From IMG/VR virus record IMGVR_UViG_3300031957_003366, positions 1 through 64,000 of that record: a stretch of 64,000 nt of DNA. One strand, given 5' to 3'. A model generated the notes under the pieces. The model did not search any database, was not told where the DNA came from, and worked only from the letters and a program-made list of their open reading frames with translations. Shown in pieces: positions 1-64,000 of the stretch (position 1 is its first letter; each line of letters starts with the position of its first letter). A program made the position numbers and the translations under genes. This stretch comes from a virus.

Positions 1-271
1 TCTGGAGATAAAGAGAGGCGACTCTCCAATAATAGATGTCACTTACACCTTCGGGGGTTACAAAATAATTTTCGTTTGCTGTTACCCCTAGGGATGAAAA
101 CCCGATCCTTAGAGGTCCGGAAGCCGAAACCTGAATAAAATTAGTTACATTTGTAAAATTAGCCTCGTATACATTTGCACCGGTGGTGCTACCTCTAATA
201 ACATAAGGCACTGCGCTTACTTGGTATGCTGAAGAATTGCCCAAGCCTGTTTTATAATTAAATACGCTCAT
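1..271 (-). CDS. Probable small virion protein, 3' end outside window
   Basis: An open frame starts at an ATG at 271 and runs off the left edge, giving about 90 residues beginning MSVFNYKTGLGNSS. A good ribosome binding site (AGGAGATAATC) sits just before the ATG. The visible part is rich in Ser, Thr, Val, Asn and aromatic residues and looks all-beta, with no signal peptide or membrane segment. It is the last gene seen in the head module, after the prohead protease and the bS21-like gene, so a capsid decoration or head-associated role is plausible. This is inferred from position and composition only; I do not recognise the family. Confidence 0.6.
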   Translation of the reverse strand, partial: MSVFNYKTGLGNSSAYQVSAVPYVIRGSTTGANVYEANFTNVTNFIQVSASGPLRIGFSSLGVTANENYFVTPEGVSDIYYWRVASLYLQ

Positions 272-287
272 TGATTATCTCCTAAAG

Positions 288-614
288 TTAAGAATTGTCT
301 TGCGCTTCTTCAAGCTGCCTTCTTACTTTTTCTTTTTCTTGTTTTCTCTTCTTTCTTCGCTTTTCTTCGCTGCGAATTTCCGAAGGTTTTCTGTAATATT
401 GTCTTTCTCTGTGGTTCTCAAGGACACGATCTTTCTTTAGCATCCTCTCTAGGACTCTGTATGCCTTCATAACATCTCCGTTCCTTACTTCCACTTGGTA
501 TGGCTCAATTCCGTCTAGGGCATTGATTTTCTTTCCATACTTCTTTCTTTTCTTGTCAAGTTTTCGATCGTATTCTTCGAAATTTCCTTTACTTGACTTG
601 TTGTACTTTCTCAT
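288..614 (-). CDS. rpsU: bS21-like ribosomal protein
   Basis: This is a 108-residue, strongly basic protein. Residues about 38-92 match bacterial ribosomal protein bS21 in order and spacing: a V-x-V-R-N-G start, a helix (AYRVLERMLKKDRVL), then an RERQYYRKPSE segment that parallels RRREFYEKPTE of E. coli S21, followed by a Lys/Arg-rich tail. bS21 binds the 30S platform next to the anti-Shine-Dalgarno end of 16S rRNA and helps start translation. The protein is longer than cellular bS21 (about 70 residues) because of a 37-residue basic N-terminal extension and a longer charged tail. bS21 homologues are known in some marine phages. The gene lies in the head module after the protease, so late expression is likely. 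An RNA-binding protein with a similar composition is the alternative. Confidence 0.72.
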   Translation of the reverse strand: MRKYNKSSKGNFEEYDRKLDKKRKKYGKKINALDGIEPYQVEVRNGDVMKAYRVLERMLKKDRVLENHRERQYYRKPSEIRSEEKRRKKRKQEKEKVRRQLEEAQDNS

Positions 615-621
615 TGGTCTC

Positions 622-1014
622 CTATAGTCCGAAAGCTGATAAATCTACACCGGAGTCATTAGGATCTGAGTCCCTTAGAGCACCGAATTTTTCTTGTTGC
701 GAGGAAGGTGCGGCTGCTAGCGGCTCCGTTCCTTCAAAAATGTTCACACCGCCAAAGTTGCCTGCGCCGCCGATTGAGTCCAAGAGTCGCTTCCTGGTTT
801 CGTTGATGTCTTTCTTTGGCTTGGCTTTTTGTGCTTTTTTCATAAACTTACGAATAGGTTCTTCATCTCTGCCCTCAGTTATAGTTGAGACAGAGACGCC
901 TTGCACTGATTCTTTGATTATGTGAGCAAGAACTCCTGGCTCTTCCATAATCACTTCTTTTACACACTCTTTAATAAGAGGCTTCAAGATCTTTGTGAGT
1001 TCATCTTTATTCAT
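622..1014 (-). CDS. Conserved-looking hypothetical protein of the head module
   Basis: This 130-residue protein begins with an amphipathic, Lys/Glu/Ile-rich helix (residues 1-40), then a basic linker (KKAQKAKPKK, about 58-68), and ends with a low-complexity Gly/Ala/Ser-rich, acidic segment finishing DLSAFGL. There is no signal peptide, membrane segment or catalytic motif. Its ATG overlaps the stop of the prohead protease (TAATG), so the two are probably translationally coupled and made together. Given its place beside gp21, a prohead-core or head-assembly role is possible, but this is inferred from position only. Confidence 0.65.
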   Translation of the reverse strand: MNKDELTKILKPLIKECVKEVIMEEPGVLAHIIKESVQGVSVSTITEGRDEEPIRKFMKKAQKAKPKKDINETRKRLLDSIGGAGNFGGVNIFEGTEPLAAAPSSQQEKFGALRDSDPNDSGVDLSAFGL

Positions 1015-1637
1015 TATAGTCCTACTAGGTCGTAAATTTTCGAAAGTATTATTTGTTCTCTGGTACTGTCCAAAGCGGTTCTTGTAAGGTCCTCGTTCAT
1101 ATAAGAAGATCTTGTGGGGCCAACAAAAGCACCTGATGTTGATGGCTCCTGAACTACGTCAAAACAAATAAGCTGGAAATCTTCATTTACCATTGTTCCT
1201 TCACGTGACTCACGAACCGAACCTAAACCTCTTGATGAGATGCCGATCTTAACGCCGGCATTGACCAAACCCTTGAGTATGTCTCCGGAGGGCGTTGGTA
1301 GAACTTCTAACTTACCCATTACCTTATTGCCGTCCATCCAAATGTCTGTTATTAGGTGCGAGACGTTCTTAAGATTGACAACTGAATCGTCCGGATGGTC
1401 AAGTTCGCCAACCGATCGTCTTTCAGTCACTACTTTTTTATAATTATCAACTTCTCTTCGTAGTGTTCTTTCCGGATACACACGACCATTGCCGTTCTTT
1501 TCTCCGTATTTTTGTAAAACACCGGTAAGAATAGTGGCGCCTTCGTTGATTCTTTTCTTTTCGCCTTCTGTTAGAAAGTCTTGACAGACCCCACCATCAC
1601 AAAGCTCATAAAACTCTCTCAATAATTGTTTACGCAT
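1014..1637 (-). CDS. 21: Prohead core protease (T4 gp21 family)
   Basis: This 207-residue protein is the maturation protease that cleaves scaffold and capsid precursors inside the prohead. The hallmark region is present: GVLQKYGEKNGNGRVYPE near residue 40, then GELDHPDDS with the predicted catalytic His, and KIGISSRGLG with the predicted catalytic Ser, as in the T4 gp21 serine protease family. The length matches T4 gp21 (about 212). The start at 1637 has an SD-like AAGGA seven bases upstream. The gene follows a short leader ORF and a GC-rich hairpin, and its stop overlaps the next ATG. It lies in the usual T4 neighbourhood, downstream of the portal gene. Confidence 0.93.
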   Translation of the reverse strand: MRKQLLREFYELCDGGVCQDFLTEGEKKRINEGATILTGVLQKYGEKNGNGRVYPERTLRREVDNYKKVVTERRSVGELDHPDDSVVNLKNVSHLITDIWMDGNKVMGKLEVLPTPSGDILKGLVNAGVKIGISSRGLGSVRESREGTMVNEDFQLICFDVVQEPSTSGAFVGPTRSSYMNEDLTRTALDSTREQIILSKIYDLVGL

Positions 1638-1651
1638 CTAAATTTCCTTTG

Positions 1652-1666
1652 GCGGGCGTCACCCGC
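1652..1666 (-). promoter_or_regulatory. GC-rich hairpin upstream of the protease start
   Basis: On the coding strand GCGGG, a five-base loop and CCCGC can pair into a short hairpin. It lies between the stop of a 19-codon leader ORF and the SD of the prohead protease. No T-run follows, so it is not a standard terminator. It might shape translation of the protease or mark an RNA processing site. Confidence 0.35.
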
Positions 1667-1671
1667 TCGGT

Positions 1672-1731
1672 TCAAGACCCTTTGCAGCAGCGACGAACCG
1701 GCTGTAGAGCCCATTTTTGTGTCCAAGGCAT
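1672..1731 (-). CDS. Possible 19-residue leader peptide before gp21
   Basis: This is a very short frame, MPWTQKWALQPVRRCCKGS followed by TGA. It is supported by a good ribosome binding site (GGAG, six bases, ATG) and by an upstream element of the putative late-promoter type. It fills most of an otherwise unexplained 122-base gap before the prohead protease. T4 has small head genes at about this place, but I see no similarity to them. It could be a true small protein, a translated leader that controls the protease, or a chance frame. Confidence 0.4.
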   Translation of the reverse strand: MPWTQKWALQPVRRCCKGS

Positions 1732-1748
1732 AATAATCTCCATTCTTT

Positions 1749-1759
1749 TATAAATAGTG
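1749..1759 (-). promoter_or_regulatory. Candidate late promoter element (CACTATTTATA), head module
   Basis: The coding strand reads AACACTATTTATAAAAG just after the stop of the upstream membrane-protein gene and 17 bases before the 19-codon leader ORF. It shares the core CTATTTATA with four other elements in this window that precede virion or lysis genes. It is proposed as the -10-like site for the gp55-type sigma factor; this is inferred from recurrence and position. Confidence 0.5.
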
Positions 1760-2029
1760 TTAAGTTTTATAAATTCTAAAATTTATTCCTTCATCTCCAA
1801 AGATCTGACATAAAGCATAAGAGGTGCCTGATGAAAGACACCCATAAGCAAAGCCGTATGAGGGTTCGGGCGTGTTTAGAATGCAGTAAATAAGCAAGCC
1901 AGCCCAAAAACCAACGCACATAGGGCAGTGGAAAAAGTGGTGCTTTGGCCTGATGCTATTAAAGATTGATCCATAGACCAAGATCTGTGTCAATCCATAA
2001 CTAGCCAGAATAAAAAGCAGCAGCGGCAT
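1760..2029 (-). CDS. Small membrane protein with CPMC motif (DUF1360-like)
   Basis: The 89-residue protein has a hydrophobic N-terminal helix (residues 1-25), then HFFHCPMCVGFWAGLLIYCIL, in which a CxxC pair precedes a second membrane helix (about 39-52), and a third moderately hydrophobic stretch near 60-78. The C-x-x-C-x-G-F-W-x-G pattern resembles DUF1360 membrane proteins; this is recognition by motif only. Its ATG overlaps the preceding stop (TAATG). A membrane protein inside the head/packaging operon is unexpected; it could anchor prohead assembly to the inner membrane or bind a metal or redox partner. Function unknown. Confidence 0.7.
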   Translation of the reverse strand: MPLLLFILASYGLTQILVYGSIFNSIRPKHHFFHCPMCVGFWAGLLIYCILNTPEPSYGFAYGCLSSGTSYALCQIFGDEGINFRIYKT

Positions 2030-2565
2030 TAGAAGTGGTAAGTAATGTAATACCTGCGAGCAAACCTAGGATCGATTGATCCTTTCTTCTCTGCTTGCGG
2101 AACGTTCCCTAGATCTGTATAAACCTCTGGATCTGTAAGGCGCTCTTGCTCGTTGTCTTCAAACTTATCATTCATTGCGAAGCTTGGCTCTTCCATTTGG
2201 AAATAGTCATAAAGCCTTGATAGGGTAACTTCTACAAAATCAATTTTAGAGCCTTCCGCAGGCTTCATTATAGCAGCCTCCATAGACCCCATCATAATAC
2301 CGCCCTGCATTGAGCCGTGTGCGATAACGCCATAGTCTGCAAGATAGGAGAAAAGATCATCCTGTGAATGATAAGTGTGATCCCCCATTTCCGTTTTTGG
2401 AAAAGTTGTTATTTTAGCGTCTTTACGTGAGACGATTATGTGAAGCTCTGGATGATCGTTGACCAAGATGTCGCCATTGAGCGCTTTCTTCGCTTTTAGC
2501 TTGATGGTCCGATCGGGAGGAGTGTCTGGTGTTGAGGAGTCGTTTACTTTAATTTGAATCGCCAT
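2029..2565 (-). CDS. Hypothetical protein of the head module
   Basis: This 178-residue soluble protein has a Lys/Asp-rich N-terminus followed by a mixed alpha/beta region. A Met/Gly-rich segment (GSMQGGIMMGSMEAAIMK) falls around residues 84-101, and the C-terminus is acidic and ends in aromatic residues (RRYYITYHF). I see no known motif. It sits between the helical protein and the CPMC membrane protein in the operon running from terminase through portal to protease. Its start overlaps the end of the upstream gene by 17 bases. A head-assembly role is inferred from position only. Confidence 0.7.
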   Translation of the reverse strand: MAIQIKVNDSSTPDTPPDRTIKLKAKKALNGDILVNDHPELHIIVSRKDAKITTFPKTEMGDHTYHSQDDLFSYLADYGVIAHGSMQGGIMMGSMEAAIMKPAEGSKIDFVEVTLSRLYDYFQMEEPSFAMNDKFEDNEQERLTDPEVYTDLGNVPQAEKKGSIDPRFARRYYITYHF

Positions 2566-3373
2566 AGTTGATCTCCTCTACTAGGGATTGAAGCTTGAGA
2601 GTATCCAAAAGAAGCGCTTCATTTAGCTCTAGGTTCTCAAAGTTATTAAACTTCTTTGTAATGTCTTGTATGCCTTCTGAGATAACTGGGTTTTTTGCTT
2701 CAAAGCTTTCTAGGGCATATTTTAGTTCATTAAGCTTTTCTGTAATGAACATTTTGAACTCAACTCCATCATCAGCAAATGAGGTAATGAACTGAGAAAC
2801 TATTTTCTTTTGACCTTCTGAAAGCATTGTGCCGTATTCATCATTAAAGTTCTTAACAAACTCACGATAAACTAATGTGTCTATTGGCTTATACTCTTTC
2901 TTTTCACTGAGTGTTTCTTGACCACAAAGTTTCTTGACTAGGTTGTCTTCCACTAGAACACGGCTTTTGGTATTATCCACACCTTGTAGAATATTGTGTA
3001 TAGTGCCTAGATCTCTATAATTTGGAACAAAGTTGTTGTATACGCTTGTGCCTAGTTGCTTGTTTATAGCATTAATAAGCTTTGTTTGTGCGTTGAATGT
3101 TTGCTTTCGATCGGCCATCGCATACGAAAACTTACTTTCTTGGATTAGACGGTCGGCCAAGTGAGGCTCGGACATGTCTTTTGTCTCTAAGAGCGTTCGG
3201 TAAAGATAAAGCTCTTTATAAAGTAAGGTGTCTTTCTTGAAATGTTCTTTTACGATCTTGGTTATCTTGGCTGCTTTTTCTTTATCATCTACAAGAGCCG
3301 CTTTTGTAAGCTCTCTAACTAATGCTTCATAAAGAAAAGCGGTATTTCTTTTCTTATTGTACTTGGTCATCAT
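2549..3373 (-). CDS. Helical head-module protein (possible prohead core component)
   Basis: The 274-residue protein is almost entirely predicted helix, rich in Lys, Leu and Glu, with no signal peptide or membrane segment. It begins MMTKYNKKRNTAFLYEALVRELTKAAL. The start overlaps the portal 3' end by 20 bases and has an SD (GGAGAG) seven bases upstream; either of the two adjacent Met codons could be used. In T4 the genes after the portal encode prohead core proteins and the protease. The position and helical character suggest a core or scaffold role, but there is no sequence match I can name. Confidence 0.7.
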   Translation of the reverse strand: MMTKYNKKRNTAFLYEALVRELTKAALVDDKEKAAKITKIVKEHFKKDTLLYKELYLYRTLLETKDMSEPHLADRLIQESKFSYAMADRKQTFNAQTKLINAINKQLGTSVYNNFVPNYRDLGTIHNILQGVDNTKSRVLVEDNLVKKLCGQETLSEKKEYKPIDTLVYREFVKNFNDEYGTMLSEGQKKIVSQFITSFADDGVEFKMFITEKLNELKYALESFEAKNPVISEGIQDITKKFNNFENLELNEALLLDTLKLQSLVEEINYGDSN

Positions 3374-5294
3374 CTTTTCTCTCCAGTGATTCTAAAAGAT
3401 TGTCGATTTCTTTGGAATGCTCCTCAAAATCGTCCTCTACTGTATAACTAGTTTCTTTTTTCTCAACCATCCCCTCTAAGGTTGGTTCTATGTTCTCAAA
3501 AAAGACTTCAGAAGGCTTTGGAAGACCTATTTTTGACCTTTTTGTGTTGCCTGTTGCGAACTCTGGAACGGCCATTGACTTCATTGCCATTCGGTTCTTC
3601 TTGATTCTTCCATCTTTCTTAGGCTTATACATTTTGCCCTTCGAAGCTTCTGTTGTTGTTAGGATGTTTCCAGAATCGTCCCTTTTGCCCGGTGCAACTT
3701 TTAGAATGTCTTCTTCTGGCTCAGCGGCGTCAGTATCCGGTGTTTCCTCTCCACCTAAGTCGGGTGTTTCGGAATCCGCTCCAAAAGCGCCTATGTCGCC
3801 GCCGCCAAGTGAGGTTTCTTCCTCGTCGGAGGCTGCGGCAGCGTCAAGGTCAGAAGAGAACTTTCGGTCAAAATACATTTCACGCTGGTTGCGAAGGAAT
3901 TCTTCTTGTGAGATGTTGAAAATGTGCTCGGCAATGTATCTCTTGGAGAAAAAGCCTTCAGTTGCGGATGAGGCAACCTCAAACTGTGTTTTCATTGTCT
4001 CTAGGTCCTGAAGTTCGGCAATCCTAGACGGGTTATTGAGTTTAAGGTTGAAACCTGTAAGATCAGACTTTCTAAAGCCTAAAGTATAAAGGTGAACCAT
4101 TCCAATCTTTGTAAGCTCGGAAATCAAGGCCTTTTGGAGGCGTTGGATAGTTCTGGCGAAACGAATGTCTTTCTGCGAGAGAGATGTTCGGTCTTCTGCG
4201 TTCTCACCGGCGACTAGATAAGCTTGTGGGATCTTGATGGCGGAAAATAGCTTTTCACGAAGGTATTTCACGTCTTCGATCTGTGAAGTGAACTGACCTC
4301 CTGCTAATGTCTCGATTTTTGTTCCTTGTTGGCCGCCTCGGACTGGAATGTAATAATCTTCCTCTACAGACATTGGGTTATAACGAAGATCTGCTCTTCC
4401 GCTGTCTGCATCAACGATCTGGTTTCGTTTGAGGGTGGTCATAACCTCTTGCATGTATGTGCTTACGTCCTGTGGGGCTACAGCGCCAACATCAACATAA
4501 AATACTCGGCGTTCGGGCGCTCTTACGATACGATAGGACATCATTGCGTCTTCTACAAGCGTTAGTTGCCTCCAGATACGACGAGACCCCTCAAGAACAG
4601 AGGTTCCATAGGGGTTATACTTATTATTTCCTAAAATACGGAAGTGAGCTATCTGCCAGTCCTCAAAGGTCAAGCCACCGGAGTTCCACTGAAACTGTAA
4701 ATAGTTTGGGTTGTTTTCATCTTGTCCTTCTAGCCTTTCTAGTTCGCTGAGAGGCATAGCAACAACATTTTGGATGCCTAGTTTCTCATCAACGTCCAAA
4801 TAAAGGAAAAAGTCTCCATACTTACAAAGAGTTCTTGCCCATCCGTAAAGGTTGAGGTCTACATTGAGAACATCGTAAAACAAGATCTGTAATGCCGTCT
4901 TGATTTCTTGGTTTGGACAGTCAATCGTAAGCATTTTACGAATGTCTGTTGAGGTAGTCATCTCATCGGCATAAATATCAAGCGCAGAGTTTAGTTCTGG
5001 CATGTACTCCATCTGATCGAAGTCAATATATCGATCGTTCCGGTTCTGATTGAGCATAAAGTCGCCGTAAAACGAGTAGTTCTTCTCGTAATCGGCTTTT
5101 TTGAACTCTTTTCCTGATGCGGAGGTCCAATTAAACTTATCAAGTTCCTTTCGGCGGTATTTTCTTGCCTGCTCGTGTCGATAGTTGACGATTGGGCCTG
5201 AGAAAAGCCGTGTAAGCGCCTTGTAAAGCGGGTTGTCCGGGTTTCTTGTGTTCTCTGAACTTCTTTTAGGTATGATTGTTTTTTTATATGCCAT
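3354..5294 (-). CDS. 20: Portal protein (T4 gp20 family)
   Basis: This 646-residue protein forms the dodecameric channel at the head vertex through which DNA is packaged. It carries the gp20 signature RAPERRVFYVDVG near residue 260, preceded by YGTSVLEGSRRIWRQL, and followed by a region ending DIRFARTIQRLQKALISEL that is typical of the family. T4 gp20 is 524 residues; the surplus here is an acidic, Gly/Ala/Asp/Glu-rich stretch from about residue 480 plus a basic C-terminal tail. The gene lies directly after the large terminase, three bases away, as in many T4-type packaging modules. Confidence 0.95.
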   Translation of the reverse strand: MAYKKTIIPKRSSENTRNPDNPLYKALTRLFSGPIVNYRHEQARKYRRKELDKFNWTSASGKEFKKADYEKNYSFYGDFMLNQNRNDRYIDFDQMEYMPELNSALDIYADEMTTSTDIRKMLTIDCPNQEIKTALQILFYDVLNVDLNLYGWARTLCKYGDFFLYLDVDEKLGIQNVVAMPLSELERLEGQDENNPNYLQFQWNSGGLTFEDWQIAHFRILGNNKYNPYGTSVLEGSRRIWRQLTLVEDAMMSYRIVRAPERRVFYVDVGAVAPQDVSTYMQEVMTTLKRNQIVDADSGRADLRYNPMSVEEDYYIPVRGGQQGTKIETLAGGQFTSQIEDVKYLREKLFSAIKIPQAYLVAGENAEDRTSLSQKDIRFARTIQRLQKALISELTKIGMVHLYTLGFRKSDLTGFNLKLNNPSRIAELQDLETMKTQFEVASSATEGFFSKRYIAEHIFNISQEEFLRNQREMYFDRKFSSDLDAAAASDEEETSLGGGDIGAFGADSETPDLGGEETPDTDAAEPEEDILKVAPGKRDDSGNILTTTEASKGKMYKPKKDGRIKKNRMAMKSMAVPEFATGNTKRSKIGLPKPSEVFFENIEPTLEGMVEKKETSYTVEDDFEEHSKEIDNLLESLERKDDDQVQ

Positions 5295-5297
5295 TTT

Positions 5298-6869
5298 TTA
5301 GCCCTTGTATAGCCAAGAATATTGTTGCTGTTGTTTTTTTGCTTCGCTTGCCTGTCCTGATTTCATAACTGGTAAGTGGCCAATCATTCCAGGGATAGTT
5401 GTATTTAGTTCTCTTTTATCTGTAAAGAATGCGTTCATCATTTTTTCTGATTTTTCTCGGTCATAAGCGCTCTCTTCGTATACGGCGTCTCTAATCCAGC
5501 AAGCAATCGCAAAAGACATTACCAAGTCATCGTGCTTTGATCTCATTGCTTGAGGTCGGCCATTTTTCCAGACGAAAGTTTTAAATTCTCCAAATAATCT
5601 TTTAGACCTTGTTATAACTAGTTGGTTGCGAATCATTTCTTCCATTTTGGCGATGATTAATGGCCTTGTCTTAGAAGAAGTGGTAAAGCCGGGTGTTGCG
5701 CCGGTAATGTTTTCTGCTATTAAAGGATCAATAAATTCATCTCCCTTAGAATAATATAAGTTATTATACCTTAGATCTTTCAATTTGTCAATAAGCATAA
5801 ACCCAATATTATTACTTTCTACAACAACCAAACACGTGCCGTATCTTGTTGCGGCCTGATGTACCATATTGGCGTACATATCTATGGCGACTTTTCCTTG
5901 GTATTCCGCAACTATTTCATTTGTGGTAATGTTCCAAACGTGAAAAGCAGAATAGTCTTCACCGTCACCCCTAGCAACGTCAACAGTCATAAAGTATTTT
6001 GATGCTGGATCGTATTCTTGCCAAATCCAAAGGTTTCTATCAAAGCCGTCTCTGTATAGGGGTTCTTGGACTTGCTCAAATACCCATTCTAAGTATTCGG
6101 CATCAATAACAGTCTCGCCTGAAGATAGGAAGGAACATTCTAGCTCCTGTGCTATCTCCTTCTTGGTCATGTTTCTTGTTTCTTTTTTAAACCACTCTTC
6201 ATCACGATCAGGGTGAAGGTGCCAAGGCAAGCTAGTTGGATGGAAATCGTTTAGACCAGCATCAGCGTCGGAATACATACGATAAAACCAGTTACCAATC
6301 CCGTTTGGCGTTGATAAGGCAATACAGCGACCGCCGGTTGATAGTGTTGGGTACAAGCCTTTCCAAAGCTCGTCCAAGCCATCAACGTGAGCAGCCTCAT
6401 CTACCACTAGGAGCGATAGTGCTTCTGAACGGCCGGCATCTCCTGACGTTGAAGAAGCCTTTATCTGTGAGCCGTTTGTTAACTCAAATGAGTTTCTGTT
6501 GTCTATTGATATATCAGCTATTTGCAACCATGGTGGTAAGTTCTTTATCATGAACTTAACTTTTTTAACCAAGTTGCCGGCTGTTGAGAGTTTGGTCGCA
6601 ACAACAAGAATGTTCTTTTCCCTGTGGAAGAGAATAAGCCACGCAGAGTATGCTGCGGTTATTGTTGAGATGCCAAGCTGACGTCCTTTTAAGATTATGT
6701 TGAAACGGTAAGCGTTATAATCTTGAAGAAGATCTTTCTGGAAGGGGTAGGTCCTAAATGGTATAGGGCCTTGTTCGGGGTGAGAGATGCGAACATAGTT
6801 CTCAATAAAGTAATTGGGATCTTTGCCGCACCTAACAATCTCTTTTATTACTTGCTCTTTATTAAGCAC
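5298..6869 (-). CDS. 17: Terminase large subunit (T4 gp17 family)
   Basis: This 523-residue ATP-driven DNA packaging motor and nuclease has all the expected motifs. The ATPase carries Walker A GRQLGIST (residues 62-69), Walker B LLVVDEAAH (about 153-161, with D157 and E158) and the coupling motif LSTPNG (185-190). The RNase H-fold nuclease carries FMTVDVARGDGEDYS (catalytic Asp near 297), LVVVESNNIG and SKHDDLVMSFA near residue 445. It is somewhat shorter than T4 gp17 (610). The gene is followed by the portal and preceded by an unidentified 163-residue protein. Confidence 0.96.
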   Translation of the reverse strand: MLNKEQVIKEIVRCGKDPNYFIENYVRISHPEQGPIPFRTYPFQKDLLQDYNAYRFNIILKGRQLGISTITAAYSAWLILFHREKNILVVATKLSTAGNLVKKVKFMIKNLPPWLQIADISIDNRNSFELTNGSQIKASSTSGDAGRSEALSLLVVDEAAHVDGLDELWKGLYPTLSTGGRCIALSTPNGIGNWFYRMYSDADAGLNDFHPTSLPWHLHPDRDEEWFKKETRNMTKKEIAQELECSFLSSGETVIDAEYLEWVFEQVQEPLYRDGFDRNLWIWQEYDPASKYFMTVDVARGDGEDYSAFHVWNITTNEIVAEYQGKVAIDMYANMVHQAATRYGTCLVVVESNNIGFMLIDKLKDLRYNNLYYSKGDEFIDPLIAENITGATPGFTTSSKTRPLIIAKMEEMIRNQLVITRSKRLFGEFKTFVWKNGRPQAMRSKHDDLVMSFAIACWIRDAVYEESAYDREKSEKMMNAFFTDKRELNTTIPGMIGHLPVMKSGQASEAKKQQQQYSWLYKG

Positions 6870-6874
6870 ACTAG

Positions 6875-7366
6875 TTATAGATTCCTAGCGCCCTTAGCGA
6901 AGCGTCGGTAAGTCTCCATCAACTTGTCTTGTGCTGGAATGGGAGGGTTCTCATCTATTCCTTTCATTCCGTTAATCTTGTACTTCTTGATCGCATTCGC
7001 AAAAACTCGCACATTTGACGTTGACTGAACAAGAACATCAACTTCGCCGTCGGCGCCAAGACTAACACGCTTTCCAAGTATCTGGCTAGCTCGATTGGTT
7101 AGGTATTTGGCGATGTCGGCCATAACTCTTTCCATTTCTTCCTCAAACCCGCCACCATAAACTTCTTTAAGCTTGATGTCTGTTTGATAAGTGATTGTAA
7201 GAATGTCGCCGGCAGTCCGAACAGTGAATCCGTCCATGTGGCGGCTATCTTTGATGGGATCGCCTTCTTCACGGCGAAGACCAATCTTGAGTGGGTCGCC
7301 GTTGGCGTCGGTGCCGCCATCATAAGCTAGGGCGGCGGCTTGTGCTAGTGCTTGGACTGGTGTCAT
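6875..7366 (-). CDS. Hypothetical protein upstream of terminase
   Basis: The 163-residue protein begins MTPVQALAQAAALAYDGG and contains IGLRREEGDPIKDSR and a middle section of alternating hydrophobic strands (FTVRTAGDILTITYQT), then a helix-rich C-terminus ending RFAKGARNL. There is no helix-turn-helix or ATPase motif that would mark a small terminase, although it sits five bases upstream of the large terminase. It could be a packaging accessory or a neck/tail-completion protein. I do not recognise the family. Confidence 0.7.
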   Translation of the reverse strand: MTPVQALAQAAALAYDGGTDANGDPLKIGLRREEGDPIKDSRHMDGFTVRTAGDILTITYQTDIKLKEVYGGGFEEEMERVMADIAKYLTNRASQILGKRVSLGADGEVDVLVQSTSNVRVFANAIKKYKINGMKGIDENPPIPAQDKLMETYRRFAKGARNL

Positions 7367-7369
7367 TTG

Positions 7370-7924
7370 TTATTCTCCCGGAGTGTGCTTGTATTGAGCA
7401 ATCTTATTTGCAAGTTGTTCGATGAATTTAGGATCATCGAGCATACCTTCCACAGAAGGCATTTCTTTCATTTGTTTTTGAATCGCTCTTTTTATTCTTG
7501 GAAGGAAAGTCGTTCTGAACAATTTACCTGATGCAACTTTAGCACGTATGTTGTTTACAAAGGTTTCGTTGCCCACTAAGCTGTCTCCAACTTCTTCTGG
7601 AGTGTCGTCTAAAGTATCAAATCTAGATATAATTGATTGTATTACCTTGTCTTGCTCTGCATCCATCTTTGATGCATCGGCAGATGCGTCTGCAACGGCA
7701 GCATTGTATACTTTCTTGCCGCCTCTGCTTAGGCCGGCAGCTGAATCCATTGCTTCAATCTCGCCAGCACGAACATCTAGATCATCCGCTCCACTTGGGC
7801 CTCTTCGGGGCCTTCGGGTCGAGGCTTTCTTACTACGGCCAAAAAGACCTCCAAGGGTTGCCTCGTCTAGGTCGGCTATTTCTTCCTTGATTATCTCAAC
7901 TAGTTTTTCTTTTGTGATTCTCAT
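7370..7924 (-). CDS. Helical hypothetical protein with basic linker
   Basis: I chose the ATG at 7924 (184 residues, MRITKEKLVEIIKEEIADL) because GGAG lies five bases upstream; an earlier ATG at 7966 would overlap the upstream gene by 71 bases and adds only a Lys-rich tail. The N-terminal amphipathic helix is of a type I remember from many marine-phage proteins. It is followed by a basic Arg-Arg-Pro-Arg-Arg segment, an Ala/Asp/Ser-rich stretch and a helical C-terminus. No enzyme motif is visible. It lies just before the packaging genes, so a structural or scaffold-like role is possible but unproven. Confidence 0.65.
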   Translation of the reverse strand: MRITKEKLVEIIKEEIADLDEATLGGLFGRSKKASTRRPRRGPSGADDLDVRAGEIEAMDSAAGLSRGGKKVYNAAVADASADASKMDAEQDKVIQSIISRFDTLDDTPEEVGDSLVGNETFVNNIRAKVASGKLFRTTFLPRIKRAIQKQMKEMPSVEGMLDDPKFIEQLANKIAQYKHTPGE

Positions 7925-8303
7925 CTGGTCTCCATCCTTCTTTCCACCTTTCTTCTCTTCCTTCAATCCACTGAATGTAACATTTGAAACAAGAATCCCA
8001 TTTGGTTTTACAAGTTTCGTCTCTCAGGGTCTTGATCTGCGAAGAACAAGTGGGACATTTAGTTTTGCTTTCTTTACTAAGTAGTCTCTTTGTAATAAAA
8101 AATCCTTTTTGTTCTTCTAGTGTCTCGGAGTCATTAGATTGGATTTTTTGAGCCAACTCTTTTCGCTGCTCTTTATAATCTTTTTCTTTTTCCTCGTCCC
8201 ATCCGCTTTGAGGTGTCTTGATTGTCTCTTCACCCCATCGCTCTTTGATTGCTTTTTCTAGTTTTGCTATTTCGTTTAGTTTTTTTTCATCAAGTGGGAG
8301 CAT
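7896..8303 (-). CDS. Zinc-ribbon hypothetical protein
   Basis: The ATG at 8303 is preferred because AAAGG lies six bases upstream; a TTG further upstream would add seven residues. The 135-residue protein has a charged helical N-terminal half, then FFITKRLLS and a zinc-binding C-terminal half with CPTC, an isolated Cys in ETCKTKW, and CFKC, then IEGREERWKEGWRP. Two CxxC pairs with about 20 residues between them suggest one bound zinc ion. Similar FxTKRLLS / CFKCYIQ proteins occur, as far as I remember, in marine T4-type phages without a known function. It overlaps both neighbours by a few bases. Confidence 0.7.
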   Translation of the reverse strand: MLPLDEKKLNEIAKLEKAIKERWGEETIKTPQSGWDEEKEKDYKEQRKELAQKIQSNDSETLEEQKGFFITKRLLSKESKTKCPTCSSQIKTLRDETCKTKWDSCFKCYIQWIEGREERWKEGWRPDENHKRKTS

Positions 8304-8724
8304 TGTATACCTTTTGTTTAGCAATAAATACGATTTCTTTTAAGTTTGGAGTTGTTTCCATACTATCTAGATCTTTTATAGAACACCATTTATAATCTGT
8401 GTGCTCTTTTCCGTCTAAGTGGATCTTACCTGAAAACTTGTTTGTTGTAAAGAAATAAACTCTATTCTTTTTTATAACGTTAGTATCAATAAGGTTTTTT
8501 GGATCTATTATCAGATTTGATTCTTCTTTTACTTCTCGGCAAGTTCCATCTTTTATGTCTTCGTCAACGTGAATGTGGCCGCCAACTGAGCACCACGCTC
8601 CCGGCATCCAAGGATCGTTGGGGCCTCTTTTCAGCGAAAGGAAATGATCTTTGTCCTTGAAGATAATAACGTGACCTGAGAACTTAGAGTCTTTTTTCAT
8701 TTTATTTATTTTGATCTTGATCAT
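8290..8724 (-). CDS. Nudix hydrolase
   Basis: The 144-residue protein contains a near-perfect Nudix box at residues 49-71: G-x5-E-x7-R-E-V-x-E-E-S-N-L, with Asn in place of the usual second Gly. The metal-binding Glu residues of REVKEE are intact. Nudix enzymes hydrolyse a nucleoside diphosphate linked to another moiety; the substrate cannot be read from the sequence. WMPGAWCSVGGH before the box is typical of the fold. The start at 8724 overlaps the upstream stop (ATGA), which supports translational coupling to the nucleotidyltransferase-fold gene. Confidence 0.88.
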   Translation of the reverse strand: MIKIKINKMKKDSKFSGHVIIFKDKDHFLSLKRGPNDPWMPGAWCSVGGHIHVDEDIKDGTCREVKEESNLIIDPKNLIDTNVIKKNRVYFFTTNKFSGKIHLDGKEHTDYKWCSIKDLDSMETTPNLKEIVFIAKQKVYNAPT

Positions 8725-9554
8725 TGGGACAAGGACATCATTAGGTCATAGGAGTCAGATCTATACTGAGCCAATTGATCAATGTATCCTTGCTTGCGAA
8801 GAATCTTGAAAGCAATGTTTTCTGGTGAGTAAGCGCCCTCTCGTTGAAGGCCGGCTTTTCTCATTCTTTTGAGTTTTGCGAAGATGCGTACGGCTTGTCG
8901 TTTTGCCTCAACAAACTTTTCTTGGCTCATCAACTCTCGGACCAAGCCTATTTGATGCATAATCAAGTGCGCTTTCTTCATCGCAGAATCATAATCAAAG
9001 TCTCGGTCTTCTTTTCTTGGGCTCTTGATCCACTGATCTTTGGTTATTGAGTATACAGGGCGGTCTTCATCGTCGTATGCTTCGTCGACGTCCTCAATGT
9101 AGATCTCAACTTCGTGGCCAAAGATGGTTATGTTATGTTGCTCATTCCACACCAATCTACGAGAATTAAAAAGATCACGAACCAAGTCAATGTCTTGATT
9201 AACTTTGGAAAAATCGACCACAATGTGTAAGTCAACATCAGAATCAGGATGATAGTTGTACCCGGCCAGTGAACCAGTGAAGTAAATGTCTTCCACAGCG
9301 TCTGGGTCAATGTTGTGATCTCGAAGGAATGCATTTGCTATTCTTTTTAGTTTAAGTTTGACTTCTAGTTTTAGGTGGCCGTCTTCATTCCAGACCTTGG
9401 ATGATAAGCCGTCGTGTTGTTTGAAGGTTTCTTTGGACAAGACTGCCTTTCTTATCTCTTCTTTTTTTAGAGAGCGTTTATTTTTCTGTTCTTGCTGCAA
9501 AGCGCTTCTTTCTTTTGCTGCAGACTCAAATATTTTCCAAAACTGATTATACAT
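8721..9554 (-). CDS. Nucleotidyltransferase-fold protein
   Basis: The 277-residue protein has the polymerase-beta-type nucleotidyltransferase motif GSLAGYNYHPDSDVDLHIVV at residues 94-113, with the GS pair and the two metal-binding Asp residues of DVD (106 and 108). A third acidic strand (VEIYIEDVD) follows near residue 150. A Lys/Glu-rich helical N-terminus (1-75) and a helical C-terminus flank this core. Such enzymes transfer NMP to protein, RNA or small molecules; the target is unknown. It ends in an ATGA overlap with the Nudix gene, so the two are probably co-translated. Confidence 0.78.
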   Translation of the reverse strand: MYNQFWKIFESAAKERSALQQEQKNKRSLKKEEIRKAVLSKETFKQHDGLSSKVWNEDGHLKLEVKLKLKRIANAFLRDHNIDPDAVEDIYFTGSLAGYNYHPDSDVDLHIVVDFSKVNQDIDLVRDLFNSRRLVWNEQHNITIFGHEVEIYIEDVDEAYDDEDRPVYSITKDQWIKSPRKEDRDFDYDSAMKKAHLIMHQIGLVRELMSQEKFVEAKRQAVRIFAKLKRMRKAGLQREGAYSPENIAFKILRKQGYIDQLAQYRSDSYDLMMSLSQ

Positions 9555-9555
9555 T

Positions 9556-12192
9556 TTATTTCTCTTTGCTTAAAAAGGATCGCAAGACTTTTTTTCCGTT
9601 TAGATACCACACTTTTTCTCCGTTGGCCCTTTCAACAGCAGGGCCATCTTCACGGTGCAACTTTCCGTTTAGATACCATTCTTTGCTTCCGCCGACCCAT
9701 TCACGAGCAGGGCCATCTTCACGGTGCAACTTTCCGTTTAGCCACCATTCTTTGTGTCCGCTGGTAGACTCAACAGCAGGGCCATCTTCACGGTGGCGCT
9801 TTCCGTTTAAATGCCATTCTTTGCCATCTGGGCCTTGGCTAAACTCACGTCCGTCGCCAAGCTTCTTGTAAACGTATTTTGATATCTCTTTTTGGATTTC
9901 TTGACCAAACGCTTCTTTTGCAGGTTTGATCAAGGAGATTAGTTTGGCCTTTTTGCCATCATTAATAACCATGTCTCTTTCGTCCATAAACTGGTCAGTT
10001 CCAAAGTGGATTTGATATTTTTCATCTTTATGATCTGGGTGTTTAGGGATGAAAATGATCAGCGGATCTTCGTCAGTGTGGTATTCTTCGTAGTAATCTA
10101 AGCCCGGCGCTGCGGTGCACCATTCTGTCCCTTTCCCTAGCTCACAAGCGGCCCCTTTGTTTGTTGGTATGTAGACAGTCCAGTTCTCGTCGTCAAGAAT
10201 AACCTTTTTTCCTTGATCGGCATCTAAATAAGATTTCTTATCAAGATGTGCTTTGATTTTCGGACGAGCCTCAGCAACTGTTTTAAGAAGACCTTCAAGA
10301 TCTAGCTTTTGAAGTTGCTTCTCTTCCATAAACGGCTTCTGTTGAAAGAAGAGCTCAAGCGCTGCGCTGTATTTTTCAGTGAGGGGTTTAGTCCAGGATC
10401 TGACCGAACCCAACGTTCCTTTCTTGTAAAGACCCAAGATCCATTGCAAGCCTTCGGCCCGATCGTTTTCTTGTATGTCTGTTGGGATAAAGTTCAAAAA
10501 AAGTTCTTGGAATCTTGGTGTTGCTAACCAACGTGCCCCTTTCTCCAGATCCCATTCTTCATTTCTAGCAGCTGCTTTCTTCATTTTCTTTGAATCAAAC
10601 TGCAACATTACTTGTTCCATTGAAACTTCGCTTAAAAGCCTGGTTGCCTCTTTCTCGATAAGCCCTTGTAAGCCTTCTTTGTTTATTTCTATGGCGGCAA
10701 GTTGTTTTTTGGCTGCTTTCTTGGTTTTGTGTGTTCCAAGACGATCGCCGCCTTTCTTTGGATAAACAACATACTCATCATCAACTTTTTTTATTGTTTC
10801 ATCAACAAGTTTTTTAGTTATTTGTTCAATAAGGTTTTTTATTGTTTCAGATATATTTTTTTGTTTAGTTAATTTTTCGACTTCTTGTTGTGAAACTTTT
10901 TTTCCGTTTAGATACCACCATTTGCCTCCGTTGGCATATTCAATAGCAGGGCCATCTTCACGGTGGAGATCTCCGTTTAGCCACCATTCTTTGGCTCCGT
11001 TGGTATACTCACGAGCAGGGCCATCTTCACGGTGCAACTTTCCGTTTAGCCACCATTCTTTGTGTCCGCTGGTAGACTCAACAGCAGGGCCATCTTCACG
11101 GTGGAGATCTCCGTTTAGCCACCATTCTTTGCGTCCGTCGGCCCTTTCAACAGCAGGGCCATCTTCACGGTGGATATCTCCGTTTAGATACCATTCTTTG
11201 CGTCCGTCGGCCCTTTCAACAGCAGGGCCATCTTCACGGTGCAACTTTCCGTTTAGCCACCATTCTTTGTGTCCGCTGGCCCTTTCAACAGCAGGGCCAT
11301 CTTCACGGTGGCGCTTTCCGCTTAGATACCAGAATTTGCCATCTGGGCTTTGGCTAAACTCACGGCCGTCGTCAAGCTTCTTGTAAACGTATTTTGATAA
11401 GTTTTTTTGGATTTCTTGACCAAACGCTTCTTTTGCAGGTTTGATCAAGGAGATTAGTTTGGCCTTTTTGGGGTCACTGACGCCGATGTCTTCTTCGTCC
11501 ATAAACTGGTCAGTTCCAAAGTGGATTTGGTATTTTTCACCTTTATGATCTGGGTGTTTAGGGATGAAAATGATCAGCGGATCTTCGTCAGTGTGGTATT
11601 CTTCGTAGTAATCTAAGCCCGGCGCTGCGGTGCACCATTCTGTCCCTTTCCCTAGCTCACAAGCGGCCCCTTTGTTTGTTGGTATGTAGACAGTCCAGTT
11701 CTCGTCGTCAAGAATAACCTTTTTTCCTTGATCGGCATCTAAATAAGATTTTTTCTCAAGGTGGGCTTTGATCGCTGGCCGTGCTTTATCAACCACGTCG
11801 CCTAGCCTTTTAAGATCTAGTGCTTGCAGTTGTTTTTGTTCCATGAACCTTTTTTGTTGAAAGAAAAGTTCAAGATTAGATCTATGTTTATTTACAACTT
11901 CTCTGGTCCAACGCCTAATCGATCCAAGTTCATCTTTTTTATAAAGCCCCAAGATCCACTGCAATCCTTCTGCACGATCATTATCTTCAATGTCTTTTGG
12001 AATGAAGTTCAGAAAAAGTTCTTGAAAACTTGGTGTTTTTAGCCACCGCTCTACTTTCTCAGGTGTCCATCTTTCATTTCTTGCAGCTGCTTTCTTCATT
12101 TTCTTTGAATCAAGCTGCTGCATTACATCTTCTAGTTTTACTTCGTTAAGAAGTTCCAAAGTTATTTCTTCTATAACGTCTTTGATGCTCAT
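9556..12192 (-). CDS. Internally duplicated protein with 23-residue MORN-like repeats
   Basis: This 878-residue protein is made of two copies of one architecture. Each copy has a helical N-terminal part (SKKMKKAAARNE, then QELFLNFIP), a conserved middle domain with GAACELGKGTEWCTAAPG and YQIHFGTDQFMDE, and a string of 23-residue repeats of the form W-x-L-N-G-x-x-H-R-E-D-G-P-A. The first copy (about 1-430) has six full repeats, the second (about 515-878) three; both end in a half repeat, WYLNGKK. A linker (about 470-505) contains YVVYPKKGGDRLGTHKTKKA, a module I remember from other phage proteins. The repeats resemble the MORN variant, a beta-hairpin scaffold. Function unknown. The gene lies between the putative lysis pair and the nucleotidyltransferase; its ATG overlaps the upstream stop and has AGGAG upstream. 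Confidence 0.85.
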   Translation of the reverse strand: MSIKDVIEEITLELLNEVKLEDVMQQLDSKKMKKAAARNERWTPEKVERWLKTPSFQELFLNFIPKDIEDNDRAEGLQWILGLYKKDELGSIRRWTREVVNKHRSNLELFFQQKRFMEQKQLQALDLKRLGDVVDKARPAIKAHLEKKSYLDADQGKKVILDDENWTVYIPTNKGAACELGKGTEWCTAAPGLDYYEEYHTDEDPLIIFIPKHPDHKGEKYQIHFGTDQFMDEEDIGVSDPKKAKLISLIKPAKEAFGQEIQKNLSKYVYKKLDDGREFSQSPDGKFWYLSGKRHREDGPAVERASGHKEWWLNGKLHREDGPAVERADGRKEWYLNGDIHREDGPAVERADGRKEWWLNGDLHREDGPAVESTSGHKEWWLNGKLHREDGPAREYTNGAKEWWLNGDLHREDGPAIEYANGGKWWYLNGKKVSQQEVEKLTKQKNISETIKNLIEQITKKLVDETIKKVDDEYVVYPKKGGDRLGTHKTKKAAKKQLAAIEINKEGLQGLIEKEATRLLSEVSMEQVMLQFDSKKMKKAAARNEEWDLEKGARWLATPRFQELFLNFIPTDIQENDRAEGLQWILGLYKKGTLGSVRSWTKPLTEKYSAALELFFQQKPFMEEKQLQKLDLEGLLKTVAEARPKIKAHLDKKSYLDADQGKKVILDDENWTVYIPTNKGAACELGKGTEWCTAAPGLDYYEEYHTDEDPLIIFIPKHPDHKDEKYQIHFGTDQFMDERDMVINDGKKAKLISLIKPAKEAFGQEIQKEISKYVYKKLGDGREFSQGPDGKEWHLNGKRHREDGPAVESTSGHKEWWLNGKLHREDGPAREWVGGSKEWYLNGKLHREDGPAVERANGEKVWYLNGKKVLRSFLSKEK
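9580..9820 (-). repeat. 69-bp in-frame repeats, second set (three and a half units)
   Basis: Tandem units of 69 bp encode the 23-residue W-x-L-N-G/HREDGPA repeat at the C-terminus of the 878-residue protein. Units are similar but not identical, with variation clustered in the six to eight codons between GPA and the next Trp. There are no spacers, so this is not a CRISPR array. Edges are approximate. Confidence 0.85.
9859..10240 (-). repeat. Long direct repeat, copy 2
   Basis: This stretch is nearly identical to 11374-11755 over about 380 bp at a constant offset of 1515 bp (505 codons) without indels. It encodes the GTEWCTA/QFMDE middle domain of the second half of the 878-residue protein. 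Its conservation at DNA level is far higher than that of the flanking helical parts. Confidence 0.85.
10897..11337 (-). repeat. 69-bp in-frame repeats, first set (six and a half units)
   Basis: Six full 69-bp units and a terminal half unit encode the HREDGPA repeats in the first half of the 878-residue protein. Some neighbouring units share long identical tracts, consistent with expansion by unequal recombination or slippage. Edges are approximate. Confidence 0.85.
11374..11755 (-). repeat. Long direct repeat, copy 1
   Basis: This is the partner of 9859-10240, encoding the conserved middle domain in the first half of the 878-residue protein. The few differences I see are scattered, for example around the codons after QFMDE. 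Confidence 0.85.
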
Positions 12193-13034
12193 CTTCTTCT
12201 CCTGAAAGGCCGATACGCAATAGTCAAGCCGCCAATAACAGATTGGCTTGTTACATCATAAGTAGTATTCACACTGTAATCAAGCGTTCTTGTCTCTAGA
12301 TGAAGGGCCGGGCCAACTGCAAAAGTGCCTAAGCCGGCGTTTACAGCAATACCCACTCCAAACCTTTCATACCAACGTTCTCTTAGACGTCTGCTATTCA
12401 CGATAAGCTCGCCTATCTCTATTTCCAACCGGTTTGTTTGTTCGGCTGCAATGGCGCTCCACCCTCCATCTGGTCCTTGATTTAGCGCTAAGTCTAATAC
12501 AAAAGGACTAAGTTGAGATAAGGATAGTTCTGCGTGCGGAGGGTTGCTTTCCGTAAAACCCAAGACTCTATAACCTGAGTTTTCTAAGTCAAAGTCGACT
12601 CTTAGGTTTGGTATACCCTCAGTTTCTTCTGTTATTGTTGTGTTTGTTGTTTCTTCATCGCAACGATACTCTATAACAGTTGTGGTCGCAGTAGAGTCTT
12701 CATCATCACTGGTAAACTCAATCTTTTCTCTTAGTGTAGCATTTACTTGAGTTAGAAAAACTAACTTTCCTTCTAGTTCCTTGGCTGCGTCGTCAAGTCT
12801 GGTATTTTCTCCTAGAAGGTTGGCTATTTGTCTTTCTTTAAAGGATAGATCTTGTGCTAATCTAAACTCTACACCTTCCAAGATCTCGATTGATCCTTGG
12901 GCGGCAGCAAGGTCATTTTGCAGTTCGTTGATAAGGCTCTGGTTTTGCTTCTTGTTGAAGATTGAGCCAGCGGCCACCCCAAAGACGATCAAAAGAAGGG
13001 CAACTAAAAATATATCCTTAATGCTAAAGTCCAT
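12189..13034 (-). CDS. Membrane-anchored coiled-coil protein, possible Rz-like spanin
   Basis: The 281-residue protein has an N-terminal membrane helix (about 6-26, DIFLVALLLIVFGVAAGSIF), a long coiled-coil-like region (about 30-105), an acidic Thr-rich linker, and a beta-rich C-terminus with alternating Gly/aromatic residues (GIAVNAGLGTFAVGPALHLE and GGLTIAYRPF). This layout, inner-membrane anchor plus periplasmic coiled coil plus an envelope-facing end, is what an Rz-type spanin needs, and the preceding gene is a holin-like membrane protein. I found no lipobox partner. There is no SD before the ATG; it starts right after the upstream stop codons, suggesting coupling. An alternative is an envelope or virion protein. 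Confidence 0.6.
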   Translation of the reverse strand: MDFSIKDIFLVALLLIVFGVAAGSIFNKKQNQSLINELQNDLAAAQGSIEILEGVEFRLAQDLSFKERQIANLLGENTRLDDAAKELEGKLVFLTQVNATLREKIEFTSDDEDSTATTTVIEYRCDEETTNTTITEETEGIPNLRVDFDLENSGYRVLGFTESNPPHAELSLSQLSPFVLDLALNQGPDGGWSAIAAEQTNRLEIEIGELIVNSRRLRERWYERFGVGIAVNAGLGTFAVGPALHLETRTLDYSVNTTYDVTSQSVIGGLTIAYRPFRRRR

Positions 13035-13037
13035 TTA

Positions 13038-13256
13038 TTACGAGCGAAGTTTTGCTACTGCATCAACAGCAGCTTGTGAGCCGATAAAGATAGCAGTGAT
13101 CGTAACCCAGTCTGCAGATGTAAGATCAGCAAAGGCTAAAAGCCCGGTTGCTGTGATCCAAGCAAGAAACTTTCTGCTTATAGCCTTTTCTACAACTCTG
13201 TCTAGAAATCCTTTTTCAGTATTAACTGGTATACAGCTACAATTTTTACATGCCAT
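13038..13256 (-). CDS. Small two-helix membrane protein, holin-like
   Basis: The 72-residue protein has a Cys-containing N-terminus (MACKNCSC), a short basic stretch, and two hydrophobic segments (about 31-45, AWITATGLLAFADL, and 48-66, WVTITAIFIGSQAAVDAV). This size and shape fit many phage holin-like proteins; sequence alone does not prove it. An SD (AAAGGAG) and a putative late promoter element lie just upstream. It precedes the membrane-anchored coiled-coil gene by a few bases, so the pair may be a lysis cassette. No lysozyme gene is next to them; cell-wall hydrolase domains occur in the tail lysin at 47608-49950. Confidence 0.5.
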   Translation of the reverse strand: MACKNCSCIPVNTEKGFLDRVVEKAISRKFLAWITATGLLAFADLTSADWVTITAIFIGSQAAVDAVAKLRS

Positions 13257-13276
13257 TACTATTTCTCCTTTGTTAC

Positions 13277-13287
13277 TATAAATAGTT
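13277..13287 (-). promoter_or_regulatory. Candidate late promoter element (AACTATTTATA), lysis-like pair
   Basis: The coding strand reads TAACTATTTATAGTAACAAAGGAG, 20 bases before the holin-like start and immediately after the stop of the Mre11-Rad50 gene. Its first 14 bases from AACT match the element before 21022 exactly (AACTATTTATAGTAA). Assigned by recurrence. Confidence 0.55.
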
Positions 13288-16200
13288 AGACATTTACAAA
13301 AGCGTATCCCTCCTTCTTCTGGATTATTACTTCATCATCAACAATGTCTTTAAGAGAATCTAGGTGAGAAATAAGGAATACTGTTTCAAAGTTTTCACGA
13401 TACATTTGAAGGATCTTGATAAAGCCATCCATGTTCTCGGCGTCGAGTGCTGTTGCCGGTTCGTCCAGCACGGCAAAGTTTGGAATGGGCAAAGAAGAGA
13501 CATTTAGAAGCCCCAAGCGAATAGCTGTTGCGGCAATAGTCTTTTCTGCTCCTGATCCTAGTTCGATTGGTCTTGCGTCAAACTTTGAGTGCTTGATAAA
13601 AATGTTTAGTTTGTTTCCGTCTTCCTCAAAGAACACTTGGAAATCAACAACATCAGAAAGCACCTTCTCGATCTCTTCATTGATAACTGGAAGCATTTTC
13701 TTTGTTACATCATAAGGGATCCCGTTTGGATGAACACAACGCATAAAATAAACAAATGTAGAATAATCTTCTCTTGCTTTTTTGAGCTTTGCTTTTGTTT
13801 GGTTTGCTAAGTCAATCCTTGCTTTTGCTCCTGCCTCGTCTCCAAGAAGTTCTAAAAGGTCATCGTTGCAACTATCACAGTCGCTTTGAGTGTTCTTGAT
13901 TGTTCTAGATGTAACAGTTAGTTGCTCTTTGAGTTTTAAGATCTTTCTGATCTCTGCTTCGTTCTTTTCGTATGTTTCCTTCTTGGCCAAAAGGGCGGTC
14001 AAGGACATTTGAGTCATTTTTAGCTCCATTTCCTTGTTCTTGAGGCGGTTTTCGGTGTCTTCTTTGGCTGCTACAATGTTATCATACTTGTCTAGAAGAT
14101 CATTGACCTCATCAATGTTGAGTTTCTTGATTTCATTTTCACGTTCCTCTACATTGCCTTCCAAGCCTTTGATTGCTTGCTCAACAACATCAAAAGAGCC
14201 GACTGCTTCGTGGGCATCTTTGATGAAGCGGCAAGTGGGAAACTGATCGCCGCAAGGAACAGAAGAAAGTAGCCTTTGTTTGTCCTCTATGTCGGCCTTC
14301 TCCCGCTTTCTTTCTTTTAGCACTACTGTGAGGTCTGTAAGTTGTTTGAGTGTCTCAGAATGGACCTCCTTGCGTCCTAAGACCCTTTCTAGATCAAAGT
14401 CCTGAATAAAAGTCTCACACTGCTCAATACGAACTGAGATTTCTTTTATTTCATCCTCTAAGGTTGTTTTTTTAGATTCTAAGTTTTTGATCTCGTTCAA
14501 AACACTTTCAATGTCAATGTCGATCTCTTTCTGGGAATCTACTTGGTGCTGGATCTTACTCTTTTCTTGTTTGAGGCCATCTAAAATAACGTTTAGTTCA
14601 TTACAATGAAGCTTTACAGACAAAATCTTTTCTTTGAGCGTCTCAAGTTCTGCTTGCTCTTCCTCAATCTGAGCATCATAGTCAACACCTTCTAGCCCCT
14701 TTACCAAGGCACGCTTATCTTGTGAGATTTCTTTTGCTTTCTTGAACTTTTTATCTAAGATCTCAAGGTCAAGGAACTTTGCGAGGATTTCTTTGCGCTT
14801 TGTTGTACCTTCATTGATAAAGTTTAGTGAGTTCATCTGGGAAATCATTGACGTTAGTAGAAAGTCGTCTAGTGTTCCAAGGTAGCGGCGAATGTTTGCG
14901 TCGGTTCCGTTTCTTGTCTGTCCGTTTAGGCATTCGGTTTCACCGGTGACCGGATCAAACACAGAAAAGGTTAGATCTGTCTTTGCCTCAATACTTGCTT
15001 TACCATGTAAACGCTTGGTATACTTCTTTCCCTCACGTTTGATAGTAAAAACCTTGTCTCCAATAGAAAACTGAACCTCTCCTGTGGCGTGTTCTTTATT
15101 TTGGTTGATCAAATCAACGTTCTTACGCACCGACTTTGAGCTGGAATTGAAAATAGCGTATAGAATACTATCAATAATAGAAGACTTTCCTGAATAGTTC
15201 TTACCAAAGATACCAATAATACCATTTAGTTTCGCAAAGTCAATTGAGTTATCTTCTCCATAATTAAAAAGGTTGTCAAACTTAAATTTGTCTAGATTCC
15301 AATGAATGTTTCGCTTTGTTTCCTCGTCTTCGTTGATAAGAGTCGAGATCTGCTTATTTAGGGCGAAAACTTGTGCTAGTTGCTCTTTATCTAACTCATA
15401 ATCCGCAAGATACTCTTCCATTAGTTTTTCTTGGACCTTGGCGTCACGCATGTTCATTCTTTCTGCGTGTGCGGAGGTGGCTGACCCACGAGCGCCCGAA
15501 AACCGGTTGAGAAAAGCAACTGATTCAGGCTTGAACTTGGTTCTTACCACATCGGCAGCCTTTTTTAGGGTTGAGATCGGGTGATTGTGCTCTGAAATAA
15601 GGCGAACTCGGGCGCCTGTTGGGATACTAGTACCTCTTGGTAGTCTTCCGGTCTTTGTAAGCTTGATTGTGATGAAAGGCTTAGGGTTGGAGACAGGAAT
15701 GTGCTTACAAGTAAAACTTTCTTTGTCTTTAATGTCCCAAACAAGGAAGCCTTTGTCGTTTGACTCTCCAAAGTTCTGCTGGATTGTAGATCCTGGGTAT
15801 CGGAAGCGTCCGTGGTCGTCTAGTAGTTGGTTTGTCTTGTGAATGTCCCCAAAAAAGCCGTAATCAAAGTTCTCAAACGTTTCTAGATTCACTTCGCCCT
15901 CTAGAACCCATCCAATGTCTGTTTCAGACCCTCGAACAGCGCCGTGGTGTAGGGCAATGTTGATAAAGTCCTGATCGGGCTCAAGATTCCAGTTGGCTTG
16001 GTCATCAAAAACGCACATAGCGTGTAAAACAAACTTTTCTGAGAGGTTTACTTGCTCATAACCCTTGAAAAGATGTAGATCCGGGTGTTTTAGGTTCTGA
16101 ACGATGGGAGTTAGGGCATCTTGGCGTGCTGAGTTCTTTAGATTTCCATCGTGGTTGCCCAAAAGAACATAAGTTGGCGCAATATCAGCCAAACTTGATA

Positions 16201-16390
16201 GGAAGTCTGATGCTAGCTCAACAAATTCGGGTGAAATCTGGGTCTTTGTGTGTGCGATGTCCCCTGTGTGAATAATAAAGTCGACATTTTCTTCTTTTAA
16301 AGTTTTATAAAGCTGTGAAAATACTTGTCGATACTCTTTTTGGTATTTGTAGTTTCGGATGTGTGTGTCTGAAATTTGTGCAAAACGCAT
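13286..16390 (-). CDS. Fused Mre11-Rad50 (gp47-gp46) recombination nuclease
   Basis: The 1034-residue protein joins two normally separate subunits. Residues 1 to about 330 are an Mre11/gp47 phosphoesterase with SDTH (7-10), HTGD (41-44), GNHD (78-81), HHG (148-150) and GDIH (181-184). Residues about 365-1034 are a Rad50/gp46 ATPase with Walker A GKNYSGKS (396-403), long coiled coils, a Cys pair at 713 and 720 where a zinc hook would be, a signature-like LGSGAEK (944-950), Walker B FAVLDEP (972-978) and an H-loop LISH (1006-1009). The complex resects DNA ends for recombination-dependent replication. The joint is uninterrupted: no stop or frame change. It is the third gene of the operon after RuvC-like and primase genes; its ATG overlaps the primase stop. 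Confidence 0.93.
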   Translation of the reverse strand: MRFAQISDTHIRNYKYQKEYRQVFSQLYKTLKEENVDFIIHTGDIAHTKTQISPEFVELASDFLSSLADIAPTYVLLGNHDGNLKNSARQDALTPIVQNLKHPDLHLFKGYEQVNLSEKFVLHAMCVFDDQANWNLEPDQDFINIALHHGAVRGSETDIGWVLEGEVNLETFENFDYGFFGDIHKTNQLLDDHGRFRYPGSTIQQNFGESNDKGFLVWDIKDKESFTCKHIPVSNPKPFITIKLTKTGRLPRGTSIPTGARVRLISEHNHPISTLKKAADVVRTKFKPESVAFLNRFSGARGSATSAHAERMNMRDAKVQEKLMEEYLADYELDKEQLAQVFALNKQISTLINEDEETKRNIHWNLDKFKFDNLFNYGEDNSIDFAKLNGIIGIFGKNYSGKSSIIDSILYAIFNSSSKSVRKNVDLINQNKEHATGEVQFSIGDKVFTIKREGKKYTKRLHGKASIEAKTDLTFSVFDPVTGETECLNGQTRNGTDANIRRYLGTLDDFLLTSMISQMNSLNFINEGTTKRKEILAKFLDLEILDKKFKKAKEISQDKRALVKGLEGVDYDAQIEEEQAELETLKEKILSVKLHCNELNVILDGLKQEKSKIQHQVDSQKEIDIDIESVLNEIKNLESKKTTLEDEIKEISVRIEQCETFIQDFDLERVLGRKEVHSETLKQLTDLTVVLKERKREKADIEDKQRLLSSVPCGDQFPTCRFIKDAHEAVGSFDVVEQAIKGLEGNVEERENEIKKLNIDEVNDLLDKYDNIVAAKEDTENRLKNKEMELKMTQMSLTALLAKKETYEKNEAEIRKILKLKEQLTVTSRTIKNTQSDCDSCNDDLLELLGDEAGAKARIDLANQTKAKLKKAREDYSTFVYFMRCVHPNGIPYDVTKKMLPVINEEIEKVLSDVVDFQVFFEEDGNKLNIFIKHSKFDARPIELGSGAEKTIAATAIRLGLLNVSSLPIPNFAVLDEPATALDAENMDGFIKILQMYRENFETVFLISHLDSLKDIVDDEVIIQKKEGYAFVNV

Positions 16391-17346
16391 TAAATCGCCT
16401 CCAGTAAGTTTCTTGCTGTTAATTCGAATAAATCCTGTTGTAGGATAGGTGCTGCTTTTTTCTTTCGCAGTGAAAATTCGTTTTTGGGCATCTCTCCCAA
16501 GTCATTAAAGCCGGATAAGTCAACCTTGAAGACTTCTACCTCAAAATCAAGTAGAAGTTTCATAATCTTTAGTTCTTTTTCGTATGCATCTGGATCTAAG
16601 GCCAGATACACCGTGCTGTCGTTCTCAATAAGCTTGCGAAGCAGCAACGAATTCTCGGTCATTGTGGAACCAAGGAGTGGGACTGAGTTAGGTCCGGAGA
16701 CAATGGCGTCAAAAACACCTTCTGTAATCACAATGTCTTGGTCCCAATCGATAAAGAGTTCGTTAAATACAATGTTGCGGCTGGCTTTTGGGTTTTTATA
16801 GGCCGGCCATACGCTTTTATCGAAGGCCCTGGTAATAAAATAGTTTGGTGAGCCACTATCCCCAAAGGATGGAACAACCAAACGGTCTTTATAGATGCCC
16901 TTCTCACAAAAACCAACCTTCCAATAAGCAAGATCAAAATCAGTCAAGCCTCTGGAGCGTAGATAGTTGAGTGGTCGTCGCAAAGTTAGAGGTATTTCTC
17001 TTTTATGAAGCGCTTGGTACTCCTTTGGAAGCTGAACCACTTGCTGTTCTTCTTCATCTGAAATCTCAAATAAAAGCTTTTCGTCAAATTCAGAAAAGTC
17101 AATCTTTCTTGAGAACCGATCCCATTCTTTTAGAAGCGACCAGTTACCAAATTTCTTGACCAAACGACGAATGTTTCGCCCTGATGCGTCGCATACCCAA
17201 CACTTATATACATTTTTTTCAACATTTAGTGAAAGCTTTGGTTTGCGGTGGTTACAAAAAGGGCAGTGAAATAAAAATTCACCGCCCGACCTGTAAGAAT
17301 GTCCTAACGCTTGTTTTATAATGTTTAGTTTTTCTCGTCCGTGCAT
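16390..17346 (-). CDS. DnaG-like DNA primase
   Basis: The 318-residue protein has a CHC2-like zinc finger with C28, C31, C49 and C52, followed by a catalytic core and a TOPRIM domain: TEGVFDA (208-214) carries the conserved Glu, and ALDPDA (249-254) the DxD pair. It makes RNA primers for lagging-strand synthesis. It is short compared with DnaG (about 580) because it lacks a clear helicase-binding C-terminal domain. No helicase gene is in the window. The start overlaps the upstream RuvC-like gene by 22 bases, and the stop overlaps the Mre11-Rad50 ATG. Confidence 0.88.
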   Translation of the reverse strand: MHGREKLNIIKQALGHSYRSGGEFLFHCPFCNHRKPKLSLNVEKNVYKCWVCDASGRNIRRLVKKFGNWSLLKEWDRFSRKIDFSEFDEKLLFEISDEEEQQVVQLPKEYQALHKREIPLTLRRPLNYLRSRGLTDFDLAYWKVGFCEKGIYKDRLVVPSFGDSGSPNYFITRAFDKSVWPAYKNPKASRNIVFNELFIDWDQDIVITEGVFDAIVSGPNSVPLLGSTMTENSLLLRKLIENDSTVYLALDPDAYEKELKIMKLLLDFEVEVFKVDLSGFNDLGEMPKNEFSLRKKKAAPILQQDLFELTARNLLEAI

Positions 17347-17843
17347 AGTTGTAGTCCCGCCCTGGCAATGATAAGTGAATCAGCCCGATCGAAAGTGTCG
17401 GGCTTGGGATTGCCATGTCTTGTATACTCTACCACGAATAAGGGCTCCGTGTCAAGCAAATGTTGCAGGACTTGTTTTTTTGCCGGTGTCCCCTTGGTTA
17501 TTTTGATGCCGGCAAGTTTTCGAGCCGAGGTTGCGGCAATGTATCCTGGCTCTAGGGACCATTCTTTATAAGCAAGCCAAGAGACAACGCCATTAAAACG
17601 AGAGAGAGTAGAAAGAGTTGCAGCTGAGCTAAATCCCGACCGAAAAGATTGTAAAGATTGCTCAATAAAAATCTTATCTGGTTCTTGAGAAAGACTTTTA
17701 AAATACTCAGCAACTTTTTCACTCTTTAAAAAGAAGTTCTTATACTTACGAAGATCTATAGAATCATTTAAAATAATGTTATTATTATAATCTAATAACG
17801 TTATACCTGTTATACTTGTACTTATATCTAAACCTAAAATCAT
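17325..17843 (-). CDS. ruvC: RuvC-like Holliday junction resolvase
   Basis: The 172-residue RNase H-fold protein shows the RuvC acidic residues: D6 in MILGLDIS, E61 in FIEQS, and D152/D155 in FDRADSL. The length matches RuvC (about 170). It probably resolves branched recombination or replication DNA before packaging, a job done in T4 by the unrelated endonuclease VII. The ATG at 17843 has no Shine-Dalgarno sequence; the promoter -10 box ends only six bases upstream, so the transcript is probably leaderless. It is the first gene of the operon with primase and Mre11-Rad50. Confidence 0.85.
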   Translation of the reverse strand: MILGLDISTSITGITLLDYNNNIILNDSIDLRKYKNFFLKSEKVAEYFKSLSQEPDKIFIEQSLQSFRSGFSSAATLSTLSRFNGVVSWLAYKEWSLEPGYIAATSARKLAGIKITKGTPAKKQVLQHLLDTEPLFVVEYTRHGNPKPDTFDRADSLIIARAGLQLCTDEKN

Positions 17844-17849
17844 ATAATG

Positions 17850-17878
17850 ATCTTATCATATATTTTATTAGATGTCAA
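17850..17878 (-). promoter_or_regulatory. Sigma70-type promoter for the recombination operon
   Basis: The coding strand has TTGACA (17878-17873), a 17-base AT-rich spacer and TAAGAT (17855-17850). The -35 box is perfect and overlaps the last codons of the preceding virion gene. The start point should fall at or next to the A of the RuvC ATG at 17843. This host-type promoter would allow early expression of recombination genes embedded among late genes. Confidence 0.75.
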
Positions 17879-19025
17879 GCTTTAGTTTAAAAGTTATATC
17901 TCTAGATTCAGTTTTCTTTACGGGTCTGGCCAAAGAAGCAATTGCAATAAGGTTTTTATCTTCATCGTATAAGCCTATTTTAGATATATAAGTTGTTTTC
18001 TCAAATGGGGCTGTTGGATCTTGATAAGATGCTGATGTTATATTTTTTATTATTCTTGCTGGCTCTCTAAAACTACCAACAGACCCAGTAAACTCTATAG
18101 GCTTGTGACTATCTTTTGTATAGAATGTTGGGTTTTCAGATTGGTTTAGTTCTCCACGAGGAGCTGTGCAAAACATTAGCTTTGTATTGACTTCGCTGGT
18201 AGACTCAAAATGAAGATGGAAAGAAGAAGATGGCAGTGCGGCTGTGTATTCAATGTTTCCTTGAATTCCAGCTGTGTAATAATACCACTTAAATGGTTCT
18301 TCGGTGCCTCCAGACTGGTCATAATTATCAATGTTGTCGGTTGTAACATCCCAAGATCCAGTAAGCAAGATAGCGCCCATGTCTCTTAGTACCACACCAG
18401 CAACTGAACCGGTGTTTGTGTCTATTGGTAGAGTTTGGACTAATTCGCCCTTAGCATTTGCTTCTAAGCGCCCTGTGAGTGTTCCAGTAACATAAAAGTC
18501 TAGTTTCAGAGTATCCGCCTTCATTCCTGATCCAAAGAAGATGGAAGGGACATCAATAAGCGCTATATCCTGTGTGCTCTTATCTCCAAGTGATGAAGAA
18601 TACGCAAAGTGGTTAGAATAAAGCCTGCGTCTGTTTAGAGTGTTTTTTAAAGATACTATTTCTCTTCTTGTTGATCCCGTATAAAAGTTTCTTGTAATGC
18701 TAGCAGAAAGAGGATAAGATCCTGAAATAACATCTCCATAGGAAAATGCATTATAAGAAGCTTCACTAACAGTGCTCATGTTGTTCAAAGAGGCGCCTTT
18801 AACAACAAAAGGGTAAATCAAGTTATCGCTAGCACGATCAACATTCATCTCGTAAAGGGAAATGAAGCCGGATGGAACACCATTTATTGTTGAGCCAAGC
18901 GAGGCAGCGCTGTTTGGCGCTCCGTTATAATAAACAGTTCTATCGTTAACAAAAAAGGAGCACGATGGGTTGACCACCCGAAGTTGGTCGACCACATCGT
19001 TTTGCTTGAACTGATAGAACTTCAT
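17868..19025 (-). CDS. Virion structural protein, paralogue of next upstream gene
   Basis: The 385-residue protein is beta-rich, with much Ser, Thr, Gly and Tyr and no signal peptide. Its C-terminal 110 residues align by eye with those of the 341-residue neighbour: a strand with MFC, then YISKIGLYDEDKNLIAIASL, PVKK and a final KLKLDI. Such IGLY-LLAxAKL-KVRLDY endings are, to my memory, seen in structural proteins of large marine phages. It is the last tail-region gene before the recombination operon, and the -35 box of that operon overlaps its stop. Exact place in the virion unknown. Confidence 0.72.
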   Translation of the reverse strand: MKFYQFKQNDVVDQLRVVNPSCSFFVNDRTVYYNGAPNSAASLGSTINGVPSGFISLYEMNVDRASDNLIYPFVVKGASLNNMSTVSEASYNAFSYGDVISGSYPLSASITRNFYTGSTRREIVSLKNTLNRRRLYSNHFAYSSSLGDKSTQDIALIDVPSIFFGSGMKADTLKLDFYVTGTLTGRLEANAKGELVQTLPIDTNTGSVAGVVLRDMGAILLTGSWDVTTDNIDNYDQSGGTEEPFKWYYYTAGIQGNIEYTAALPSSSFHLHFESTSEVNTKLMFCTAPRGELNQSENPTFYTKDSHKPIEFTGSVGSFREPARIIKNITSASYQDPTAPFEKTTYISKIGLYDEDKNLIAIASLARPVKKTESRDITFKLKLDI

Positions 19026-19026
19026 T

Positions 19027-20052
19027 TTAGTAGTCTAGTCTGACTCGTAATGTAAGCTCGTTTGTTGGATCTTTTTTGAGTGGCTCTGAAAGCTTTGCGG
19101 TAGCTAAAAGAACGTTGTCTGATGAATACAGGCCAATGGAAGTTACATAAGACGCAGGAGTGTCTGTTCTAGCATTCTTTATAACAACCTGTGAGCCCGA
19201 TAGGTATGTTGAGTTTGATGAATAGTTAAACTCGTTGGAGCCGGCACGGCAGAAGTAAATACTTGAGTTGAGTTCCGTTGTGTTGTTAAACTGGACGTTG
19301 TCAAGCCTGTGCCTAAAGCCATCAGTTGAGCCGGTTATTGATGAGCCGGTTAAAACTGCATCAATGTCTTCATCGTCAACATTAAAGCCGGACGGCTGGG
19401 CAAAAAGGTTAAAGACACTGGCTGTTAAAACAGTAATTCCCGCTTGATAATAAACATGACCAACTGGAGTACCAGTACCGGCTGAGTTGGTGTATAATAA
19501 GCCATATTCTCCTGCAGGCGAGTTAACTTTGTAATCAGTCTGAGCGCCAGCATCATAAACAGTATTAGATTCGGTCAAATTAGTGTAAGTACCACTCAAA
19601 TAAGCAGTCATTTGGAATGAGCCTTTTTTAATTTCATCCTTGACGAGCAAGCGTGAGAAGGGGAAAAAGAAGCATTCTTTCATTTTCGTGCCGCCGCCTG
19701 ATATATCACCGTCCTGATCAAAATCTTGAATTGAGCCAGTAACATCAGGCTGAACTAAAACTTTTGCAAACTGATTATAAATGTTTATCTTTTTAGCGTT
19801 CTGGATGCTAGCAGCGCCTGATAATGATGAATTTGCAGAGTAACCAACAGTTATATCAAATATGTGGTTTGCTGAAGAGCTTAGATAGGGATAGTCATAA
19901 ACAGACTGAAACATACCGTGAGCATAGTTTTTGATATTGTTGTCAGAATAAGTTCCTGATACAATTGTGCCAGTAATTGGAATAACCTCGTGAAGGTTTG
20001 TTGCCGTTACTGTTTGGTCGTCCGATCCGAATGTTTTAAATGTTGATGCCAT
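19027..20052 (-). CDS. Virion structural protein with IGLY C-terminal module
   Basis: This 341-residue beta-rich protein ends in the same module as its downstream neighbour (IYFCRAG, YVTSIGLYSSDNVLLATAKL, PLKK, LRVRLDY). The N-terminal half is different and rich in Ser/Thr/Tyr (GTYSDNNIKNYAHGMFQSVYDYPYLSSS). It is probably a tail or baseplate accessory protein. An SD-like GAGAG lies close to the ATG. An AATAAATA element just upstream might be a promoter but is not supported by recurrence. Confidence 0.72.
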   Translation of the reverse strand: MASTFKTFGSDDQTVTATNLHEVIPITGTIVSGTYSDNNIKNYAHGMFQSVYDYPYLSSSANHIFDITVGYSANSSLSGAASIQNAKKINIYNQFAKVLVQPDVTGSIQDFDQDGDISGGGTKMKECFFFPFSRLLVKDEIKKGSFQMTAYLSGTYTNLTESNTVYDAGAQTDYKVNSPAGEYGLLYTNSAGTGTPVGHVYYQAGITVLTASVFNLFAQPSGFNVDDEDIDAVLTGSSITGSTDGFRHRLDNVQFNNTTELNSSIYFCRAGSNEFNYSSNSTYLSGSQVVIKNARTDTPASYVTSIGLYSSDNVLLATAKLSEPLKKDPTNELTLRVRLDY

Positions 20053-20071
20053 TTTTTCTCTCTTTTATTTA

Positions 20072-21022
20072 TTATGAATTATTTTTTAAGAACCTGATTG
20101 GTATCTGGACGGTGTAACCAGTTGACGCACCATAGATTGTAACAAATGAGTCAATATACTTAACATTGGCTGCAACGTCGGTATAATAGTCAATTGTAGC
20201 GCTAGTATCAACAGAACCGAATAAGTCAAAGTAGTAATCTGATTCTGCCAAGTCAATCTTCGGACGAATACGAAGCTGCAATATATTTCCTCTAGGGCCT
20301 GAAATAACCTGACCAGGTTGGCTACTGTTATTTCTATTTGCCCTTACGAAGGACGTGTCTGTTGTTGCACTAACCATGTAAGTTGCAATATCATCATCAT
20401 CAACGTTACTTGGGGTCTTTTCTGTAAGTTCTTCACTATTCAAGCCAGAAATTAGACCACCTAGTCGATTGTCCATCTCGATTATAAATGTATCTTCTCT
20501 AAGATCGGATGATAGGCCAGCGCCGGGGCTAATAGACGTAGTGTCTAAGCCTTGATCTACCCTAATGAATCGATTGCCGGTAGAGGATAGTTCATCGTCA
20601 GCAGGAGAGCGCAAGATGCCAATGTTATCCCCTGAGAATTTATCGTTTGTTGTTTTATCGACAGGGATTAGGAATGTATCTGCACCAAAATTTGCTGCTA
20701 CTGGTCCTCGGCTGTCCGTATCGTTGAGTTTGATGACCGGTAGGTAAAGCAAGTTTGGATTGTTGATTGTTATGATCTTTGACTTCATTGACGACCCATT
20801 GTTCGTGAATGCTTCAAAGATAGGAGTTTGGAGGATTTCTAGATCGAAGTAGGCAGAGCCACTTGGGTGGTTCTTGTCATAAAGGCCATAATCAATCTCA
20901 TCGTCGCCTAAAGCAAACTTTGTGATTCTAAATGTTCCTTTTCCTTCTGCTAGGCGTCGTCGCCCTTCGTCTGTCAAGACTGCATCGAGTATGATGTCGC
21001 CTGAATTGTCTAAAAATGCCAT
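20072..21022 (-). CDS. Virion structural protein with LTxxGRRxLA N-terminal module
   Basis: The 316-residue protein starts with a recognisable module: ILDAVLTDEGRRRLAEG, FRITKFALGDDEIDYGLYD. A related version begins the 339-residue protein at 27020-28039. The rest is beta-rich and ends in IPIRFLKNNS. It has a strong SD (AAAAGGAG) and a candidate late promoter element 20 bases upstream, so it probably leads a late transcript with the following two genes. It is a likely tail or baseplate component, position in the particle unknown. Confidence 0.75.
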   Translation of the reverse strand: MAFLDNSGDIILDAVLTDEGRRRLAEGKGTFRITKFALGDDEIDYGLYDKNHPSGSAYFDLEILQTPIFEAFTNNGSSMKSKIITINNPNLLYLPVIKLNDTDSRGPVAANFGADTFLIPVDKTTNDKFSGDNIGILRSPADDELSSTGNRFIRVDQGLDTTSISPGAGLSSDLREDTFIIEMDNRLGGLISGLNSEELTEKTPSNVDDDDIATYMVSATTDTSFVRANRNNSSQPGQVISGPRGNILQLRIRPKIDLAESDYYFDLFGSVDTSATIDYYTDVAANVKYIDSFVTIYGASTGYTVQIPIRFLKNNS

Positions 21023-21042
21023 GCATAAACTCCTTTTCTTAC

Positions 21043-21053
21043 TATAAATAGTT
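21043..21053 (-). promoter_or_regulatory. Candidate late promoter element (AACTATTTATA), virion genes
   Basis: The coding strand reads AACTATTTATAGTAAGAAAAGGAG, 20 bases before the ATG at 21022. The core matches the elements near 1756, 13284, 37291 and 49974. Confidence 0.55.
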
Positions 21054-21072
21054 GTTAAATAATTTTATTCTA

Positions 21073-24000
21073 TTATGTATAATCAATACCACCACGGCTA
21101 ATAGAGCCTAGGGTGTTTGCGGCGTCACCTTCTACTACCTCACGGGCCGTACCTGCTCTTTCACCGGCAGTCTCAAACTGTTCTTCACGAATGTTTTCTA
21201 GAGCCCGGTCCATAAGAGTGGCCCTAGGGCGCCCAGTTGGCACTGGGTCGCCTTCGTTTCTTCTTGCTATGGCATCTTGTATGTCTTTCTCTGTGACAGT
21301 ATCTGGTACCATAGTTCTTCTTTCTTTTGTTGCAATGTTAAAATCGTTTAGAACATATTTAAACTCAACAAAGATTGACTTACCTGTTTTTTTAGATTTT
21401 AACTCAAGCATATACCTTTGATTGATAATGTTGTTTTGTGATTCTACCTTATCTGGATCTACACTTGATGGTAAAGCGCCTCTACCGAGAACTACTGATG
21501 AAACATCCTCTGATTTCTTTCCATTAAATTGCCCACGAACAAAAGAGATCTCTTGAGCGTTAGGCCTGATCTTTATAAACCTTCTTACATTTTTGGAATT
21601 AGTATCTTTTTTAATTTTTCTGAACTCTCCATCAGCCCCTAAAACACCAAACATTTCTTCAAGAGAAAATGTAGAAAGCAAAGGCTGGAGCGCTCCTTCG
21701 TTATCGACTAGCGTAAACTTAAATACTTCAGTTGGGTTGGAAATGTTTCCGTGAAAGTCCAAGGTTCTGAAAAGATAGTAATAGTCTACATTAGCAACTA
21801 TGTTATCCATAAAGGAAGTGCCGTCTGTGCTTTGATCTTTAGATGTTACACTTCTTATGATTCTTTTTCCTCTAACAAAATCTCGAATCGATTCTGGCTT
21901 TCGGTCTAACCTGAATACTTCGAAGGCTGCTGGAGTTTCATCTGAGTGGAATCTTATCTTTTCATCTTGTCTTACTTTTTGGGACTGTCTTATCTTTTGG
22001 AATAAAGCTCTATCTCCACTCTCAAGCACCACAGGCATTGCGTGTTCTGTTGCGTTCATTGATGAGAGTCTAATCTTGACTCGGTCACTAAAATCTTTTA
22101 CCGGATAAAACTCAACGTTTGGTCTAACTGGGGGAGCGTCTGTTAGGACTGAATTCTCAAAAGCCAATGGAAGTTCTATTATCTTTGGCTGCTGACTGGT
22201 TCTTACCTTTGAACCTAAAACGTATCTGTCTTCTTCGGGGCGGGACCCAAGGTCAACACCCAATTCTATATTAGTGGCCACCTCATAGCGATAAGAACTT
22301 TCTAAAACAAATGCTAATGCGGATAAAGAGTATTCGTATTCTTGATTTGGCTTGACTTGAGTATCAAAAAACTCTACAAGTTCTTCTGGTCTGTTGAAGA
22401 TAAAGAACTGCTGACGGGCGCCTGTTAGGGTGTTTCTTTTACCAACCTTGTAAGCAAAAATCTCAAAATAGTTGTTTTTTCTTGACAAAAATAGGTCTTT
22501 TAGATTTGGAAGGTTGTCTGATGCGATATTTCCGATGGTTGTTTTAAGTTGATCAAGAAATTCAAAATTTGAAATAATTCCTTCATTTCTATAGTTGGTT
22601 AAGTTGAGATTATTCTTGTAGGGTGTTATAAAGCTTGAATTAAAACGCTCTACTTGCTCAAAAATGTCTGGCTTACCAATTATTTCAGTTTGTCCGGTTG
22701 ACCTATTAATGGTGAATGGTTGTGTTGTATTGTTGAAGATTGTAGAAAAATCAAACTCTCTTGCCTCTCTAGTTGAAGTTGTTGTTGGTTGACCGGTAAA
22801 GTAATCAGTAATGGAAAGATTTTTTTGTCTTGATGTTATCTCACTTGCAGATGTTGCCGTGCCGTCCATCAAGTTGAGCATTATTTCTGCTTCTAGGTTA
22901 TAGTTTGTTAGGATGTTCAACAAATTAAACTGGCTTGAAGGAAGATCCGAGATTTCTATCCTGTTGCCGAATGGGAAGAGTGATTGAAAATTAAAGTTTT
23001 GTGAGACTGTCGGATCAATCAAAATTAATCTTCTCTTTTGTTGGTCGGGCAGCTCTCCGTATGCCTCTTCAAACTCAACATTATTAAGGTTTTTGATTGA
23101 GATGCCAAACTTGTTGTATAAGTCTCTTGTTAGTTCACCAGATTGCTGACTAGTTTGCACTGGCTCTAAATCAAAAGGCCCAAAAAACAGCTTTTCTTTT
23201 AGTTCGTTGATATAGTTTGTTATTGTTGCAGTTGGCCGGTCTTCTTGGCGCATGTTATCTACCAAGGCTTCTAAGTACTTTATTATGCTAAAGAGATAGC
23301 CTGATGGCATCAAGCTTTCCTCAAAGCCTGTATAGAATCGGCTTGAGGGTGCTCTTTCTCCGAATTCGTACTCTCTAGATAAGAAATTGTAGTTCTCGTC
23401 GACAATAAATCTTAGATCAGATACTGCTTCTAAATTTGACTCTTTCTCCATCTTTACTAGCGTCTCGGGCACTTGCGCTAGAGTGTTAATGCTTAAATCT
23501 AAGTATGAAGTGGCTATTTCTGATCTATCGACAAACGGCTTCATTCCTACCGGGCGAATAGTGAATTTTACAGAACTAAGGCCGGCTCTGGGTGCTAAGA
23601 GCGAAATTGTTTCTTCACACTTGTCCATCAGTGCGTGTGTGGCATAGTCATCGATAAGGTTGTATTTCCGACCTTCGAAATCGCCTCTCTGCAGGAACTC
23701 GATGAAAACTTCCCGTGAATGAAAAACTTTTACCCATTCTAAGCTTCGAAAGTGAAACTTAATGTCTTGGAAAGATTCATAAAATAAAGATTGTTCGTCT
23801 TCGCCAACCTTTTGGACTGTTTTGTTTTTTATAAATCGAATCTTTGAGAAAGGTATACGGTATTCGAACTGAAAACTTTCCTGGAATCTTATAGTGTCAC
23901 CATCAAACGTTACTCGATCGTCAAATTTGGCAATGTTGCCTATCGTGACTTCTTCATCGGTTGTTGTTTTGTATCTGGCCAGTCCGGTTAGATAACGGAA

Positions 24001-24174
24001 AACATCGATGTTTGCCGGGATAACCTCTTCTATCGTTTCGCCGGTTTCTGTCGAGACGATAACTTCCCCACCAAACCTACTTTGAGGAAGGAAATCTGTC
24101 TGCTTTAAGTTTAGATCGAAAACAGTTTCATTATTGTAAAATTGTAAACTTCTATTTGATAAAATTGCTGACAT
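21073..24174 (-). CDS. Large virion structural protein (tail/baseplate region)
   Basis: The 1033-residue protein has mixed beta and helical composition, with no signal peptide or membrane segment. A fibronectin-like strand pattern near residues 790-830 (VDYYYLFRTLDFHGNISNPTEVFKFTL) suggests at least one Ig-like domain, and the last 70 residues are a basic, Arg/Glu-rich tail. It lies between two other large structural genes in one run of late genes. I cannot assign a T4 counterpart. Confidence 0.75.
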   Translation of the reverse strand: MSAILSNRSLQFYNNETVFDLNLKQTDFLPQSRFGGEVIVSTETGETIEEVIPANIDVFRYLTGLARYKTTTDEEVTIGNIAKFDDRVTFDGDTIRFQESFQFEYRIPFSKIRFIKNKTVQKVGEDEQSLFYESFQDIKFHFRSLEWVKVFHSREVFIEFLQRGDFEGRKYNLIDDYATHALMDKCEETISLLAPRAGLSSVKFTIRPVGMKPFVDRSEIATSYLDLSINTLAQVPETLVKMEKESNLEAVSDLRFIVDENYNFLSREYEFGERAPSSRFYTGFEESLMPSGYLFSIIKYLEALVDNMRQEDRPTATITNYINELKEKLFFGPFDLEPVQTSQQSGELTRDLYNKFGISIKNLNNVEFEEAYGELPDQQKRRLILIDPTVSQNFNFQSLFPFGNRIEISDLPSSQFNLLNILTNYNLEAEIMLNLMDGTATSASEITSRQKNLSITDYFTGQPTTTSTREAREFDFSTIFNNTTQPFTINRSTGQTEIIGKPDIFEQVERFNSSFITPYKNNLNLTNYRNEGIISNFEFLDQLKTTIGNIASDNLPNLKDLFLSRKNNYFEIFAYKVGKRNTLTGARQQFFIFNRPEELVEFFDTQVKPNQEYEYSLSALAFVLESSYRYEVATNIELGVDLGSRPEEDRYVLGSKVRTSQQPKIIELPLAFENSVLTDAPPVRPNVEFYPVKDFSDRVKIRLSSMNATEHAMPVVLESGDRALFQKIRQSQKVRQDEKIRFHSDETPAAFEVFRLDRKPESIRDFVRGKRIIRSVTSKDQSTDGTSFMDNIVANVDYYYLFRTLDFHGNISNPTEVFKFTLVDNEGALQPLLSTFSLEEMFGVLGADGEFRKIKKDTNSKNVRRFIKIRPNAQEISFVRGQFNGKKSEDVSSVVLGRGALPSSVDPDKVESQNNIINQRYMLELKSKKTGKSIFVEFKYVLNDFNIATKERRTMVPDTVTEKDIQDAIARRNEGDPVPTGRPRATLMDRALENIREEQFETAGERAGTAREVVEGDAANTLGSISRGGIDYT

Positions 24175-24179
24175 TATAA

Positions 24180-27020
24180 TTATCCTTCAAAGTTCTCAAC
24201 CGCTTCTTCGAGCTGTTCCTGTGTTAGATTGCCGATTGTGGCTAGTTGTATTGAGTCTCCTACCTCAGTTAGGCGTGGCCCTGGCTCAACACTGTTTATA
24301 AAGAAATGTTCCGCTTCTCCCTTGAGCCCCAAAAGGTTGTTGCTGTTTAAGTACCACATAGTGTTTTTATGTCCTATGTTATAATTAGACATCTTACAAA
24401 ATAGTGCGCTGTTCGGCTCAAAACTTTCAGATGGCGGTATGGTCTCAAAAATAGGGCTGGAAAGATTAGGCTGGCCGTCCTCTAAGGTACTAAAGCCTGT
24501 TAGCGTTTGTATTTCTTTGATGTTTGCGAAGTTGAGTCTGATAAATGAGGAATTGAGGGCGCTTTGCAAGACTGTCTGGCCACCACCCCAGAAGAAAGTT
24601 ATCCTTCCTTGATCTGGCGTCGTTTGGAATGTCTCATAAAGCGAGTATAGGGGGTATGGTAATCTAATCTCTGAAATAATGGAACCATCACCGCTAACTG
24701 TCGGAGACCCCTTGATTGATCTTATGGATTCTAAAAATTGTGTTGAGTTTCTCAAGCCTGCATCTAGCAATAAAGAGTCATAATTGGTTGGGTGCTCTAT
24801 TAGGTTCTCAACATAATCTAAAAATAATGTTAGGACGCTCAGCCTATTCTCGATGGTGGCGTTTAGTTCGTCTAAATCCTCGAAATTCTCATCCAAGTTG
24901 TAGATTGCTTCTACGATTTCGTTATTTTCGTCTTCTGATGGTCGTAAAACTTCATTTGATACTGCGCTCTCTAGGATAGAATCAGTTGTTTCTCTTGTAA
25001 AGTCATCAGACTTGTCGACAACGAAAGGAAATGGAATAAAAGAGATAAGGTTGTATACTTCGTTTATCGCATTGTATAAGCTAGACTTAAGTGCTGGGCT
25101 TTCTGGTGATGTTTCTTCGAAACGCTCAATGTTGATGTTTGACAGTTTGTTTTTGATAATGTTTAATGCTGTCAAGTAGCTAGACTTTGCGCCTTGGATT
25201 TCTGACACCTCTGAATAGAAACCCGGTCTAGTGTTGTCAAAAACAACTTCGTTTCGTTTCTTTACCGATCGGACAGTAAGATAGTCCATTGTTGGCACTA
25301 CACTATAACGATCAGGGTTCTCTATACCGGCTATAGCAGGAGATCTAGTGGGGGTATCTGTTGTGAAGTACTTGCGTACATTCTCGTTCATCAAAAGCCC
25401 ATAAGCGCCTTGGGTTATCGCTGGGAAGTTAGTTGTTGGCCCACCGCCCATATATGAATACCTTAGAGAATAGTCTTCTGGCTTAAACTCATATCCAAAG
25501 GAGTGCTTGACTTTGATTAGAGTTTTCTCAGGGTTTGTTGAGCTTCCACTCTTTCCTTTCCCGCTAAAGGCGCCCGATAGTTGGAAACCAACTCCAAGGA
25601 AAACTTGCTGAAGTTCTTTCACTAGGCTATCAAAGAACCTAAAGAATAACTCAAAAGAGTATTCATTTGTATTCGCATTTTCATCCAAAGAGATTAGCTT
25701 TTTTAGTTCGACAATGGCGAAGCGCACAGATAATACCAGATCAATAGAATCAAACTTTGCAGTTGCTTGGATTATCTCTTCCATGACTTTGATAAAGTAG
25801 TCTATGCGATCCGGATAATCTTGAGCTTTGCTGCTGTCAAACTCATTCTGAAGGTCTTCTCGTAATGTTGGTAAACCATTTCGGTAAAAAGCTTGTGTTC
25901 CTCGTCTGTAAAAAACAGGCTTAGCAAAAGCGTCGTCCATAAAGGATCTAAAGCTTTCAATCTCTCTTGTATTATTTATTAGTTGTTCTATAACCGGATA
26001 AATACCATTGAGGAAAATAATGTTTGTATTAAAGTTGTATTTTAGGTTCTTTGAGTATTCTCTTATCTCGTCGCCGCCGGTAAAAGCAATAACGTTCTCT
26101 GGGAGATTTAAGATCGTACGACCGGTTACTTGTGAAGTTTCTAAAGAGTTGTCCAAGAACTCTGGCGCTGTAGTTTCGATGTTGCTTTCTTTTTTAAACA
26201 ACTGATCTTTAATGATTGTTGATTCTAATGCTCTTTCTTGCTCTTTTTTAGATAGCAAAGAAAATAAGTTAGAGTTGTTTTCTAGGATCTTTCTTAGATC
26301 TAGGAAGTATAAAAAGTTAAACCTATCATCTTTTATGCTTGGAAACAACTGAGAGAACGCTGCCGCCTTGAGTTCGGTAGTTGCGGGGTCAACCTCCTGT
26401 GCTCGGTTTAGTAAACTTGTCGGGCCACTCAGAGCGGTTTGTATTACTAGGATTTCGGGATTTTCCGGAATGTATATGGTGTCACTTTCTTTTATTGGAA
26501 AAAAAGTAGAACTTAAGAATCTTTCATTTCCAGAGAGAACCGATGGGGAATAGTCGACTACCCGAGTACAAAAAGCAAAAATGTTTCTTCTTTCAAATGC
26601 TTCTTGTGTGTGTTGGACATCAAAAGTACCTATCCTGTATACGCTGTTACCATCTGGTGTTGTTCTTAGAAGTTTTGTACTTAAAATTAATTCTATGTCT
26701 TCTTCAGAGAGCTTATTCTTAAGAGAGATACCAGATGACAAAAAAGAAAAATCAATATCAACGTATTCTGTTGGAATATTTCTTTGCAGAACATCTCTTT
26801 TTAGCCGATCTTGGTCCCCTTTATAGGTATTATAAAACAAGTCGGTATCGATAGCAGCAGTTGCTAGCCGAAACTGCATCTGTATACCTCGGCCAACGAA
26901 CTCAGCGGCCTCTCTTGTTGGTATTTCAAGACTTAGATCTACTTTTGTTCCCGCTTCAGAAACATACAACTTATCAAAAATAATTTTTTCGCCGGAAATT
27001 CCGGTTGTGGTTATAACCAT
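24180..27020 (-). CDS. Large virion structural protein (tail/baseplate region)
   Basis: I chose the ATG at 27020, which overlaps the upstream stop (TAATG), the arrangement used repeatedly in this genome; a TTG two codons earlier is possible. The 946-residue protein begins MVITTTGISGEKIIFDKLYV, is beta-rich at the N-terminus (1-220), helical in the middle and mixed afterwards, with no transmembrane segment. It resembles its downstream neighbour in size and composition, so both may be parts of one large tail assembly. No family recognised. Confidence 0.75.
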   Translation of the reverse strand: MVITTTGISGEKIIFDKLYVSEAGTKVDLSLEIPTREAAEFVGRGIQMQFRLATAAIDTDLFYNTYKGDQDRLKRDVLQRNIPTEYVDIDFSFLSSGISLKNKLSEEDIELILSTKLLRTTPDGNSVYRIGTFDVQHTQEAFERRNIFAFCTRVVDYSPSVLSGNERFLSSTFFPIKESDTIYIPENPEILVIQTALSGPTSLLNRAQEVDPATTELKAAAFSQLFPSIKDDRFNFLYFLDLRKILENNSNLFSLLSKKEQERALESTIIKDQLFKKESNIETTAPEFLDNSLETSQVTGRTILNLPENVIAFTGGDEIREYSKNLKYNFNTNIIFLNGIYPVIEQLINNTREIESFRSFMDDAFAKPVFYRRGTQAFYRNGLPTLREDLQNEFDSSKAQDYPDRIDYFIKVMEEIIQATAKFDSIDLVLSVRFAIVELKKLISLDENANTNEYSFELFFRFFDSLVKELQQVFLGVGFQLSGAFSGKGKSGSSTNPEKTLIKVKHSFGYEFKPEDYSLRYSYMGGGPTTNFPAITQGAYGLLMNENVRKYFTTDTPTRSPAIAGIENPDRYSVVPTMDYLTVRSVKKRNEVVFDNTRPGFYSEVSEIQGAKSSYLTALNIIKNKLSNINIERFEETSPESPALKSSLYNAINEVYNLISFIPFPFVVDKSDDFTRETTDSILESAVSNEVLRPSEDENNEIVEAIYNLDENFEDLDELNATIENRLSVLTLFLDYVENLIEHPTNYDSLLLDAGLRNSTQFLESIRSIKGSPTVSGDGSIISEIRLPYPLYSLYETFQTTPDQGRITFFWGGGQTVLQSALNSSFIRLNFANIKEIQTLTGFSTLEDGQPNLSSPIFETIPPSESFEPNSALFCKMSNYNIGHKNTMWYLNSNNLLGLKGEAEHFFINSVEPGPRLTEVGDSIQLATIGNLTQEQLEEAVENFEG

Positions 27021-28039
27021 TAGCAAGGATCTCCAGCGTCATCTCTTTCTCTGGAGAAGTCCGCATCTCGTCTTATGTCAAACGTATTCTGAATCAAAGG
27101 ATCATCTAAAATCGGGTACCCAAGTGAATCTCTTGATACCTTACTAGTAAGTAGTGCCGGGTCTATTTCTTCGTCGATTTGTATGTCTAAATAAAACTCA
27201 ACATCATCTGCTGTGATTGTAGAGTCTTGTGATGAGATTTCCACTTCATCTATCAAGAACCCTTCTTCATTGACTTGTTCTTGTTTGGTTTTAAAGTTTA
27301 GTTTTTTATACTCTTCTTCGTTGTTTTCGTTTGTTTCGATTTTGTAAACACTTATCTCAAAGTTGTCATAAGCCTCAACAGAGTTTAGTTCATCGACCGC
27401 CAAGAGTAGCTCGTCAACCTCAAGGAAAATGTACTTGTTGTCTTGGAGGACTGGAGAAACAACAGCTGGCTCTATTCTGGCTGGGTCAATCAGTTCTGGT
27501 GGGATTGTCATCGACGGGTCTGGCAAGCTTCTTATTTCGGGGGACAGATCCAAGTTTTGTGTAACAAGTTTTGTCTGAGGTTTGTCGTAAGCGGTTTTCG
27601 GGTTTAGATCGTTCCCAAAGACAAATGCGGAAGCAGTAGTATGGACACTTGTTAGTGTGCCATCTAAAAAACTAACACTGATTTGGGATCCGGTTACTTC
27701 GCCTATTTTTGACGTTCCTAGACCATATTTGAGTAAGTTGCTATTTTCATACAAGCGAATGTTGTCAAAAAGTTCTTGGTCGCCGTTGCCTTTATTTAGT
27801 TTGGTATCAGCGCCAACAATAGAATAAGTTGTTTTTAGATATGGTGTTTCTTTTCTTACACGATCGTCTGCTTCACCATTTGTGCTTTCTGTCAAGGCAG
27901 CATAAGCTCCATCATAAATAACGTCATCATCAAAGAAAGCATAGAAGGAAGGCCTAAACTTTCCTGATGCTAACTTCTTTTTTCCATATGAAGTTAGTTC
28001 TATGTTTATTACTTCTTGTTTTGAATCGAATAAGCTCAT
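27020..28039 (-). CDS. Virion structural protein with LTSYGKKKLASG N-terminal module
   Basis: The 339-residue acidic protein begins with INIELTSYGKKKLASGKFRPSFYAFFDDDVIYD, a version of the module at the start of the 316-residue protein at 20072-21022. The rest is rich in Asp, Glu, Leu and Ile and has no recognisable motif. The gene lies directly after the giant 3066-residue gene and is coupled to the next gene by TAATG. Likely tail or baseplate associated. Confidence 0.75.
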   Translation of the reverse strand: MSLFDSKQEVINIELTSYGKKKLASGKFRPSFYAFFDDDVIYDGAYAALTESTNGEADDRVRKETPYLKTTYSIVGADTKLNKGNGDQELFDNIRLYENSNLLKYGLGTSKIGEVTGSQISVSFLDGTLTSVHTTASAFVFGNDLNPKTAYDKPQTKLVTQNLDLSPEIRSLPDPSMTIPPELIDPARIEPAVVSPVLQDNKYIFLEVDELLLAVDELNSVEAYDNFEISVYKIETNENNEEEYKKLNFKTKQEQVNEEGFLIDEVEISSQDSTITADDVEFYLDIQIDEEIDPALLTSKVSRDSLGYPILDDPLIQNTFDIRRDADFSRERDDAGDPC

Positions 28040-28042
28040 TTT

Positions 28043-31000
28043 TTATTCACCGGTAAAGAAACCGCCTCCTGTCGTCCTTGATGCAGCCACCCCATCGGAG
28101 GGCCTTCCTGATGTTGCATCGTCTTCGGCTGCAGATCTTGTTGTTCGTTCTCTTGCCTCTTCTCGTCCGCTTGCGGCGGCTTCGGCGGCTCTCTCCCTTG
28201 GCGTGGTTGCTTCTGCGATCTCTACAACATTATTATCGACTGCGGCGTCAACCTTGGCCAGCTCCACAAAAGAGAAGAAGTCATAAGGCCAGTTGTAGCT
28301 GTAAGTCGGGTCAACGAATGCGCCTTGTACGTTAACTCTTTCTCTGAGGCCTTTCGCCAATGAGGAGTCTCTTACTTGTTCGTAATAGTCATAAGCAGCT
28401 CTTTGCTTGACTTTGAACACCATCCAGCGTGTGTCGGCCGGGAGGCCTTCAGGGAACCAAGAACCTGCTTCGCCATAAGCTACATTTACAATGCTTTCTT
28501 CTTTGTCAAATCCAGAAGTTAGATCTTTTTTGCCGCTTGTTGATGTTGGTGGTAAGTTCTGCCAAATGTCCGCAAGATCTTGTCTGTTGAGTTTCATATT
28601 GAAGTCAAAAACAAACATTGCGAATGGTGACACTCCTTCGGGCCGATCTGGTCGCTCCAGGTTATAGAAGAAGTCATACTTAGGCGGTAGAACATACTCC
28701 TGTCCCTTTCTTGCTAGGCTGATATACTCATCTCTCACTGACGGTCTTTCACCGCCATTTCTAACAAAGAATCTAGCCAACTGGAACTCTGCGTAGTTTA
28801 TGGGGAATAATCTTTTTTCTCCTTCGACAATCGTATACGGAATGGCGACGATAGCTTCTTTTACGGTTCTTCGGTCAGCAATTTCACCTATTTTTACCGG
28901 CTCGTTCGTAAAGCCAAGCGCCTGTGCTAGTGACCCGGTCGTGCTTGTTATTATCGGCTCGGTGATCTGCATTTTGATACCTTGAGATCCGGTTGGAATC
29001 CGGCCGTGTTGATGCCACATTCCAACATAATAGTTGTCGGACACAGAGGAGTTATCATAAAAGCCGGAGCCAATGGTTTCGTTAAAGCTGGTGAATCCAT
29101 TACCAGTGTTACTGTATACAACATTCTCTAGCGCACCCGGCACTCGGGCTGACATGGTAAATGCATTGGAGTTAACCGAGCAGGTAAAATTGTTGTTCAG
29201 CGTGGTTGCCTTTGAGTAGATGTCGCCGGCGCTAGAAGTTATGCATGCATGAAGGTTTTGCAAAAATTCGTTGGCGGACGAACCGGTTGCAACCCAGCCA
29301 TTTGCGAAAACGTTGCCAGGCGACGGCGACGTGACGACTGTAAACGTAACGCCAATGTTGCCATCTGGCAGAGTTACCGTGTCGCCTGGACTCAATTGGT
29401 TATAGTCAACTTCAAATGTCAGCTGTGCACTTGTATTAGTGACGTTCATAGAAGATGTTCTATGGCTGAAGTCCAATACTGGCGTTTCCCACTTTGGTTG
29501 TATTGAGATTGCGTATTCTGGCGCTGATGGCACCGCACGAGAAGAATCTCCAACCCTTACTTTTCTTTTGAGTTGTATGGAGTCTGTTATTTTGGTTCGG
29601 CCGTCAATTCCAAAAGAAGTACCTTCGGCAATACCAAGATCATCATAAATTGTAAATGATTCAGTAAGGTTGCTTAGTATGTAGTCAATTGAGTGAATCT
29701 CGGCAGTTGGTTTGAAGACTAGTTCTACACCTTCTTCCTGGGTTGTGCTTCCAATGTCATAAGGAGGCAAGAAAGGAAGATGAGAAACCGGTGTCCCATT
29801 TGTATTATTGGCATCATCAACAGCCGGACCGAAGGAGCGATCGCCGTTGTACATATCGACACCCTCCTCAAAGACTCTAACTTTCATCCTGTATTCATTG
29901 CCAGGGATAAAAGGCCCGAAATCATTTTCTCCGGATGATACCAAAGAAGAAACAGAGCGGTTAGCCAAAAACAGATTCATTGTTTCTGCTAAGAAGTTGT
30001 TTACAGCGTATGAGTATAATGGAGAGCCAGCACGACTTGAGTCATACGAGGCAGTGCTGTATAATACTGCTGATTCATCAGGCTCGGAATCAATAATCGT
30101 AGTGATGAAACTTAGTGGATCTGTCACCGACTCAAATGGCATTCTATAATTGAACGAGGCAGAGATTCTAGCGGAGAACCCATCATAAACTGCAGTGGAG
30201 CCATTGCCTAAATAAGTTCCGGTACACTGTGTTAGAACGTCAAAACTTGATGTGAATATTGGATATCCGACTGAGATTCCTGATTTGATACTGTTACAAA
30301 GAATACCCGGACTAAAGAATGGCGCCATGGCAGTTCTAAACGAACCACCAGCATTGACTCCATTGGTTCTTAATGGATGCCCGGTGCCGTTAGTTGTTAT
30401 GACGTCACTAAAGGACTGGCTGAATAAAGTACCTAATTGCAGAACACGCTGCGCCGGATAGAACCCTTCATAAGGTAAGAACTTTTTAATTGCTTTGCAG
30501 GAAAGCTTGAGAACGCCCTTATTTTCGATTTCGGCCGAATCGTGTTTATCTTTTATAACGCTAAAGTATTTTAGGAAGTCTGAATTTGTGTAATCAGTAT
30601 AGAAAGCATTATTTGTGTCATCGACCAAGTACCCTCCGGTGATTGAAAGCATTGGAGACAAGATAGTTGACCGGCCCTCTTCTCCAGTTAGGATCTGATC
30701 TATTGTTTCGCTTATTCTAAATTCCGGAATGACGGAATAATCTTTTCCGGCGGCTTTTGCTTCTTGTACATAAGCATCATAATCTTCATAGTAGAAAGGC
30801 TCTTTTCCTGCTTCCTCGGGAGCGGTCCATGGCGTGGCGCCTATTATTTGATGTGGAACGAATGCCTGAACATCCGGATATCCCGATCCAGTGTAGGAGT
30901 AGATTAGATTTTGAACGTTTATTGTAAACGGTCTAGAATAAAGTGTAGATGGCTTTACCTTGGATTCCATCAATACCTGATCAGCGGTGAGCTGTTCGAA

Positions 31001-34000
31001 GGGACTTGGTGGTATATCTGGAGACCGCAGGCTGGCGCTGGAAGCGAAAGCTAGCGCTGCATAGGAGAAACTGCAGTTGTTATTTAACTCGCCGGCGCCA
31101 AAGATGTACTTATTGCTGTATTGATCTGTACTACTGGAAACAAAAGTCGTAAATAAATTTTGGGGTTGGTCAGTTGGATTCAATACGCCGTCTAAAGCCC
31201 AAATAGACTGTGTTAGAACGTTATTCCCTAGGGAGTTATCAACATCATTTCTACTTCTTGTTGCTCTTCCAGAACTCCACCAATTGATTGCAAACTGTGT
31301 TCTTTGTCGGTTTTCTTTTATAAATGTTCTTTCAGCTTTTGGCCAAATGTTTTGCTTGTATACAATATTTCTTAGTTGTGTTGAGGATCCTATGGCATAA
31401 GAATCAGAGATATAGTTGAAGCTTGTTTTTTTCTTTCTTCGGATCTCGCTTGTGCCGGCTATGGCATTGAGTTGTGGGTCTGATAGCGGAAGATACTCAA
31501 GCTCGTTTCCGAATGAATACTGGAAGTTCGATACTTTGGTGCCGATCAGCAACTGCTGTTTCACAGGATAGTGCTCTACTATCGGCGCCATTGAGATGTT
31601 TCTGACTAACTCTATCGGATTTGACTCGCCGGGGCCGGTTTGCCGAGAATCAAGATAACTAAATGATAAAGTGTTATTTTCTCTTAGTGATCTTGCTTGT
31701 CTTGTATCCCCGCCTCTTATTTGGCTAAATGAGTTGTTCCCAAAGATAGAGTTGTTTATTGCGTGTGTATAGACGTGGAAGTTGTCTATGCCAACATTTG
31801 GAGCAGTAAGTTCGTTTGTGATTTCTGTGGTTCCCTGGTCAACCATCGAGGCATAAAGAGAAGAGGTCAATACCGCACTAGTTGGTGTTGAGGAACCACT
31901 AAATAAACCAGTGAATGCTCTAAAGTCTATTGTGGTTCTTTCTATGGAACTAATCAACTCTGCAAACGGAATCGCTTCTGAGCTTGAGCCGCTAGCAACT
32001 GTTGCGTTTCTGGAGTACGAGAGTGATCCGCTGGATCCATTTAAAGCGTACGCAACCCAAGAGTAGTTAGCTGGAGTTCTTGGGATCTGGTGTGACACAA
32101 AAAAGTTGTCATAGTAAATTTTTGCTGGATATGTGTCGATAAACTCACTGATGGCATCAACTCCTCCGGCAAAACCTTCGACGTCGATGTCAGCCGGCAC
32201 ACTAGTTGAAATTGCATAATTATTTGCGCCAAGGTGCGCTGGTTTAAATTCAAGTGTTATTTCGGCGCCCGATCCGAGGGCTTCCACATAGCCGCTAAGC
32301 ACCGGGTGGGCGTTGATTTTAGATCTCGTGTTTGTGGCAGTGTCCCCCTTGGCCCCGCCAATTCCTATTTGTACGTTTGTCGTTGCCGTCGGCTTATAAG
32401 TGAAAGTGATAGAATTAGTCGCAGTGTACGGTATCGTTATAGTGTCATTGCCGGCCGGATTGTTAATTAACAACACGCTGCCGGAAGATGCAATTGCTGC
32501 CACAGCCGCCCTTTGCACTTCTGTTACGGCTTCTCTATAGTCTAATAGGTTTTCATAGACCTTCTGATAAGAGCCAGTCGTATCATAATCCAATTCTCTT
32601 ACGGCACCAAAAATTGAATCAACGCCGAACTTTCCTCTTTTTCTAGCCAGGAGTACTCTCAACCCGTCATTTTGTGTGTGAATATTTGTGTAGATATTAA
32701 CTCTTGGATCGGAGGATCCAGCGAAATCATTATTTCCGGATCCGCTTGATCTTAAGACTCCGGTGTTTCGAAATGGGTAAGCGTTATAAGGCGATAGCTC
32801 TTCGCCAGTGGGTTCAAAATAACCACGAGACTGGATCTCAGGCCCTCCAGGTGCAGAGAACCGGTTGACTATAACAGACTTAACAACGTCTCTAGAGGGT
32901 AGTGTGGCATTCAAATAAGGCGAATCCGTTCCTCTGTTCAAGTTCCAGACTTCGGTCTCGGTTAAGATGTCTGCAAAGTTGTCGTGGAACCAAAGGTTAT
33001 TTTTGGTCCTTCCGTTGGTCATAACAACTTCGTAATTAGATCTAAAGTTTCCTAGGCGTGAAGAAGCGGTTGAGTATTGCCTGTTTGCTATGTTTATAGG
33101 CCTTTTTGCTAGTTCATCACGGAACAAAGAAGCACGAGGTGTATCAGAGTCGGCTGTTCCGTCGGTGGTATAAGATGTTTTCGTGACTCTGATCTGTTTG
33201 TTTGAGCTTCCAGTAAGAGTTAGGTAGAAGCCTTCCGGACGTGTTCCAAATGCGTCTGAGCCGTTGTTTAGAGCGTTGTGGCGGTATTGCCTACCACCTA
33301 CCCACCCTTCAGTAAATGGAGACTGTAGAGGGGCATTACGGAACTTTGAGTATGTATCGTCGTGTTGGTTGTTGATACCAATGCTTGTTTTAAAGTTGCT
33401 TGATAAGTTGGCTTGGTATCCTGTATCAACAGAAGAACTCCACATTGTGTATGGTGGAAGTAAGTGGCCTTTACCGTAAGAATATGACTCATTGGATTCT
33501 CTGTTATTCTGAACTTTAAAGTCCATTCTAACTTTTTTATTTGGATCCACAACATCATTGCAATCCTCAAGAGAAGCAACATCATCGGCATAGGAAACAA
33601 GATAATCTTCAGATTCGCTGCCTACGATTGCTCCAAGTTCTTTTATTGCTGAATCCCAATAAGTTGCTTTTCTTGTGTCCTTTCCGGTATAAAAGTCATC
33701 AACCTTATAACTTTGTGGGGTTGTATAAGATCTATTTGCAGCTGAAAGTTTGACTAGCCTTATCTGTTCTCGGCCAGCATCAACGTTAGAGTCTCCGGAT
33801 GTGATAATGGGGTTTGAGCGCTCGACTCTAAGCTTCCACCACTCACAGTTTGTATCTTGAGCTTCTGGGATTGGAGCGTGGTTCAGTCTCCAATTAACAA
33901 GAAGGGCATCAAGACTTTCCGCTGAGTCTACCGGGTCTGGCTGGCGAAGTTCCAAAGTCGGGAACTTGGTTTGGTATTTGTTTCTTTCAAGAGCGTGCGA

Positions 34001-37000
34001 TTCTATAACGTTAAATACATCTTCATTAAAGTTTGCTGTAGCAGGTATGAACTGCCCGACAAGTGCCTGGACTGCGCTGTCAATCCATTTATAGAAGTGT
34101 AGGAAGTCCTCAACATCAACGTCGTTTGCAACGTTTTTAAAGAACCTCTCTCTTAGGAATCTTAGGTTTTTATATTCTTTTTTATAACGATCTGCCGGCT
34201 GAGCAAAGTTTGATGCTAGTTCCTTGACAGAACCAAACATTTTTAGCATTTCTTCATTGATGCCTGCTTGCGCACTTTTCTCTACTGTGCTTACATATGA
34301 AACAAAGCGTGAGTTTAGGCCGTACTTTTCGTCTTCTGTTGTCTTGATCTGAATCAAATTGTCAGAGTTGTAGCCATCAAACTCTACAGGCGAGTAAGAG
34401 TCAATAAACAAGGTCTGAACAACATCTGTCGATGATACCGGGAACTCGTATGATGTGGCTGGATAGTGATACCCGGCTATTTCATTGACGAACGTTCCTC
34501 TTGATCTTCTCTCGGATGAACCAGAGGTTGAGTCTAATACCTCAATCAATCCGGACGCATCTGTTGTGGTGATTTTGTCAAACTGCCAGTTAAGAGCAAG
34601 ATAGTCAGTTGGCGCTAGATCTCCTTGTCTTACGGAACTAGTCAAAGAATAGGCATTGTCTAGCCTTGTCGAAGAACCATAGTTTAGGAAGTCTTGGGCG
34701 TGATCTTTCTGTTCGTCGGCTGTCAGGTTTCTAAGCCAAAATCTCAAGCCGGCGTTTCTAACATCTGAACTGTATACCGTTCCGGCAGTAAAGTTTGTTC
34801 GCTCTGCGCCTATGTAAGCCTTTTGGTTGGTCTGTAGGAATGAAAGTGCTGTTGCTCGACTTACTGATGAAGAAACAGCAAATGACTCATTTAGATTATT
34901 TCCTGAGTATGAGTATCCGCTAAAGACTAGGTCATAATCAGGGGCTGACGAGGAAGGGAATAGAATGTTTTGCGGCTCCAACTGGACCGAGAAGTACCAG
35001 TCGCTGTTGTTGTATACATTATAGAAATTAGAAGATGTTAGAGCGGTGACGCCCACTACAGAAGAGCTTAGCTCAAAGTATACTTTTTCGGCAAGATAGT
35101 TATCCTTGACCGCTCTTACGAAAGCACTAGCAGAAGCCTGGGTTTTCCAAGTGTTGTATGGCGCTGACGTTTCATCAATGTCGTGAAAGCCGAAAAGAGA
35201 AGAAACTAAAAAGTTTGGTATAAGATCAGCGTTTGTATTTTCATTTATTTTTGGGAATCGAACAAAAGATTCTACACATAATGCATTTTTATCCGATGAA
35301 GAACTTATGTACCCTAGTTCGTTTGAGGTTGAGCCAGTTTGGTAAACAACGGCATCTCTAAAGTTTTTCTTGGAAAAGTCAATAAACCTTATACTTTGAT
35401 TGTTGTAAGATTTTTCGTCTTCTAATACTAGCTTTTCGCTGTCTATGTAGGTCTTGGCAGAAACTAACTCTTCACCGACCCCCATAGTGTGGAGGATGTT
35501 TCGTATTGCTTCTCTTGTGCCTTTCTGCTTTACTAGATCCGCTAAGTTGTTATAAATGTTTTGATAAATAAGGTTCTTTAGATCGAACAGATCTGATTCT
35601 AAAGCATCTCCTGATGTCTTTTGAGAAAGATCTTCTAATACTGTTCTCTCGACAAAGAAGTCGGGTGCTATCATTCCTCTTTCGGTCAAGAGGCGTTCCG
35701 CAAAAGGATTTGGCTTATCGTCTAGTGCGTCAGTTTGTGAAGAGTATTCTATGTCCTTTAGTTCTCTAAGAGACTGAACTTGTAGTTGAGCCGTGTCAAA
35801 ATAACTTGCAGCTGCTTGTGCTAGTTGGAGCAGTTTCTCTCCACTTTCTAAGTCTTCATCAATAATCCAATCAGGGAATGAATAGTAAATGTTTGATGAG
35901 TTATTTAGATCGTGGCGCTTTCCTTTCTCTAGGGAATCATTATAATAAGTGGTATAAAGAGCGTTTGTGGTTCTTAGGATTGGATCTTTAAACTCTTTCT
36001 CGGCGGCAGAGGCTGAAACAATCGCTGAACCTATGTTGCGTGAGTTGGAGGTGTAACCGGTCCAAGAGCCATTAGAAATACGCCCTGAATAGTCTAGGAC
36101 AGTTGCGTCTGTTGTGGTGTCCCCTGTTATTCCTTCGTTAAACTTAAAATAAACGCCCAGATCTGTGTTTGCATCGTCTGTGTTGGTGCCTCCATAGACG
36201 TTTGTATACCAGTTTCTTTCTATGTCTCGCTCAGTTCTGGTAGTTTTCCAGTATCTAAACTCGTCAATTGAGCCTGATAGCTTGCCAGAGCCGGTTGTTG
36301 CGGTAGATCCAGAAGGGTTTGTTATAAGTGCGCCAACAAAAGCGTTTAGTGTACCAGAAACATTTCCAAAGTCTGTTCCATAGGCCGCAGAGGAGTCTAA
36401 TTCACCGTTCTTATAGAGCTTTATGGTGCTTTTTGATGTTGCAAAAGCAAAGTGGGTCCATTCTTGAGAGATAAACGAGGCGGTTGTTGTATAATCCCCA
36501 AGTAGAACCTCTTGTCTATTGGATCCAGAGTGTATAATGGCCCTGAAGGCCTTAGATGAAGCAAAATTGCCGGCACTTGAGGTGTTTAGTTCGATTCTAA
36601 ACCGACCATAATCACCAGAGCTGCTTAGTTCGTTGTTCCAAAGGTCAAACACAACCTCTCGGGCTGTTGACCCAGGAACAAACTCGTCTTTTTTGAGCCA
36701 GAACTCAACCGTGGCGCCTTTTGTGTCTAGGTTTAGCGCTAAGTTTGAGTTTCTTTGTTTAGACGGGTCATATATGTTGCCGCCGGCGTATGTGTTACCG
36801 GGACCTGCGTTTGGGCCGCCCTTGATAGAAATGTATTCCAAGGTTGCCGGAAGGCCATATCCATCCACTGTTGATGTTTGTGTTCCCCAACCATTTGCTG
36901 CGAAGATACCATAGCCATTAGACCTGGGATATTCATTCTCAAAGACATATAAGTCAAAGTAAGTTGAGTCATTATACCATTCGGTCAACTCTTTTTTAGA

Positions 37001-37243
37001 GCCATCATAAGGATAGTTGTTGATAACTCTTGACGTAGCATCTTTATAATACTGTTCGGCAAGACCGTAAAAAGCAAAGTTTTCCGGCTTAGAAAAGTCA
37101 ACGTTGGGGATAAACCTTGTTCTTTGCTTTTCTAACTCATCAAGATACTCAAACGACTCAAAGTCTATTCCTTCCTTGTTTTCTAGGTCGGTTAATGAGT
37201 TATTCGAAAAAGAATTGTTTTCAAAATACTTTTTTATTGTCAT
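28043..37243 (-). CDS. Giant virion protein with LamG/concanavalin-like domain
   Basis: The 3066-residue protein is the largest in the window. Residues about 138-354 form a LamG/concanavalin A-like jelly roll (TKGATVEFWLKKDEF, QEWTHFAFAT, TIKLYKNGELDSS, GSIDEFRYWKTTRTERDIE), usually a carbohydrate or surface-binding fold. A second, weaker set of similar strands appears around 615-850 (CVESFVRFPK, LRFWLRNLTADEQ). The remainder is Ser/Asn/Tyr-rich and mostly beta, and the last 60 residues are Ala/Arg/Glu-rich. It lies between the DNRLRE-type protein with gp6 and other tail genes. Probably a very large tail or baseplate-periphery protein; adsorption is a reasonable guess. A candidate late element lies 40 bases upstream inside the preceding gene. 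Confidence 0.82.
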   Translation of the reverse strand: MTIKKYFENNSFSNNSLTDLENKEGIDFESFEYLDELEKQRTRFIPNVDFSKPENFAFYGLAEQYYKDATSRVINNYPYDGSKKELTEWYNDSTYFDLYVFENEYPRSNGYGIFAANGWGTQTSTVDGYGLPATLEYISIKGGPNAGPGNTYAGGNIYDPSKQRNSNLALNLDTKGATVEFWLKKDEFVPGSTAREVVFDLWNNELSSSGDYGRFRIELNTSSAGNFASSKAFRAIIHSGSNRQEVLLGDYTTTASFISQEWTHFAFATSKSTIKLYKNGELDSSAAYGTDFGNVSGTLNAFVGALITNPSGSTATTGSGKLSGSIDEFRYWKTTRTERDIERNWYTNVYGGTNTDDANTDLGVYFKFNEGITGDTTTDATVLDYSGRISNGSWTGYTSNSRNIGSAIVSASAAEKEFKDPILRTTNALYTTYYNDSLEKGKRHDLNNSSNIYYSFPDWIIDEDLESGEKLLQLAQAAASYFDTAQLQVQSLRELKDIEYSSQTDALDDKPNPFAERLLTERGMIAPDFFVERTVLEDLSQKTSGDALESDLFDLKNLIYQNIYNNLADLVKQKGTREAIRNILHTMGVGEELVSAKTYIDSEKLVLEDEKSYNNQSIRFIDFSKKNFRDAVVYQTGSTSNELGYISSSSDKNALCVESFVRFPKINENTNADLIPNFLVSSLFGFHDIDETSAPYNTWKTQASASAFVRAVKDNYLAEKVYFELSSSVVGVTALTSSNFYNVYNNSDWYFSVQLEPQNILFPSSSAPDYDLVFSGYSYSGNNLNESFAVSSSVSRATALSFLQTNQKAYIGAERTNFTAGTVYSSDVRNAGLRFWLRNLTADEQKDHAQDFLNYGSSTRLDNAYSLTSSVRQGDLAPTDYLALNWQFDKITTTDASGLIEVLDSTSGSSERRSRGTFVNEIAGYHYPATSYEFPVSSTDVVQTLFIDSYSPVEFDGYNSDNLIQIKTTEDEKYGLNSRFVSYVSTVEKSAQAGINEEMLKMFGSVKELASNFAQPADRYKKEYKNLRFLRERFFKNVANDVDVEDFLHFYKWIDSAVQALVGQFIPATANFNEDVFNVIESHALERNKYQTKFPTLELRQPDPVDSAESLDALLVNWRLNHAPIPEAQDTNCEWWKLRVERSNPIITSGDSNVDAGREQIRLVKLSAANRSYTTPQSYKVDDFYTGKDTRKATYWDSAIKELGAIVGSESEDYLVSYADDVASLEDCNDVVDPNKKVRMDFKVQNNRESNESYSYGKGHLLPPYTMWSSSVDTGYQANLSSNFKTSIGINNQHDDTYSKFRNAPLQSPFTEGWVGGRQYRHNALNNGSDAFGTRPEGFYLTLTGSSNKQIRVTKTSYTTDGTADSDTPRASLFRDELAKRPINIANRQYSTASSRLGNFRSNYEVVMTNGRTKNNLWFHDNFADILTETEVWNLNRGTDSPYLNATLPSRDVVKSVIVNRFSAPGGPEIQSRGYFEPTGEELSPYNAYPFRNTGVLRSSGSGNNDFAGSSDPRVNIYTNIHTQNDGLRVLLARKRGKFGVDSIFGAVRELDYDTTGSYQKVYENLLDYREAVTEVQRAAVAAIASSGSVLLINNPAGNDTITIPYTATNSITFTYKPTATTNVQIGIGGAKGDTATNTRSKINAHPVLSGYVEALGSGAEITLEFKPAHLGANNYAISTSVPADIDVEGFAGGVDAISEFIDTYPAKIYYDNFFVSHQIPRTPANYSWVAYALNGSSGSLSYSRNATVASGSSSEAIPFAELISSIERTTIDFRAFTGLFSGSSTPTSAVLTSSLYASMVDQGTTEITNELTAPNVGIDNFHVYTHAINNSIFGNNSFSQIRGGDTRQARSLRENNTLSFSYLDSRQTGPGESNPIELVRNISMAPIVEHYPVKQQLLIGTKVSNFQYSFGNELEYLPLSDPQLNAIAGTSEIRRKKKTSFNYISDSYAIGSSTQLRNIVYKQNIWPKAERTFIKENRQRTQFAINWWSSGRATRSRNDVDNSLGNNVLTQSIWALDGVLNPTDQPQNLFTTFVSSSTDQYSNKYIFGAGELNNNCSFSYAALAFASSASLRSPDIPPSPFEQLTADQVLMESKVKPSTLYSRPFTINVQNLIYSYTGSGYPDVQAFVPHQIIGATPWTAPEEAGKEPFYYEDYDAYVQEAKAAGKDYSVIPEFRISETIDQILTGEEGRSTILSPMLSITGGYLVDDTNNAFYTDYTNSDFLKYFSVIKDKHDSAEIENKGVLKLSCKAIKKFLPYEGFYPAQRVLQLGTLFSQSFSDVITTNGTGHPLRTNGVNAGGSFRTAMAPFFSPGILCNSIKSGISVGYPIFTSSFDVLTQCTGTYLGNGSTAVYDGFSARISASFNYRMPFESVTDPLSFITTIIDSEPDESAVLYSTASYDSSRAGSPLYSYAVNNFLAETMNLFLANRSVSSLVSSGENDFGPFIPGNEYRMKVRVFEEGVDMYNGDRSFGPAVDDANNTNGTPVSHLPFLPPYDIGSTTQEEGVELVFKPTAEIHSIDYILSNLTESFTIYDDLGIAEGTSFGIDGRTKITDSIQLKRKVRVGDSSRAVPSAPEYAISIQPKWETPVLDFSHRTSSMNVTNTSAQLTFEVDYNQLSPGDTVTLPDGNIGVTFTVVTSPSPGNVFANGWVATGSSANEFLQNLHACITSSAGDIYSKATTLNNNFTCSVNSNAFTMSARVPGALENVVYSNTGNGFTSFNETIGSGFYDNSSVSDNYYVGMWHQHGRIPTGSQGIKMQITEPIITSTTGSLAQALGFTNEPVKIGEIADRRTVKEAIVAIPYTIVEGEKRLFPINYAEFQLARFFVRNGGERPSVRDEYISLARKGQEYVLPPKYDFFYNLERPDRPEGVSPFAMFVFDFNMKLNRQDLADIWQNLPPTSTSGKKDLTSGFDKEESIVNVAYGEAGSWFPEGLPADTRWMVFKVKQRAAYDYYEQVRDSSLAKGLRERVNVQGAFVDPTYSYNWPYDFFSFVELAKVDAAVDNNVVEIAEATTPRERAAEAAASGREEARERTTRSAAEDDATSGRPSDGVAASRTTGGGFFTGE

Positions 37244-38664
37244 TATTCGTCTACTCTAAACTTAAAGCCAGTTGGGTATTCATTATAAATAGTTCCTTCT
37301 TTAATAATGAACTTGAATTCATACAGGTACCCCGCTTCTAAGCTAGAGAAGTCAAAATCGAAATAAGAGCCTTGCTTATCGTAAGACAAAAGAGTGTGTT
37401 CTACTGAGCCTGTGCCATACTGAACAACATCAGTATTATCAACCTTTCTTACTACTTTATAGTAGATGTTGTCGACAAAATAGTTTTCTATTGCTGTGCT
37501 CGCCACCGTATAAACAGTTGGGGACCAGTTGCGTTTTCTAGTAAAGAGCCTTACCCTTGTGTCTATTCCTGTTCGACTATAAATGTCTTGTAAATTTGTA
37601 ATAGAAAGAATTAAAGGTTCTATTTTATTATCTTCTTGCGCATTATAAGTTTTTAGATCTATTGTGCCTGTGTGGAAACAAGTTGAGTAATCTGCGTTAA
37701 ACCATCGATCATACACTGTTGATGAAGTTGTGTTCAGATCAAATGAGCAAGAGTAAAGACCGGTATCAGCATAGCCGCCAGTCACTGGGTAGCTAACAGA
37801 TACTGCTGAGTTTAGTTCTGTGCCACCTGACTCAGCATCAAAAATCTTTACATAAATCGGGCCGGTTCCTATTGCTGGAATGTTTTTTGCGATACCACGA
37901 AAGTTATTATAAAGATAAACAGTATGAAGATTTTCTGTTGATAGCATTGAGGATGAAACATAAAAGTCTCCTCTTTGGTCCTTCACAGAAGAGTCCCAGC
38001 GAGCTTCTATTGTTGGGCGTTTAAAGAAAAACTCCGATGATCTTGCAAAGAACTTTTTCGTGTAATAAGAGTCAGAGTCTGTTTCCAAAGAGCCTGAGAG
38101 TCTTACAATAACTCCATAATTTGCTACGGTACTATCAATCCAATCCTCTACAAGGTCTGAAATATCAACTGATAAATCCTCGGTTCCTTCTGTTAGGCGA
38201 TAAGTTTTGTTGTAGATAGCTGAATCAAGAAAATCGCCACCTGCTGTTGTCCAGCCGGTAGTGGTGGAAGCAGAGACCCAGTTTGATACGCCTAGATCTT
38301 TGTATTCGTCCATATCCATTCCACGGCCTTCGTCCCACGATCTAGAAACTGCTTGGACTATTAGATCGACGTTTCTTGGTGTCGTGAATGGGGTTTTAGC
38401 ATTGAATAAGTTGAGGTAAAATGAAACGGAACCAGAGGCAGGAATCTGACCGCTGGTCCTTGCTGTGTTTATTTCTGCGGTGTCAAACTCAAATAAGGCA
38501 CGGCTTTGTTCTACTGACGAGGTTGTTATGTTGCCATAGAGCTTAAAGATCTCAACAGAATCTGCTAAGCCCATGTTAGAACCGGTTGCCCTTGTTGTGC
38601 CACCAAACTTTGAGGCGTTTGTTATTGTATTATCTTTATTTGCAAAAAACTTTTTATAAGCCAT
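37243..38664 (-). CDS. Virion protein with DNRLRE-type (CBM96-like) domain
   Basis: The 473-residue protein's N-terminal 220 residues follow the DNRLRE / CBM96 pattern: SRALFEFDTAEI, strands SVSFYLNLFNA and LIVQAVSRSWDEG, VSNW, DLSVDISDLVEDWIDS, and NYGVIVRLSG. These domains occur in surface-anchored and carbohydrate-active proteins. The C-terminal half is beta-rich with Ig-like strands (LEAGYLYEFKFIIKEG). It lies between gp6 and the giant LamG protein; ATG and stop overlap on both sides. A host-surface binding or baseplate-fibre connector role is inferred from domain type and position. Confidence 0.72.
   Translation of the reverse strand: MAYKKFFANKDNTITNASKFGGTTRATGSNMGLADSVEIFKLYGNITTSSVEQSRALFEFDTAEINTARTSGQIPASGSVSFYLNLFNAKTPFTTPRNVDLIVQAVSRSWDEGRGMDMDEYKDLGVSNWVSASTTTGWTTAGGDFLDSAIYNKTYRLTEGTEDLSVDISDLVEDWIDSTVANYGVIVRLSGSLETDSDSYYTKKFFARSSEFFFKRPTIEARWDSSVKDQRGDFYVSSSMLSTENLHTVYLYNNFRGIAKNIPAIGTGPIYVKIFDAESGGTELNSAVSVSYPVTGGYADTGLYSCSFDLNTTSSTVYDRWFNADYSTCFHTGTIDLKTYNAQEDNKIEPLILSITNLQDIYSRTGIDTRVRLFTRKRNWSPTVYTVASTAIENYFVDNIYYKVVRKVDNTDVVQYGTGSVEHTLLSYDKQGSYFDFDFSSLEAGYLYEFKFIIKEGTIYNEYPTGFKFRVDE
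37284..37296 (-). promoter_or_regulatory. Candidate late promoter element (GGAACTATTTATA), giant gene
   Basis: The coding strand reads GGAACTATTTATAATG inside the 3' end of the preceding gene, 40 bases before the giant gene's ATG. Its first 12 bases (GGAACTATTTAT) are identical to the element before the tail lysin. Because it is inside coding sequence, the evidence is weaker. Confidence 0.4.
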
Positions 38665-40478
38665 TATCTTACCTCTCCGTTGATATCTTGATTTGGAAAC
38701 TTAACTTCCCAAATAACATTTTTTGGTATAAAGATCTTCCTACCATCAGATGAATAGTTTGCGTTTAGATTGTATACAGTTGAGGAATAATCTGCTCCTG
38801 TTTTTCTCTCCAGGAAGACACGTATAACATCAGCAACGCCTTCTGTTTCGTTAATGATATTTGTAAGTTTTGTTACGTGAATTGAGTCACCTATTTCATT
38901 TGGATTTTGTCTTAGGTATTTTGCGAGATCTCTTTTGATTCTTGCTAGAACTGAGGCCCTGTCATAGCCATCCTCGGACACAGCAACAAAATCTATTTTA
39001 ACATTTACAATTTTTGCAGAAAAGATGTCAACTGAGTCGTTTATTAGTTTGTATCTAGCCAACCACGCTTTAGTGTTATTGAACATTGAGTCGGTAGGTG
39101 TAGATAGCTTTCCGGAATTATCCTCTGACAAAATAAATAAGTTTATATTATTTTTCAAACTTGCAGAATCTTTATAAGCCGCAACTCGTTTGACCCCTCC
39201 GAGACCGGAAGGCATTGCTGATAGCAGGGCTTTATAATCGGCCGTTGTTACCGCTCTGTTCTGTGCGAATAAGGAGTTAGAAGCAAGAACTTTTATGTCA
39301 CTAGTTGTCAGCGGAGATAGGTCACCGGTGATAGGCTCCTCGTTGGTGACTTCTAGACTGTTTATTACTTGTGATTTTAAACTATCGCTAGTCGCAGCGT
39401 CAGTAAACTTAAAATAAGGTCTTGCGATTGCGTTTAGAGTGCCGGCGGCAATGTTGACATTCGCATTGGTATTCTCTCTATACGTTACGTTTAGGACCGT
39501 GTTTGCTGGAGATACTCCAAACTTACCACTCTTTAGAAGAACGTTTGGATCGAAAGAGGTGTCTGAGATATATTCTTTGCCGAATAAATCTAATGTTTTC
39601 TTGCTTGGTATGATTGTTTTTTCTTGACTCTCGATCTCTTCTTCTGATCCATATCCAAATCTAAGAAATGTTGCTCCCTGCTCTCTAAGGACTTCGAACC
39701 TTCTTGGGGTTGCTTTTGGTTGTAGGAGATATTTTACATACGCCTTGTCTGGACCGTTATTAGGCATCTGTCTATAAACCGTGTCCTGGGCTAGGTTTGG
39801 TACTTGGAAGTATTCGTTGTTGTTTGAGTCAGAGACAGAAAGTATCTCAATAATGTTGTTATTGTTTAGTCTAACTTTCTGAAATGGTCTAAACTCTCCG
39901 ATCGTTCTTTGTAGGACTGACGTCTTTCCGGAAATAACACGGCCAAAGCCTTTTATTGCGAATCGGGACGGGCGACCTGTTTCATCATCTCTTTCGGCTA
40001 CAACGACCTCATTGTTGCGGTCAGAAAAGTCAATGTCTGCTGCTAACGTGAACGCTATCCCTGAAGAGGTTTTGAGTGAAGTGCCTCTTGATAAGGTGGG
40101 AGCATAGTTATAGTTTGGTGCTGCGCCGCCTTCTAGGTCACTGGAAGTTGTTGCCGGCACTAAAATATAAAACGAGCAAATACCAGTTGATGTTTTGTTT
40201 GGCTGATATCGATAACCCATTTGCCTGGCGATCTTTATTATGTTCTCAAACTCGCCGGCGGTGTCTAAAAAGGACTCGTTAACAGAATAGTCTAAGTAGA
40301 AAGAAAGAATGTCACCAACATAAGCAGTGGTGTCAAGAACCATTGAGCCAAATCCGGCTTCTTGGAAGTCTTGGAAAGTATCCGGATAATATCTTTTAAT
40401 GAAAGATACTAAATCCTGTTTGATTGTCTCAAACTCTCTTGATGTGTAACGTATCGCTGGTCTTGTAACCTTTGACAT
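38664..40478 (-). CDS. 6: Baseplate wedge protein (T4 gp6 / baseplate J family)
   Basis: The 604-residue protein has the typical gp6 start: TSREFETIKQDLVSFIKRYY, then TFQDFQEAGFGSMVLD, YVGDILSFYLDYSVNESFLDTA, and the baseplate-J region with a NRAVTTADYKALLSAMPSGLGGV segment near residue 410. T4 gp6 is 660 residues and forms the ring that ties the six baseplate wedges together. It follows gp25, its known binding partner, with a 19-base gap carrying an SD (AGAGGAG). Confidence 0.92.
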   Translation of the reverse strand: MSKVTRPAIRYTSREFETIKQDLVSFIKRYYPDTFQDFQEAGFGSMVLDTTAYVGDILSFYLDYSVNESFLDTAGEFENIIKIARQMGYRYQPNKTSTGICSFYILVPATTSSDLEGGAAPNYNYAPTLSRGTSLKTSSGIAFTLAADIDFSDRNNEVVVAERDDETGRPSRFAIKGFGRVISGKTSVLQRTIGEFRPFQKVRLNNNNIIEILSVSDSNNNEYFQVPNLAQDTVYRQMPNNGPDKAYVKYLLQPKATPRRFEVLREQGATFLRFGYGSEEEIESQEKTIIPSKKTLDLFGKEYISDTSFDPNVLLKSGKFGVSPANTVLNVTYRENTNANVNIAAGTLNAIARPYFKFTDAATSDSLKSQVINSLEVTNEEPITGDLSPLTTSDIKVLASNSLFAQNRAVTTADYKALLSAMPSGLGGVKRVAAYKDSASLKNNINLFILSEDNSGKLSTPTDSMFNNTKAWLARYKLINDSVDIFSAKIVNVKIDFVAVSEDGYDRASVLARIKRDLAKYLRQNPNEIGDSIHVTKLTNIINETEGVADVIRVFLERKTGADYSSTVYNLNANYSSDGRKIFIPKNVIWEVKFPNQDINGEVR

Positions 40479-40497
40479 TTGATTTCTCCTCTAGGGC

Positions 40498-41031
40498 CTA
40501 TAAGCTTTGCTGGGTATTTGTAGAATAGTTAAAGAACTCGTTAATATTTAGCGGGTTGATAAAATAAGATACACTCACACCCAAGCGGTTATCGTTTTGT
40601 TGTTCACTAAAACTTACTTGTCTGATCGTTATATAGGAAAGGTATTTCTTAGTTTGTGAATAAATGCGGCCTTCCAGCTGGGATTCTATTCCTCGCTGTC
40701 TCAACTCAAACAAATACTTCTTTACGCCAACTCCAAATAAAGGATCCATAATCTTTTCGCCTGGTGATGTTAGCATTAGATTTTTGAAGTTCTGTTTAAC
40801 TAGATTTCTATAACCACGAATCATTTGATAGCCGTCCGAAGATGCGTTCGTTGAGTTTTTGTCTATTGGCAAACTAACAGATAGAAAGGGCGCTGCTGTT
40901 AGTATTTGATCGTCCGATGGAATTACAAGCGAGTTGTCTACTAATCGGTCAGCATCAGTGGCTGTATCGAAAACCTGATCGTTTTCAAAGATATCAAAAT
41001 CAATATTTGTTGTTTGTTTTATATTAGACAT
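40498..41031 (-). CDS. 25: Baseplate wedge protein gp25
   Basis: The 177-residue protein contains the gp25/GpW core: IRGYRNLVKQNFKNLMLTSP, GEKIMDPLFGVGVKKYLFE and later strands YITIRQVSF and RLGVSVSYFI. The family is part of the conserved contractile-tail baseplate core with gp6 and gp53. It is longer than T4 gp25 (132) through an acidic N-terminal extension. It overlaps the 3' end of the 1791-residue gene by eight bases and precedes gp6, the usual order. Confidence 0.9.
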   Translation of the reverse strand: MSNIKQTTNIDFDIFENDQVFDTATDADRLVDNSLVIPSDDQILTAAPFLSVSLPIDKNSTNASSDGYQMIRGYRNLVKQNFKNLMLTSPGEKIMDPLFGVGVKKYLFELRQRGIESQLEGRIYSQTKKYLSYITIRQVSFSEQQNDNRLGVSVSYFINPLNINEFFNYSTNTQQSL

Positions 41032-44000
41032 TTTTTAAGAAGTCCTTGCTTACTTTTGTGCAGATCTTATTTTGTATTTTTACAGGCTTGAAGACTATAT
41101 CTCTAACTTCCACTTCCCCAACCAGGCCTAGCGGCCCGGCTTCGTCTTCTTCTGAAGCTATTTCTTTTTGGACTTCCTCTACAGAATAACTAGTTGCTTC
41201 ATTTATAATGTTTGGAATTGGCAGCATACAAGATAAGAAAATGTTAATAGAGGCGTTGGCTTTAAAGTCGCTAGCTAGTTGCGAGGTGTTGTTAGATAGC
41301 ATTAGGTTTGAGATCAGTTGGTTATCTTGAGTCTCTTGCGGGGTGTTTATTTCTCTTTCGAATGAACAAAGCTCAGTCATTATGAAACCCGCACCGTTGA
41401 TCCCAAAGATTGGAGCTTCAGCAGCTGCCAAGATTGTGCTTATTTTCTGATCTCTATATAGGCCTAGTGTTTTTGTCTCTGAGCTGATCATATTGAGTTG
41501 GTCAATTGCTTGCTCGGGGGGCCTCGGGAATTCGCTAGAAAGGAATTTGGTCAGATAGGAACTAAGTACTCTATATTTCATAGAGACATTAAAGTTATTG
41601 AAAACAAAGTCTTCTAAGCTATCCTCAGACTCAGTAAGGGTTTGGATACTGGCCATAAGATTTTCGGTTTCAAACAGGTCGTCATGACCCAGGAGAACCG
41701 GATTGCCATTTTTAATGTTTAAGAAAACTAATCGCTGGAGTTCCATCTTTGAACCAACAGCCCTCTCGGCAGCTGTTGTTTCATCGGAAGAAGGGAGGAG
41801 ATCGTTCTGGTCAACGTCTTCCAGCGATGTTGCTAGGGTGCTTTCTGATTTGAGTGTAACTTTATAAGATAAGTTAGAGACTAAAAACGATGTCTTCCCC
41901 CTCGGGCCGTCAGCATCAGCGCCTCTGGTTAAAAATGGGCCAAAGTCTTCTTCGGCCAGTACAGCATCTTCAAGTAACGGCGTTTTAAAGTTGTATATAA
42001 TCGAAGCCGGCTCGGTGCCTTCGATGGCTGAATAAAGAAGTTGGTTCTCTGAAGACATGCCTGTAGCAAATGAGCCAGACACAGAAGAGGCGGCTTCATC
42101 TATCAGTAAGAACATTAGATCTTGAGGTGTAGCACGTCGACCTAGTGAGCGACTTAGAGAGGATAGTTGACCGGTTATTTTTGCTATCTCGTATACATAA
42201 TAAGAGATGGCATTCCAGCCATAGATTTTATTATTGAGATAATTAACCTCAAAATCAGAAAATAGTGTATTGATTTTTACTTTTACCTTTTGTGCTGCGC
42301 TCGAACGATTATAAATAGATGTTGAGAAGTCGTTGATCGACAGGATATATCCTGCTGTATTTAGAACCGCAAATCTTAAATGGGCGTCCTCAAGAAGGAT
42401 ACATGTAAAGATTGTTTTTATGTTTTCTTTTATAGATGCAATTTCATCATCTGTTTTTGTCAATAAAAGCTGAGAATATTCTGGAAGTTCCTTGATAAAT
42501 CTTTTATAAGTCATTTCTTGCTTTAAAGTTCCGTTCAGATAATCTTCCATTACGACTTCTAACTGCGAAGATGGTAGAAGGCTTGAGGAGCTTCCTTTGG
42601 GTACCTCTTCATTCCCGCCTAAAAGTTCAGCAATCCCACCTTCGTCCAAGCTAATACCGGAATTTTCCAACTTGATTCTTAGAGAAGCAGCAGCTATACT
42701 TTTACCCGTCGTTTCCATTTGTCTAGCAAACGTATCGAAGTCGACCTCTTCATTGAAAGAAATCTTATCCAAAGCTTGTTTGACCAACTGACCTTCTTTT
42801 ATTCTCTCGATACTTAACGCACCGGAGGCACGATTGGTCTCATCTCCATTTACCAAGCCTCTAAGAGGCGACTCGGGGTCTGTTTCAGAGTTGGCAATAG
42901 CTATCCCTAGAGGTTCTGAGACTTCTTCCTCATAAAAACTCACCCCTATATCAAAGCTTTTCTTGTCACTATTGTTGATCTCTGGATTTCGATCTATGAT
43001 TTGGTATGCTAGTTCTCTTGGCTCTACCGGCATCTCATCTAAATAAAATAAATTATTCCGGAATGCTAGATCGATTGCGTCACTAATAGGGATTTCCGGA
43101 ATAATCTCGGATATCGTTTTTGGTTCGGCTAGAAGCCTCAAGGGAGAGCCTAGTCTAGTGATCTTATCCTCATATCTTCTTGACCTTTCTATAAGGGACG
43201 TACCATACGCTGCAACGCATGCGTCTAGACTTCCTAGTGTTGCCTTTATATTATCTTCGTGAAGTTCTCCTAGGGTCTCCTGGTCTCTGTTTAGGGCGAA
43301 TTTTGGTGTGTTCTTAATTACCGGTAGTTCATTGGTTTGTCCGGCAGCTGCCAACTGTGGGATTAGCAGTGAAGGGTGGGCTTGGTTTGGAAGTTGGTCT
43401 TCTATCTCTCTTGTAAGGCTTTCTGGATCTGTAAGGTATTTAAAGATCTTTGCGGCATCGTCTTTATCTGCTTCTCTCTGTTGCTGCAAGATTCTTTCTA
43501 GCTCCTCTCTTAGTGCTGGGTTTGGCTCTGTGCACAGCTGATCAATCAAATCAGAAATATTAGGATCTGAACATAAGTCTAGGTTGTTAACAAAGCCGTT
43601 TGCGCTCAGGCCCGGTAGTTGGGGTGAGAAGCCATCTAGTGTGTCAAGCAAGTCGCCTATTCCAATGATACTACCCATTGCTGAGCCGGCATCTGAAAGG
43701 ATACTTGGGTTTAGCCTTATTTCTGATGCCAAATCGGAATTGATTGCTCTGAAATAGACGTCTGCTCTTTGGAGGGTGTCCTCACTGACATCGCCATCAA
43801 GTAAGCGTGCTAGATCGGGTCCAGGTAAAATGCCTTTTCCGCAAGCATCTTTAAAAAAGTTGAGCAAGTCACGATTGTTTCTTTGGTTGCCTATTCTCGG
43901 TGTTAAGACACTACAGGCAGCGACAGAAGGCAGGTCGACACCATCTAGACCAGCACAAATAGCACCGGCAAGAGTTTGGCCAAAATCACGCAGGGCGTTT

Positions 44001-46399
44001 GCAAACTCGCAGGGCTCAAAATCAAAAATAAAGTCAGGTATCAGCGATAACAAGAACTGAACCAGTGCTTTAATCAACCTTAGCAAAAGAGCATATAGGA
44101 TTGATAAAACTGAGCCTAAAATGAAACCAAATATGTCAGGCATTGATATATCTGGTAGTCTAATGTTTAGGGGGAATAACTTAAAGTCTGGTAAGTTTAG
44201 ATCTGGTAGGTTGCAAAAGTCTAAATTTTTCACGTCCCAAGCATTTAACCATTCAGACCACTCATCAAAGTATTCTAAGATTGGTGCACCTAGTTCATCG
44301 ACCAAGAACATTATAAACTCTGTATAAACCTCAGCGTTATTTTGACGGTCGCAGTTTGACAAACCAATAATCAAATCGATTAGTTCGTTTTTTGTTTCGG
44401 CTGTAAACTCACCAGACACTCCGCCCGTTGCTATGTTGACTAGTCTTTTCCTTTGTTCTTTTTTAGCAGAACTCGGAGAGCTGACGTCTCGAAGATCAAC
44501 GTCAATGTCTCTAGCGCTATCCGGATCATCTAAATCAACACCATAAAACTGCTTTGCGAGGAAAGACCCTTCTGACTCTGGCATTTCAACGGTTGATAGA
44601 TCTCCGATGTCTTCAAATGTTCCTAATATACTATTTAACTCGTTGATATATACGTCATCTTTATTTTCTTCCTCTCGTTCGGCTTCGATATCGGCTGATA
44701 GGCCGGCTAGACCAGTTGGCCCATTTAACCTTTCTTTTGCTATCTCGATCCTAGCTTCTAACTCATCTCGACGGTTACGGATTTCTGCTATTTCTTCTGC
44801 TGTTCCTTCTTGTATTATTTGTCGCTCTTCTTCCACTAGGCCTGCACGCTCATCAAGCAAGGTGTTCAGTCTTCGTAGTCTTCTTTCCTCTATGGAGAAT
44901 CCACCACCTACCGAGTTGGCCAAGTCGATACTCGCAAAAAATAAAGCAGCTCTTTGCAGGGCAGCGGGTGGAAGTCCTGACATTAAAGTGTTTATTGTTC
45001 TTGGATCTTTGAAAAAATTAGAAATACGTTCAGCCATTATCTTCTTGACAAAACTATCATCTAAGATCTCGTCGATACCATATCTTGAGGCTGTGCTCGC
45101 TAACGCAATTGCCAAAATCTGCTGCCATTCTATAGAGTTTGCAAACTGGCCAAATTTTGAGAGCGCTTGTGAGTCTTGATCACTACTAATAAAACTGCCG
45201 GCATTCTGAAGTTGCTCGAAGAAGTCTGACACCTCGTCTTTTATCGAACTCCCCCCAACAAGAAACTCTTTTCTCAGAGTTTCTTTCATGGCGGCTCTAA
45301 CATCGCTGCTTTCTAAGAATCCGCTTTCGTCTATAAGGTCCTCGGCGGTTTTGAAGGGGTTGTCCTTCAGTAGAGATCTGGCTTCTTTCGTGGGCACGTC
45401 TGATAAACTTTGTCTAATCCTTGCTGTAATGTCAGCAGAGGATACGTTTTGGCGAAAGTTAGCTGCAGCCAAACAATCATTTTGTACGATTTCTACATTG
45501 GGCGCTATAAAGTTTCTTCTTACCAGGTTGTCAAACTTTATGTTCAACCCTCTGAATGTTGTCGCAAACAGGTCTGGATATATTGATTCAAAGTTATAAA
45601 GATAAAAGTTTGCTCGGGCGTCATTGAGGGCTTTGTATTTTCTAGTCTCAAACTCTTCGGCTGATTGACGAAAAACTAGTTGCATTTCGTTACTTACTTT
45701 TTCGTTTACATACTCGATCTTGGATATGGTCTGAAAGTTGTCTGCAAAGTGTATGATTATACTTTCACCATCTTTGTTTGGCTTGTTTGGGATAACAGTG
45801 TCTAGGAAGTTTGTAAGCTTGGTTAGCTGCTTCTTTTTAGTTGAGAACTTTCTAAAGTTGATTCCTTTTACTATGCTACGGCTTGTTGGTCTTTGTAACG
45901 CTAAGAAGTTGATCTTCATAAACGTCTGTATGAACCTAATTTTCTTTTTAAAGTCTCTATAGTTGCAGATCTTTATTCTTGCAACTGTCGGTAAATCTCG
46001 GCTAGGACTCATAAAGTCTTCACCCATAGGGAGGCTCAATAAGTCTAATGATATAAAGAAAACCTTTTTAAATATAACATCTTCACACTCTTCTTCACCT
46101 AGGTTTATAAATTCAACCCTTTCTAATGTGATCCTATCCCCCTCTGAAGTTATTGCAGTTCCGTCAACTGTATTGTTTGTAAAGAAGACTGACCCCTTTC
46201 CAAGATTTGCATAATGTAAGGAGAAAAGACTAGAAGCTTCTGTTTTTAGGCTAGCCCTTAAAGTAGGTAGGTCGATTCCGCCTGAGTTCTTCATGCTGAA
46301 TCTAGTCTCTACATAGATTGCTGCAACTGAGGATAAGCCTCCAGGGTTGGACGTCTCTATTTCGCTAACTTTATTTAGTATTAGTTCTTCAAAAATCAT
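41024..46399 (-). CDS. Very large baseplate/tail protein with hydrophobic segment
   Basis: This 1791-residue protein has mixed N-terminal domains, a charged coiled coil at about 500-570 (RRLNTLLDERAGLVEEERQ), a Leu-Pro-Asp repeat region (LPDLNLPDFKLFPLNIRLPD) leading into a strongly hydrophobic stretch at about 753-790 (FGFILGSVLSILYALLLRL and LVQFLLSLIPDFIF), then a long helical C-terminal half. A membrane-active segment in a tail protein recalls tape-measure or hub proteins that insert into the host membrane. I cannot assign a T4 homologue. It is in the baseplate cluster, overlapping gp25 by eight bases. Confidence 0.8.
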   Translation of the reverse strand: MIFEELILNKVSEIETSNPGGLSSVAAIYVETRFSMKNSGGIDLPTLRASLKTEASSLFSLHYANLGKGSVFFTNNTVDGTAITSEGDRITLERVEFINLGEEECEDVIFKKVFFISLDLLSLPMGEDFMSPSRDLPTVARIKICNYRDFKKKIRFIQTFMKINFLALQRPTSRSIVKGINFRKFSTKKKQLTKLTNFLDTVIPNKPNKDGESIIIHFADNFQTISKIEYVNEKVSNEMQLVFRQSAEEFETRKYKALNDARANFYLYNFESIYPDLFATTFRGLNIKFDNLVRRNFIAPNVEIVQNDCLAAANFRQNVSSADITARIRQSLSDVPTKEARSLLKDNPFKTAEDLIDESGFLESSDVRAAMKETLRKEFLVGGSSIKDEVSDFFEQLQNAGSFISSDQDSQALSKFGQFANSIEWQQILAIALASTASRYGIDEILDDSFVKKIMAERISNFFKDPRTINTLMSGLPPAALQRAALFFASIDLANSVGGGFSIEERRLRRLNTLLDERAGLVEEERQIIQEGTAEEIAEIRNRRDELEARIEIAKERLNGPTGLAGLSADIEAEREEENKDDVYINELNSILGTFEDIGDLSTVEMPESEGSFLAKQFYGVDLDDPDSARDIDVDLRDVSSPSSAKKEQRKRLVNIATGGVSGEFTAETKNELIDLIIGLSNCDRQNNAEVYTEFIMFLVDELGAPILEYFDEWSEWLNAWDVKNLDFCNLPDLNLPDFKLFPLNIRLPDISMPDIFGFILGSVLSILYALLLRLIKALVQFLLSLIPDFIFDFEPCEFANALRDFGQTLAGAICAGLDGVDLPSVAACSVLTPRIGNQRNNRDLLNFFKDACGKGILPGPDLARLLDGDVSEDTLQRADVYFRAINSDLASEIRLNPSILSDAGSAMGSIIGIGDLLDTLDGFSPQLPGLSANGFVNNLDLCSDPNISDLIDQLCTEPNPALREELERILQQQREADKDDAAKIFKYLTDPESLTREIEDQLPNQAHPSLLIPQLAAAGQTNELPVIKNTPKFALNRDQETLGELHEDNIKATLGSLDACVAAYGTSLIERSRRYEDKITRLGSPLRLLAEPKTISEIIPEIPISDAIDLAFRNNLFYLDEMPVEPRELAYQIIDRNPEINNSDKKSFDIGVSFYEEEVSEPLGIAIANSETDPESPLRGLVNGDETNRASGALSIERIKEGQLVKQALDKISFNEEVDFDTFARQMETTGKSIAAASLRIKLENSGISLDEGGIAELLGGNEEVPKGSSSSLLPSSQLEVVMEDYLNGTLKQEMTYKRFIKELPEYSQLLLTKTDDEIASIKENIKTIFTCILLEDAHLRFAVLNTAGYILSINDFSTSIYNRSSAAQKVKVKINTLFSDFEVNYLNNKIYGWNAISYYVYEIAKITGQLSSLSRSLGRRATPQDLMFLLIDEAASSVSGSFATGMSSENQLLYSAIEGTEPASIIYNFKTPLLEDAVLAEEDFGPFLTRGADADGPRGKTSFLVSNLSYKVTLKSESTLATSLEDVDQNDLLPSSDETTAAERAVGSKMELQRLVFLNIKNGNPVLLGHDDLFETENLMASIQTLTESEDSLEDFVFNNFNVSMKYRVLSSYLTKFLSSEFPRPPEQAIDQLNMISSETKTLGLYRDQKISTILAAAEAPIFGINGAGFIMTELCSFEREINTPQETQDNQLISNLMLSNNTSQLASDFKANASINIFLSCMLPIPNIINEATSYSVEEVQKEIASEEDEAGPLGLVGEVEVRDIVFKPVKIQNKICTKVSKDFLKNV

Positions 46400-47301
46400 T
46401 AGTTTACTCTATGATAACTAGAAAGTATATCTTTATAGCCAATGCTAGTTAAATAGTTTACTGTGTCTGATGTCAAACTTATCTTTTGTGAGATACCTTT
46501 TAAGATAATCTTTGTGTCCTCTAGGGACTTGAGCACAGTGGGGACGGTTGCGACGGTGCCATTTCCTGGCCATGGCACTCCTAGGGCCGCTAAGATGCCG
46601 GCTTCGTAAATAAGCATCGCCTTGGACATTTCCATTACAAGACCGTTTGTATCGCTGATCTGCTTTATAAGTTTGTTTAGGAACTCAACTAAGTTCTCTC
46701 CTTTTACCATAGGCTGTAGATCCGAGTCATCATTCCCACCTATCAGGTCCACTCCAAGAGACCGGTTGATTAGTTTTCCATTGGAGTTTCTGTTATTGAC
46801 CTTTGTTACAAGTTTTATTCCAGCGTCGTCTGCTATTATTCTTATAGCGTCTGCTTTTAGAGCGACGGCAGAGCGAGCAATGGCGTTTGGAGAGTTCTTG
46901 CTGGTGATTTTAAAGTTTTGATCTACGTCTGTCTTCTCGGCAATGTAAACTCTGGCAGCGTCCGTTATAAAGTTAGGATCGACAAAAACCTTTTCGTCTT
47001 TTGGCGCACCCGGTGCTCTGCGGCCGACAACTAAGTCAATAGAATGGGCGCCCGGTGCTCCAATGCCGCCGTAGCCGGTTAGGCGGTCCTTTGGGCGGTC
47101 CCTTCCTAGAACAATAAAAGAGTTTGCGTTTGAGAGTACTTTTTCACACTTTGCAGAAATAAACTCTGGTAAGGGCTCAAACTTTTCTGCGCATCCAATA
47201 CCTGAGCCTGTACTGTTCTTTTCGAAAGTTTTTTCTTCTATCTGCTTGTTGGCTTCTTTGGATACAACATTGTTTTCATTTAGTTTTTCTATTCTTGGCA
47301 T
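46399..47301 (-). CDS. Tail/baseplate protein with LGRDRPxxxxTGYGG motif
   Basis: This 300-residue protein has a glycine-rich segment at 63-94 (IVLGRDRPKDRLTGYGG then SIDLVVGRRAPG) followed by beta strands and repeated Ala-Asp-Ala-Ile-Arg-Ile / GIKLVTKV patterns at 150-170, as in phage spike-like stacked strands, and a helical C-terminus. I remember related segments from large marine phages, where they are annotated as tail or spike-region proteins. It lies between a small helical protein and the 1791-residue baseplate gene, so a hub or spike-adjacent role is plausible. Confidence 0.68.
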   Translation of the reverse strand: MPRIEKLNENNVVSKEANKQIEEKTFEKNSTGSGIGCAEKFEPLPEFISAKCEKVLSNANSFIVLGRDRPKDRLTGYGGIGAPGAHSIDLVVGRRAPGAPKDEKVFVDPNFITDAARVYIAEKTDVDQNFKITSKNSPNAIARSAVALKADAIRIIADDAGIKLVTKVNNRNSNGKLINRSLGVDLIGGNDDSDLQPMVKGENLVEFLNKLIKQISDTNGLVMEMSKAMLIYEAGILAALGVPWPGNGTVATVPTVLKSLEDTKIILKGISQKISLTSDTVNYLTSIGYKDILSSYHRVN

Positions 47302-47591
47302 TATTCTTCTTCTTTATCGTTTATGATGTCGTATAACTGATCTTTGTCTGATGATGAGAACTCAAAAGATGAAGTTTTTTGTTTTTGCATCAAAGCAGCA
47401 ACTTTTACTAACTGTTCATTGGATCGTTGCAAGGTCTCAACATATTTAGCAGCAACAGGTCCAACTTCCCTGTGGCGTTCTTCGGCTGCGCCTAGGTATT
47501 TCATTAGGTCTTGGAGAAGTTCTTTTGTTGTTGCCCTGTCTTCCTCAATGTTGTCGAGGGCGTTTGATAATGTTTCGTCTAGGTTTTTCAT
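47301..47591 (-). CDS. Small helical hypothetical protein
   Basis: This 96-residue protein is almost all helix, rich in Glu, Lys and Leu, with an acidic C-terminus (YDIINDKEEE). There is no convincing Shine-Dalgarno sequence before the ATG; it starts 16 bases after the tail lysin stop. Its stop overlaps the ATG of the next gene. Its position suggests a tail-assembly chaperone or small baseplate component; this is a guess from context. Confidence 0.6.
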   Translation of the reverse strand: MKNLDETLSNALDNIEEDRATTKELLQDLMKYLGAAEERHREVGPVAAKYVETLQRSNEQLVKVAALMQKQKTSSFEFSSSDKDQLYDIINDKEEE

Positions 47592-47607
47592 AAATTTGTG
47601 TTATAAA

Positions 47608-49950
47608 CTAGGGAGGAGCGTTCCCGGCAGCAGTCCATGCTCCCTTTACGAACTCAAGGGCTGAGGCTGTGGTGTAGTTGTCATTACCATCATCACCCCA
47701 GTAAGGCCTTCGGGAGCGGCCGTCATCTCGTGGGTTGCCTATATTGGCTATATCAACATGCAGATCTCCACTTTGATAGTCGTGGTCGGCGCCCATACCG
47801 GTTATACCTGCTTGGAAAAACGCTAAGGCTATTTGATAAATTCTCTTTCCATAAATTTCATAAACTCTGTAATCTTCTGGATTTGTCATGGCGGCTAAAG
47901 TTCTGTCAACCCTGATTTTTGAGCCAGTTTTAGATGGTTGGCCGGTGGCCGGATCAGTAGTCGCATTATATATGTGTATATCTGCTGCCCAACCAAAGTC
48001 ATGTCGGCCGCTCCCCGTGCGGTCTCCGCCTCCTTCAGGTGGTTGACCGCCGCTCCAAATCACAATGTACAAGTTTTCCTGACTAGCGACAGACTGCAAG
48101 ACTTGAAGTAGTTGAGGCTGCACAGCATTCCGTCGTCTACCACTTAAATCATATTCTAAACGATCGTATCCAGGTATTGGCCCGCTTGTGGGCCTAGTGA
48201 GCAGCGCCTGAGCCCCTGGGCCATCAATACCTTCCGGGACAAACGAACCGTCACCCTCTCTTACCTGTCTATAAGCGTTAGTAACACCATAAACTGCGTT
48301 TTTGTTCTCTTGATTTTGAAGACGGCCGACGCTCCAAAAATAAATGCGATCCGCAGACGAGTTTTCGATCGTACTCAATACACACCTTAGCACGTTCTCG
48401 TAAGGAGATAGCGTTCCATTATCAAAGCCGGACAGTCTATATGCAGCGAGGCCCATACCAAGCTTGGGGTTGAGCGGTGAACTAGAACTAAATTGATCAT
48501 TAAACTTCTCAGCGGCTCGGGCCTGGAATGTGCCGGGCTGCCTCACTGCTTGTTCGGATGGCACAAACTTCGAATAGGCTTGTATATTCCACTGGCTAAT
48601 TTTGGCAATTGAGGTGGACGCTTCCTCTTCGGCTTGCTGGGCTGCTAGAACGAAATCTCCAACTGTCCCCATGCGCCCCTGGTGGGTGGTGGCTTCCAGA
48701 TTAATCGATCCATTATTGATTGATGGTATTTCATTCATCTTGGTCAGTAGGTATTTTGCTGCTTCCACCTTGTCAGCAAAGGCTTCTGAGGGATCTAACG
48801 CCCTGAAGTTTCGGTCTCCGTACCAAGCAGATGTATTCCAGCTTGCGCCTTCCACATCAAACTCAATAGCTTTTATTTTTTCTGGGCCTGCGGCGCCGAT
48901 AAATCCTCTAATCTTTGCAGCATAATCATCTATCAGGGCTCTGCTGGGATATGGCCAAACAGTGATTGTATATTCTATTCCTGCTGTAGCTAGCTTGTCT
49001 GCAATTTGGGCTATCTGAGCCGGAGTGAAACCATCGGCTGCTTCGTCAAAATTTAGTGGCCATCGCTTGTCTCCGCTAGAAAGCGTCGGAATTTGACTAG
49101 AATCTAAATTTGGATTTCTATTATCAACAGCCTGACTGGTGATCATGTGATTGACCATAGCTATGTTGTTATTTTTCCACATTGAGATAAAGTCATCCAA
49201 GTCCTGCATCGTCTCGGAGACTCCTCTATCGAGCCATACTCCAAATTTCATTGGCCTGTTGTTTTTGAACGTATCGACTACTTCAGCCGAGGTGACACCC
49301 GGAAGAGTCGGGCCTAAGCCACCATACACGTTTCGGCCGTGGCCCGAACGAAACGGCTGGCCTCCGGAGCTATTAAAATAAAATGAAGCGCCGTCGCCAG
49401 TAACAACATCTGCAGAAAAGTTGTTTCTTACCACAACTTTTCTAACTACGGCGCCGTTCCATGAGTTTTGTTCTGGTTTATATACCTCAACAATGTCACC
49501 GATACCAAAAGATTCTATTGTTTCACTAACGGGCTTTTCTGATATTGCTCGGCCTTGCAACCCAATCGTGTCGACATAACTTTGCACTGTTGTTGCATAA
49601 CTTGAGGGATCTGGGGCAAACTGGTCTGATTCATCCCTTAGAACAAATATAAAATATTCAGGGATCTCTCCTGTCGTTGTTGAGTTGGCGTATAAATCCG
49701 GATAAAGATGTGCCGCCGGCCTTCCCGCTGTAACTCCCAGTATTCTAGCTTTGAATGTGTTGCCAAATGTAGATAAAGAATCGACAGCGTAAGAGTTTTG
49801 TAAGGCACTCTGAGCTATTTGAGTATACGGATCCAATACTCCGTTTCTTACGTCTAAAATCTTCTCAGAGTTTGAGTAAGGGTTTGATCTTAAATTGTTA
49901 TAAGATCCAAACCTTTCTATTAATCTTGGACGTGGTATACGAACTGCCAT
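47608..49950 (-). CDS. Three-domain tail lysin: OB-like hub, TIM barrel, M15-type peptidase
   Basis: This 780-residue protein combines three parts. Residues about 55-195 look like a gp5/VgrG-type OB domain (FKARILGV, EYFIFVLRDES, FGIGDIVEVY, AVVRKVVV). Residues about 230-545 fit a TIM barrel whose eight strands can be picked out: FGVWLDRG, AMVNHMI, YTITVWPYP, IKAIEFDVEG (acidic residues at the end of strand 4), SINLEATTH, ISQWNIQAY, GMGLAAYR and RIYFWSVG. Residues about 600-745 match metallopeptidase M15 (VanY/L-Ala-D-Glu peptidase type): SGRHDFGWAADIHI (SxxHxxGxAxD) near 650 and DLHVDI near 730 for zinc. It probably cuts peptidoglycan for tail penetration. A late element and GAGG SD lie upstream. 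Confidence 0.82.
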   Translation of the reverse strand: MAVRIPRPRLIERFGSYNNLRSNPYSNSEKILDVRNGVLDPYTQIAQSALQNSYAVDSLSTFGNTFKARILGVTAGRPAAHLYPDLYANSTTTGEIPEYFIFVLRDESDQFAPDPSSYATTVQSYVDTIGLQGRAISEKPVSETIESFGIGDIVEVYKPEQNSWNGAVVRKVVVRNNFSADVVTGDGASFYFNSSGGQPFRSGHGRNVYGGLGPTLPGVTSAEVVDTFKNNRPMKFGVWLDRGVSETMQDLDDFISMWKNNNIAMVNHMITSQAVDNRNPNLDSSQIPTLSSGDKRWPLNFDEAADGFTPAQIAQIADKLATAGIEYTITVWPYPSRALIDDYAAKIRGFIGAAGPEKIKAIEFDVEGASWNTSAWYGDRNFRALDPSEAFADKVEAAKYLLTKMNEIPSINNGSINLEATTHQGRMGTVGDFVLAAQQAEEEASTSIAKISQWNIQAYSKFVPSEQAVRQPGTFQARAAEKFNDQFSSSSPLNPKLGMGLAAYRLSGFDNGTLSPYENVLRCVLSTIENSSADRIYFWSVGRLQNQENKNAVYGVTNAYRQVREGDGSFVPEGIDGPGAQALLTRPTSGPIPGYDRLEYDLSGRRRNAVQPQLLQVLQSVASQENLYIVIWSGGQPPEGGGDRTGSGRHDFGWAADIHIYNATTDPATGQPSKTGSKIRVDRTLAAMTNPEDYRVYEIYGKRIYQIALAFFQAGITGMGADHDYQSGDLHVDIANIGNPRDDGRSRRPYWGDDGNDNYTTASALEFVKGAWTAAGNAPP

Positions 49951-49966
49951 ACAAAACTACCTCTAA

Positions 49967-49979
49967 GATAAATAGTTCC
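49967..49979 (-). promoter_or_regulatory. Candidate late promoter element (GGAACTATTTATC), tail lysin
   Basis: The coding strand reads GGAACTATTTATCTTAGAGGTAG, 16 bases before the tail lysin ATG. It shares GGAACTATTTAT with the element before the giant virion gene. It lies between the sigma factor gene and the start of the long virion gene run, a natural place for a late promoter. Confidence 0.55.
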
Positions 49980-49982
49980 GCC

Positions 49983-50687
49983 TTAGATTTCTCCGTTGTC
50001 CCACTCGGCTCTTAGATTTCGATATTTTTTTCTTACTTTTGTTAGAGAAGAAGTTATTTGTTTTGTGCTAAAGCCGGTAATCTCCCGCAGATAAACATAT
50101 ACAGCTTTTTTGTTAAATATATCAATCTGTTCTACTGACTCAAATAAAACTTCGACTGCTTCTAAGATTTTTCTATCTTGAGCGCTGGATGTTTCTTCCT
50201 TCCACCATACTATTTCTTCGTGGAGCACCTCAATAAACTCTGCTTTTGTGCGATCTTGGATGTAAGTGTTTCGAACGATAAGCTTTTCATCTAATACTGT
50301 ATCAGAAACATCCAAGGCAACTTCTTTTTGAAGCTTCTTTTTTCTTTTCTTGGTCTCGGCAATAAACCAGTTCTTTGTGATCACTGAAAAGTAAGTAAAG
50401 GCCTTATAGCCCTTTTCAACATCAAACTTTTCTAAGATTGTAACCAAAAAGACTTTGCAATCTTCTTTTAGAATATCGCAATTTGGAAGTGAGTTAAACT
50501 TATACGTATAAACAATCTTATCAACCAACTCGTCAAAAGCAGGTTGGATTAGTGTTACGTATAACTCTTCTCTTCTAGCTTTTGATTTTGATTTACAGTA
50601 CTCAAGAATTGCGTCTTCGTGTACCTGCGTAAAATACATGTTTTTTTTCTTTGGATACTTGCTCTTCCTTCTCTTCTTCGTTGTCAT
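49983..50687 (-). CDS. 55: Late transcription sigma factor (T4 gp55-like)
   Basis: This 234-residue protein contains a sigma region 2-like core: ILKEDCKVFLVTILEKFDVEKGYKAFTYFSVITKNWFIAETKKRKK (about residues 73-118, shown in parts here), with the F-D-x-x-K-G-x-x-A-F-x-Y-F-x-x-I-x-K-N pattern typical of gp55-family sigma factors. The C-terminal part ends in a helical region (REITGFSTKQITSSLTKVRKKY) resembling helix-turn-helix. gp55 directs host RNA polymerase to late promoters together with the sliding clamp. The ATG at 50687 has AGGAG eight bases upstream and is preferred to an internal Met at 50639; it gives a Lys-rich N-terminus encoded inside an 86-base overlap with the upstream gene. Confidence 0.83.
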   Translation of the reverse strand: MTTKKRRKSKYPKKKNMYFTQVHEDAILEYCKSKSKARREELYVTLIQPAFDELVDKIVYTYKFNSLPNCDILKEDCKVFLVTILEKFDVEKGYKAFTYFSVITKNWFIAETKKRKKKLQKEVALDVSDTVLDEKLIVRNTYIQDRTKAEFIEVLHEEIVWWKEETSSAQDRKILEAVEVLFESVEQIDIFNKKAVYVYLREITGFSTKQITSSLTKVRKKYRNLRAEWDNGEI

Positions 50688-50991
50688 CTATTTGCTCCTC
50701 TAGGGCACCTGTAAGCTCTTCTTCCTCTAACCTGCTAAACAGGGTCGTAAAGTCTCCAACTCTCTCTGAGACGGCCTTTGAGTGCTCTAACAAGGCACGT
50801 AAGGTTTCATCTCCATAAAAGGATTCAAGCTGGTATACTTGTTCGACGTGGCGATGATAAATGTTGAGGTCTGTAATCACTTCCTCAACTTCTAATGAAA
50901 GGTCTGAAAGGTCGGTTACAAGGCGGCGGCCATACCAAGTTAGAATTACATTAAGTAATACCGAAACTGTTATAATACCATAAATCATCAA
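50602..50991 (-). CDS. Membrane-anchored coiled-coil phage protein
   Basis: The 129-residue protein has an N-terminal membrane helix (about 2-20, YGIITVSVLLNVILTWY), then a helical region (VEEVITDLNIYHRHVEQVYQL) with ESFYGDETLRALLEHSKAV, and an acidic C-terminus that turns basic (TRRRNS). The FYGDETLxxLLEHSK motif is one I remember from many marine T4-type phages, where its function is unknown. It lies upstream of gp55, overlapping it by 86 bases, and overlaps the FmdB-like gene by four. Confidence 0.72.
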   Translation of the reverse strand: MMIYGIITVSVLLNVILTWYGRRLVTDLSDLSLEVEEVITDLNIYHRHVEQVYQLESFYGDETLRALLEHSKAVSERVGDFTTLFSRLEEEELTGALEEQIDDNEEEKEEQVSKEKKHVFYAGTRRRNS

Positions 50992-51254
50992 TCCAACATC
51001 CTATTTGCTAAATTATCTTTTTCGTCTTGAAGAATCTTTCTGTTTTCTTCAATATAATCTTTTGTTAGTTCGCCGGTCTTTTTTGAAGTTTCTTCGGCGG
51101 TTCTTCGGATACTAACAGTAGATAATTGTTTTGTTATTTCGCCTTTATCGGCGCAATCATACACTTCTGAACAAGTGGTTGGGTCTTCATCTGCCCCAAC
51201 CATTGCCTTTAAAGTTGACCCACATTTTTTACATTCGTAAGCGTAAATGGGCAT
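50988..51254 (-). CDS. FmdB-like zinc-ribbon protein
   Basis: This 88-residue protein starts MPIYAYECKKCG, the FmdB-family zinc ribbon start, with C8 and C11 and two further Cys (about 28 and 34). In cellular family members the second pair is usually CxxC; here it is spaced as C-x5-C. The C-terminal half is a charged helix. FmdB-type proteins are poorly understood and are often called regulators. It precedes the membrane protein and sigma factor genes. Confidence 0.7.
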   Translation of the reverse strand: MPIYAYECKKCGSTLKAMVGADEDPTTCSEVYDCADKGEITKQLSTVSIRRTAEETSKKTGELTKDYIEENRKILQDEKDNLANRMLD

Positions 51255-51664
51255 TATTCTTCTTTATTATAGTAATCAGAAGATGAACGGATCTTCATTC
51301 CAAGTCCATCAACTATTTCTGCTCCAATCTCTTTACAAGTTGTAGCTTCTGGAATCTCATCTATAAAGCGATCTCCGCCTTTTGCGAAGATGTCGGGGTT
51401 TACGGCTTGTAAAGATCTACATACCGTAGGATCCTCATCGATAGAAAGGAATACCTCGTCGACACACTTGAGAGAGGAGACGATCTTAAGTCTATCTCCC
51501 TCGGTCATAAACGGGGTGCCCTTCTTGAGTACTGCCTGATTATCATTATTAACAATAACAATCAACTTATCTCCAAGTTTGGCGGCCATCTCTAAATACT
51601 CAATGTGACCAACGTGAATCGGATCAAAATAACCGCTGGCCACGACTGTTCTACTCTCTTTCAT
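51254..51664 (-). CDS. Cytidylyltransferase-like sugar/alcohol nucleotidyltransferase
   Basis: I use the ATG at 51664 (136 residues) because AGAGG is six bases upstream; the ATG two codons earlier lies directly on that SD. GYFDPIHVGHIEYL carries the HxGH motif (17-20), and FAKGGDR and IRSSSDYY near the end are typical of the HldE C-terminal / TagD-type nucleotidyltransferases that join NTP to a sugar phosphate or polyol phosphate. The substrate cannot be fixed. It follows the mannose-6-phosphate-isomerase-type cupin in a run of sugar-nucleotide genes. Confidence 0.82.
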   Translation of the reverse strand: MKESRTVVASGYFDPIHVGHIEYLEMAAKLGDKLIVIVNNDNQAVLKKGTPFMTEGDRLKIVSSLKCVDEVFLSIDEDPTVCRSLQAVNPDIFAKGGDRFIDEIPEATTCKEIGAEIVDGLGMKIRSSSDYYNKEE

Positions 51665-51986
51665 AATCATCCTCTAGTCTCACAACATCATCGAGGTGAG
51701 GTGTCGACACTTCCATTAAAACAACGTCTGCGCCCTGCATTGCCCCAAAGCGATGAACACGGCCCGGTTCGTTGTGCCAGGTGTTGCCTTGCTGGATGGC
51801 GACGGCTTCACTTGTATCAGTCCACACAATGAGAGTTCCCTCTAAGACGTATACAGTCTCTTCTTTGAGGTCGTGGTATTGGAGCGATAGGCGGTGACCT
51901 CCATTGATGTGTAGAATCTTCCCAACATAGTTATCAGTCTCCGCCCAAATCACTTCGTGGCCCCAAGGTTTATCAACCTTCCGCAT
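51651..51986 (-). CDS. Mannose-6-phosphate-isomerase-type cupin
   Basis: This 111-residue single cupin domain resembles the C-terminal domain of type II phosphomannose isomerase / GDP-mannose pyrophosphorylase: KPWGHEVIWAE, then KILHINGGHRLSLQYH, EETVYVLEG, and a second cupin motif NTWHNEPGRVHRF. The metal-binding His residues (two in the first motif, one in the second) are present. Stand-alone forms are known in phages and O-antigen loci. It may supply mannose-6-phosphate for the GDP-mannose 4,6-dehydratase nearby. SD GAGG lies six bases upstream; it overlaps neighbours at both ends. Confidence 0.8.
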   Translation of the reverse strand: MRKVDKPWGHEVIWAETDNYVGKILHINGGHRLSLQYHDLKEETVYVLEGTLIVWTDTSEAVAIQQGNTWHNEPGRVHRFGAMQGADVVLMEVSTPHLDDVVRLEDDYERE

Positions 51987-52167
51987 TGACGGCCTCTTCT
52001 AGCTCTGAAAGGTCTCCGGATACGACAGGTGGATTGGTTACCACAAGCCCATCATCGGACATCTCAAAAACCATATCGTTAAGAAGCGGCATGATATCTG
52101 CTTGCTCCCAAAGACATTTTTGTAGAACCATTAACAGGGCTCCGGCTGCTTGATTTGATAGTTTCAT
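51973..52167 (-). CDS. Small conserved-looking phage protein
   Basis: The 64-residue protein has a helical N-terminal half (KLSNQAAGALLMVLQKCLWEQ) followed by a short beta segment (LVVTNPPVV) and an acidic tail. I recall similar KLSNEALGALMMALQK proteins from marine myoviruses, function unknown. It has a good SD (AAAGGAG) and sits between the dehydratase and cupin genes. Confidence 0.68.
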   Translation of the reverse strand: MKLSNQAAGALLMVLQKCLWEQADIMPLLNDMVFEMSDDGLVVTNPPVVSGDLSELEEAVNAEG

Positions 52168-52182
52168 TATTTTTCTCCTTTA

Positions 52183-53148
52183 TTATAATTCCTTTTCCCA
52201 GCGATCGATCATATCATCTAATAGCGTTTCAAATGTGTACTCTGGCTTCCAGCCCAGCACGTTTTTTACTTTTGAAGGATCCCCCTTAAGGTATTTTAGC
52301 TCTTCAGGACGCATGTAAATCGGGTTCTGAACAATATGATCTTCGTAATTTAATCCAAGTTTTGAAAATACAACTTCACACAAATCTCTTACAGAGTGTG
52401 TTTCGCCGGTCGCAACAATAAACTCATCAGGAGTATCATGGTTAAGGATCATGTGCATAGCTCTCACATAATCTTTTGAGTGCCCCCAGTCTCTATAAGA
52501 ATCCATGTTTCCTAGCTCTAGTTTATCTTGTAACCCTTTCTTAATTGCAACAGCGCCCTTAACAACTTTGTTGGTTACAAAATTTGAACCCCTTCTTGGG
52601 GATTCGTGATTGAAAAGAACTCCGTTGCAAGCGTGAAGTCCATATGCGTGCCTATAATGCCTAACAAGATTATAGCCCATTACCTTTGCACACCCATATG
52701 GACTAACCGGGTTCATTGGTGTTGTGAGTCTTTGTGTCCCGTCTTCATCAACAGAGTTGCCAAACATCTCTGAAGAAGATGCCTGATAGAATTTTGCTTC
52801 TGGGCATGTTGTTCTATATACTTCCAACATGTTCAAGACGCCTAGAGCGTTTGTTTGTATTGTAAATGATGGCATATCAAAACTGATTCTAACATGACTC
52901 ATTGCGCCAAGGTTATATATTTCATCCGGCTGGACTTCATTAACTATTCTTACCAAAGAAGGGTAGTCTAACAAGTCACCATAGTACGTATTGATGTTTT
53001 TTGTTATATGATTTATTCTGGAATCTTGGTTTTCGGCTACCGAATGCCTTCTTATCATCCCATAGACCTCATAATCATTATCCAATAAATATTCCGCCAG
53101 GTAGCTGCCATCCTGGCCTCCTACGCCGGTTATTAATGCCTTTTTCAT
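52183..53148 (-). CDS. gmd: GDP-mannose 4,6-dehydratase
   Basis: The 321-residue short-chain dehydrogenase has ALITGVGGQDGSYLAEYLL (NADP-binding TGxxGxxG, residues 6-14), SSSEMFG (active-site region), YGCAK (Tyr/Lys pair near 150), ESPRRGSNFVTNKV and PEELKYLKGDPSK, all typical of GMD. It converts GDP-mannose to GDP-4-keto-6-deoxymannose, precursor of fucose, rhamnose, perosamine and others. It is slightly shorter than bacterial GMD (about 350). It follows the cupin gene by one base at the edge of the AT-rich island. Confidence 0.9.
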   Translation of the reverse strand: MKKALITGVGGQDGSYLAEYLLDNDYEVYGMIRRHSVAENQDSRINHITKNINTYYGDLLDYPSLVRIVNEVQPDEIYNLGAMSHVRISFDMPSFTIQTNALGVLNMLEVYRTTCPEAKFYQASSSEMFGNSVDEDGTQRLTTPMNPVSPYGCAKVMGYNLVRHYRHAYGLHACNGVLFNHESPRRGSNFVTNKVVKGAVAIKKGLQDKLELGNMDSYRDWGHSKDYVRAMHMILNHDTPDEFIVATGETHSVRDLCEVVFSKLGLNYEDHIVQNPIYMRPEELKYLKGDPSKVKNVLGWKPEYTFETLLDDMIDRWEKEL

Positions 53149-53574
53149 TTAAACATTCTCCTTTGTTTTTATGTATGTTTTATCTTTAATTTGGCCAAAA
53201 TATGGCCCATTTTTAAATTCGTATAAAATAGTTCCCTCTTCTAAGACTTTAAAACCATGACCTCCAGAAAACACGATTGCGCAATCGCCCTTTTCTAGGA
53301 TCTCTTCATGAACCAAGGTATTATCTAGATCCCAAAACCTTGCTTCAATCGAGCCTGAAAGAATGACCCATGCTTCATTGGTTCCAAAGGTTTCTCGCCT
53401 AATATTATTGTGCTTATGAGGCTCAAAAAGATCATTTTTTGATAAAACCTTCGAAGAAACTTGTAAAAGAGCATCATCAGGAGACAGATCGTTTCTATCC
53501 GCAACTATATCATCTTTTTTATTAATAATTAATAACAGTTTTTCATTAACTTTTGAATAAATAAACCTAGGCAT
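53149..53574 (-). CDS. Cupin-fold protein
   Basis: The 141-residue protein has a cupin core: FEPHKHNNIRRE with metal-binding His residues, AWVILSGSIEARFWD, EILEKGDCAIVFSGGHGFKVLE, and FKNGPYFGQIKD. Cupins of this kind occur in O-antigen and capsule loci, and in several cases act on or bind nucleotide sugars; WbuC-like proteins are a close comparison by length and gene context. Its first codons overlap the methyltransferase by eight bases. Precise substrate unknown. Confidence 0.7.
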   Translation of the reverse strand: MPRFIYSKVNEKLLLIINKKDDIVADRNDLSPDDALLQVSSKVLSKNDLFEPHKHNNIRRETFGTNEAWVILSGSIEARFWDLDNTLVHEEILEKGDCAIVFSGGHGFKVLEEGTILYEFKNGPYFGQIKDKTYIKTKENV

Positions 53575-54496
53575 TTACTTTCTCCCAAGCTATAATCGAA
53601 TACCCATTTATATACATGCTCCCAATAAAGCTTTCTTTTTCAAAAATAATATTAATTTTTTTCTCTTTTTCTAGCTTGTGCATATAGTTTTTAAAGTTTT
53701 TAAGATAATTTCTTTTTTCAAAATATTTTTTACTTAAAAAATCATATAAGTTTGTATCATCTAAGTATTCACTAATTGGTTCTATGTGAAAACATATTTT
53801 AGGATTATTTTCTAGTAAAAAATTAATAAAATCTTCATATTTATCGCCAATTTGCTCTAAAGCTGCAAAGGTATATACCCCTGAGTCTTTTTCTAGAGAA
53901 AGACCATAATTCGGATTAAAAAAATCAAACTTATTACACTTAAAATCAGTGTTGAAGACTTTGTTAATATTTTCAATCGATTGCTGTGAACTTGTGGCCC
54001 AATCAAGCCCAAAAACATTTGCTTCTGGATTGACTTCGTTAACTCTTAAAAGGTTATGTCCAGTCCCGCAGCCAAATTCATATATATTTGCACAGTTCTT
54101 AATAAATTTTTCGAATATCCAATATTGTAATAAGCTAACTAGATTATATTCCATATCTTTATTGCATGGTTTAATTATTTTTTTATTCCATCTAATATAT
54201 GGATATTTTCCGAAGTATTTTGGGATTAAAAAATTATGTTTTCTGTGTTTTAGAAACCCTTCAGAATTTTCACTCCAGCCTTTTTCCCAATCTCCTATTC
54301 GATGCTGTCCGGCACGAGTTACTTCCCCTGTATTTTTGTACAGATATTTTAATATTTCTAATATGACATCATTATTTTCTTCTTTATCTAATTCCATATA
54401 AGATAAATCAAAATCTTTAATTTTCTCTTTTAGAAAAACAGACAGTTCTTCACCAAGAGAATTTTCAAGATCTTTTTCACAAATTTTATTAATCAT
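53567..54496 (-). CDS. SAM-dependent methyltransferase
   Basis: This 309-residue protein has a class I methyltransferase motif IYEFGCGTGHNLL (FGCGTG at 141-146), an acidic residue at the end of the next strand (VFGLDWA, D165), and a downstream region with VYTFAALEQIG. The N-terminal 135 residues are helical with an unknown role. In sugar gene clusters such enzymes often O- or C-methylate a glycan. The DNA is very AT-rich. It overlaps neighbours by eight bases at both ends. Confidence 0.75.
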   Translation of the reverse strand: MINKICEKDLENSLGEELSVFLKEKIKDFDLSYMELDKEENNDVILEILKYLYKNTGEVTRAGQHRIGDWEKGWSENSEGFLKHRKHNFLIPKYFGKYPYIRWNKKIIKPCNKDMEYNLVSLLQYWIFEKFIKNCANIYEFGCGTGHNLLRVNEVNPEANVFGLDWATSSQQSIENINKVFNTDFKCNKFDFFNPNYGLSLEKDSGVYTFAALEQIGDKYEDFINFLLENNPKICFHIEPISEYLDDTNLYDFLSKKYFEKRNYLKNFKNYMHKLEKEKKINIIFEKESFIGSMYINGYSIIAWEKVNA

Positions 54497-55550
54497 CGGT
54501 TCCTCCTAAGTTAAACCATTTAATTGTCCTTTTAATCCCTTCATCTAAAGATATTATTTCTTTTTCATACTCAGGAAATTCATTTCGAAACCTGTCCATG
54601 GCCAAACTAACAATTTTTGGCGCCTCTTTTGTGGCTTCTGAAGGAAGCTTATTTTTCTTTATGGCTTCTATATTAAAAAAGCTAGCTACTTTATTGGCTA
54701 ATTCATAAATTGTTATTTCCTCAACATCTCCACCTACATTATATACTAATTCTTTTCCATCTGTCAATATATATATTAAAATATAAACACAATTAGTAAT
54801 ATAAAGGTAGTTTCTTCTTGAGGCGCCTTCATCTAGTAGATTAATATTTCCATTTTGCGCTTTAAAAAGAAAATCCTGCAGCACCCTTTCATCAGAGAAT
54901 AACGCTCCGGGACCATATGTTAAAGCGACTCTAGCTATTTTTGTTTCAACGTTATTGTTTTCTGCATATTGTTTGCAAAGTATCTCGCCTAGGCGTTTTG
55001 ATACGATATAACACGATCGATTGTTCTGTAAGTCGAAAACACCATTATAGCTCTCCGGAGTGGGGACAAAGTCTGTAGGAGGAGTGCCATAGACCTCACT
55101 AGTACTTAAAAATAAAAATTTTCCACCTTTTTTATCCATGTGCTCTAATATTGATTCAACACCCACTACATTTATCAAGCATGTTGCTATACTATTTTTT
55201 AAAAATTTGGCTGGTTGTCCATAACCAGAACAAAAAAAACAAAAATCAATTTTTTCTGGTATTTTAGAGTGTTCAATTCTTGTTGTACAATCCCATGAAA
55301 AATATTTTGCCGTATTATCTTCTACTATATGTTTAATTCTTTTCAGATTATCTTTTTTACTTTTAGACGTCAAAAAAAGATTAATATTTAAAGAAAAACA
55401 TTTATTAATATAAACAAAAAAATCAGCTAAAAAACCACCAATTAATCCATTTGCCCCAGTGATTAATATATTCGAATTTTTAAATTTTTCAATATTAATT
55501 TTTTTACTTAAAAAGCTACATTCCTCATATATAACATCATAATTATACAT
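54489..55550 (-). CDS. NAD-dependent epimerase/dehydratase (extended SDR)
   Basis: The 353-residue protein shows ILITGANGLIGGFLADFF (TGANGLIG at 31-38), KFLFLSTSEVYGTPP (active-site Ser/Thr), YIVSKRLGE (Tyr-x-x-x-Lys near 182-186), and RRNYLYITNCVYIL. The closest architecture I recognise is the UDP-glucuronate decarboxylase / NDP-sugar epimerase class, but the substrate cannot be fixed. In this neighbourhood it may act on the GDP-4-keto-6-deoxymannose made by the dehydratase, or on another NDP-sugar. It overlaps the transketolase gene by eight bases. Confidence 0.8.
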   Translation of the reverse strand: MYNYDVIYEECSFLSKKINIEKFKNSNILITGANGLIGGFLADFFVYINKCFSLNINLFLTSKSKKDNLKRIKHIVEDNTAKYFSWDCTTRIEHSKIPEKIDFCFFCSGYGQPAKFLKNSIATCLINVVGVESILEHMDKKGGKFLFLSTSEVYGTPPTDFVPTPESYNGVFDLQNNRSCYIVSKRLGEILCKQYAENNNVETKIARVALTYGPGALFSDERVLQDFLFKAQNGNINLLDEGASRRNYLYITNCVYILIYILTDGKELVYNVGGDVEEITIYELANKVASFFNIEAIKKNKLPSEATKEAPKIVSLAMDRFRNEFPEYEKEIISLDEGIKRTIKWFNLGGTDD

Positions 55551-56415
55551 ACCTTAATTTCTCCTTTGTTAACCCTAAAATTTCTCTGTGTTCGTCAGCA
55601 GTTCCATAGTCTGTACAAAACTTTCTTGGTATACCTGTTTTTTTTAAATTTATTAGCATGTTGTTCCTGGAAGCAATATCGAATATTTTATCTCCCAGGG
55701 CGCCTATTGAAGAATTTTCTTCAACTGATATACAATTATTTTGTTTTTTTAATAAATTAACTATTTTTAGTTCGGTTTCTAATGAAAGCGGTTCTATTGT
55801 TGGTAAATATATAATTATGTTTTGCTTTTCCTTTACTATTTCTAGTGTATGCCCACACGTAAAAATAAGAGGCTTTGTTATATCTCCTTCTATTATATGA
55901 CAGTCATATGGATTAATATCAAAATCTTCTTCATGCATGCTTTTGAATAGTTTAAAGTATTTTGTCTTACCGTTAGACCATGTTTTATTAAAAAGATTTT
56001 TGAATTCTTTTTTATTTCCCGGACAAAATATATCGATATTTGGAAGTGGTCTTAAAATTGATATATCTGAATAACAATGGTGTGTGCATCCCAAGTGAGC
56101 GTAGTCAAACGAGCCACCAACTGTGACTATCGTCACATCCAGCTCTTGATAACATAAATCAATCTTAATTTGCTCATACGCCCTTTCAACACAGAATGGA
56201 GCTATCGTATGTACAACTGGCTTAAAGCCATTGAGAGCCAGGCCGGCGGCGATCCCGATCATGGACTGTTCACAGATCCCAATGTTATAAAATCTATCTG
56301 GGAACCTGCTTTCGAATTCTTTTAATAGAAAATGACTAATATCGCCAATCAAAACTACTAGTTTTTCATCTTCTTCAGCTTTTCTTATTAATATATCTGC
56401 AAATGTTTTACGCAT
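55543..56415 (-). CDS. Transketolase-like protein, C-terminal subunit
   Basis: This 290-residue protein corresponds to the pyrimidine-binding and C-terminal parts of transketolase: RFYNIGICEQSMIGIAAGLA with the conserved cofactor-activating Glu (49), KPVVHTIAPF, VTIVTVGGSF, and a C-terminal domain with ISVEENSSIGALGD. It must pair with the N-terminal subunit encoded just upstream to form a complete thiamine diphosphate active site. Split pairs occur in sugar-modification loci, where they transfer two-carbon units. It overlaps its partner gene by eight bases. Confidence 0.83.
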   Translation of the reverse strand: MRKTFADILIRKAEEDEKLVVLIGDISHFLLKEFESRFPDRFYNIGICEQSMIGIAAGLALNGFKPVVHTIAPFCVERAYEQIKIDLCYQELDVTIVTVGGSFDYAHLGCTHHCYSDISILRPLPNIDIFCPGNKKEFKNLFNKTWSNGKTKYFKLFKSMHEEDFDINPYDCHIIEGDITKPLIFTCGHTLEIVKEKQNIIIYLPTIEPLSLETELKIVNLLKKQNNCISVEENSSIGALGDKIFDIASRNNMLINLKKTGIPRKFCTDYGTADEHREILGLTKEKLRYV

Positions 56416-57172
56416 CTAACTCCTCAATGAATTTTTCATATTGTTCTTTGTTTGGCGGGCCATGGTGCCAGGAGTGCATGTTGGTTTCCATCTCCTTTAC
56501 CCCTTTTCCCTTTACAGTCTTGCACACCACACAAATAGGTAGGTCTTGCTCTTCCTTGGCGGCGCTTATCGCTTTATTGATATCGGCTATGTTGTGACCG
56601 TCTAAAACAACTACTACTTTCCACCCAAAAGCTTCGAATTTTTTTTCGATTCTTTTAGTCGGTAAAGATCTGATTTGAGAATTATTTTCATCAATTATGC
56701 ATATTAAGTTGTTTAATTTTAAATTTGCGGCGACCATTGCGGATTCCCAAGTTGTGCCTTCGTTACACTCCCCATCACCAATTAAACAAAAGGTTCTTTC
56801 ATCCCTTTGTGATATTTTATTTGCGATCGCAATCCCAACACATATTGGCAGACCATGACCAAGAGAACCGGTTGATGCGTGAATTTTTTTGTGCTTTCCC
56901 CTATGCGGGTGACCACCTAGTATACTATCGAAAGAACCGAATGAAAAAAACTCCTCTTCACTAATTATCCCCATCTCTAAAAACACAGCATAAAGAGCCA
57001 AGCAGCCGTGTCCTTTGCTTAAGATAAATTTTTCTTCATCTTTTATATGATCTTTATAAAGGCAATATATGATCTCTAAAATAGAAAAAGCACTTGGAAT
57101 GTGACCTAGTTGAGTTTCATATGAAACTTTTAAAATTTGTTTTTTTAATTTTTTTATTATCTTATGATCCAT
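56408..57172 (-). CDS. Transketolase-like protein, N-terminal subunit
   Basis: The 254-residue protein is the cofactor-phosphate-binding half of transketolase: LSKGHGCLALYAVF (residues 52-65), ASTGSLGHGLPICVG, and the TPP motif GDG (132-134) ending in ENN (162-164). GHGLP and HSWHHGPP carry conserved His residues. Together with the C-terminal subunit it should make one transketolase-like enzyme. It overlaps neighbours by 8-11 bases and shares the AT-rich composition of the island. Confidence 0.85.
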   Translation of the reverse strand: MDHKIIKKLKKQILKVSYETQLGHIPSAFSILEIIYCLYKDHIKDEEKFILSKGHGCLALYAVFLEMGIISEEEFFSFGSFDSILGGHPHRGKHKKIHASTGSLGHGLPICVGIAIANKISQRDERTFCLIGDGECNEGTTWESAMVAANLKLNNLICIIDENNSQIRSLPTKRIEKKFEAFGWKVVVVLDGHNIADINKAISAAKEEQDLPICVVCKTVKGKGVKEMETNMHSWHHGPPNKEQYEKFIEELDA

Positions 57173-58184
57173 ATATCCTGTTTAAGTATGTTATTGCACT
57201 GTGTGGATTAAAATATGCAGCTGCAGCTGCAACGTTTGAATCTGTACATATTAGACGGTCGCATCTTGACATCAAGACACAATCAATTAAACACTCCTCT
57301 CCGTGTTCCGGGCCAGTTGCAGACGTCAAACATATGGGATCGCTGGAGTTATACTTGCTCATCCTTACGGCGGGACGTGCAATTGTTCTCTTGCGGCCAA
57401 ATGCTTTAAATATTTCCGCAATCGCCTCGTTGTTGTCAGATGCAACAAATATTTGACTATCTTTTTCTGTTAATTTTTCTTCGATCATATCTAAGTATGC
57501 ATGCAACGGTAAGGATTTGTGGGGGAATTCCATTTTTTTGTCTGTCCCCCTTACGTGCACAGCTAGAACGTCTTCTTTAAAGAATTTATTATAAAATTTA
57601 TTTATTTTGTTTGTTATTTCTTTTTTTATTTTTATATTATTTAATATTATTCTGTTAGCACTTTCCCTGTGTTCTCTCTCTAGTGGCGTTCCTAGTAAGT
57701 CCCATAGAAGGAGCGGTTCATACAAATGAATATTTTTAATTAAAAATTTATTTTGCATGTTATAATCTAGCTCTCCTGCCATGAATATGTCAGATACATC
57801 ATGATTAGCGGCGAGCGCATCTTTAACACTATAACTATTTAATGGCTCAAAATAATATTCCCATGGGTTTAAAGAGTTATTCCAACCATCTTTTGACCAG
57901 TAAAGACACTGACAGTGTTTCATCCCAGGAGTGTTGTTGTAGGATGCGGGCGCTGAATCTGTTAGAAAATTGTTTTTGTCTAAAACGCTTGGGTCTTTAG
58001 TGTTCCTATACTCTATGGTACCTGAGCGGCCGTGATTAGAGTCTCTTCGACCCGGCCCCCAACGGACAACAGGAATATAGTTATTATCTTCTGCCCACTT
58101 AATATTATCAATTGTATGTAAAAATATAGAAAAAAGACCATATGGTCTTGAATCAATAATCAAGAATTTTTTATTCATTTTCAT
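57162..58184 (-). CDS. Fucosyltransferase-like glycosyltransferase (GT23/NodZ type)
   Basis: The 340-residue protein has the HVRGTDK motif near residue 213, then IFVASDN and DCVLMSRCDRLICTDSNV, the arrangement seen in alpha-1,6-fucosyltransferases (NodZ/FUT8) and related GDP-fucose-binding enzymes. This fits the nearby GMD, which makes a GDP-6-deoxyhexose precursor. No clear SD precedes the ATG; a second Met lies two codons in. The N-terminal part is unusual and unassigned. Another GDP-sugar donor is equally possible. Confidence 0.68.
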   Translation of the reverse strand: MKMNKKFLIIDSRPYGLFSIFLHTIDNIKWAEDNNYIPVVRWGPGRRDSNHGRSGTIEYRNTKDPSVLDKNNFLTDSAPASYNNTPGMKHCQCLYWSKDGWNNSLNPWEYYFEPLNSYSVKDALAANHDVSDIFMAGELDYNMQNKFLIKNIHLYEPLLLWDLLGTPLEREHRESANRIILNNIKIKKEITNKINKFYNKFFKEDVLAVHVRGTDKKMEFPHKSLPLHAYLDMIEEKLTEKDSQIFVASDNNEAIAEIFKAFGRKRTIARPAVRMSKYNSSDPICLTSATGPEHGEECLIDCVLMSRCDRLICTDSNVAAAAAYFNPHSAITYLNRIYGS

Positions 58185-59817
58185 TAATGTTAAAGTGTTT
58201 CTTGTACGTATTGTAATTTTTTAAACCAAAAACGTTTTTATATTTATTAAATATCTTTGATTCTTCTTTTAATTTTTCATGAAAATTTTCTTTTGCTGTA
58301 GATAAACCATTTACGTTGTAGTAGTACAAGCCAAGTACCTGTTGTATTTTCTTAAACTTCGATCCGCTTTGTGTGCAGCGCAGCCACATTTCCCAATCTC
58401 CCGCAAAGTTTAATTTTGTATCAAATAACCCATTTTTTTCACTCATTGTTTTTCTCCACATCGGGAGCGGTCCCGGAAGACACTTAATCATGTTTTCTTT
58501 CGAATATTCTAACACCGAGTGCTCATAGAGTTTGTTGAACGAGCTGTTATTTAAATATGTTTCATTTTTTATATTTGTTTGATAAGAATCAGCATAAACT
58601 AAATCAATTGTGTCGTCAACACTTAAATTTTTTGCCATTATCTCTAAAGAGTTATAAGCTCTGGTGTCGTCGACGTTCCACAAGGTAAGATAATCACCTG
58701 TCGATTTTTTAATCCCCAAGTTCATTGTTTCGTGCACATTTAAAGTTTTATTTAGTTTTTTATAAAATATATTATCATGCTTTTTAATGTATTTTTCTAT
58801 TATTTCAAATTCTTTATCCGGCGAATTAGCATCAAATATTAATAACTCACATTTATCAAATATGGTCTGTTTGACCACTTCTGACATAAAATGCTCTATG
58901 TACTCTCCCCCTTTGTATAGGGAAGTTATTATTGAAATCTTAGGAATATATATCGATTTTATAAATTGAACTTTTTTATCTTGAATAACGTTTATAAATT
59001 TTGAAATTGTTTCATTTTTCTTATTTTCAATAAAATTTATTAAATCTAATCCTTTCAGATCACCAAACCAGGGTTCACTAGTGGCTCCTACTAATTTATT
59101 GGTGACAATTGTGCACCCCAGTATACGTGCCTCTATTGCAACCCGGCTAAAACTTTCAAGCCACTCGGGGAAAAAATATAACTTTTCGGCGGTGGCTAGC
59201 TCTTTTATAAAAGTCTCATATTTGGACGGCTGTATAAATTCAAATTCAATATTATTTTTCTTACAATATTGAACTGTTCTATCCATTCCTTTATTTTTGT
59301 TTTTTGTATACAATATTACATTTTTTTTTGTTTTTTTAATATTAATAGATTTTTTTAATAGTTCTATATTATCATTTGACCATAAATTGCACCCTAAATT
59401 TACAACATGGTTTATTAAAAGATTTTTTTGTAAGACTTCTGCATGGATCTTACTTTGACAAAAAACTGCTTTTGCATTTTCAAAAAAATCTTTGTTTATA
59501 ATAAATCTCGAAGGCGCTAGCATGTTTAAAAACTTAGAAGGATCATTTGTTGAAACATACTTATGATCGTGCTCTAAGATAATATATTTTGTATTTTTAA
59601 GTAAATTTAAATTATTTTTACTTAAATTCATAAAATTTGAAATTATATAAAATTTATCATCTCTAATGTGAGCCGGCGTCAATAAATGACAATTAATTTT
59701 TTCAAGCTTGCATCCTTCTGATACTAGGCATTTAATGAGTTCATCATTAAATGCCTCTGCGCCCCCCGAGATCCCTTGTTCGGCAAAGAAATCAGATACA
59801 AAAACAACATCATGCAT
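58171..59817 (-). CDS. Bimodular glycosyltransferase (GT4-like plus GT2)
   Basis: The 548-residue protein has two domains. Residues 1 to about 280 are a GT-B/GT4-like part: SDFFAEQGISGGAEAFNDEL, NVILYTKNKNKGM and FFPEWLESFSRVAIEARILG. Residues about 290-548 are a GT2 (GT-A) domain: ISIITSLYKGGEYIEHF, CELLIFDANSP, MNLGIKKSTGDYLTLWNVDD with the DxD-like metal motif, and GDWEMWLRC. Such fusions could add two sugars in sequence. The DNA is AT-rich, marking the right edge of the island. It overlaps the downstream gene by 14 bases. Confidence 0.82.
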   Translation of the reverse strand: MHDVVFVSDFFAEQGISGGAEAFNDELIKCLVSEGCKLEKINCHLLTPAHIRDDKFYIISNFMNLSKNNLNLLKNTKYIILEHDHKYVSTNDPSKFLNMLAPSRFIINKDFFENAKAVFCQSKIHAEVLQKNLLINHVVNLGCNLWSNDNIELLKKSINIKKTKKNVILYTKNKNKGMDRTVQYCKKNNIEFEFIQPSKYETFIKELATAEKLYFFPEWLESFSRVAIEARILGCTIVTNKLVGATSEPWFGDLKGLDLINFIENKKNETISKFINVIQDKKVQFIKSIYIPKISIITSLYKGGEYIEHFMSEVVKQTIFDKCELLIFDANSPDKEFEIIEKYIKKHDNIFYKKLNKTLNVHETMNLGIKKSTGDYLTLWNVDDTRAYNSLEIMAKNLSVDDTIDLVYADSYQTNIKNETYLNNSSFNKLYEHSVLEYSKENMIKCLPGPLPMWRKTMSEKNGLFDTKLNFAGDWEMWLRCTQSGSKFKKIQQVLGLYYYNVNGLSTAKENFHEKLKEESKIFNKYKNVFGLKNYNTYKKHFNINENE

Positions 59818-61099
59818 ATTCTTTTATTTCTTGTATGTTGTCAGACCATGTCTCCCAGTTAATTAATTCTGTCTTATCAACAACATTATCGATTATTTTC
59901 TCAAATACTTCTTCTTCGTTTGGCCATTCTTTCTCAAGCCATTCTGCTAACTGGGTTGCTTTCTTTTGCATTGCGCCGTGATTCTCCATCATCGAGCGCA
60001 TCTTCATCTTAAATGAGCCTTCCTTTGGAAAACACCACATAGAATCAGGAATGATAACTTTATCCCATACAACTTCTTTCTGGACGTGGCGAAGTTCATA
60101 ATCTACCTTAAGTGGAATGAACTTGTTTTTTCCCTTTACAGGCATCGTCAAGAAGTCGGTGTGCCCTGACCAAGCCGGTGCGATGATAGGAAGGCCTGCT
60201 TGTGCTGCCTCGAATAGCGGAAGCCCATAACCTTCACCATGAGTTGTTGTGATAAAGGCGTGAATGTCCTTGTGTCGATAAAGGAGCGCCATCTCCTCTT
60301 CTGTCATATAGCCATGAAGAAGATATACCTTACATTTCTTTTCTTTGTAATCTTCGTGATCTAGAAGAACCTTGATTCTCTCAATACAATGAACCCGATC
60401 GATCTCGCAGTTCTTTGCTAGGTTGGTCTTTAGAACTAAGCCAACATTTTCACGATCGAAGTTTTCTTCGATAAACCATTTGACTAGGTTCTCTAGATTC
60501 TTTCGTGGTCCCCATTGGGCAACTGAAAGAAAGTTAAAGTCTGTTTCAAAAGAGATTTGGTTTTCAATTGACTCTGGGCTGTCTTTAAATTCCCAATCTT
60601 TTCTTGGATAAGGAATAACTTCAATGGGTGTTTCGTTTTTGTAGCCCTTGACGATTTCTCCAGTTTGTTGGTTTTGTGCGTCATAAGAGGTTTCGTCAAA
60701 AGCATAACGAGCAAACTGAGAAGGAACAATGATTTTATCCATCATATTTGCCTTCTCAATCCATTCTCCCGCAATCTTTGTGGTTTCAATACCTGCGGTG
60801 ACGCCAATGTTGATCGGGGCCATACGCTCCCATTCAAGAGGTATTGTGACCTGTATTGAGACGTCTGGCTGAGGCATTTGCTTTTGTTGCATTAGCATAG
60901 CTGTCTTTTGAACGAGCGAGTCAAGCCATGCTCGCTCCTCATCGTCTTCAAAGATCCAGTTTGTCGCACCCCAACTGGTTGAAAGAAGGTAAAGATCTAG
61001 ATCTTCCTCTCTTGAACGAAGTGAACGAAGAACCAAGCGTGTGTGTTCTCCATAGCCTGATTGTGATAGCGCTGGGCCTCTAACTAATACCTTTTTCAT
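59810..61099 (-). CDS. Glycosyltransferase, GT4-like
   Basis: The 429-residue GT-B protein has LRGPALSQSGYGEHTRLVLR-like N-terminus (residues 4-22, first residues VRGP), FLSVAQWGPRKNLENLVKWF, and the GT4 C-terminal nucleotide-sugar region HGEGYGLPLFEAAQAGLPIIAP. It lies in backbone-like DNA, unlike the AT-rich genes downstream. It probably modifies a phage or host glycan; the target is unknown. It forms a translationally coupled pair with the other GT4 gene (four-base overlap). Confidence 0.82.
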   Translation of the reverse strand: MKKVLVRGPALSQSGYGEHTRLVLRSLRSREEDLDLYLLSTSWGATNWIFEDDEERAWLDSLVQKTAMLMQQKQMPQPDVSIQVTIPLEWERMAPINIGVTAGIETTKIAGEWIEKANMMDKIIVPSQFARYAFDETSYDAQNQQTGEIVKGYKNETPIEVIPYPRKDWEFKDSPESIENQISFETDFNFLSVAQWGPRKNLENLVKWFIEENFDRENVGLVLKTNLAKNCEIDRVHCIERIKVLLDHEDYKEKKCKVYLLHGYMTEEEMALLYRHKDIHAFITTTHGEGYGLPLFEAAQAGLPIIAPAWSGHTDFLTMPVKGKNKFIPLKVDYELRHVQKEVVWDKVIIPDSMWCFPKEGSFKMKMRSMMENHGAMQKKATQLAEWLEKEWPNEEEVFEKIIDNVVDKTELINWETWSDNIQEIKEYA

Positions 61100-62358
61100 A
61101 CTACCTCCTCAAATGTCCAAGTTGAATGATTTTTTCTGCTTTCCCAAGATCCATAACGATTATGAATGTCTTCTAGGAGTGTTGGCCACTTATCACAAAA
61201 GTCTTTAAAGTTATAGTTCTTTTGTACGTGCTCTCGACCAGCTTCACCAAGTGCGTTTCGCTCTTCTTCGGGCATTTCCATAATCTTCGTGAGAGCCTCT
61301 ATAAAGTCTTCCTTGTTGAGACGGTCCTCATAGATGTAAGGAATGTCTTGAGAGCCTATGATGGCCTTTGAGGACGGTTCTAGGCCTATTCCAAACCAGT
61401 TCTCACCATCAGTTACTTGTTCTTGGAGCCCACCGGTCATATTTACAATGATTGGGGTTCCACAAGAAAGAGACTCAAGGGTTGCTAGACCAAAACCTTC
61501 AGCATCTGAAATGTTGAGGGTGCAATCAACCATATTGTAAATGTTCGCAAGAATCTGCGGTGGATACTTTTGCTTTGAAAAGAACACTTGGCCATCTTCG
61601 TGCATATCAAGTTTCTTTGCAATTGCTTCTAGGTCTTGACCGTTTGGATCTTTTGGTTCTGTATGCATAATAAGAGTTGCCTTGTCCTTTCCAACTCTTT
61701 CCAAAAACTCTTTAAACCAAAATAGCAGGGTTCCTGACTGCTTTCGTCGTGCGTTTCGGTTGTTCCAAAAGAATACAAACTTTTCGTGGGACTCTCCTAG
61801 TTGTTCTTTCCTAAGATCTGATGTAGCTTCTGTTGGCATTGGCTTGAAGATGTCGCCATCAACTGCGTGTGGAACATAGTGAGATTCAACATCCGGCGCA
61901 ACTTCTCGAACAATAGCATCTGTAACCTTTGAGATTGAACAAATAACATCATTTGAGTTATAAAACTTTTCATTGTAATAGGGAGCTGGGAAGTTGTCCC
62001 ATACGTGATAATAAACCATCGGCATTTGAGAACGGATCTCGTCTTCCATTTCCCAAAGCCACCCAAAGAAACGTGGATCTGTCATAAACCACAAAAGGTC
62101 CGGTCGATGATTTCTCATAATCGACCGGACCACATCAGGCGTTCCAAACCCGTCAATCGGGTAAATGACCCAATCATCGCCCCATTCCTCTGTCTTGATG
62201 GGGTCGTATTTTGGATGTTTTATAGCACCACCAAGCGAAATAACTTGGTACTTTCCTGTTTTCAGAAGGGATTCTATTACATACTTTGTTTGAGTGCCAA
62301 CACCAGACGGGGAAAGAGGCATGTCTGATATTGTTAGAATCTTAATCTTGTCTGTCAT
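61096..62358 (-). CDS. Glycosyltransferase, GT4-like
   Basis: I chose the ATG at 62358 (420 residues, MTDKIKILTISDMPLSPSG) because GAGG lies four bases upstream and it follows the preceding stop by one base; an earlier ATG at 62394 lies inside the upstream gene. The protein is GT-B with VFFWNNRNARRKQSGTLLFWF and the GT4 donor-site motif DAEGFGLATLESLSCGTPIIV. It resembles its downstream partner in layout, so the two may be an old duplication. Target unknown. Confidence 0.83.
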   Translation of the reverse strand: MTDKIKILTISDMPLSPSGVGTQTKYVIESLLKTGKYQVISLGGAIKHPKYDPIKTEEWGDDWVIYPIDGFGTPDVVRSIMRNHRPDLLWFMTDPRFFGWLWEMEDEIRSQMPMVYYHVWDNFPAPYYNEKFYNSNDVICSISKVTDAIVREVAPDVESHYVPHAVDGDIFKPMPTEATSDLRKEQLGESHEKFVFFWNNRNARRKQSGTLLFWFKEFLERVGKDKATLIMHTEPKDPNGQDLEAIAKKLDMHEDGQVFFSKQKYPPQILANIYNMVDCTLNISDAEGFGLATLESLSCGTPIIVNMTGGLQEQVTDGENWFGIGLEPSSKAIIGSQDIPYIYEDRLNKEDFIEALTKIMEMPEEERNALGEAGREHVQKNYNFKDFCDKWPTLLEDIHNRYGSWESRKNHSTWTFEEVV

Positions 62359-62359
62359 T

Positions 62360-63163
62360 TTACCTCGGGCAATGTTTTGTATGTTTGAATTCACAATAAG
62401 TGCAATTCATTCTATTCTTAAAGTATAACTGTTTGTGAATATTATAAACTGCTTTTTTTGTAAAGTCAAGAGCATTTTCAACTTTTTTTTGCCCTGAAGT
62501 GATTTTAAATATTTCTACCCTATTTTTCTTTGCTGTTCTTTTAAGAAGCGCAAAGTGACATTCAACGTCTTTTAGTGGAATGCCGTATTTCTTAGCATAA
62601 AAATACTTGTAAAGAACTAACTGGTAGTTTGTCATCTTGCTGCTTTTCTTTTCTGCTTTCCATCCCCAAGAACAAGTTTTGTAATCTAGAATGTGAATCT
62701 TGCCATCTGAAGTCTTGATAATAAGATCGATAAAACCTTTGAAAGAAAAGTTATAATCAATTCCTAGATCTTCTTTACAGTCTTCATAAAGAGAGTACTC
62801 TACAGCAACTAACTCAAACTTGCCGAATTCGATGCGAAGAGCGGGTAAAATAAGCTCAACAAGGTCTTCACCCTGTGCTTTCATCTGTTCTACGAGCATT
62901 TCATCGTATTCTACACCATCTTTTTGGAGTTGGTTGATTTGTTTTGTAAAATCTTTTTGGAAATAAGAAATAGGGTCTTCTATATTCTCCAAAAGCAACT
63001 GTTCCGCTGTGTTGTGAACAGCGGAACCAAAAGCGGTATGGGCAGAGCCCTTGAAACCAGCAATGTCGTCGACGTATACTAACTTGTGATACCAAGGGCA
63101 TTTATGCCAATTGGAAAGTTCGGAAAAAGAAATATGTGGTTTATGTAGCTTCGGCTCGGTCAT
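62360..63163 (-). CDS. Cas4/RecB-type PD-(D/E)XK nuclease with Fe-S cysteines
   Basis: The 267-residue protein has the RecB-family nuclease core: FGSAVH (His 50), GFIDLII (D145) and ILDYKT (D159, K161). A Cys near the start (C22 in HKCPWYHKL) and three at the end (C254, C257, C265 in CTYCEFKHTKHC) match the iron-sulphur staple of Cas4/AddB nucleases. It probably processes DNA ends during replication or recombination. No cas genes are nearby, so a CRISPR role is not suggested. It overlaps the metalloprotease-like gene by 23 bases. Confidence 0.82.
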   Translation of the reverse strand: MTEPKLHKPHISFSELSNWHKCPWYHKLVYVDDIAGFKGSAHTAFGSAVHNTAEQLLLENIEDPISYFQKDFTKQINQLQKDGVEYDEMLVEQMKAQGEDLVELILPALRIEFGKFELVAVEYSLYEDCKEDLGIDYNFSFKGFIDLIIKTSDGKIHILDYKTCSWGWKAEKKSSKMTNYQLVLYKYFYAKKYGIPLKDVECHFALLKRTAKKNRVEIFKITSGQKKVENALDFTKKAVYNIHKQLYFKNRMNCTYCEFKHTKHCPR

Positions 63164-63791
63164 TTAGCTCCTTTATCTTGTTAAACGCCTCTGGTGAGAT
63201 CTTAGCAGATGCGGAGGCGCTTGTCAAGTAAAAGTGCTCAAAAGCGTTGGCCCAGTATTCCCTGAGAGACGTCGCCCCATACGGAGAGGCGAAGAGGCCT
63301 GGAGTTAGGATGTGTAAGATGTCGTAGCCAACAGTTTGATAAAGAAACTCATCCCATTCTGGGTCATACTCAAACGGAACAGTTATAAGGAACTTTTCTG
63401 GAATTGCTATTTGAGCTTGCTTTCCCATTAGGCCGATTAGCTTTAAGTATTTTTCTTTATACTCTTGTTGGATCTTGCCGTCGCCATAGATAAAGTCGGT
63501 GAAACGCTCCTCAAGAGAGTGCGCAACCTCGTGAACAATGTCGTCAAGAAAGTCCTGCTCGGAAGACTGCTCAGGTAAGACATAGATAGCACCGTCAGCA
63601 TAGGCAGCATTTAGCTCTCTTTCTCTAAGATCCTCAAACTCACCAACATAAATAACATCGATGCCTTGCATTAGAAAATAACCCGGTAAGGCTTTTTCTA
63701 ATTTTTCCAAGGCTTGTTTAAAATCAAACCTAGTCTTTCCTTGTATAAAAACCTCAATTTGTCCGGCGTATAAAGTAAAAAAATTATTCAT
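63141..63791 (-). CDS. Zinc metalloprotease-like protein (HEXXH)
   Basis: The 216-residue protein carries HEVAHSLEE (HExxH at 87-91) in a helix, preceded by a strand and the Asp-Asp pair DFLDDIV. A zincin-type protease is the simplest reading. A third zinc ligand may be in a downstream Glu (EYWANAFEHFY, near 180), as in gluzincin-like folds. Target unknown. It overlaps the upstream partial gene by eight bases and the nuclease gene by 23. Confidence 0.72.
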   Translation of the reverse strand: MNNFFTLYAGQIEVFIQGKTRFDFKQALEKLEKALPGYFLMQGIDVIYVGEFEDLRERELNAAYADGAIYVLPEQSSEQDFLDDIVHEVAHSLEERFTDFIYGDGKIQQEYKEKYLKLIGLMGKQAQIAIPEKFLITVPFEYDPEWDEFLYQTVGYDILHILTPGLFASPYGATSLREYWANAFEHFYLTSASASAKISPEAFNKIKELNDRAEAT

Positions 63792-64000
63792 CGTCTTCAG
63801 CTTGCGGACCTAGATCGTCCATTGCTTGCTCGTAGCCACGAATAAAGTTTTCCTCAGCAAGAGCAAAAACAAGCTCTGGGAAGTGTGAAGCCAGTACATC
63901 AATAACCATCTCAACCGTAACATTGCCGGTTTCCGGCTTAAGCTCTTTTCCAACATAATCAACAACAAAAGTCTTAAGTTCGTTGTCGACCTGTACAACC
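63784..64000 (-). CDS. Partial acidic hypothetical protein, 5' end outside window
   Basis: The last 71 codons or so of a gene are present, ending in EENFIRGYEQAMDDLGPQ and an acidic tail. The visible part has a helix with VEMVIDVLASHFPEL. I recall EENxIRGYEQAL-type endings from small proteins in marine T4-type phages without a known function. The stop overlaps the next ATG by eight bases. Confidence 0.65.
   Translation of the reverse strand, partial: VVQVDNELKTFVVDYVGKELKPETGNVTVEMVIDVLASHFPELVFALAEENFIRGYEQAMDDLGPQAEDDE

What the first reader, a model, noticed from the sequence alone, without database searches (positions are those of the whole stretch)
9556..12192. 878-residue duplicated protein with HREDGPA repeats and a GTEWCTA domain
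Two head-to-tail copies of (helical part, conserved middle domain, 23-residue repeats) form one protein. The middle domain has invariant GKGTEWCTAAPG and YQIHFGTDQFMDE in both copies. I cannot name its function. The repeats resemble MORN variants (beta-hairpin scaffolds that bind membrane or partners). It is next to a possible lysis pair and to a nucleotidyltransferase and a Nudix gene. This is my best candidate for an undescribed system here.
Basis: partly seen in the sequence, partly recalled or inferred. Interest (0 to 1): 0.72.

Follow-up and report, generated by a model that had tools for sequence, protein, structure and literature searches.

The report
Duplicated head-packaged phage effector (predicted)
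A marine T4-like phage gene encodes two copies of a phage-specific protein module, each starting with a short tag like the one T4 uses to load proteins into its capsid for injection into bacteria, and related phages put the same kind of tag on many other enzymes.

Summary
The ORF is real, on the minus strand (9556-12192, 878 aa). It is two copies of [N-terminal helix ending L-x-E, helical part, 'WCT' domain, MORN-like 23-residue repeats]. Between them lies a 40-residue 'LGTH' module, also preceded by L-x-E-type sites. The WCT domain belongs to a large phage family, with 180 matches in IMG/VR and 3 in 84,980 cellular species genomes. Gly181 and Cys187 are invariant in 89 members. It is remotely related to PcfJ domains and has no clear PDB match. 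The repeats model as a MORN fold.

The main new point is the N terminus. 82 of 86 members carry [L/I]-x-Glu where the leader helix ends, the T4 gp21 capsid-targeting cleavage motif. Within related phages the same peptide (MKLLFENWRKFLNE) heads WCT, nucleotidyltransferase, Nudix and other unrelated proteins. The window encodes a gp21-type protease, and PA5oct's homologue is annotated as a virion protein by mass spectrometry. Phages with 96-97% identical flanks carry only the small LGTH gene here, so the WCT cassettes are insertions in a variable cargo gene.

Best reading: a capsid-packaged, co-injected effector polyprotein. Packaging, cleavage and host target are inferred. The 'invariant' block shared by the two copies reflects gene conversion.

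The parts
12142..12192 (-). CTS-like leader a, residues 1-17 (MSIKDVIEEITLELLNE), predicted cut after LNE
   Evidence: AF2 helix 3-15 then a break; Glu17 aligned in 82 of 86 members, L/I15 in 85 of 87; matches T4 gp21 L/I-X-E (PMC9026906)
11473..12141 (-). Copy 1: helical part (18-150) and WCT domain core (151-240); Gly181, Cys187
   Evidence: AF2 mean pLDDT 92; 89-member alignment
10894..11388 (-). Copy 1: MORN-like array, six HREDGPA units (residues about 269-433)
   Evidence: Foldseek to T. brucei MORN1 6t68, E 1.4e-6; PF07661 below cut-off
10798..10854 (-). CTS-like leader b, residues 447-465 (ISETIKNLIEQITKKLVDE)
   Evidence: A closely similar peptide (MSIKDIIEEITKKLVDE) is the N terminus of the 61-aa allele in L117; aligned allele in L126/L134
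10678..10797 (-). LGTH module, residues 466-505 (TIKKVDDEYVVYPKKGG..LGTHKTKKAAKKQLAAIEINK)
   Evidence: 30 distinct phage contexts; Glu directly before its Thr in 23 of 30; phrog_3684 hit
10627..10677 (-). CTS-like leader c, residues 506-522 (EGLQGLIEKEATRLLSE)
   Evidence: aligns with leader a in front of copy 2
9958..10626 (-). Copy 2: helical part and WCT domain (residues 523-745), Cys692
   Evidence: alignment A3 row 2
9583..9873 (-). Copy 2: MORN-like array, three HREDGPA units
10843..12159 (-). Insertion 1 relative to L132: 1317 nt = 439 codons, in frame
   Evidence: blastn breakpoints, flanks 97.2% and 96.3% identical
9570..10678 (-). Insertion 2 relative to L132: 1109 nt
   Evidence: blastn breakpoints
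8721..9554 (-). Adjacent nucleotidyltransferase-fold protein with its own leader-like N terminus (MYNQFWKIFE/S)
   Evidence: PF01909 above cut-off; homologues begin MLKESWNIFVES, MKSYINFVNEQ, MKLLLENWREYLDE
8290..8724 (-). Nudix protein, recurrent neighbour of WCT genes
   Evidence: PF00293; neighbours and one fusion in L036
1014..1637 (-). T4 gp21-type head maturation protease
   Evidence: phrog_207 E 1.9e-53

Best explanation
The ORF encodes a cargo polyprotein of the phage head. Each WCT-MORN module, and the small LGTH module between them, is preceded by a capsid-targeting leader. During head assembly the leaders dock the protein on the scaffold core. The gp21-type protease encoded 8 kb away cuts after (L/I)-x-Glu, removing the leaders and possibly separating the modules. 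The mature modules are then injected with the DNA and act on the new host. The WCT domain, a remote relative of PcfJ built around an invariant Cys and Gly, is the active or binding part; the interchangeable C-terminal repeats (MORN here; DUF4116-type and others elsewhere) most likely choose the target. Shown: architecture, family, conserved motif, leader sharing among unrelated proteins in related phages, cassette insertion relative to close relatives, presence of the protease. Inferred: packaging, cleavage, injection, target and any catalysis.
For: L/I-x-E leader at the same alignment position in 82 of 86 members. The motif near the N terminus is found in 84% of WCT ORFs against 44% of 590 neighbouring ORFs (Fisher P about 1e-14), with no significant enrichment of AxE, LxD or LxK. 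The same leader type (MKLLFENWRKFLNE) heads WCT, NTase, Nudix, HAD/Nudix and other unrelated proteins in the same contigs: 53 of 3647 N-terminal Met against 6 of 3953 internal Met. gp21-type protease in the window and in 12 of 22 WCT-bearing records, 10 of the 12 that exceed 100 kb, the shorter ones being possible fragments. PA5oct EST35_0205, next to terminase, carries the domain and is annotated 'structural protein, ESI-MS/MS'. Allelic phages with 96-97% identical flanks lack the cassettes. LGTH modules elsewhere are preceded by L/I-x-E-T. Fusions of WCT with Nudix, InPase, NTase or Amidoligase_2; InPase is a domain class described in polyvalent proteins thought to be injected (PMC5512222).
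Against: No proteomics exists for this phage, and PA5oct's label is the depositor's. L/I-x-E is a short motif, frequent by chance (44% of control ORFs under the loose rule). Leader b ends VDE, not L/I-x-E, although LIE lies within it. The N-terminal peptide could be another localisation signal. No enzymatic activity is assignable; the conserved Cys could be structural. Some members lack a clear leader, in part because contigs or starts are truncated.
Confidence: 0.66

Rival explanations
1. It is packaged in the head but is a structural or core component (scaffold-like or DNA-organising), with no action in the host.
For: Virion association of the PA5oct homologue; location beside terminase and protease genes in several loci.
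Against: Gene is absent from near-identical phages; tandem paralogues with changing C-terminal repeats; fusion to nucleotide-acting or other enzyme domains; leader shared with enzymes. A core structural part should not vary like this.
Confidence: 0.17
2. The N-terminal peptide is not a capsid-targeting sequence but another sorting or regulatory tag; the protein is made late and works in the producing cell (for example MORN-mediated membrane or partner binding).
For: MORN folds often bind membranes or partners (general knowledge); no cleavage has been observed; the motif is short.
Against: Position-specific conservation of L/I-x-E, absence of enrichment for control motifs, co-occurrence with the gp21-type protease, virion MS annotation in PA5oct.
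Confidence: 0.15
3. The two-copy ORF is an assembly artefact or a decaying duplication, and the functional unit is the single module.
For: DNA-identical stretch between copies; a second assembly (L003/L131) ends exactly in that identical stretch; most relatives have one WCT domain per gene.
Against: The frame is open over 878 codons; insertion 1 is exactly 439 codons; the flanks of both insertions are collinear with L132; ORFs with two matched WCT stretches also occur in L049, L052, L077, L081 and L103.
Confidence: 0.12

Closest known systems
Phage T4 internal proteins IPI-III and Alt (capsid-targeting sequence, gp21 cleavage)
   Same: Short N-terminal leader ending L/I-X-E, gp21-type protease in the same genome, diverse cargo on a common leader (T4 facts from PMC9026906); here the locus also varies between close relatives
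   Different: Cargo here is the WCT domain with MORN repeats; three leaders occur in one ORF; packaging not shown
PcfJ (PF14284) domains of conjugative and other elements
   Same: G-x5-C spacing, following Tyr, Gln, then Asn/Asp in both; a PcfJ HMM ranks WCT proteins 35 of its top 50 among 3811 ORFs; hhalign score 24.1, P 0.003
   Different: No WCT member was seen to reach the Pfam cut-off; WCT has an extra Cys, W and T and different upstream helices; PcfJ function unknown
MORN repeats (PF07661; solved example T. brucei MORN1, 6t68)
   Same: 23-residue beta-hairpin units; Foldseek E 1.4e-6
   Different: Below Pfam cut-off; HREDGPA consensus; appended to a phage domain
Polyvalent proteins of phages and conjugative elements (Iyer et al. 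2017, PMC5512222)
   Same: Relatives fuse WCT to InPase, Nudix, NTase, Amidoligase_2; delivery with DNA proposed
   Different: The window protein repeats one module type and shows no recognised enzyme domain

Membership tests
T4-type internal head proteins (CTS cargo) | N-terminal 10-19 residue leader ending in L/I-X-E | tested here: met
   Residues 1-17 end LNE; aligned Glu in 82 of 86 members; enrichment test
T4-type internal head proteins (CTS cargo) | gp21-type head maturation protease in the same genome | tested here: met
   phrog_207 E 1.9e-53 in the window; 12 of 22 related records
T4-type internal head proteins (CTS cargo) | Leader shared by non-homologous cargo of one phage | tested here: met
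   In related phages, e.g. L036, L037, L040, L028; in the window itself only leader-like N termini of the NTase and neighbours
T4-type internal head proteins (CTS cargo) | Present in virions | tested here: inconclusive
   Only through PA5oct EST35_0205 annotation
T4-type internal head proteins (CTS cargo) | Cleaved after the Glu and injected | not testable with these tools
   Needs virion MS and infection assay
PcfJ (PF14284) | Score above the Pfam gathering threshold | tested here: not met
   WCT members only weakly or not matched (15.4 bits for L018); the separate PcfJ-like protein in G005 scores 27.2 and 24.6 bits against a cut-off of 25
PcfJ (PF14284) | Conserved G-x5-C, Y, Q, N/D order | tested here: met
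   (Asp instead of Asn in WCT)
MORN repeat proteins (PF07661) | Pfam score above threshold | tested here: not met
   13-17 bits against 29.6
MORN repeat proteins (PF07661) | MORN beta-hairpin fold | tested here: met
   AF2 model with Foldseek hits to several solved MORN proteins
Polyvalent proteins | Several biochemically different domains in one polypeptide | tested here: inconclusive
   Not in the window ORF; yes in L036, L076, L081

The most novel reading that the evidence does not exclude
Large T4-like phages carry an arsenal of injected effectors that share a phage-specific N-terminal packaging tag, and some of these, as here, are polyproteins whose internal tags let the prohead protease release several separate effectors (WCT-MORN, LGTH, WCT-MORN) from one chain inside the capsid. 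The WCT domain would be a new PcfJ-related effector domain with repeat-based targeting.
Probability: 0.35. Interest if true: 0.78.

Novelty: new variant of a known kind. Interest (0 to 1): 0.62.

Why it matters
If right, a simple N-terminal signature would let one read injected-effector repertoires directly from marine and jumbo phage genomes, whose proteins are largely unannotated. It also gives PcfJ, a mobile-element domain of unknown function, a phage relative with an invariant Cys and a confident structural model that can be tested.

Tried and rejected
Named function for the WCT domain: Pfam, PHROGs, NCBIfam, PADLOC and PDB by sequence gave none. Fold identity of the WCT domain alone: Foldseek best E 0.79, VIA-align Z at most 4.2, no usable match; this does not prove a new fold. 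The weak Pfam hits of the window protein to Recombinase, Phage_cap_E and DUF6745 are below cut-off or repeat-driven. Invariance between the two copies as evidence of function: rejected, gene conversion. Lysis pair: no supporting hit. The hhalign shuffle control gave 39 of 40 scores at or below 13.7 against 24.1 for the real profile (13.9 for the reversed profile); one shuffle returned 135.6 over 10 columns, treated as a numerical artefact. The hypergeometric P is not quoted as evidence because the members are related. A direct tblastn of the linker in phages found nothing below E = 6. A search for further phage PcfJ proteins found only the same record. Papers on PcfJ function: none useful in the library.

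Full report
OBSERVATION. The ORF lies on the minus strand at 9556-12192 and encodes 878 aa. It holds two copies of one module, with GKGTEWCTAAPG starting at residues 181 and 686, followed by six and three 23-residue HREDGPA units. The window comes from a 67.1-kb virus record of T4-like type: head maturation protease 1014-1637 (phrog_207, E 1.9e-53), portal 3354-5294 and terminase 5298-6869.

COPIES. The two copies are about 77-81% identical, but unevenly. Over residues 151-225 they differ by 0-2 nucleotides per 75-nt block, while the blocks over residues 26-150 differ at 14-29 positions, with many synonymous changes. The identical WCT block therefore reflects recent gene conversion, not demonstrated constraint.

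FAMILY. A profile of the middle domain found 180 relatives in IMG/VR and 3 in 84,980 cellular species genomes; one of those three genomes also holds a phage portal gene. In 89 members Gly181 and Cys187 are invariant; A176, C178, T184, W186, T188 and D235 are above 90%. Most relatives carry one WCT domain per gene, often in tandem paralogues; L049, L052, L077, L081 and L103 have two matched stretches in one ORF. C-terminal parts vary: HREDGPA/MORN, NPSEAVQLAAV (DUF4116), 'WPEAEAAIAKDP' repeats, or none.

STRUCTURE. AF2 of half 1 gave mean pLDDT 92.4, with a less certain N-terminal helix (3-15) that breaks at the LNE site. The repeats match solved MORN proteins. The WCT domain alone (pLDDT 92.2) has no usable PDB match.

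PCFJ RELATION. An HMM built only from cellular PcfJ domains placed 35 WCT proteins in its top 50 of 3811 ORFs, of which 112 are WCT; members are related, so no P value is claimed. hhalign gave score 24.1, P 0.003, with the WCT Cys in register with the PcfJ HHC Cys. PcfJ is invariant for C, Y and Q and nearly so for G and N, with the same G-x5-C spacing. One phage (G005, L018/L109) carries both a WCT protein and a PcfJ protein with the same kind of leader and downstream NPSE repeats. No WCT member was seen to pass the Pfam cut-off, so this is a remote relation, not membership.

LEADER. T4 capsid-targeting sequences are 10-19 residue N-terminal propeptides cut after L/I-X-E by gp21 (PMC9026906). 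In this family Glu aligned with residue 17 occurs in 82 of 86 sequences and L/I at 15 in 85 of 87. Under one rule for all ORFs the motif is near the N terminus in 84% of WCT ORFs and 44% of 590 neighbours; stricter versions give 71% against 25%, and 76% against 28%; control motifs show no significant difference. Strongest, in a clade of related contigs the same peptide type (MKLLFENWRKFLNE) begins WCT, nucleotidyltransferase, Nudix, HAD-Nudix, 5'-nucleotidase-like and many unassigned proteins. The pattern was derived from these data, so the count (53 of 3647 N-terminal Met against 6 of 3953 internal) is descriptive. The head protease family is found in 12 of 22 WCT records, 10 of the 12 that exceed 100 kb. 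PA5oct EST35_0205, beside terminase, is annotated as detected by ESI-MS/MS.

LOCUS HISTORY. L132/L133 and L134 share about 96-98% identical flanks with the window, yet hold only a 61-aa gene (leader plus LGTH module; L132) or the same short stretch (L134) in this place. The window has two insertions relative to them: 10843-12159 (1317 nt, exactly 439 codons) and 9570-10678 (1109 nt). L135-L137 hold another small cargo, and in L139-L141 no such gene was seen before the NTase. This is what a variable cargo slot looks like. The LGTH module occurs in 30 distinct contexts, with Glu before its first Thr in 23 and L/I two residues further up in 20, again like a protease site.

NEIGHBOURS. Homologues of the window's NTase and/or Nudix genes lie near, or are fused to, WCT genes in L027, L034-L040, L042, L043 and L076; L036 fuses Nudix to WCT, and L076 fuses NTase, WCT and Amidoligase_2. 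L081 fuses InPase (PF18823) and WG repeats with WCT. InPase fusions are described for polyvalent proteins that phages are thought to inject (PMC5512222).

MECHANISM. Most likely the protein is loaded into the prohead by its leaders, trimmed and perhaps split by the gp21-type protease, injected, and directed to a host target by its repeats, with the WCT domain acting through the conserved Gly/Cys site. Loading, trimming, injection and target are inferred; an enzymatic role for Cys187 is a guess (about 0.45).

VERDICT. Not a categorically new system: its delivery resembles T4 internal proteins. What is new is the WCT family, its PcfJ link, the shared leader across an arsenal of proteins including enzymes, and the polyprotein layout.

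Noticed in passing
window 13286-16390 (-): SbcD-like nuclease and SbcC-like ATPase appear fused in one 1034-aa protein (phrog_100 at 1-342, phrog_77 at 332-1029).
   Followed up: no
window 288-614 (-): Possible phage-encoded ribosomal protein S21 (phrog_21469, E 7e-5).
   Followed up: no
window 8721-9554 (-): NTase-fold protein with a leader-like N terminus (MYNQFWKIFE/S; homologue in L143 begins MKSYINFVNEQ), a second candidate packaged protein.
   Followed up: partly
window 7370-7966 (-): Protein whose internal Met starts MRITKEKLVEIIKEEIADLDE, another leader-like N terminus near the head genes; sequence after it differs between close relatives.
   Followed up: no
L028, L030, L032, L036-L040, L045, L050: Dozens of unrelated ORFs share the N terminus MKLLFENWRKFLNE or close variants, many without any Pfam hit: a list of candidate injected effectors.
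   Followed up: partly
L117-L130, L154-L222: LGTH module (TIKKV..VVYPKKGGKRLGTH..AAIEINK) occurs alone as about 54-aa proteins with a leader, and inside large HExxH-containing proteins.
   Followed up: partly
L079, L082, L104: Divergent PcfJ-like proteins of about 565 aa lie close to WCT genes in the same contigs.
   Followed up: no
window 28043-37243 (-): 3066-aa protein without any PHROG match at E 0.01.
   Followed up: no
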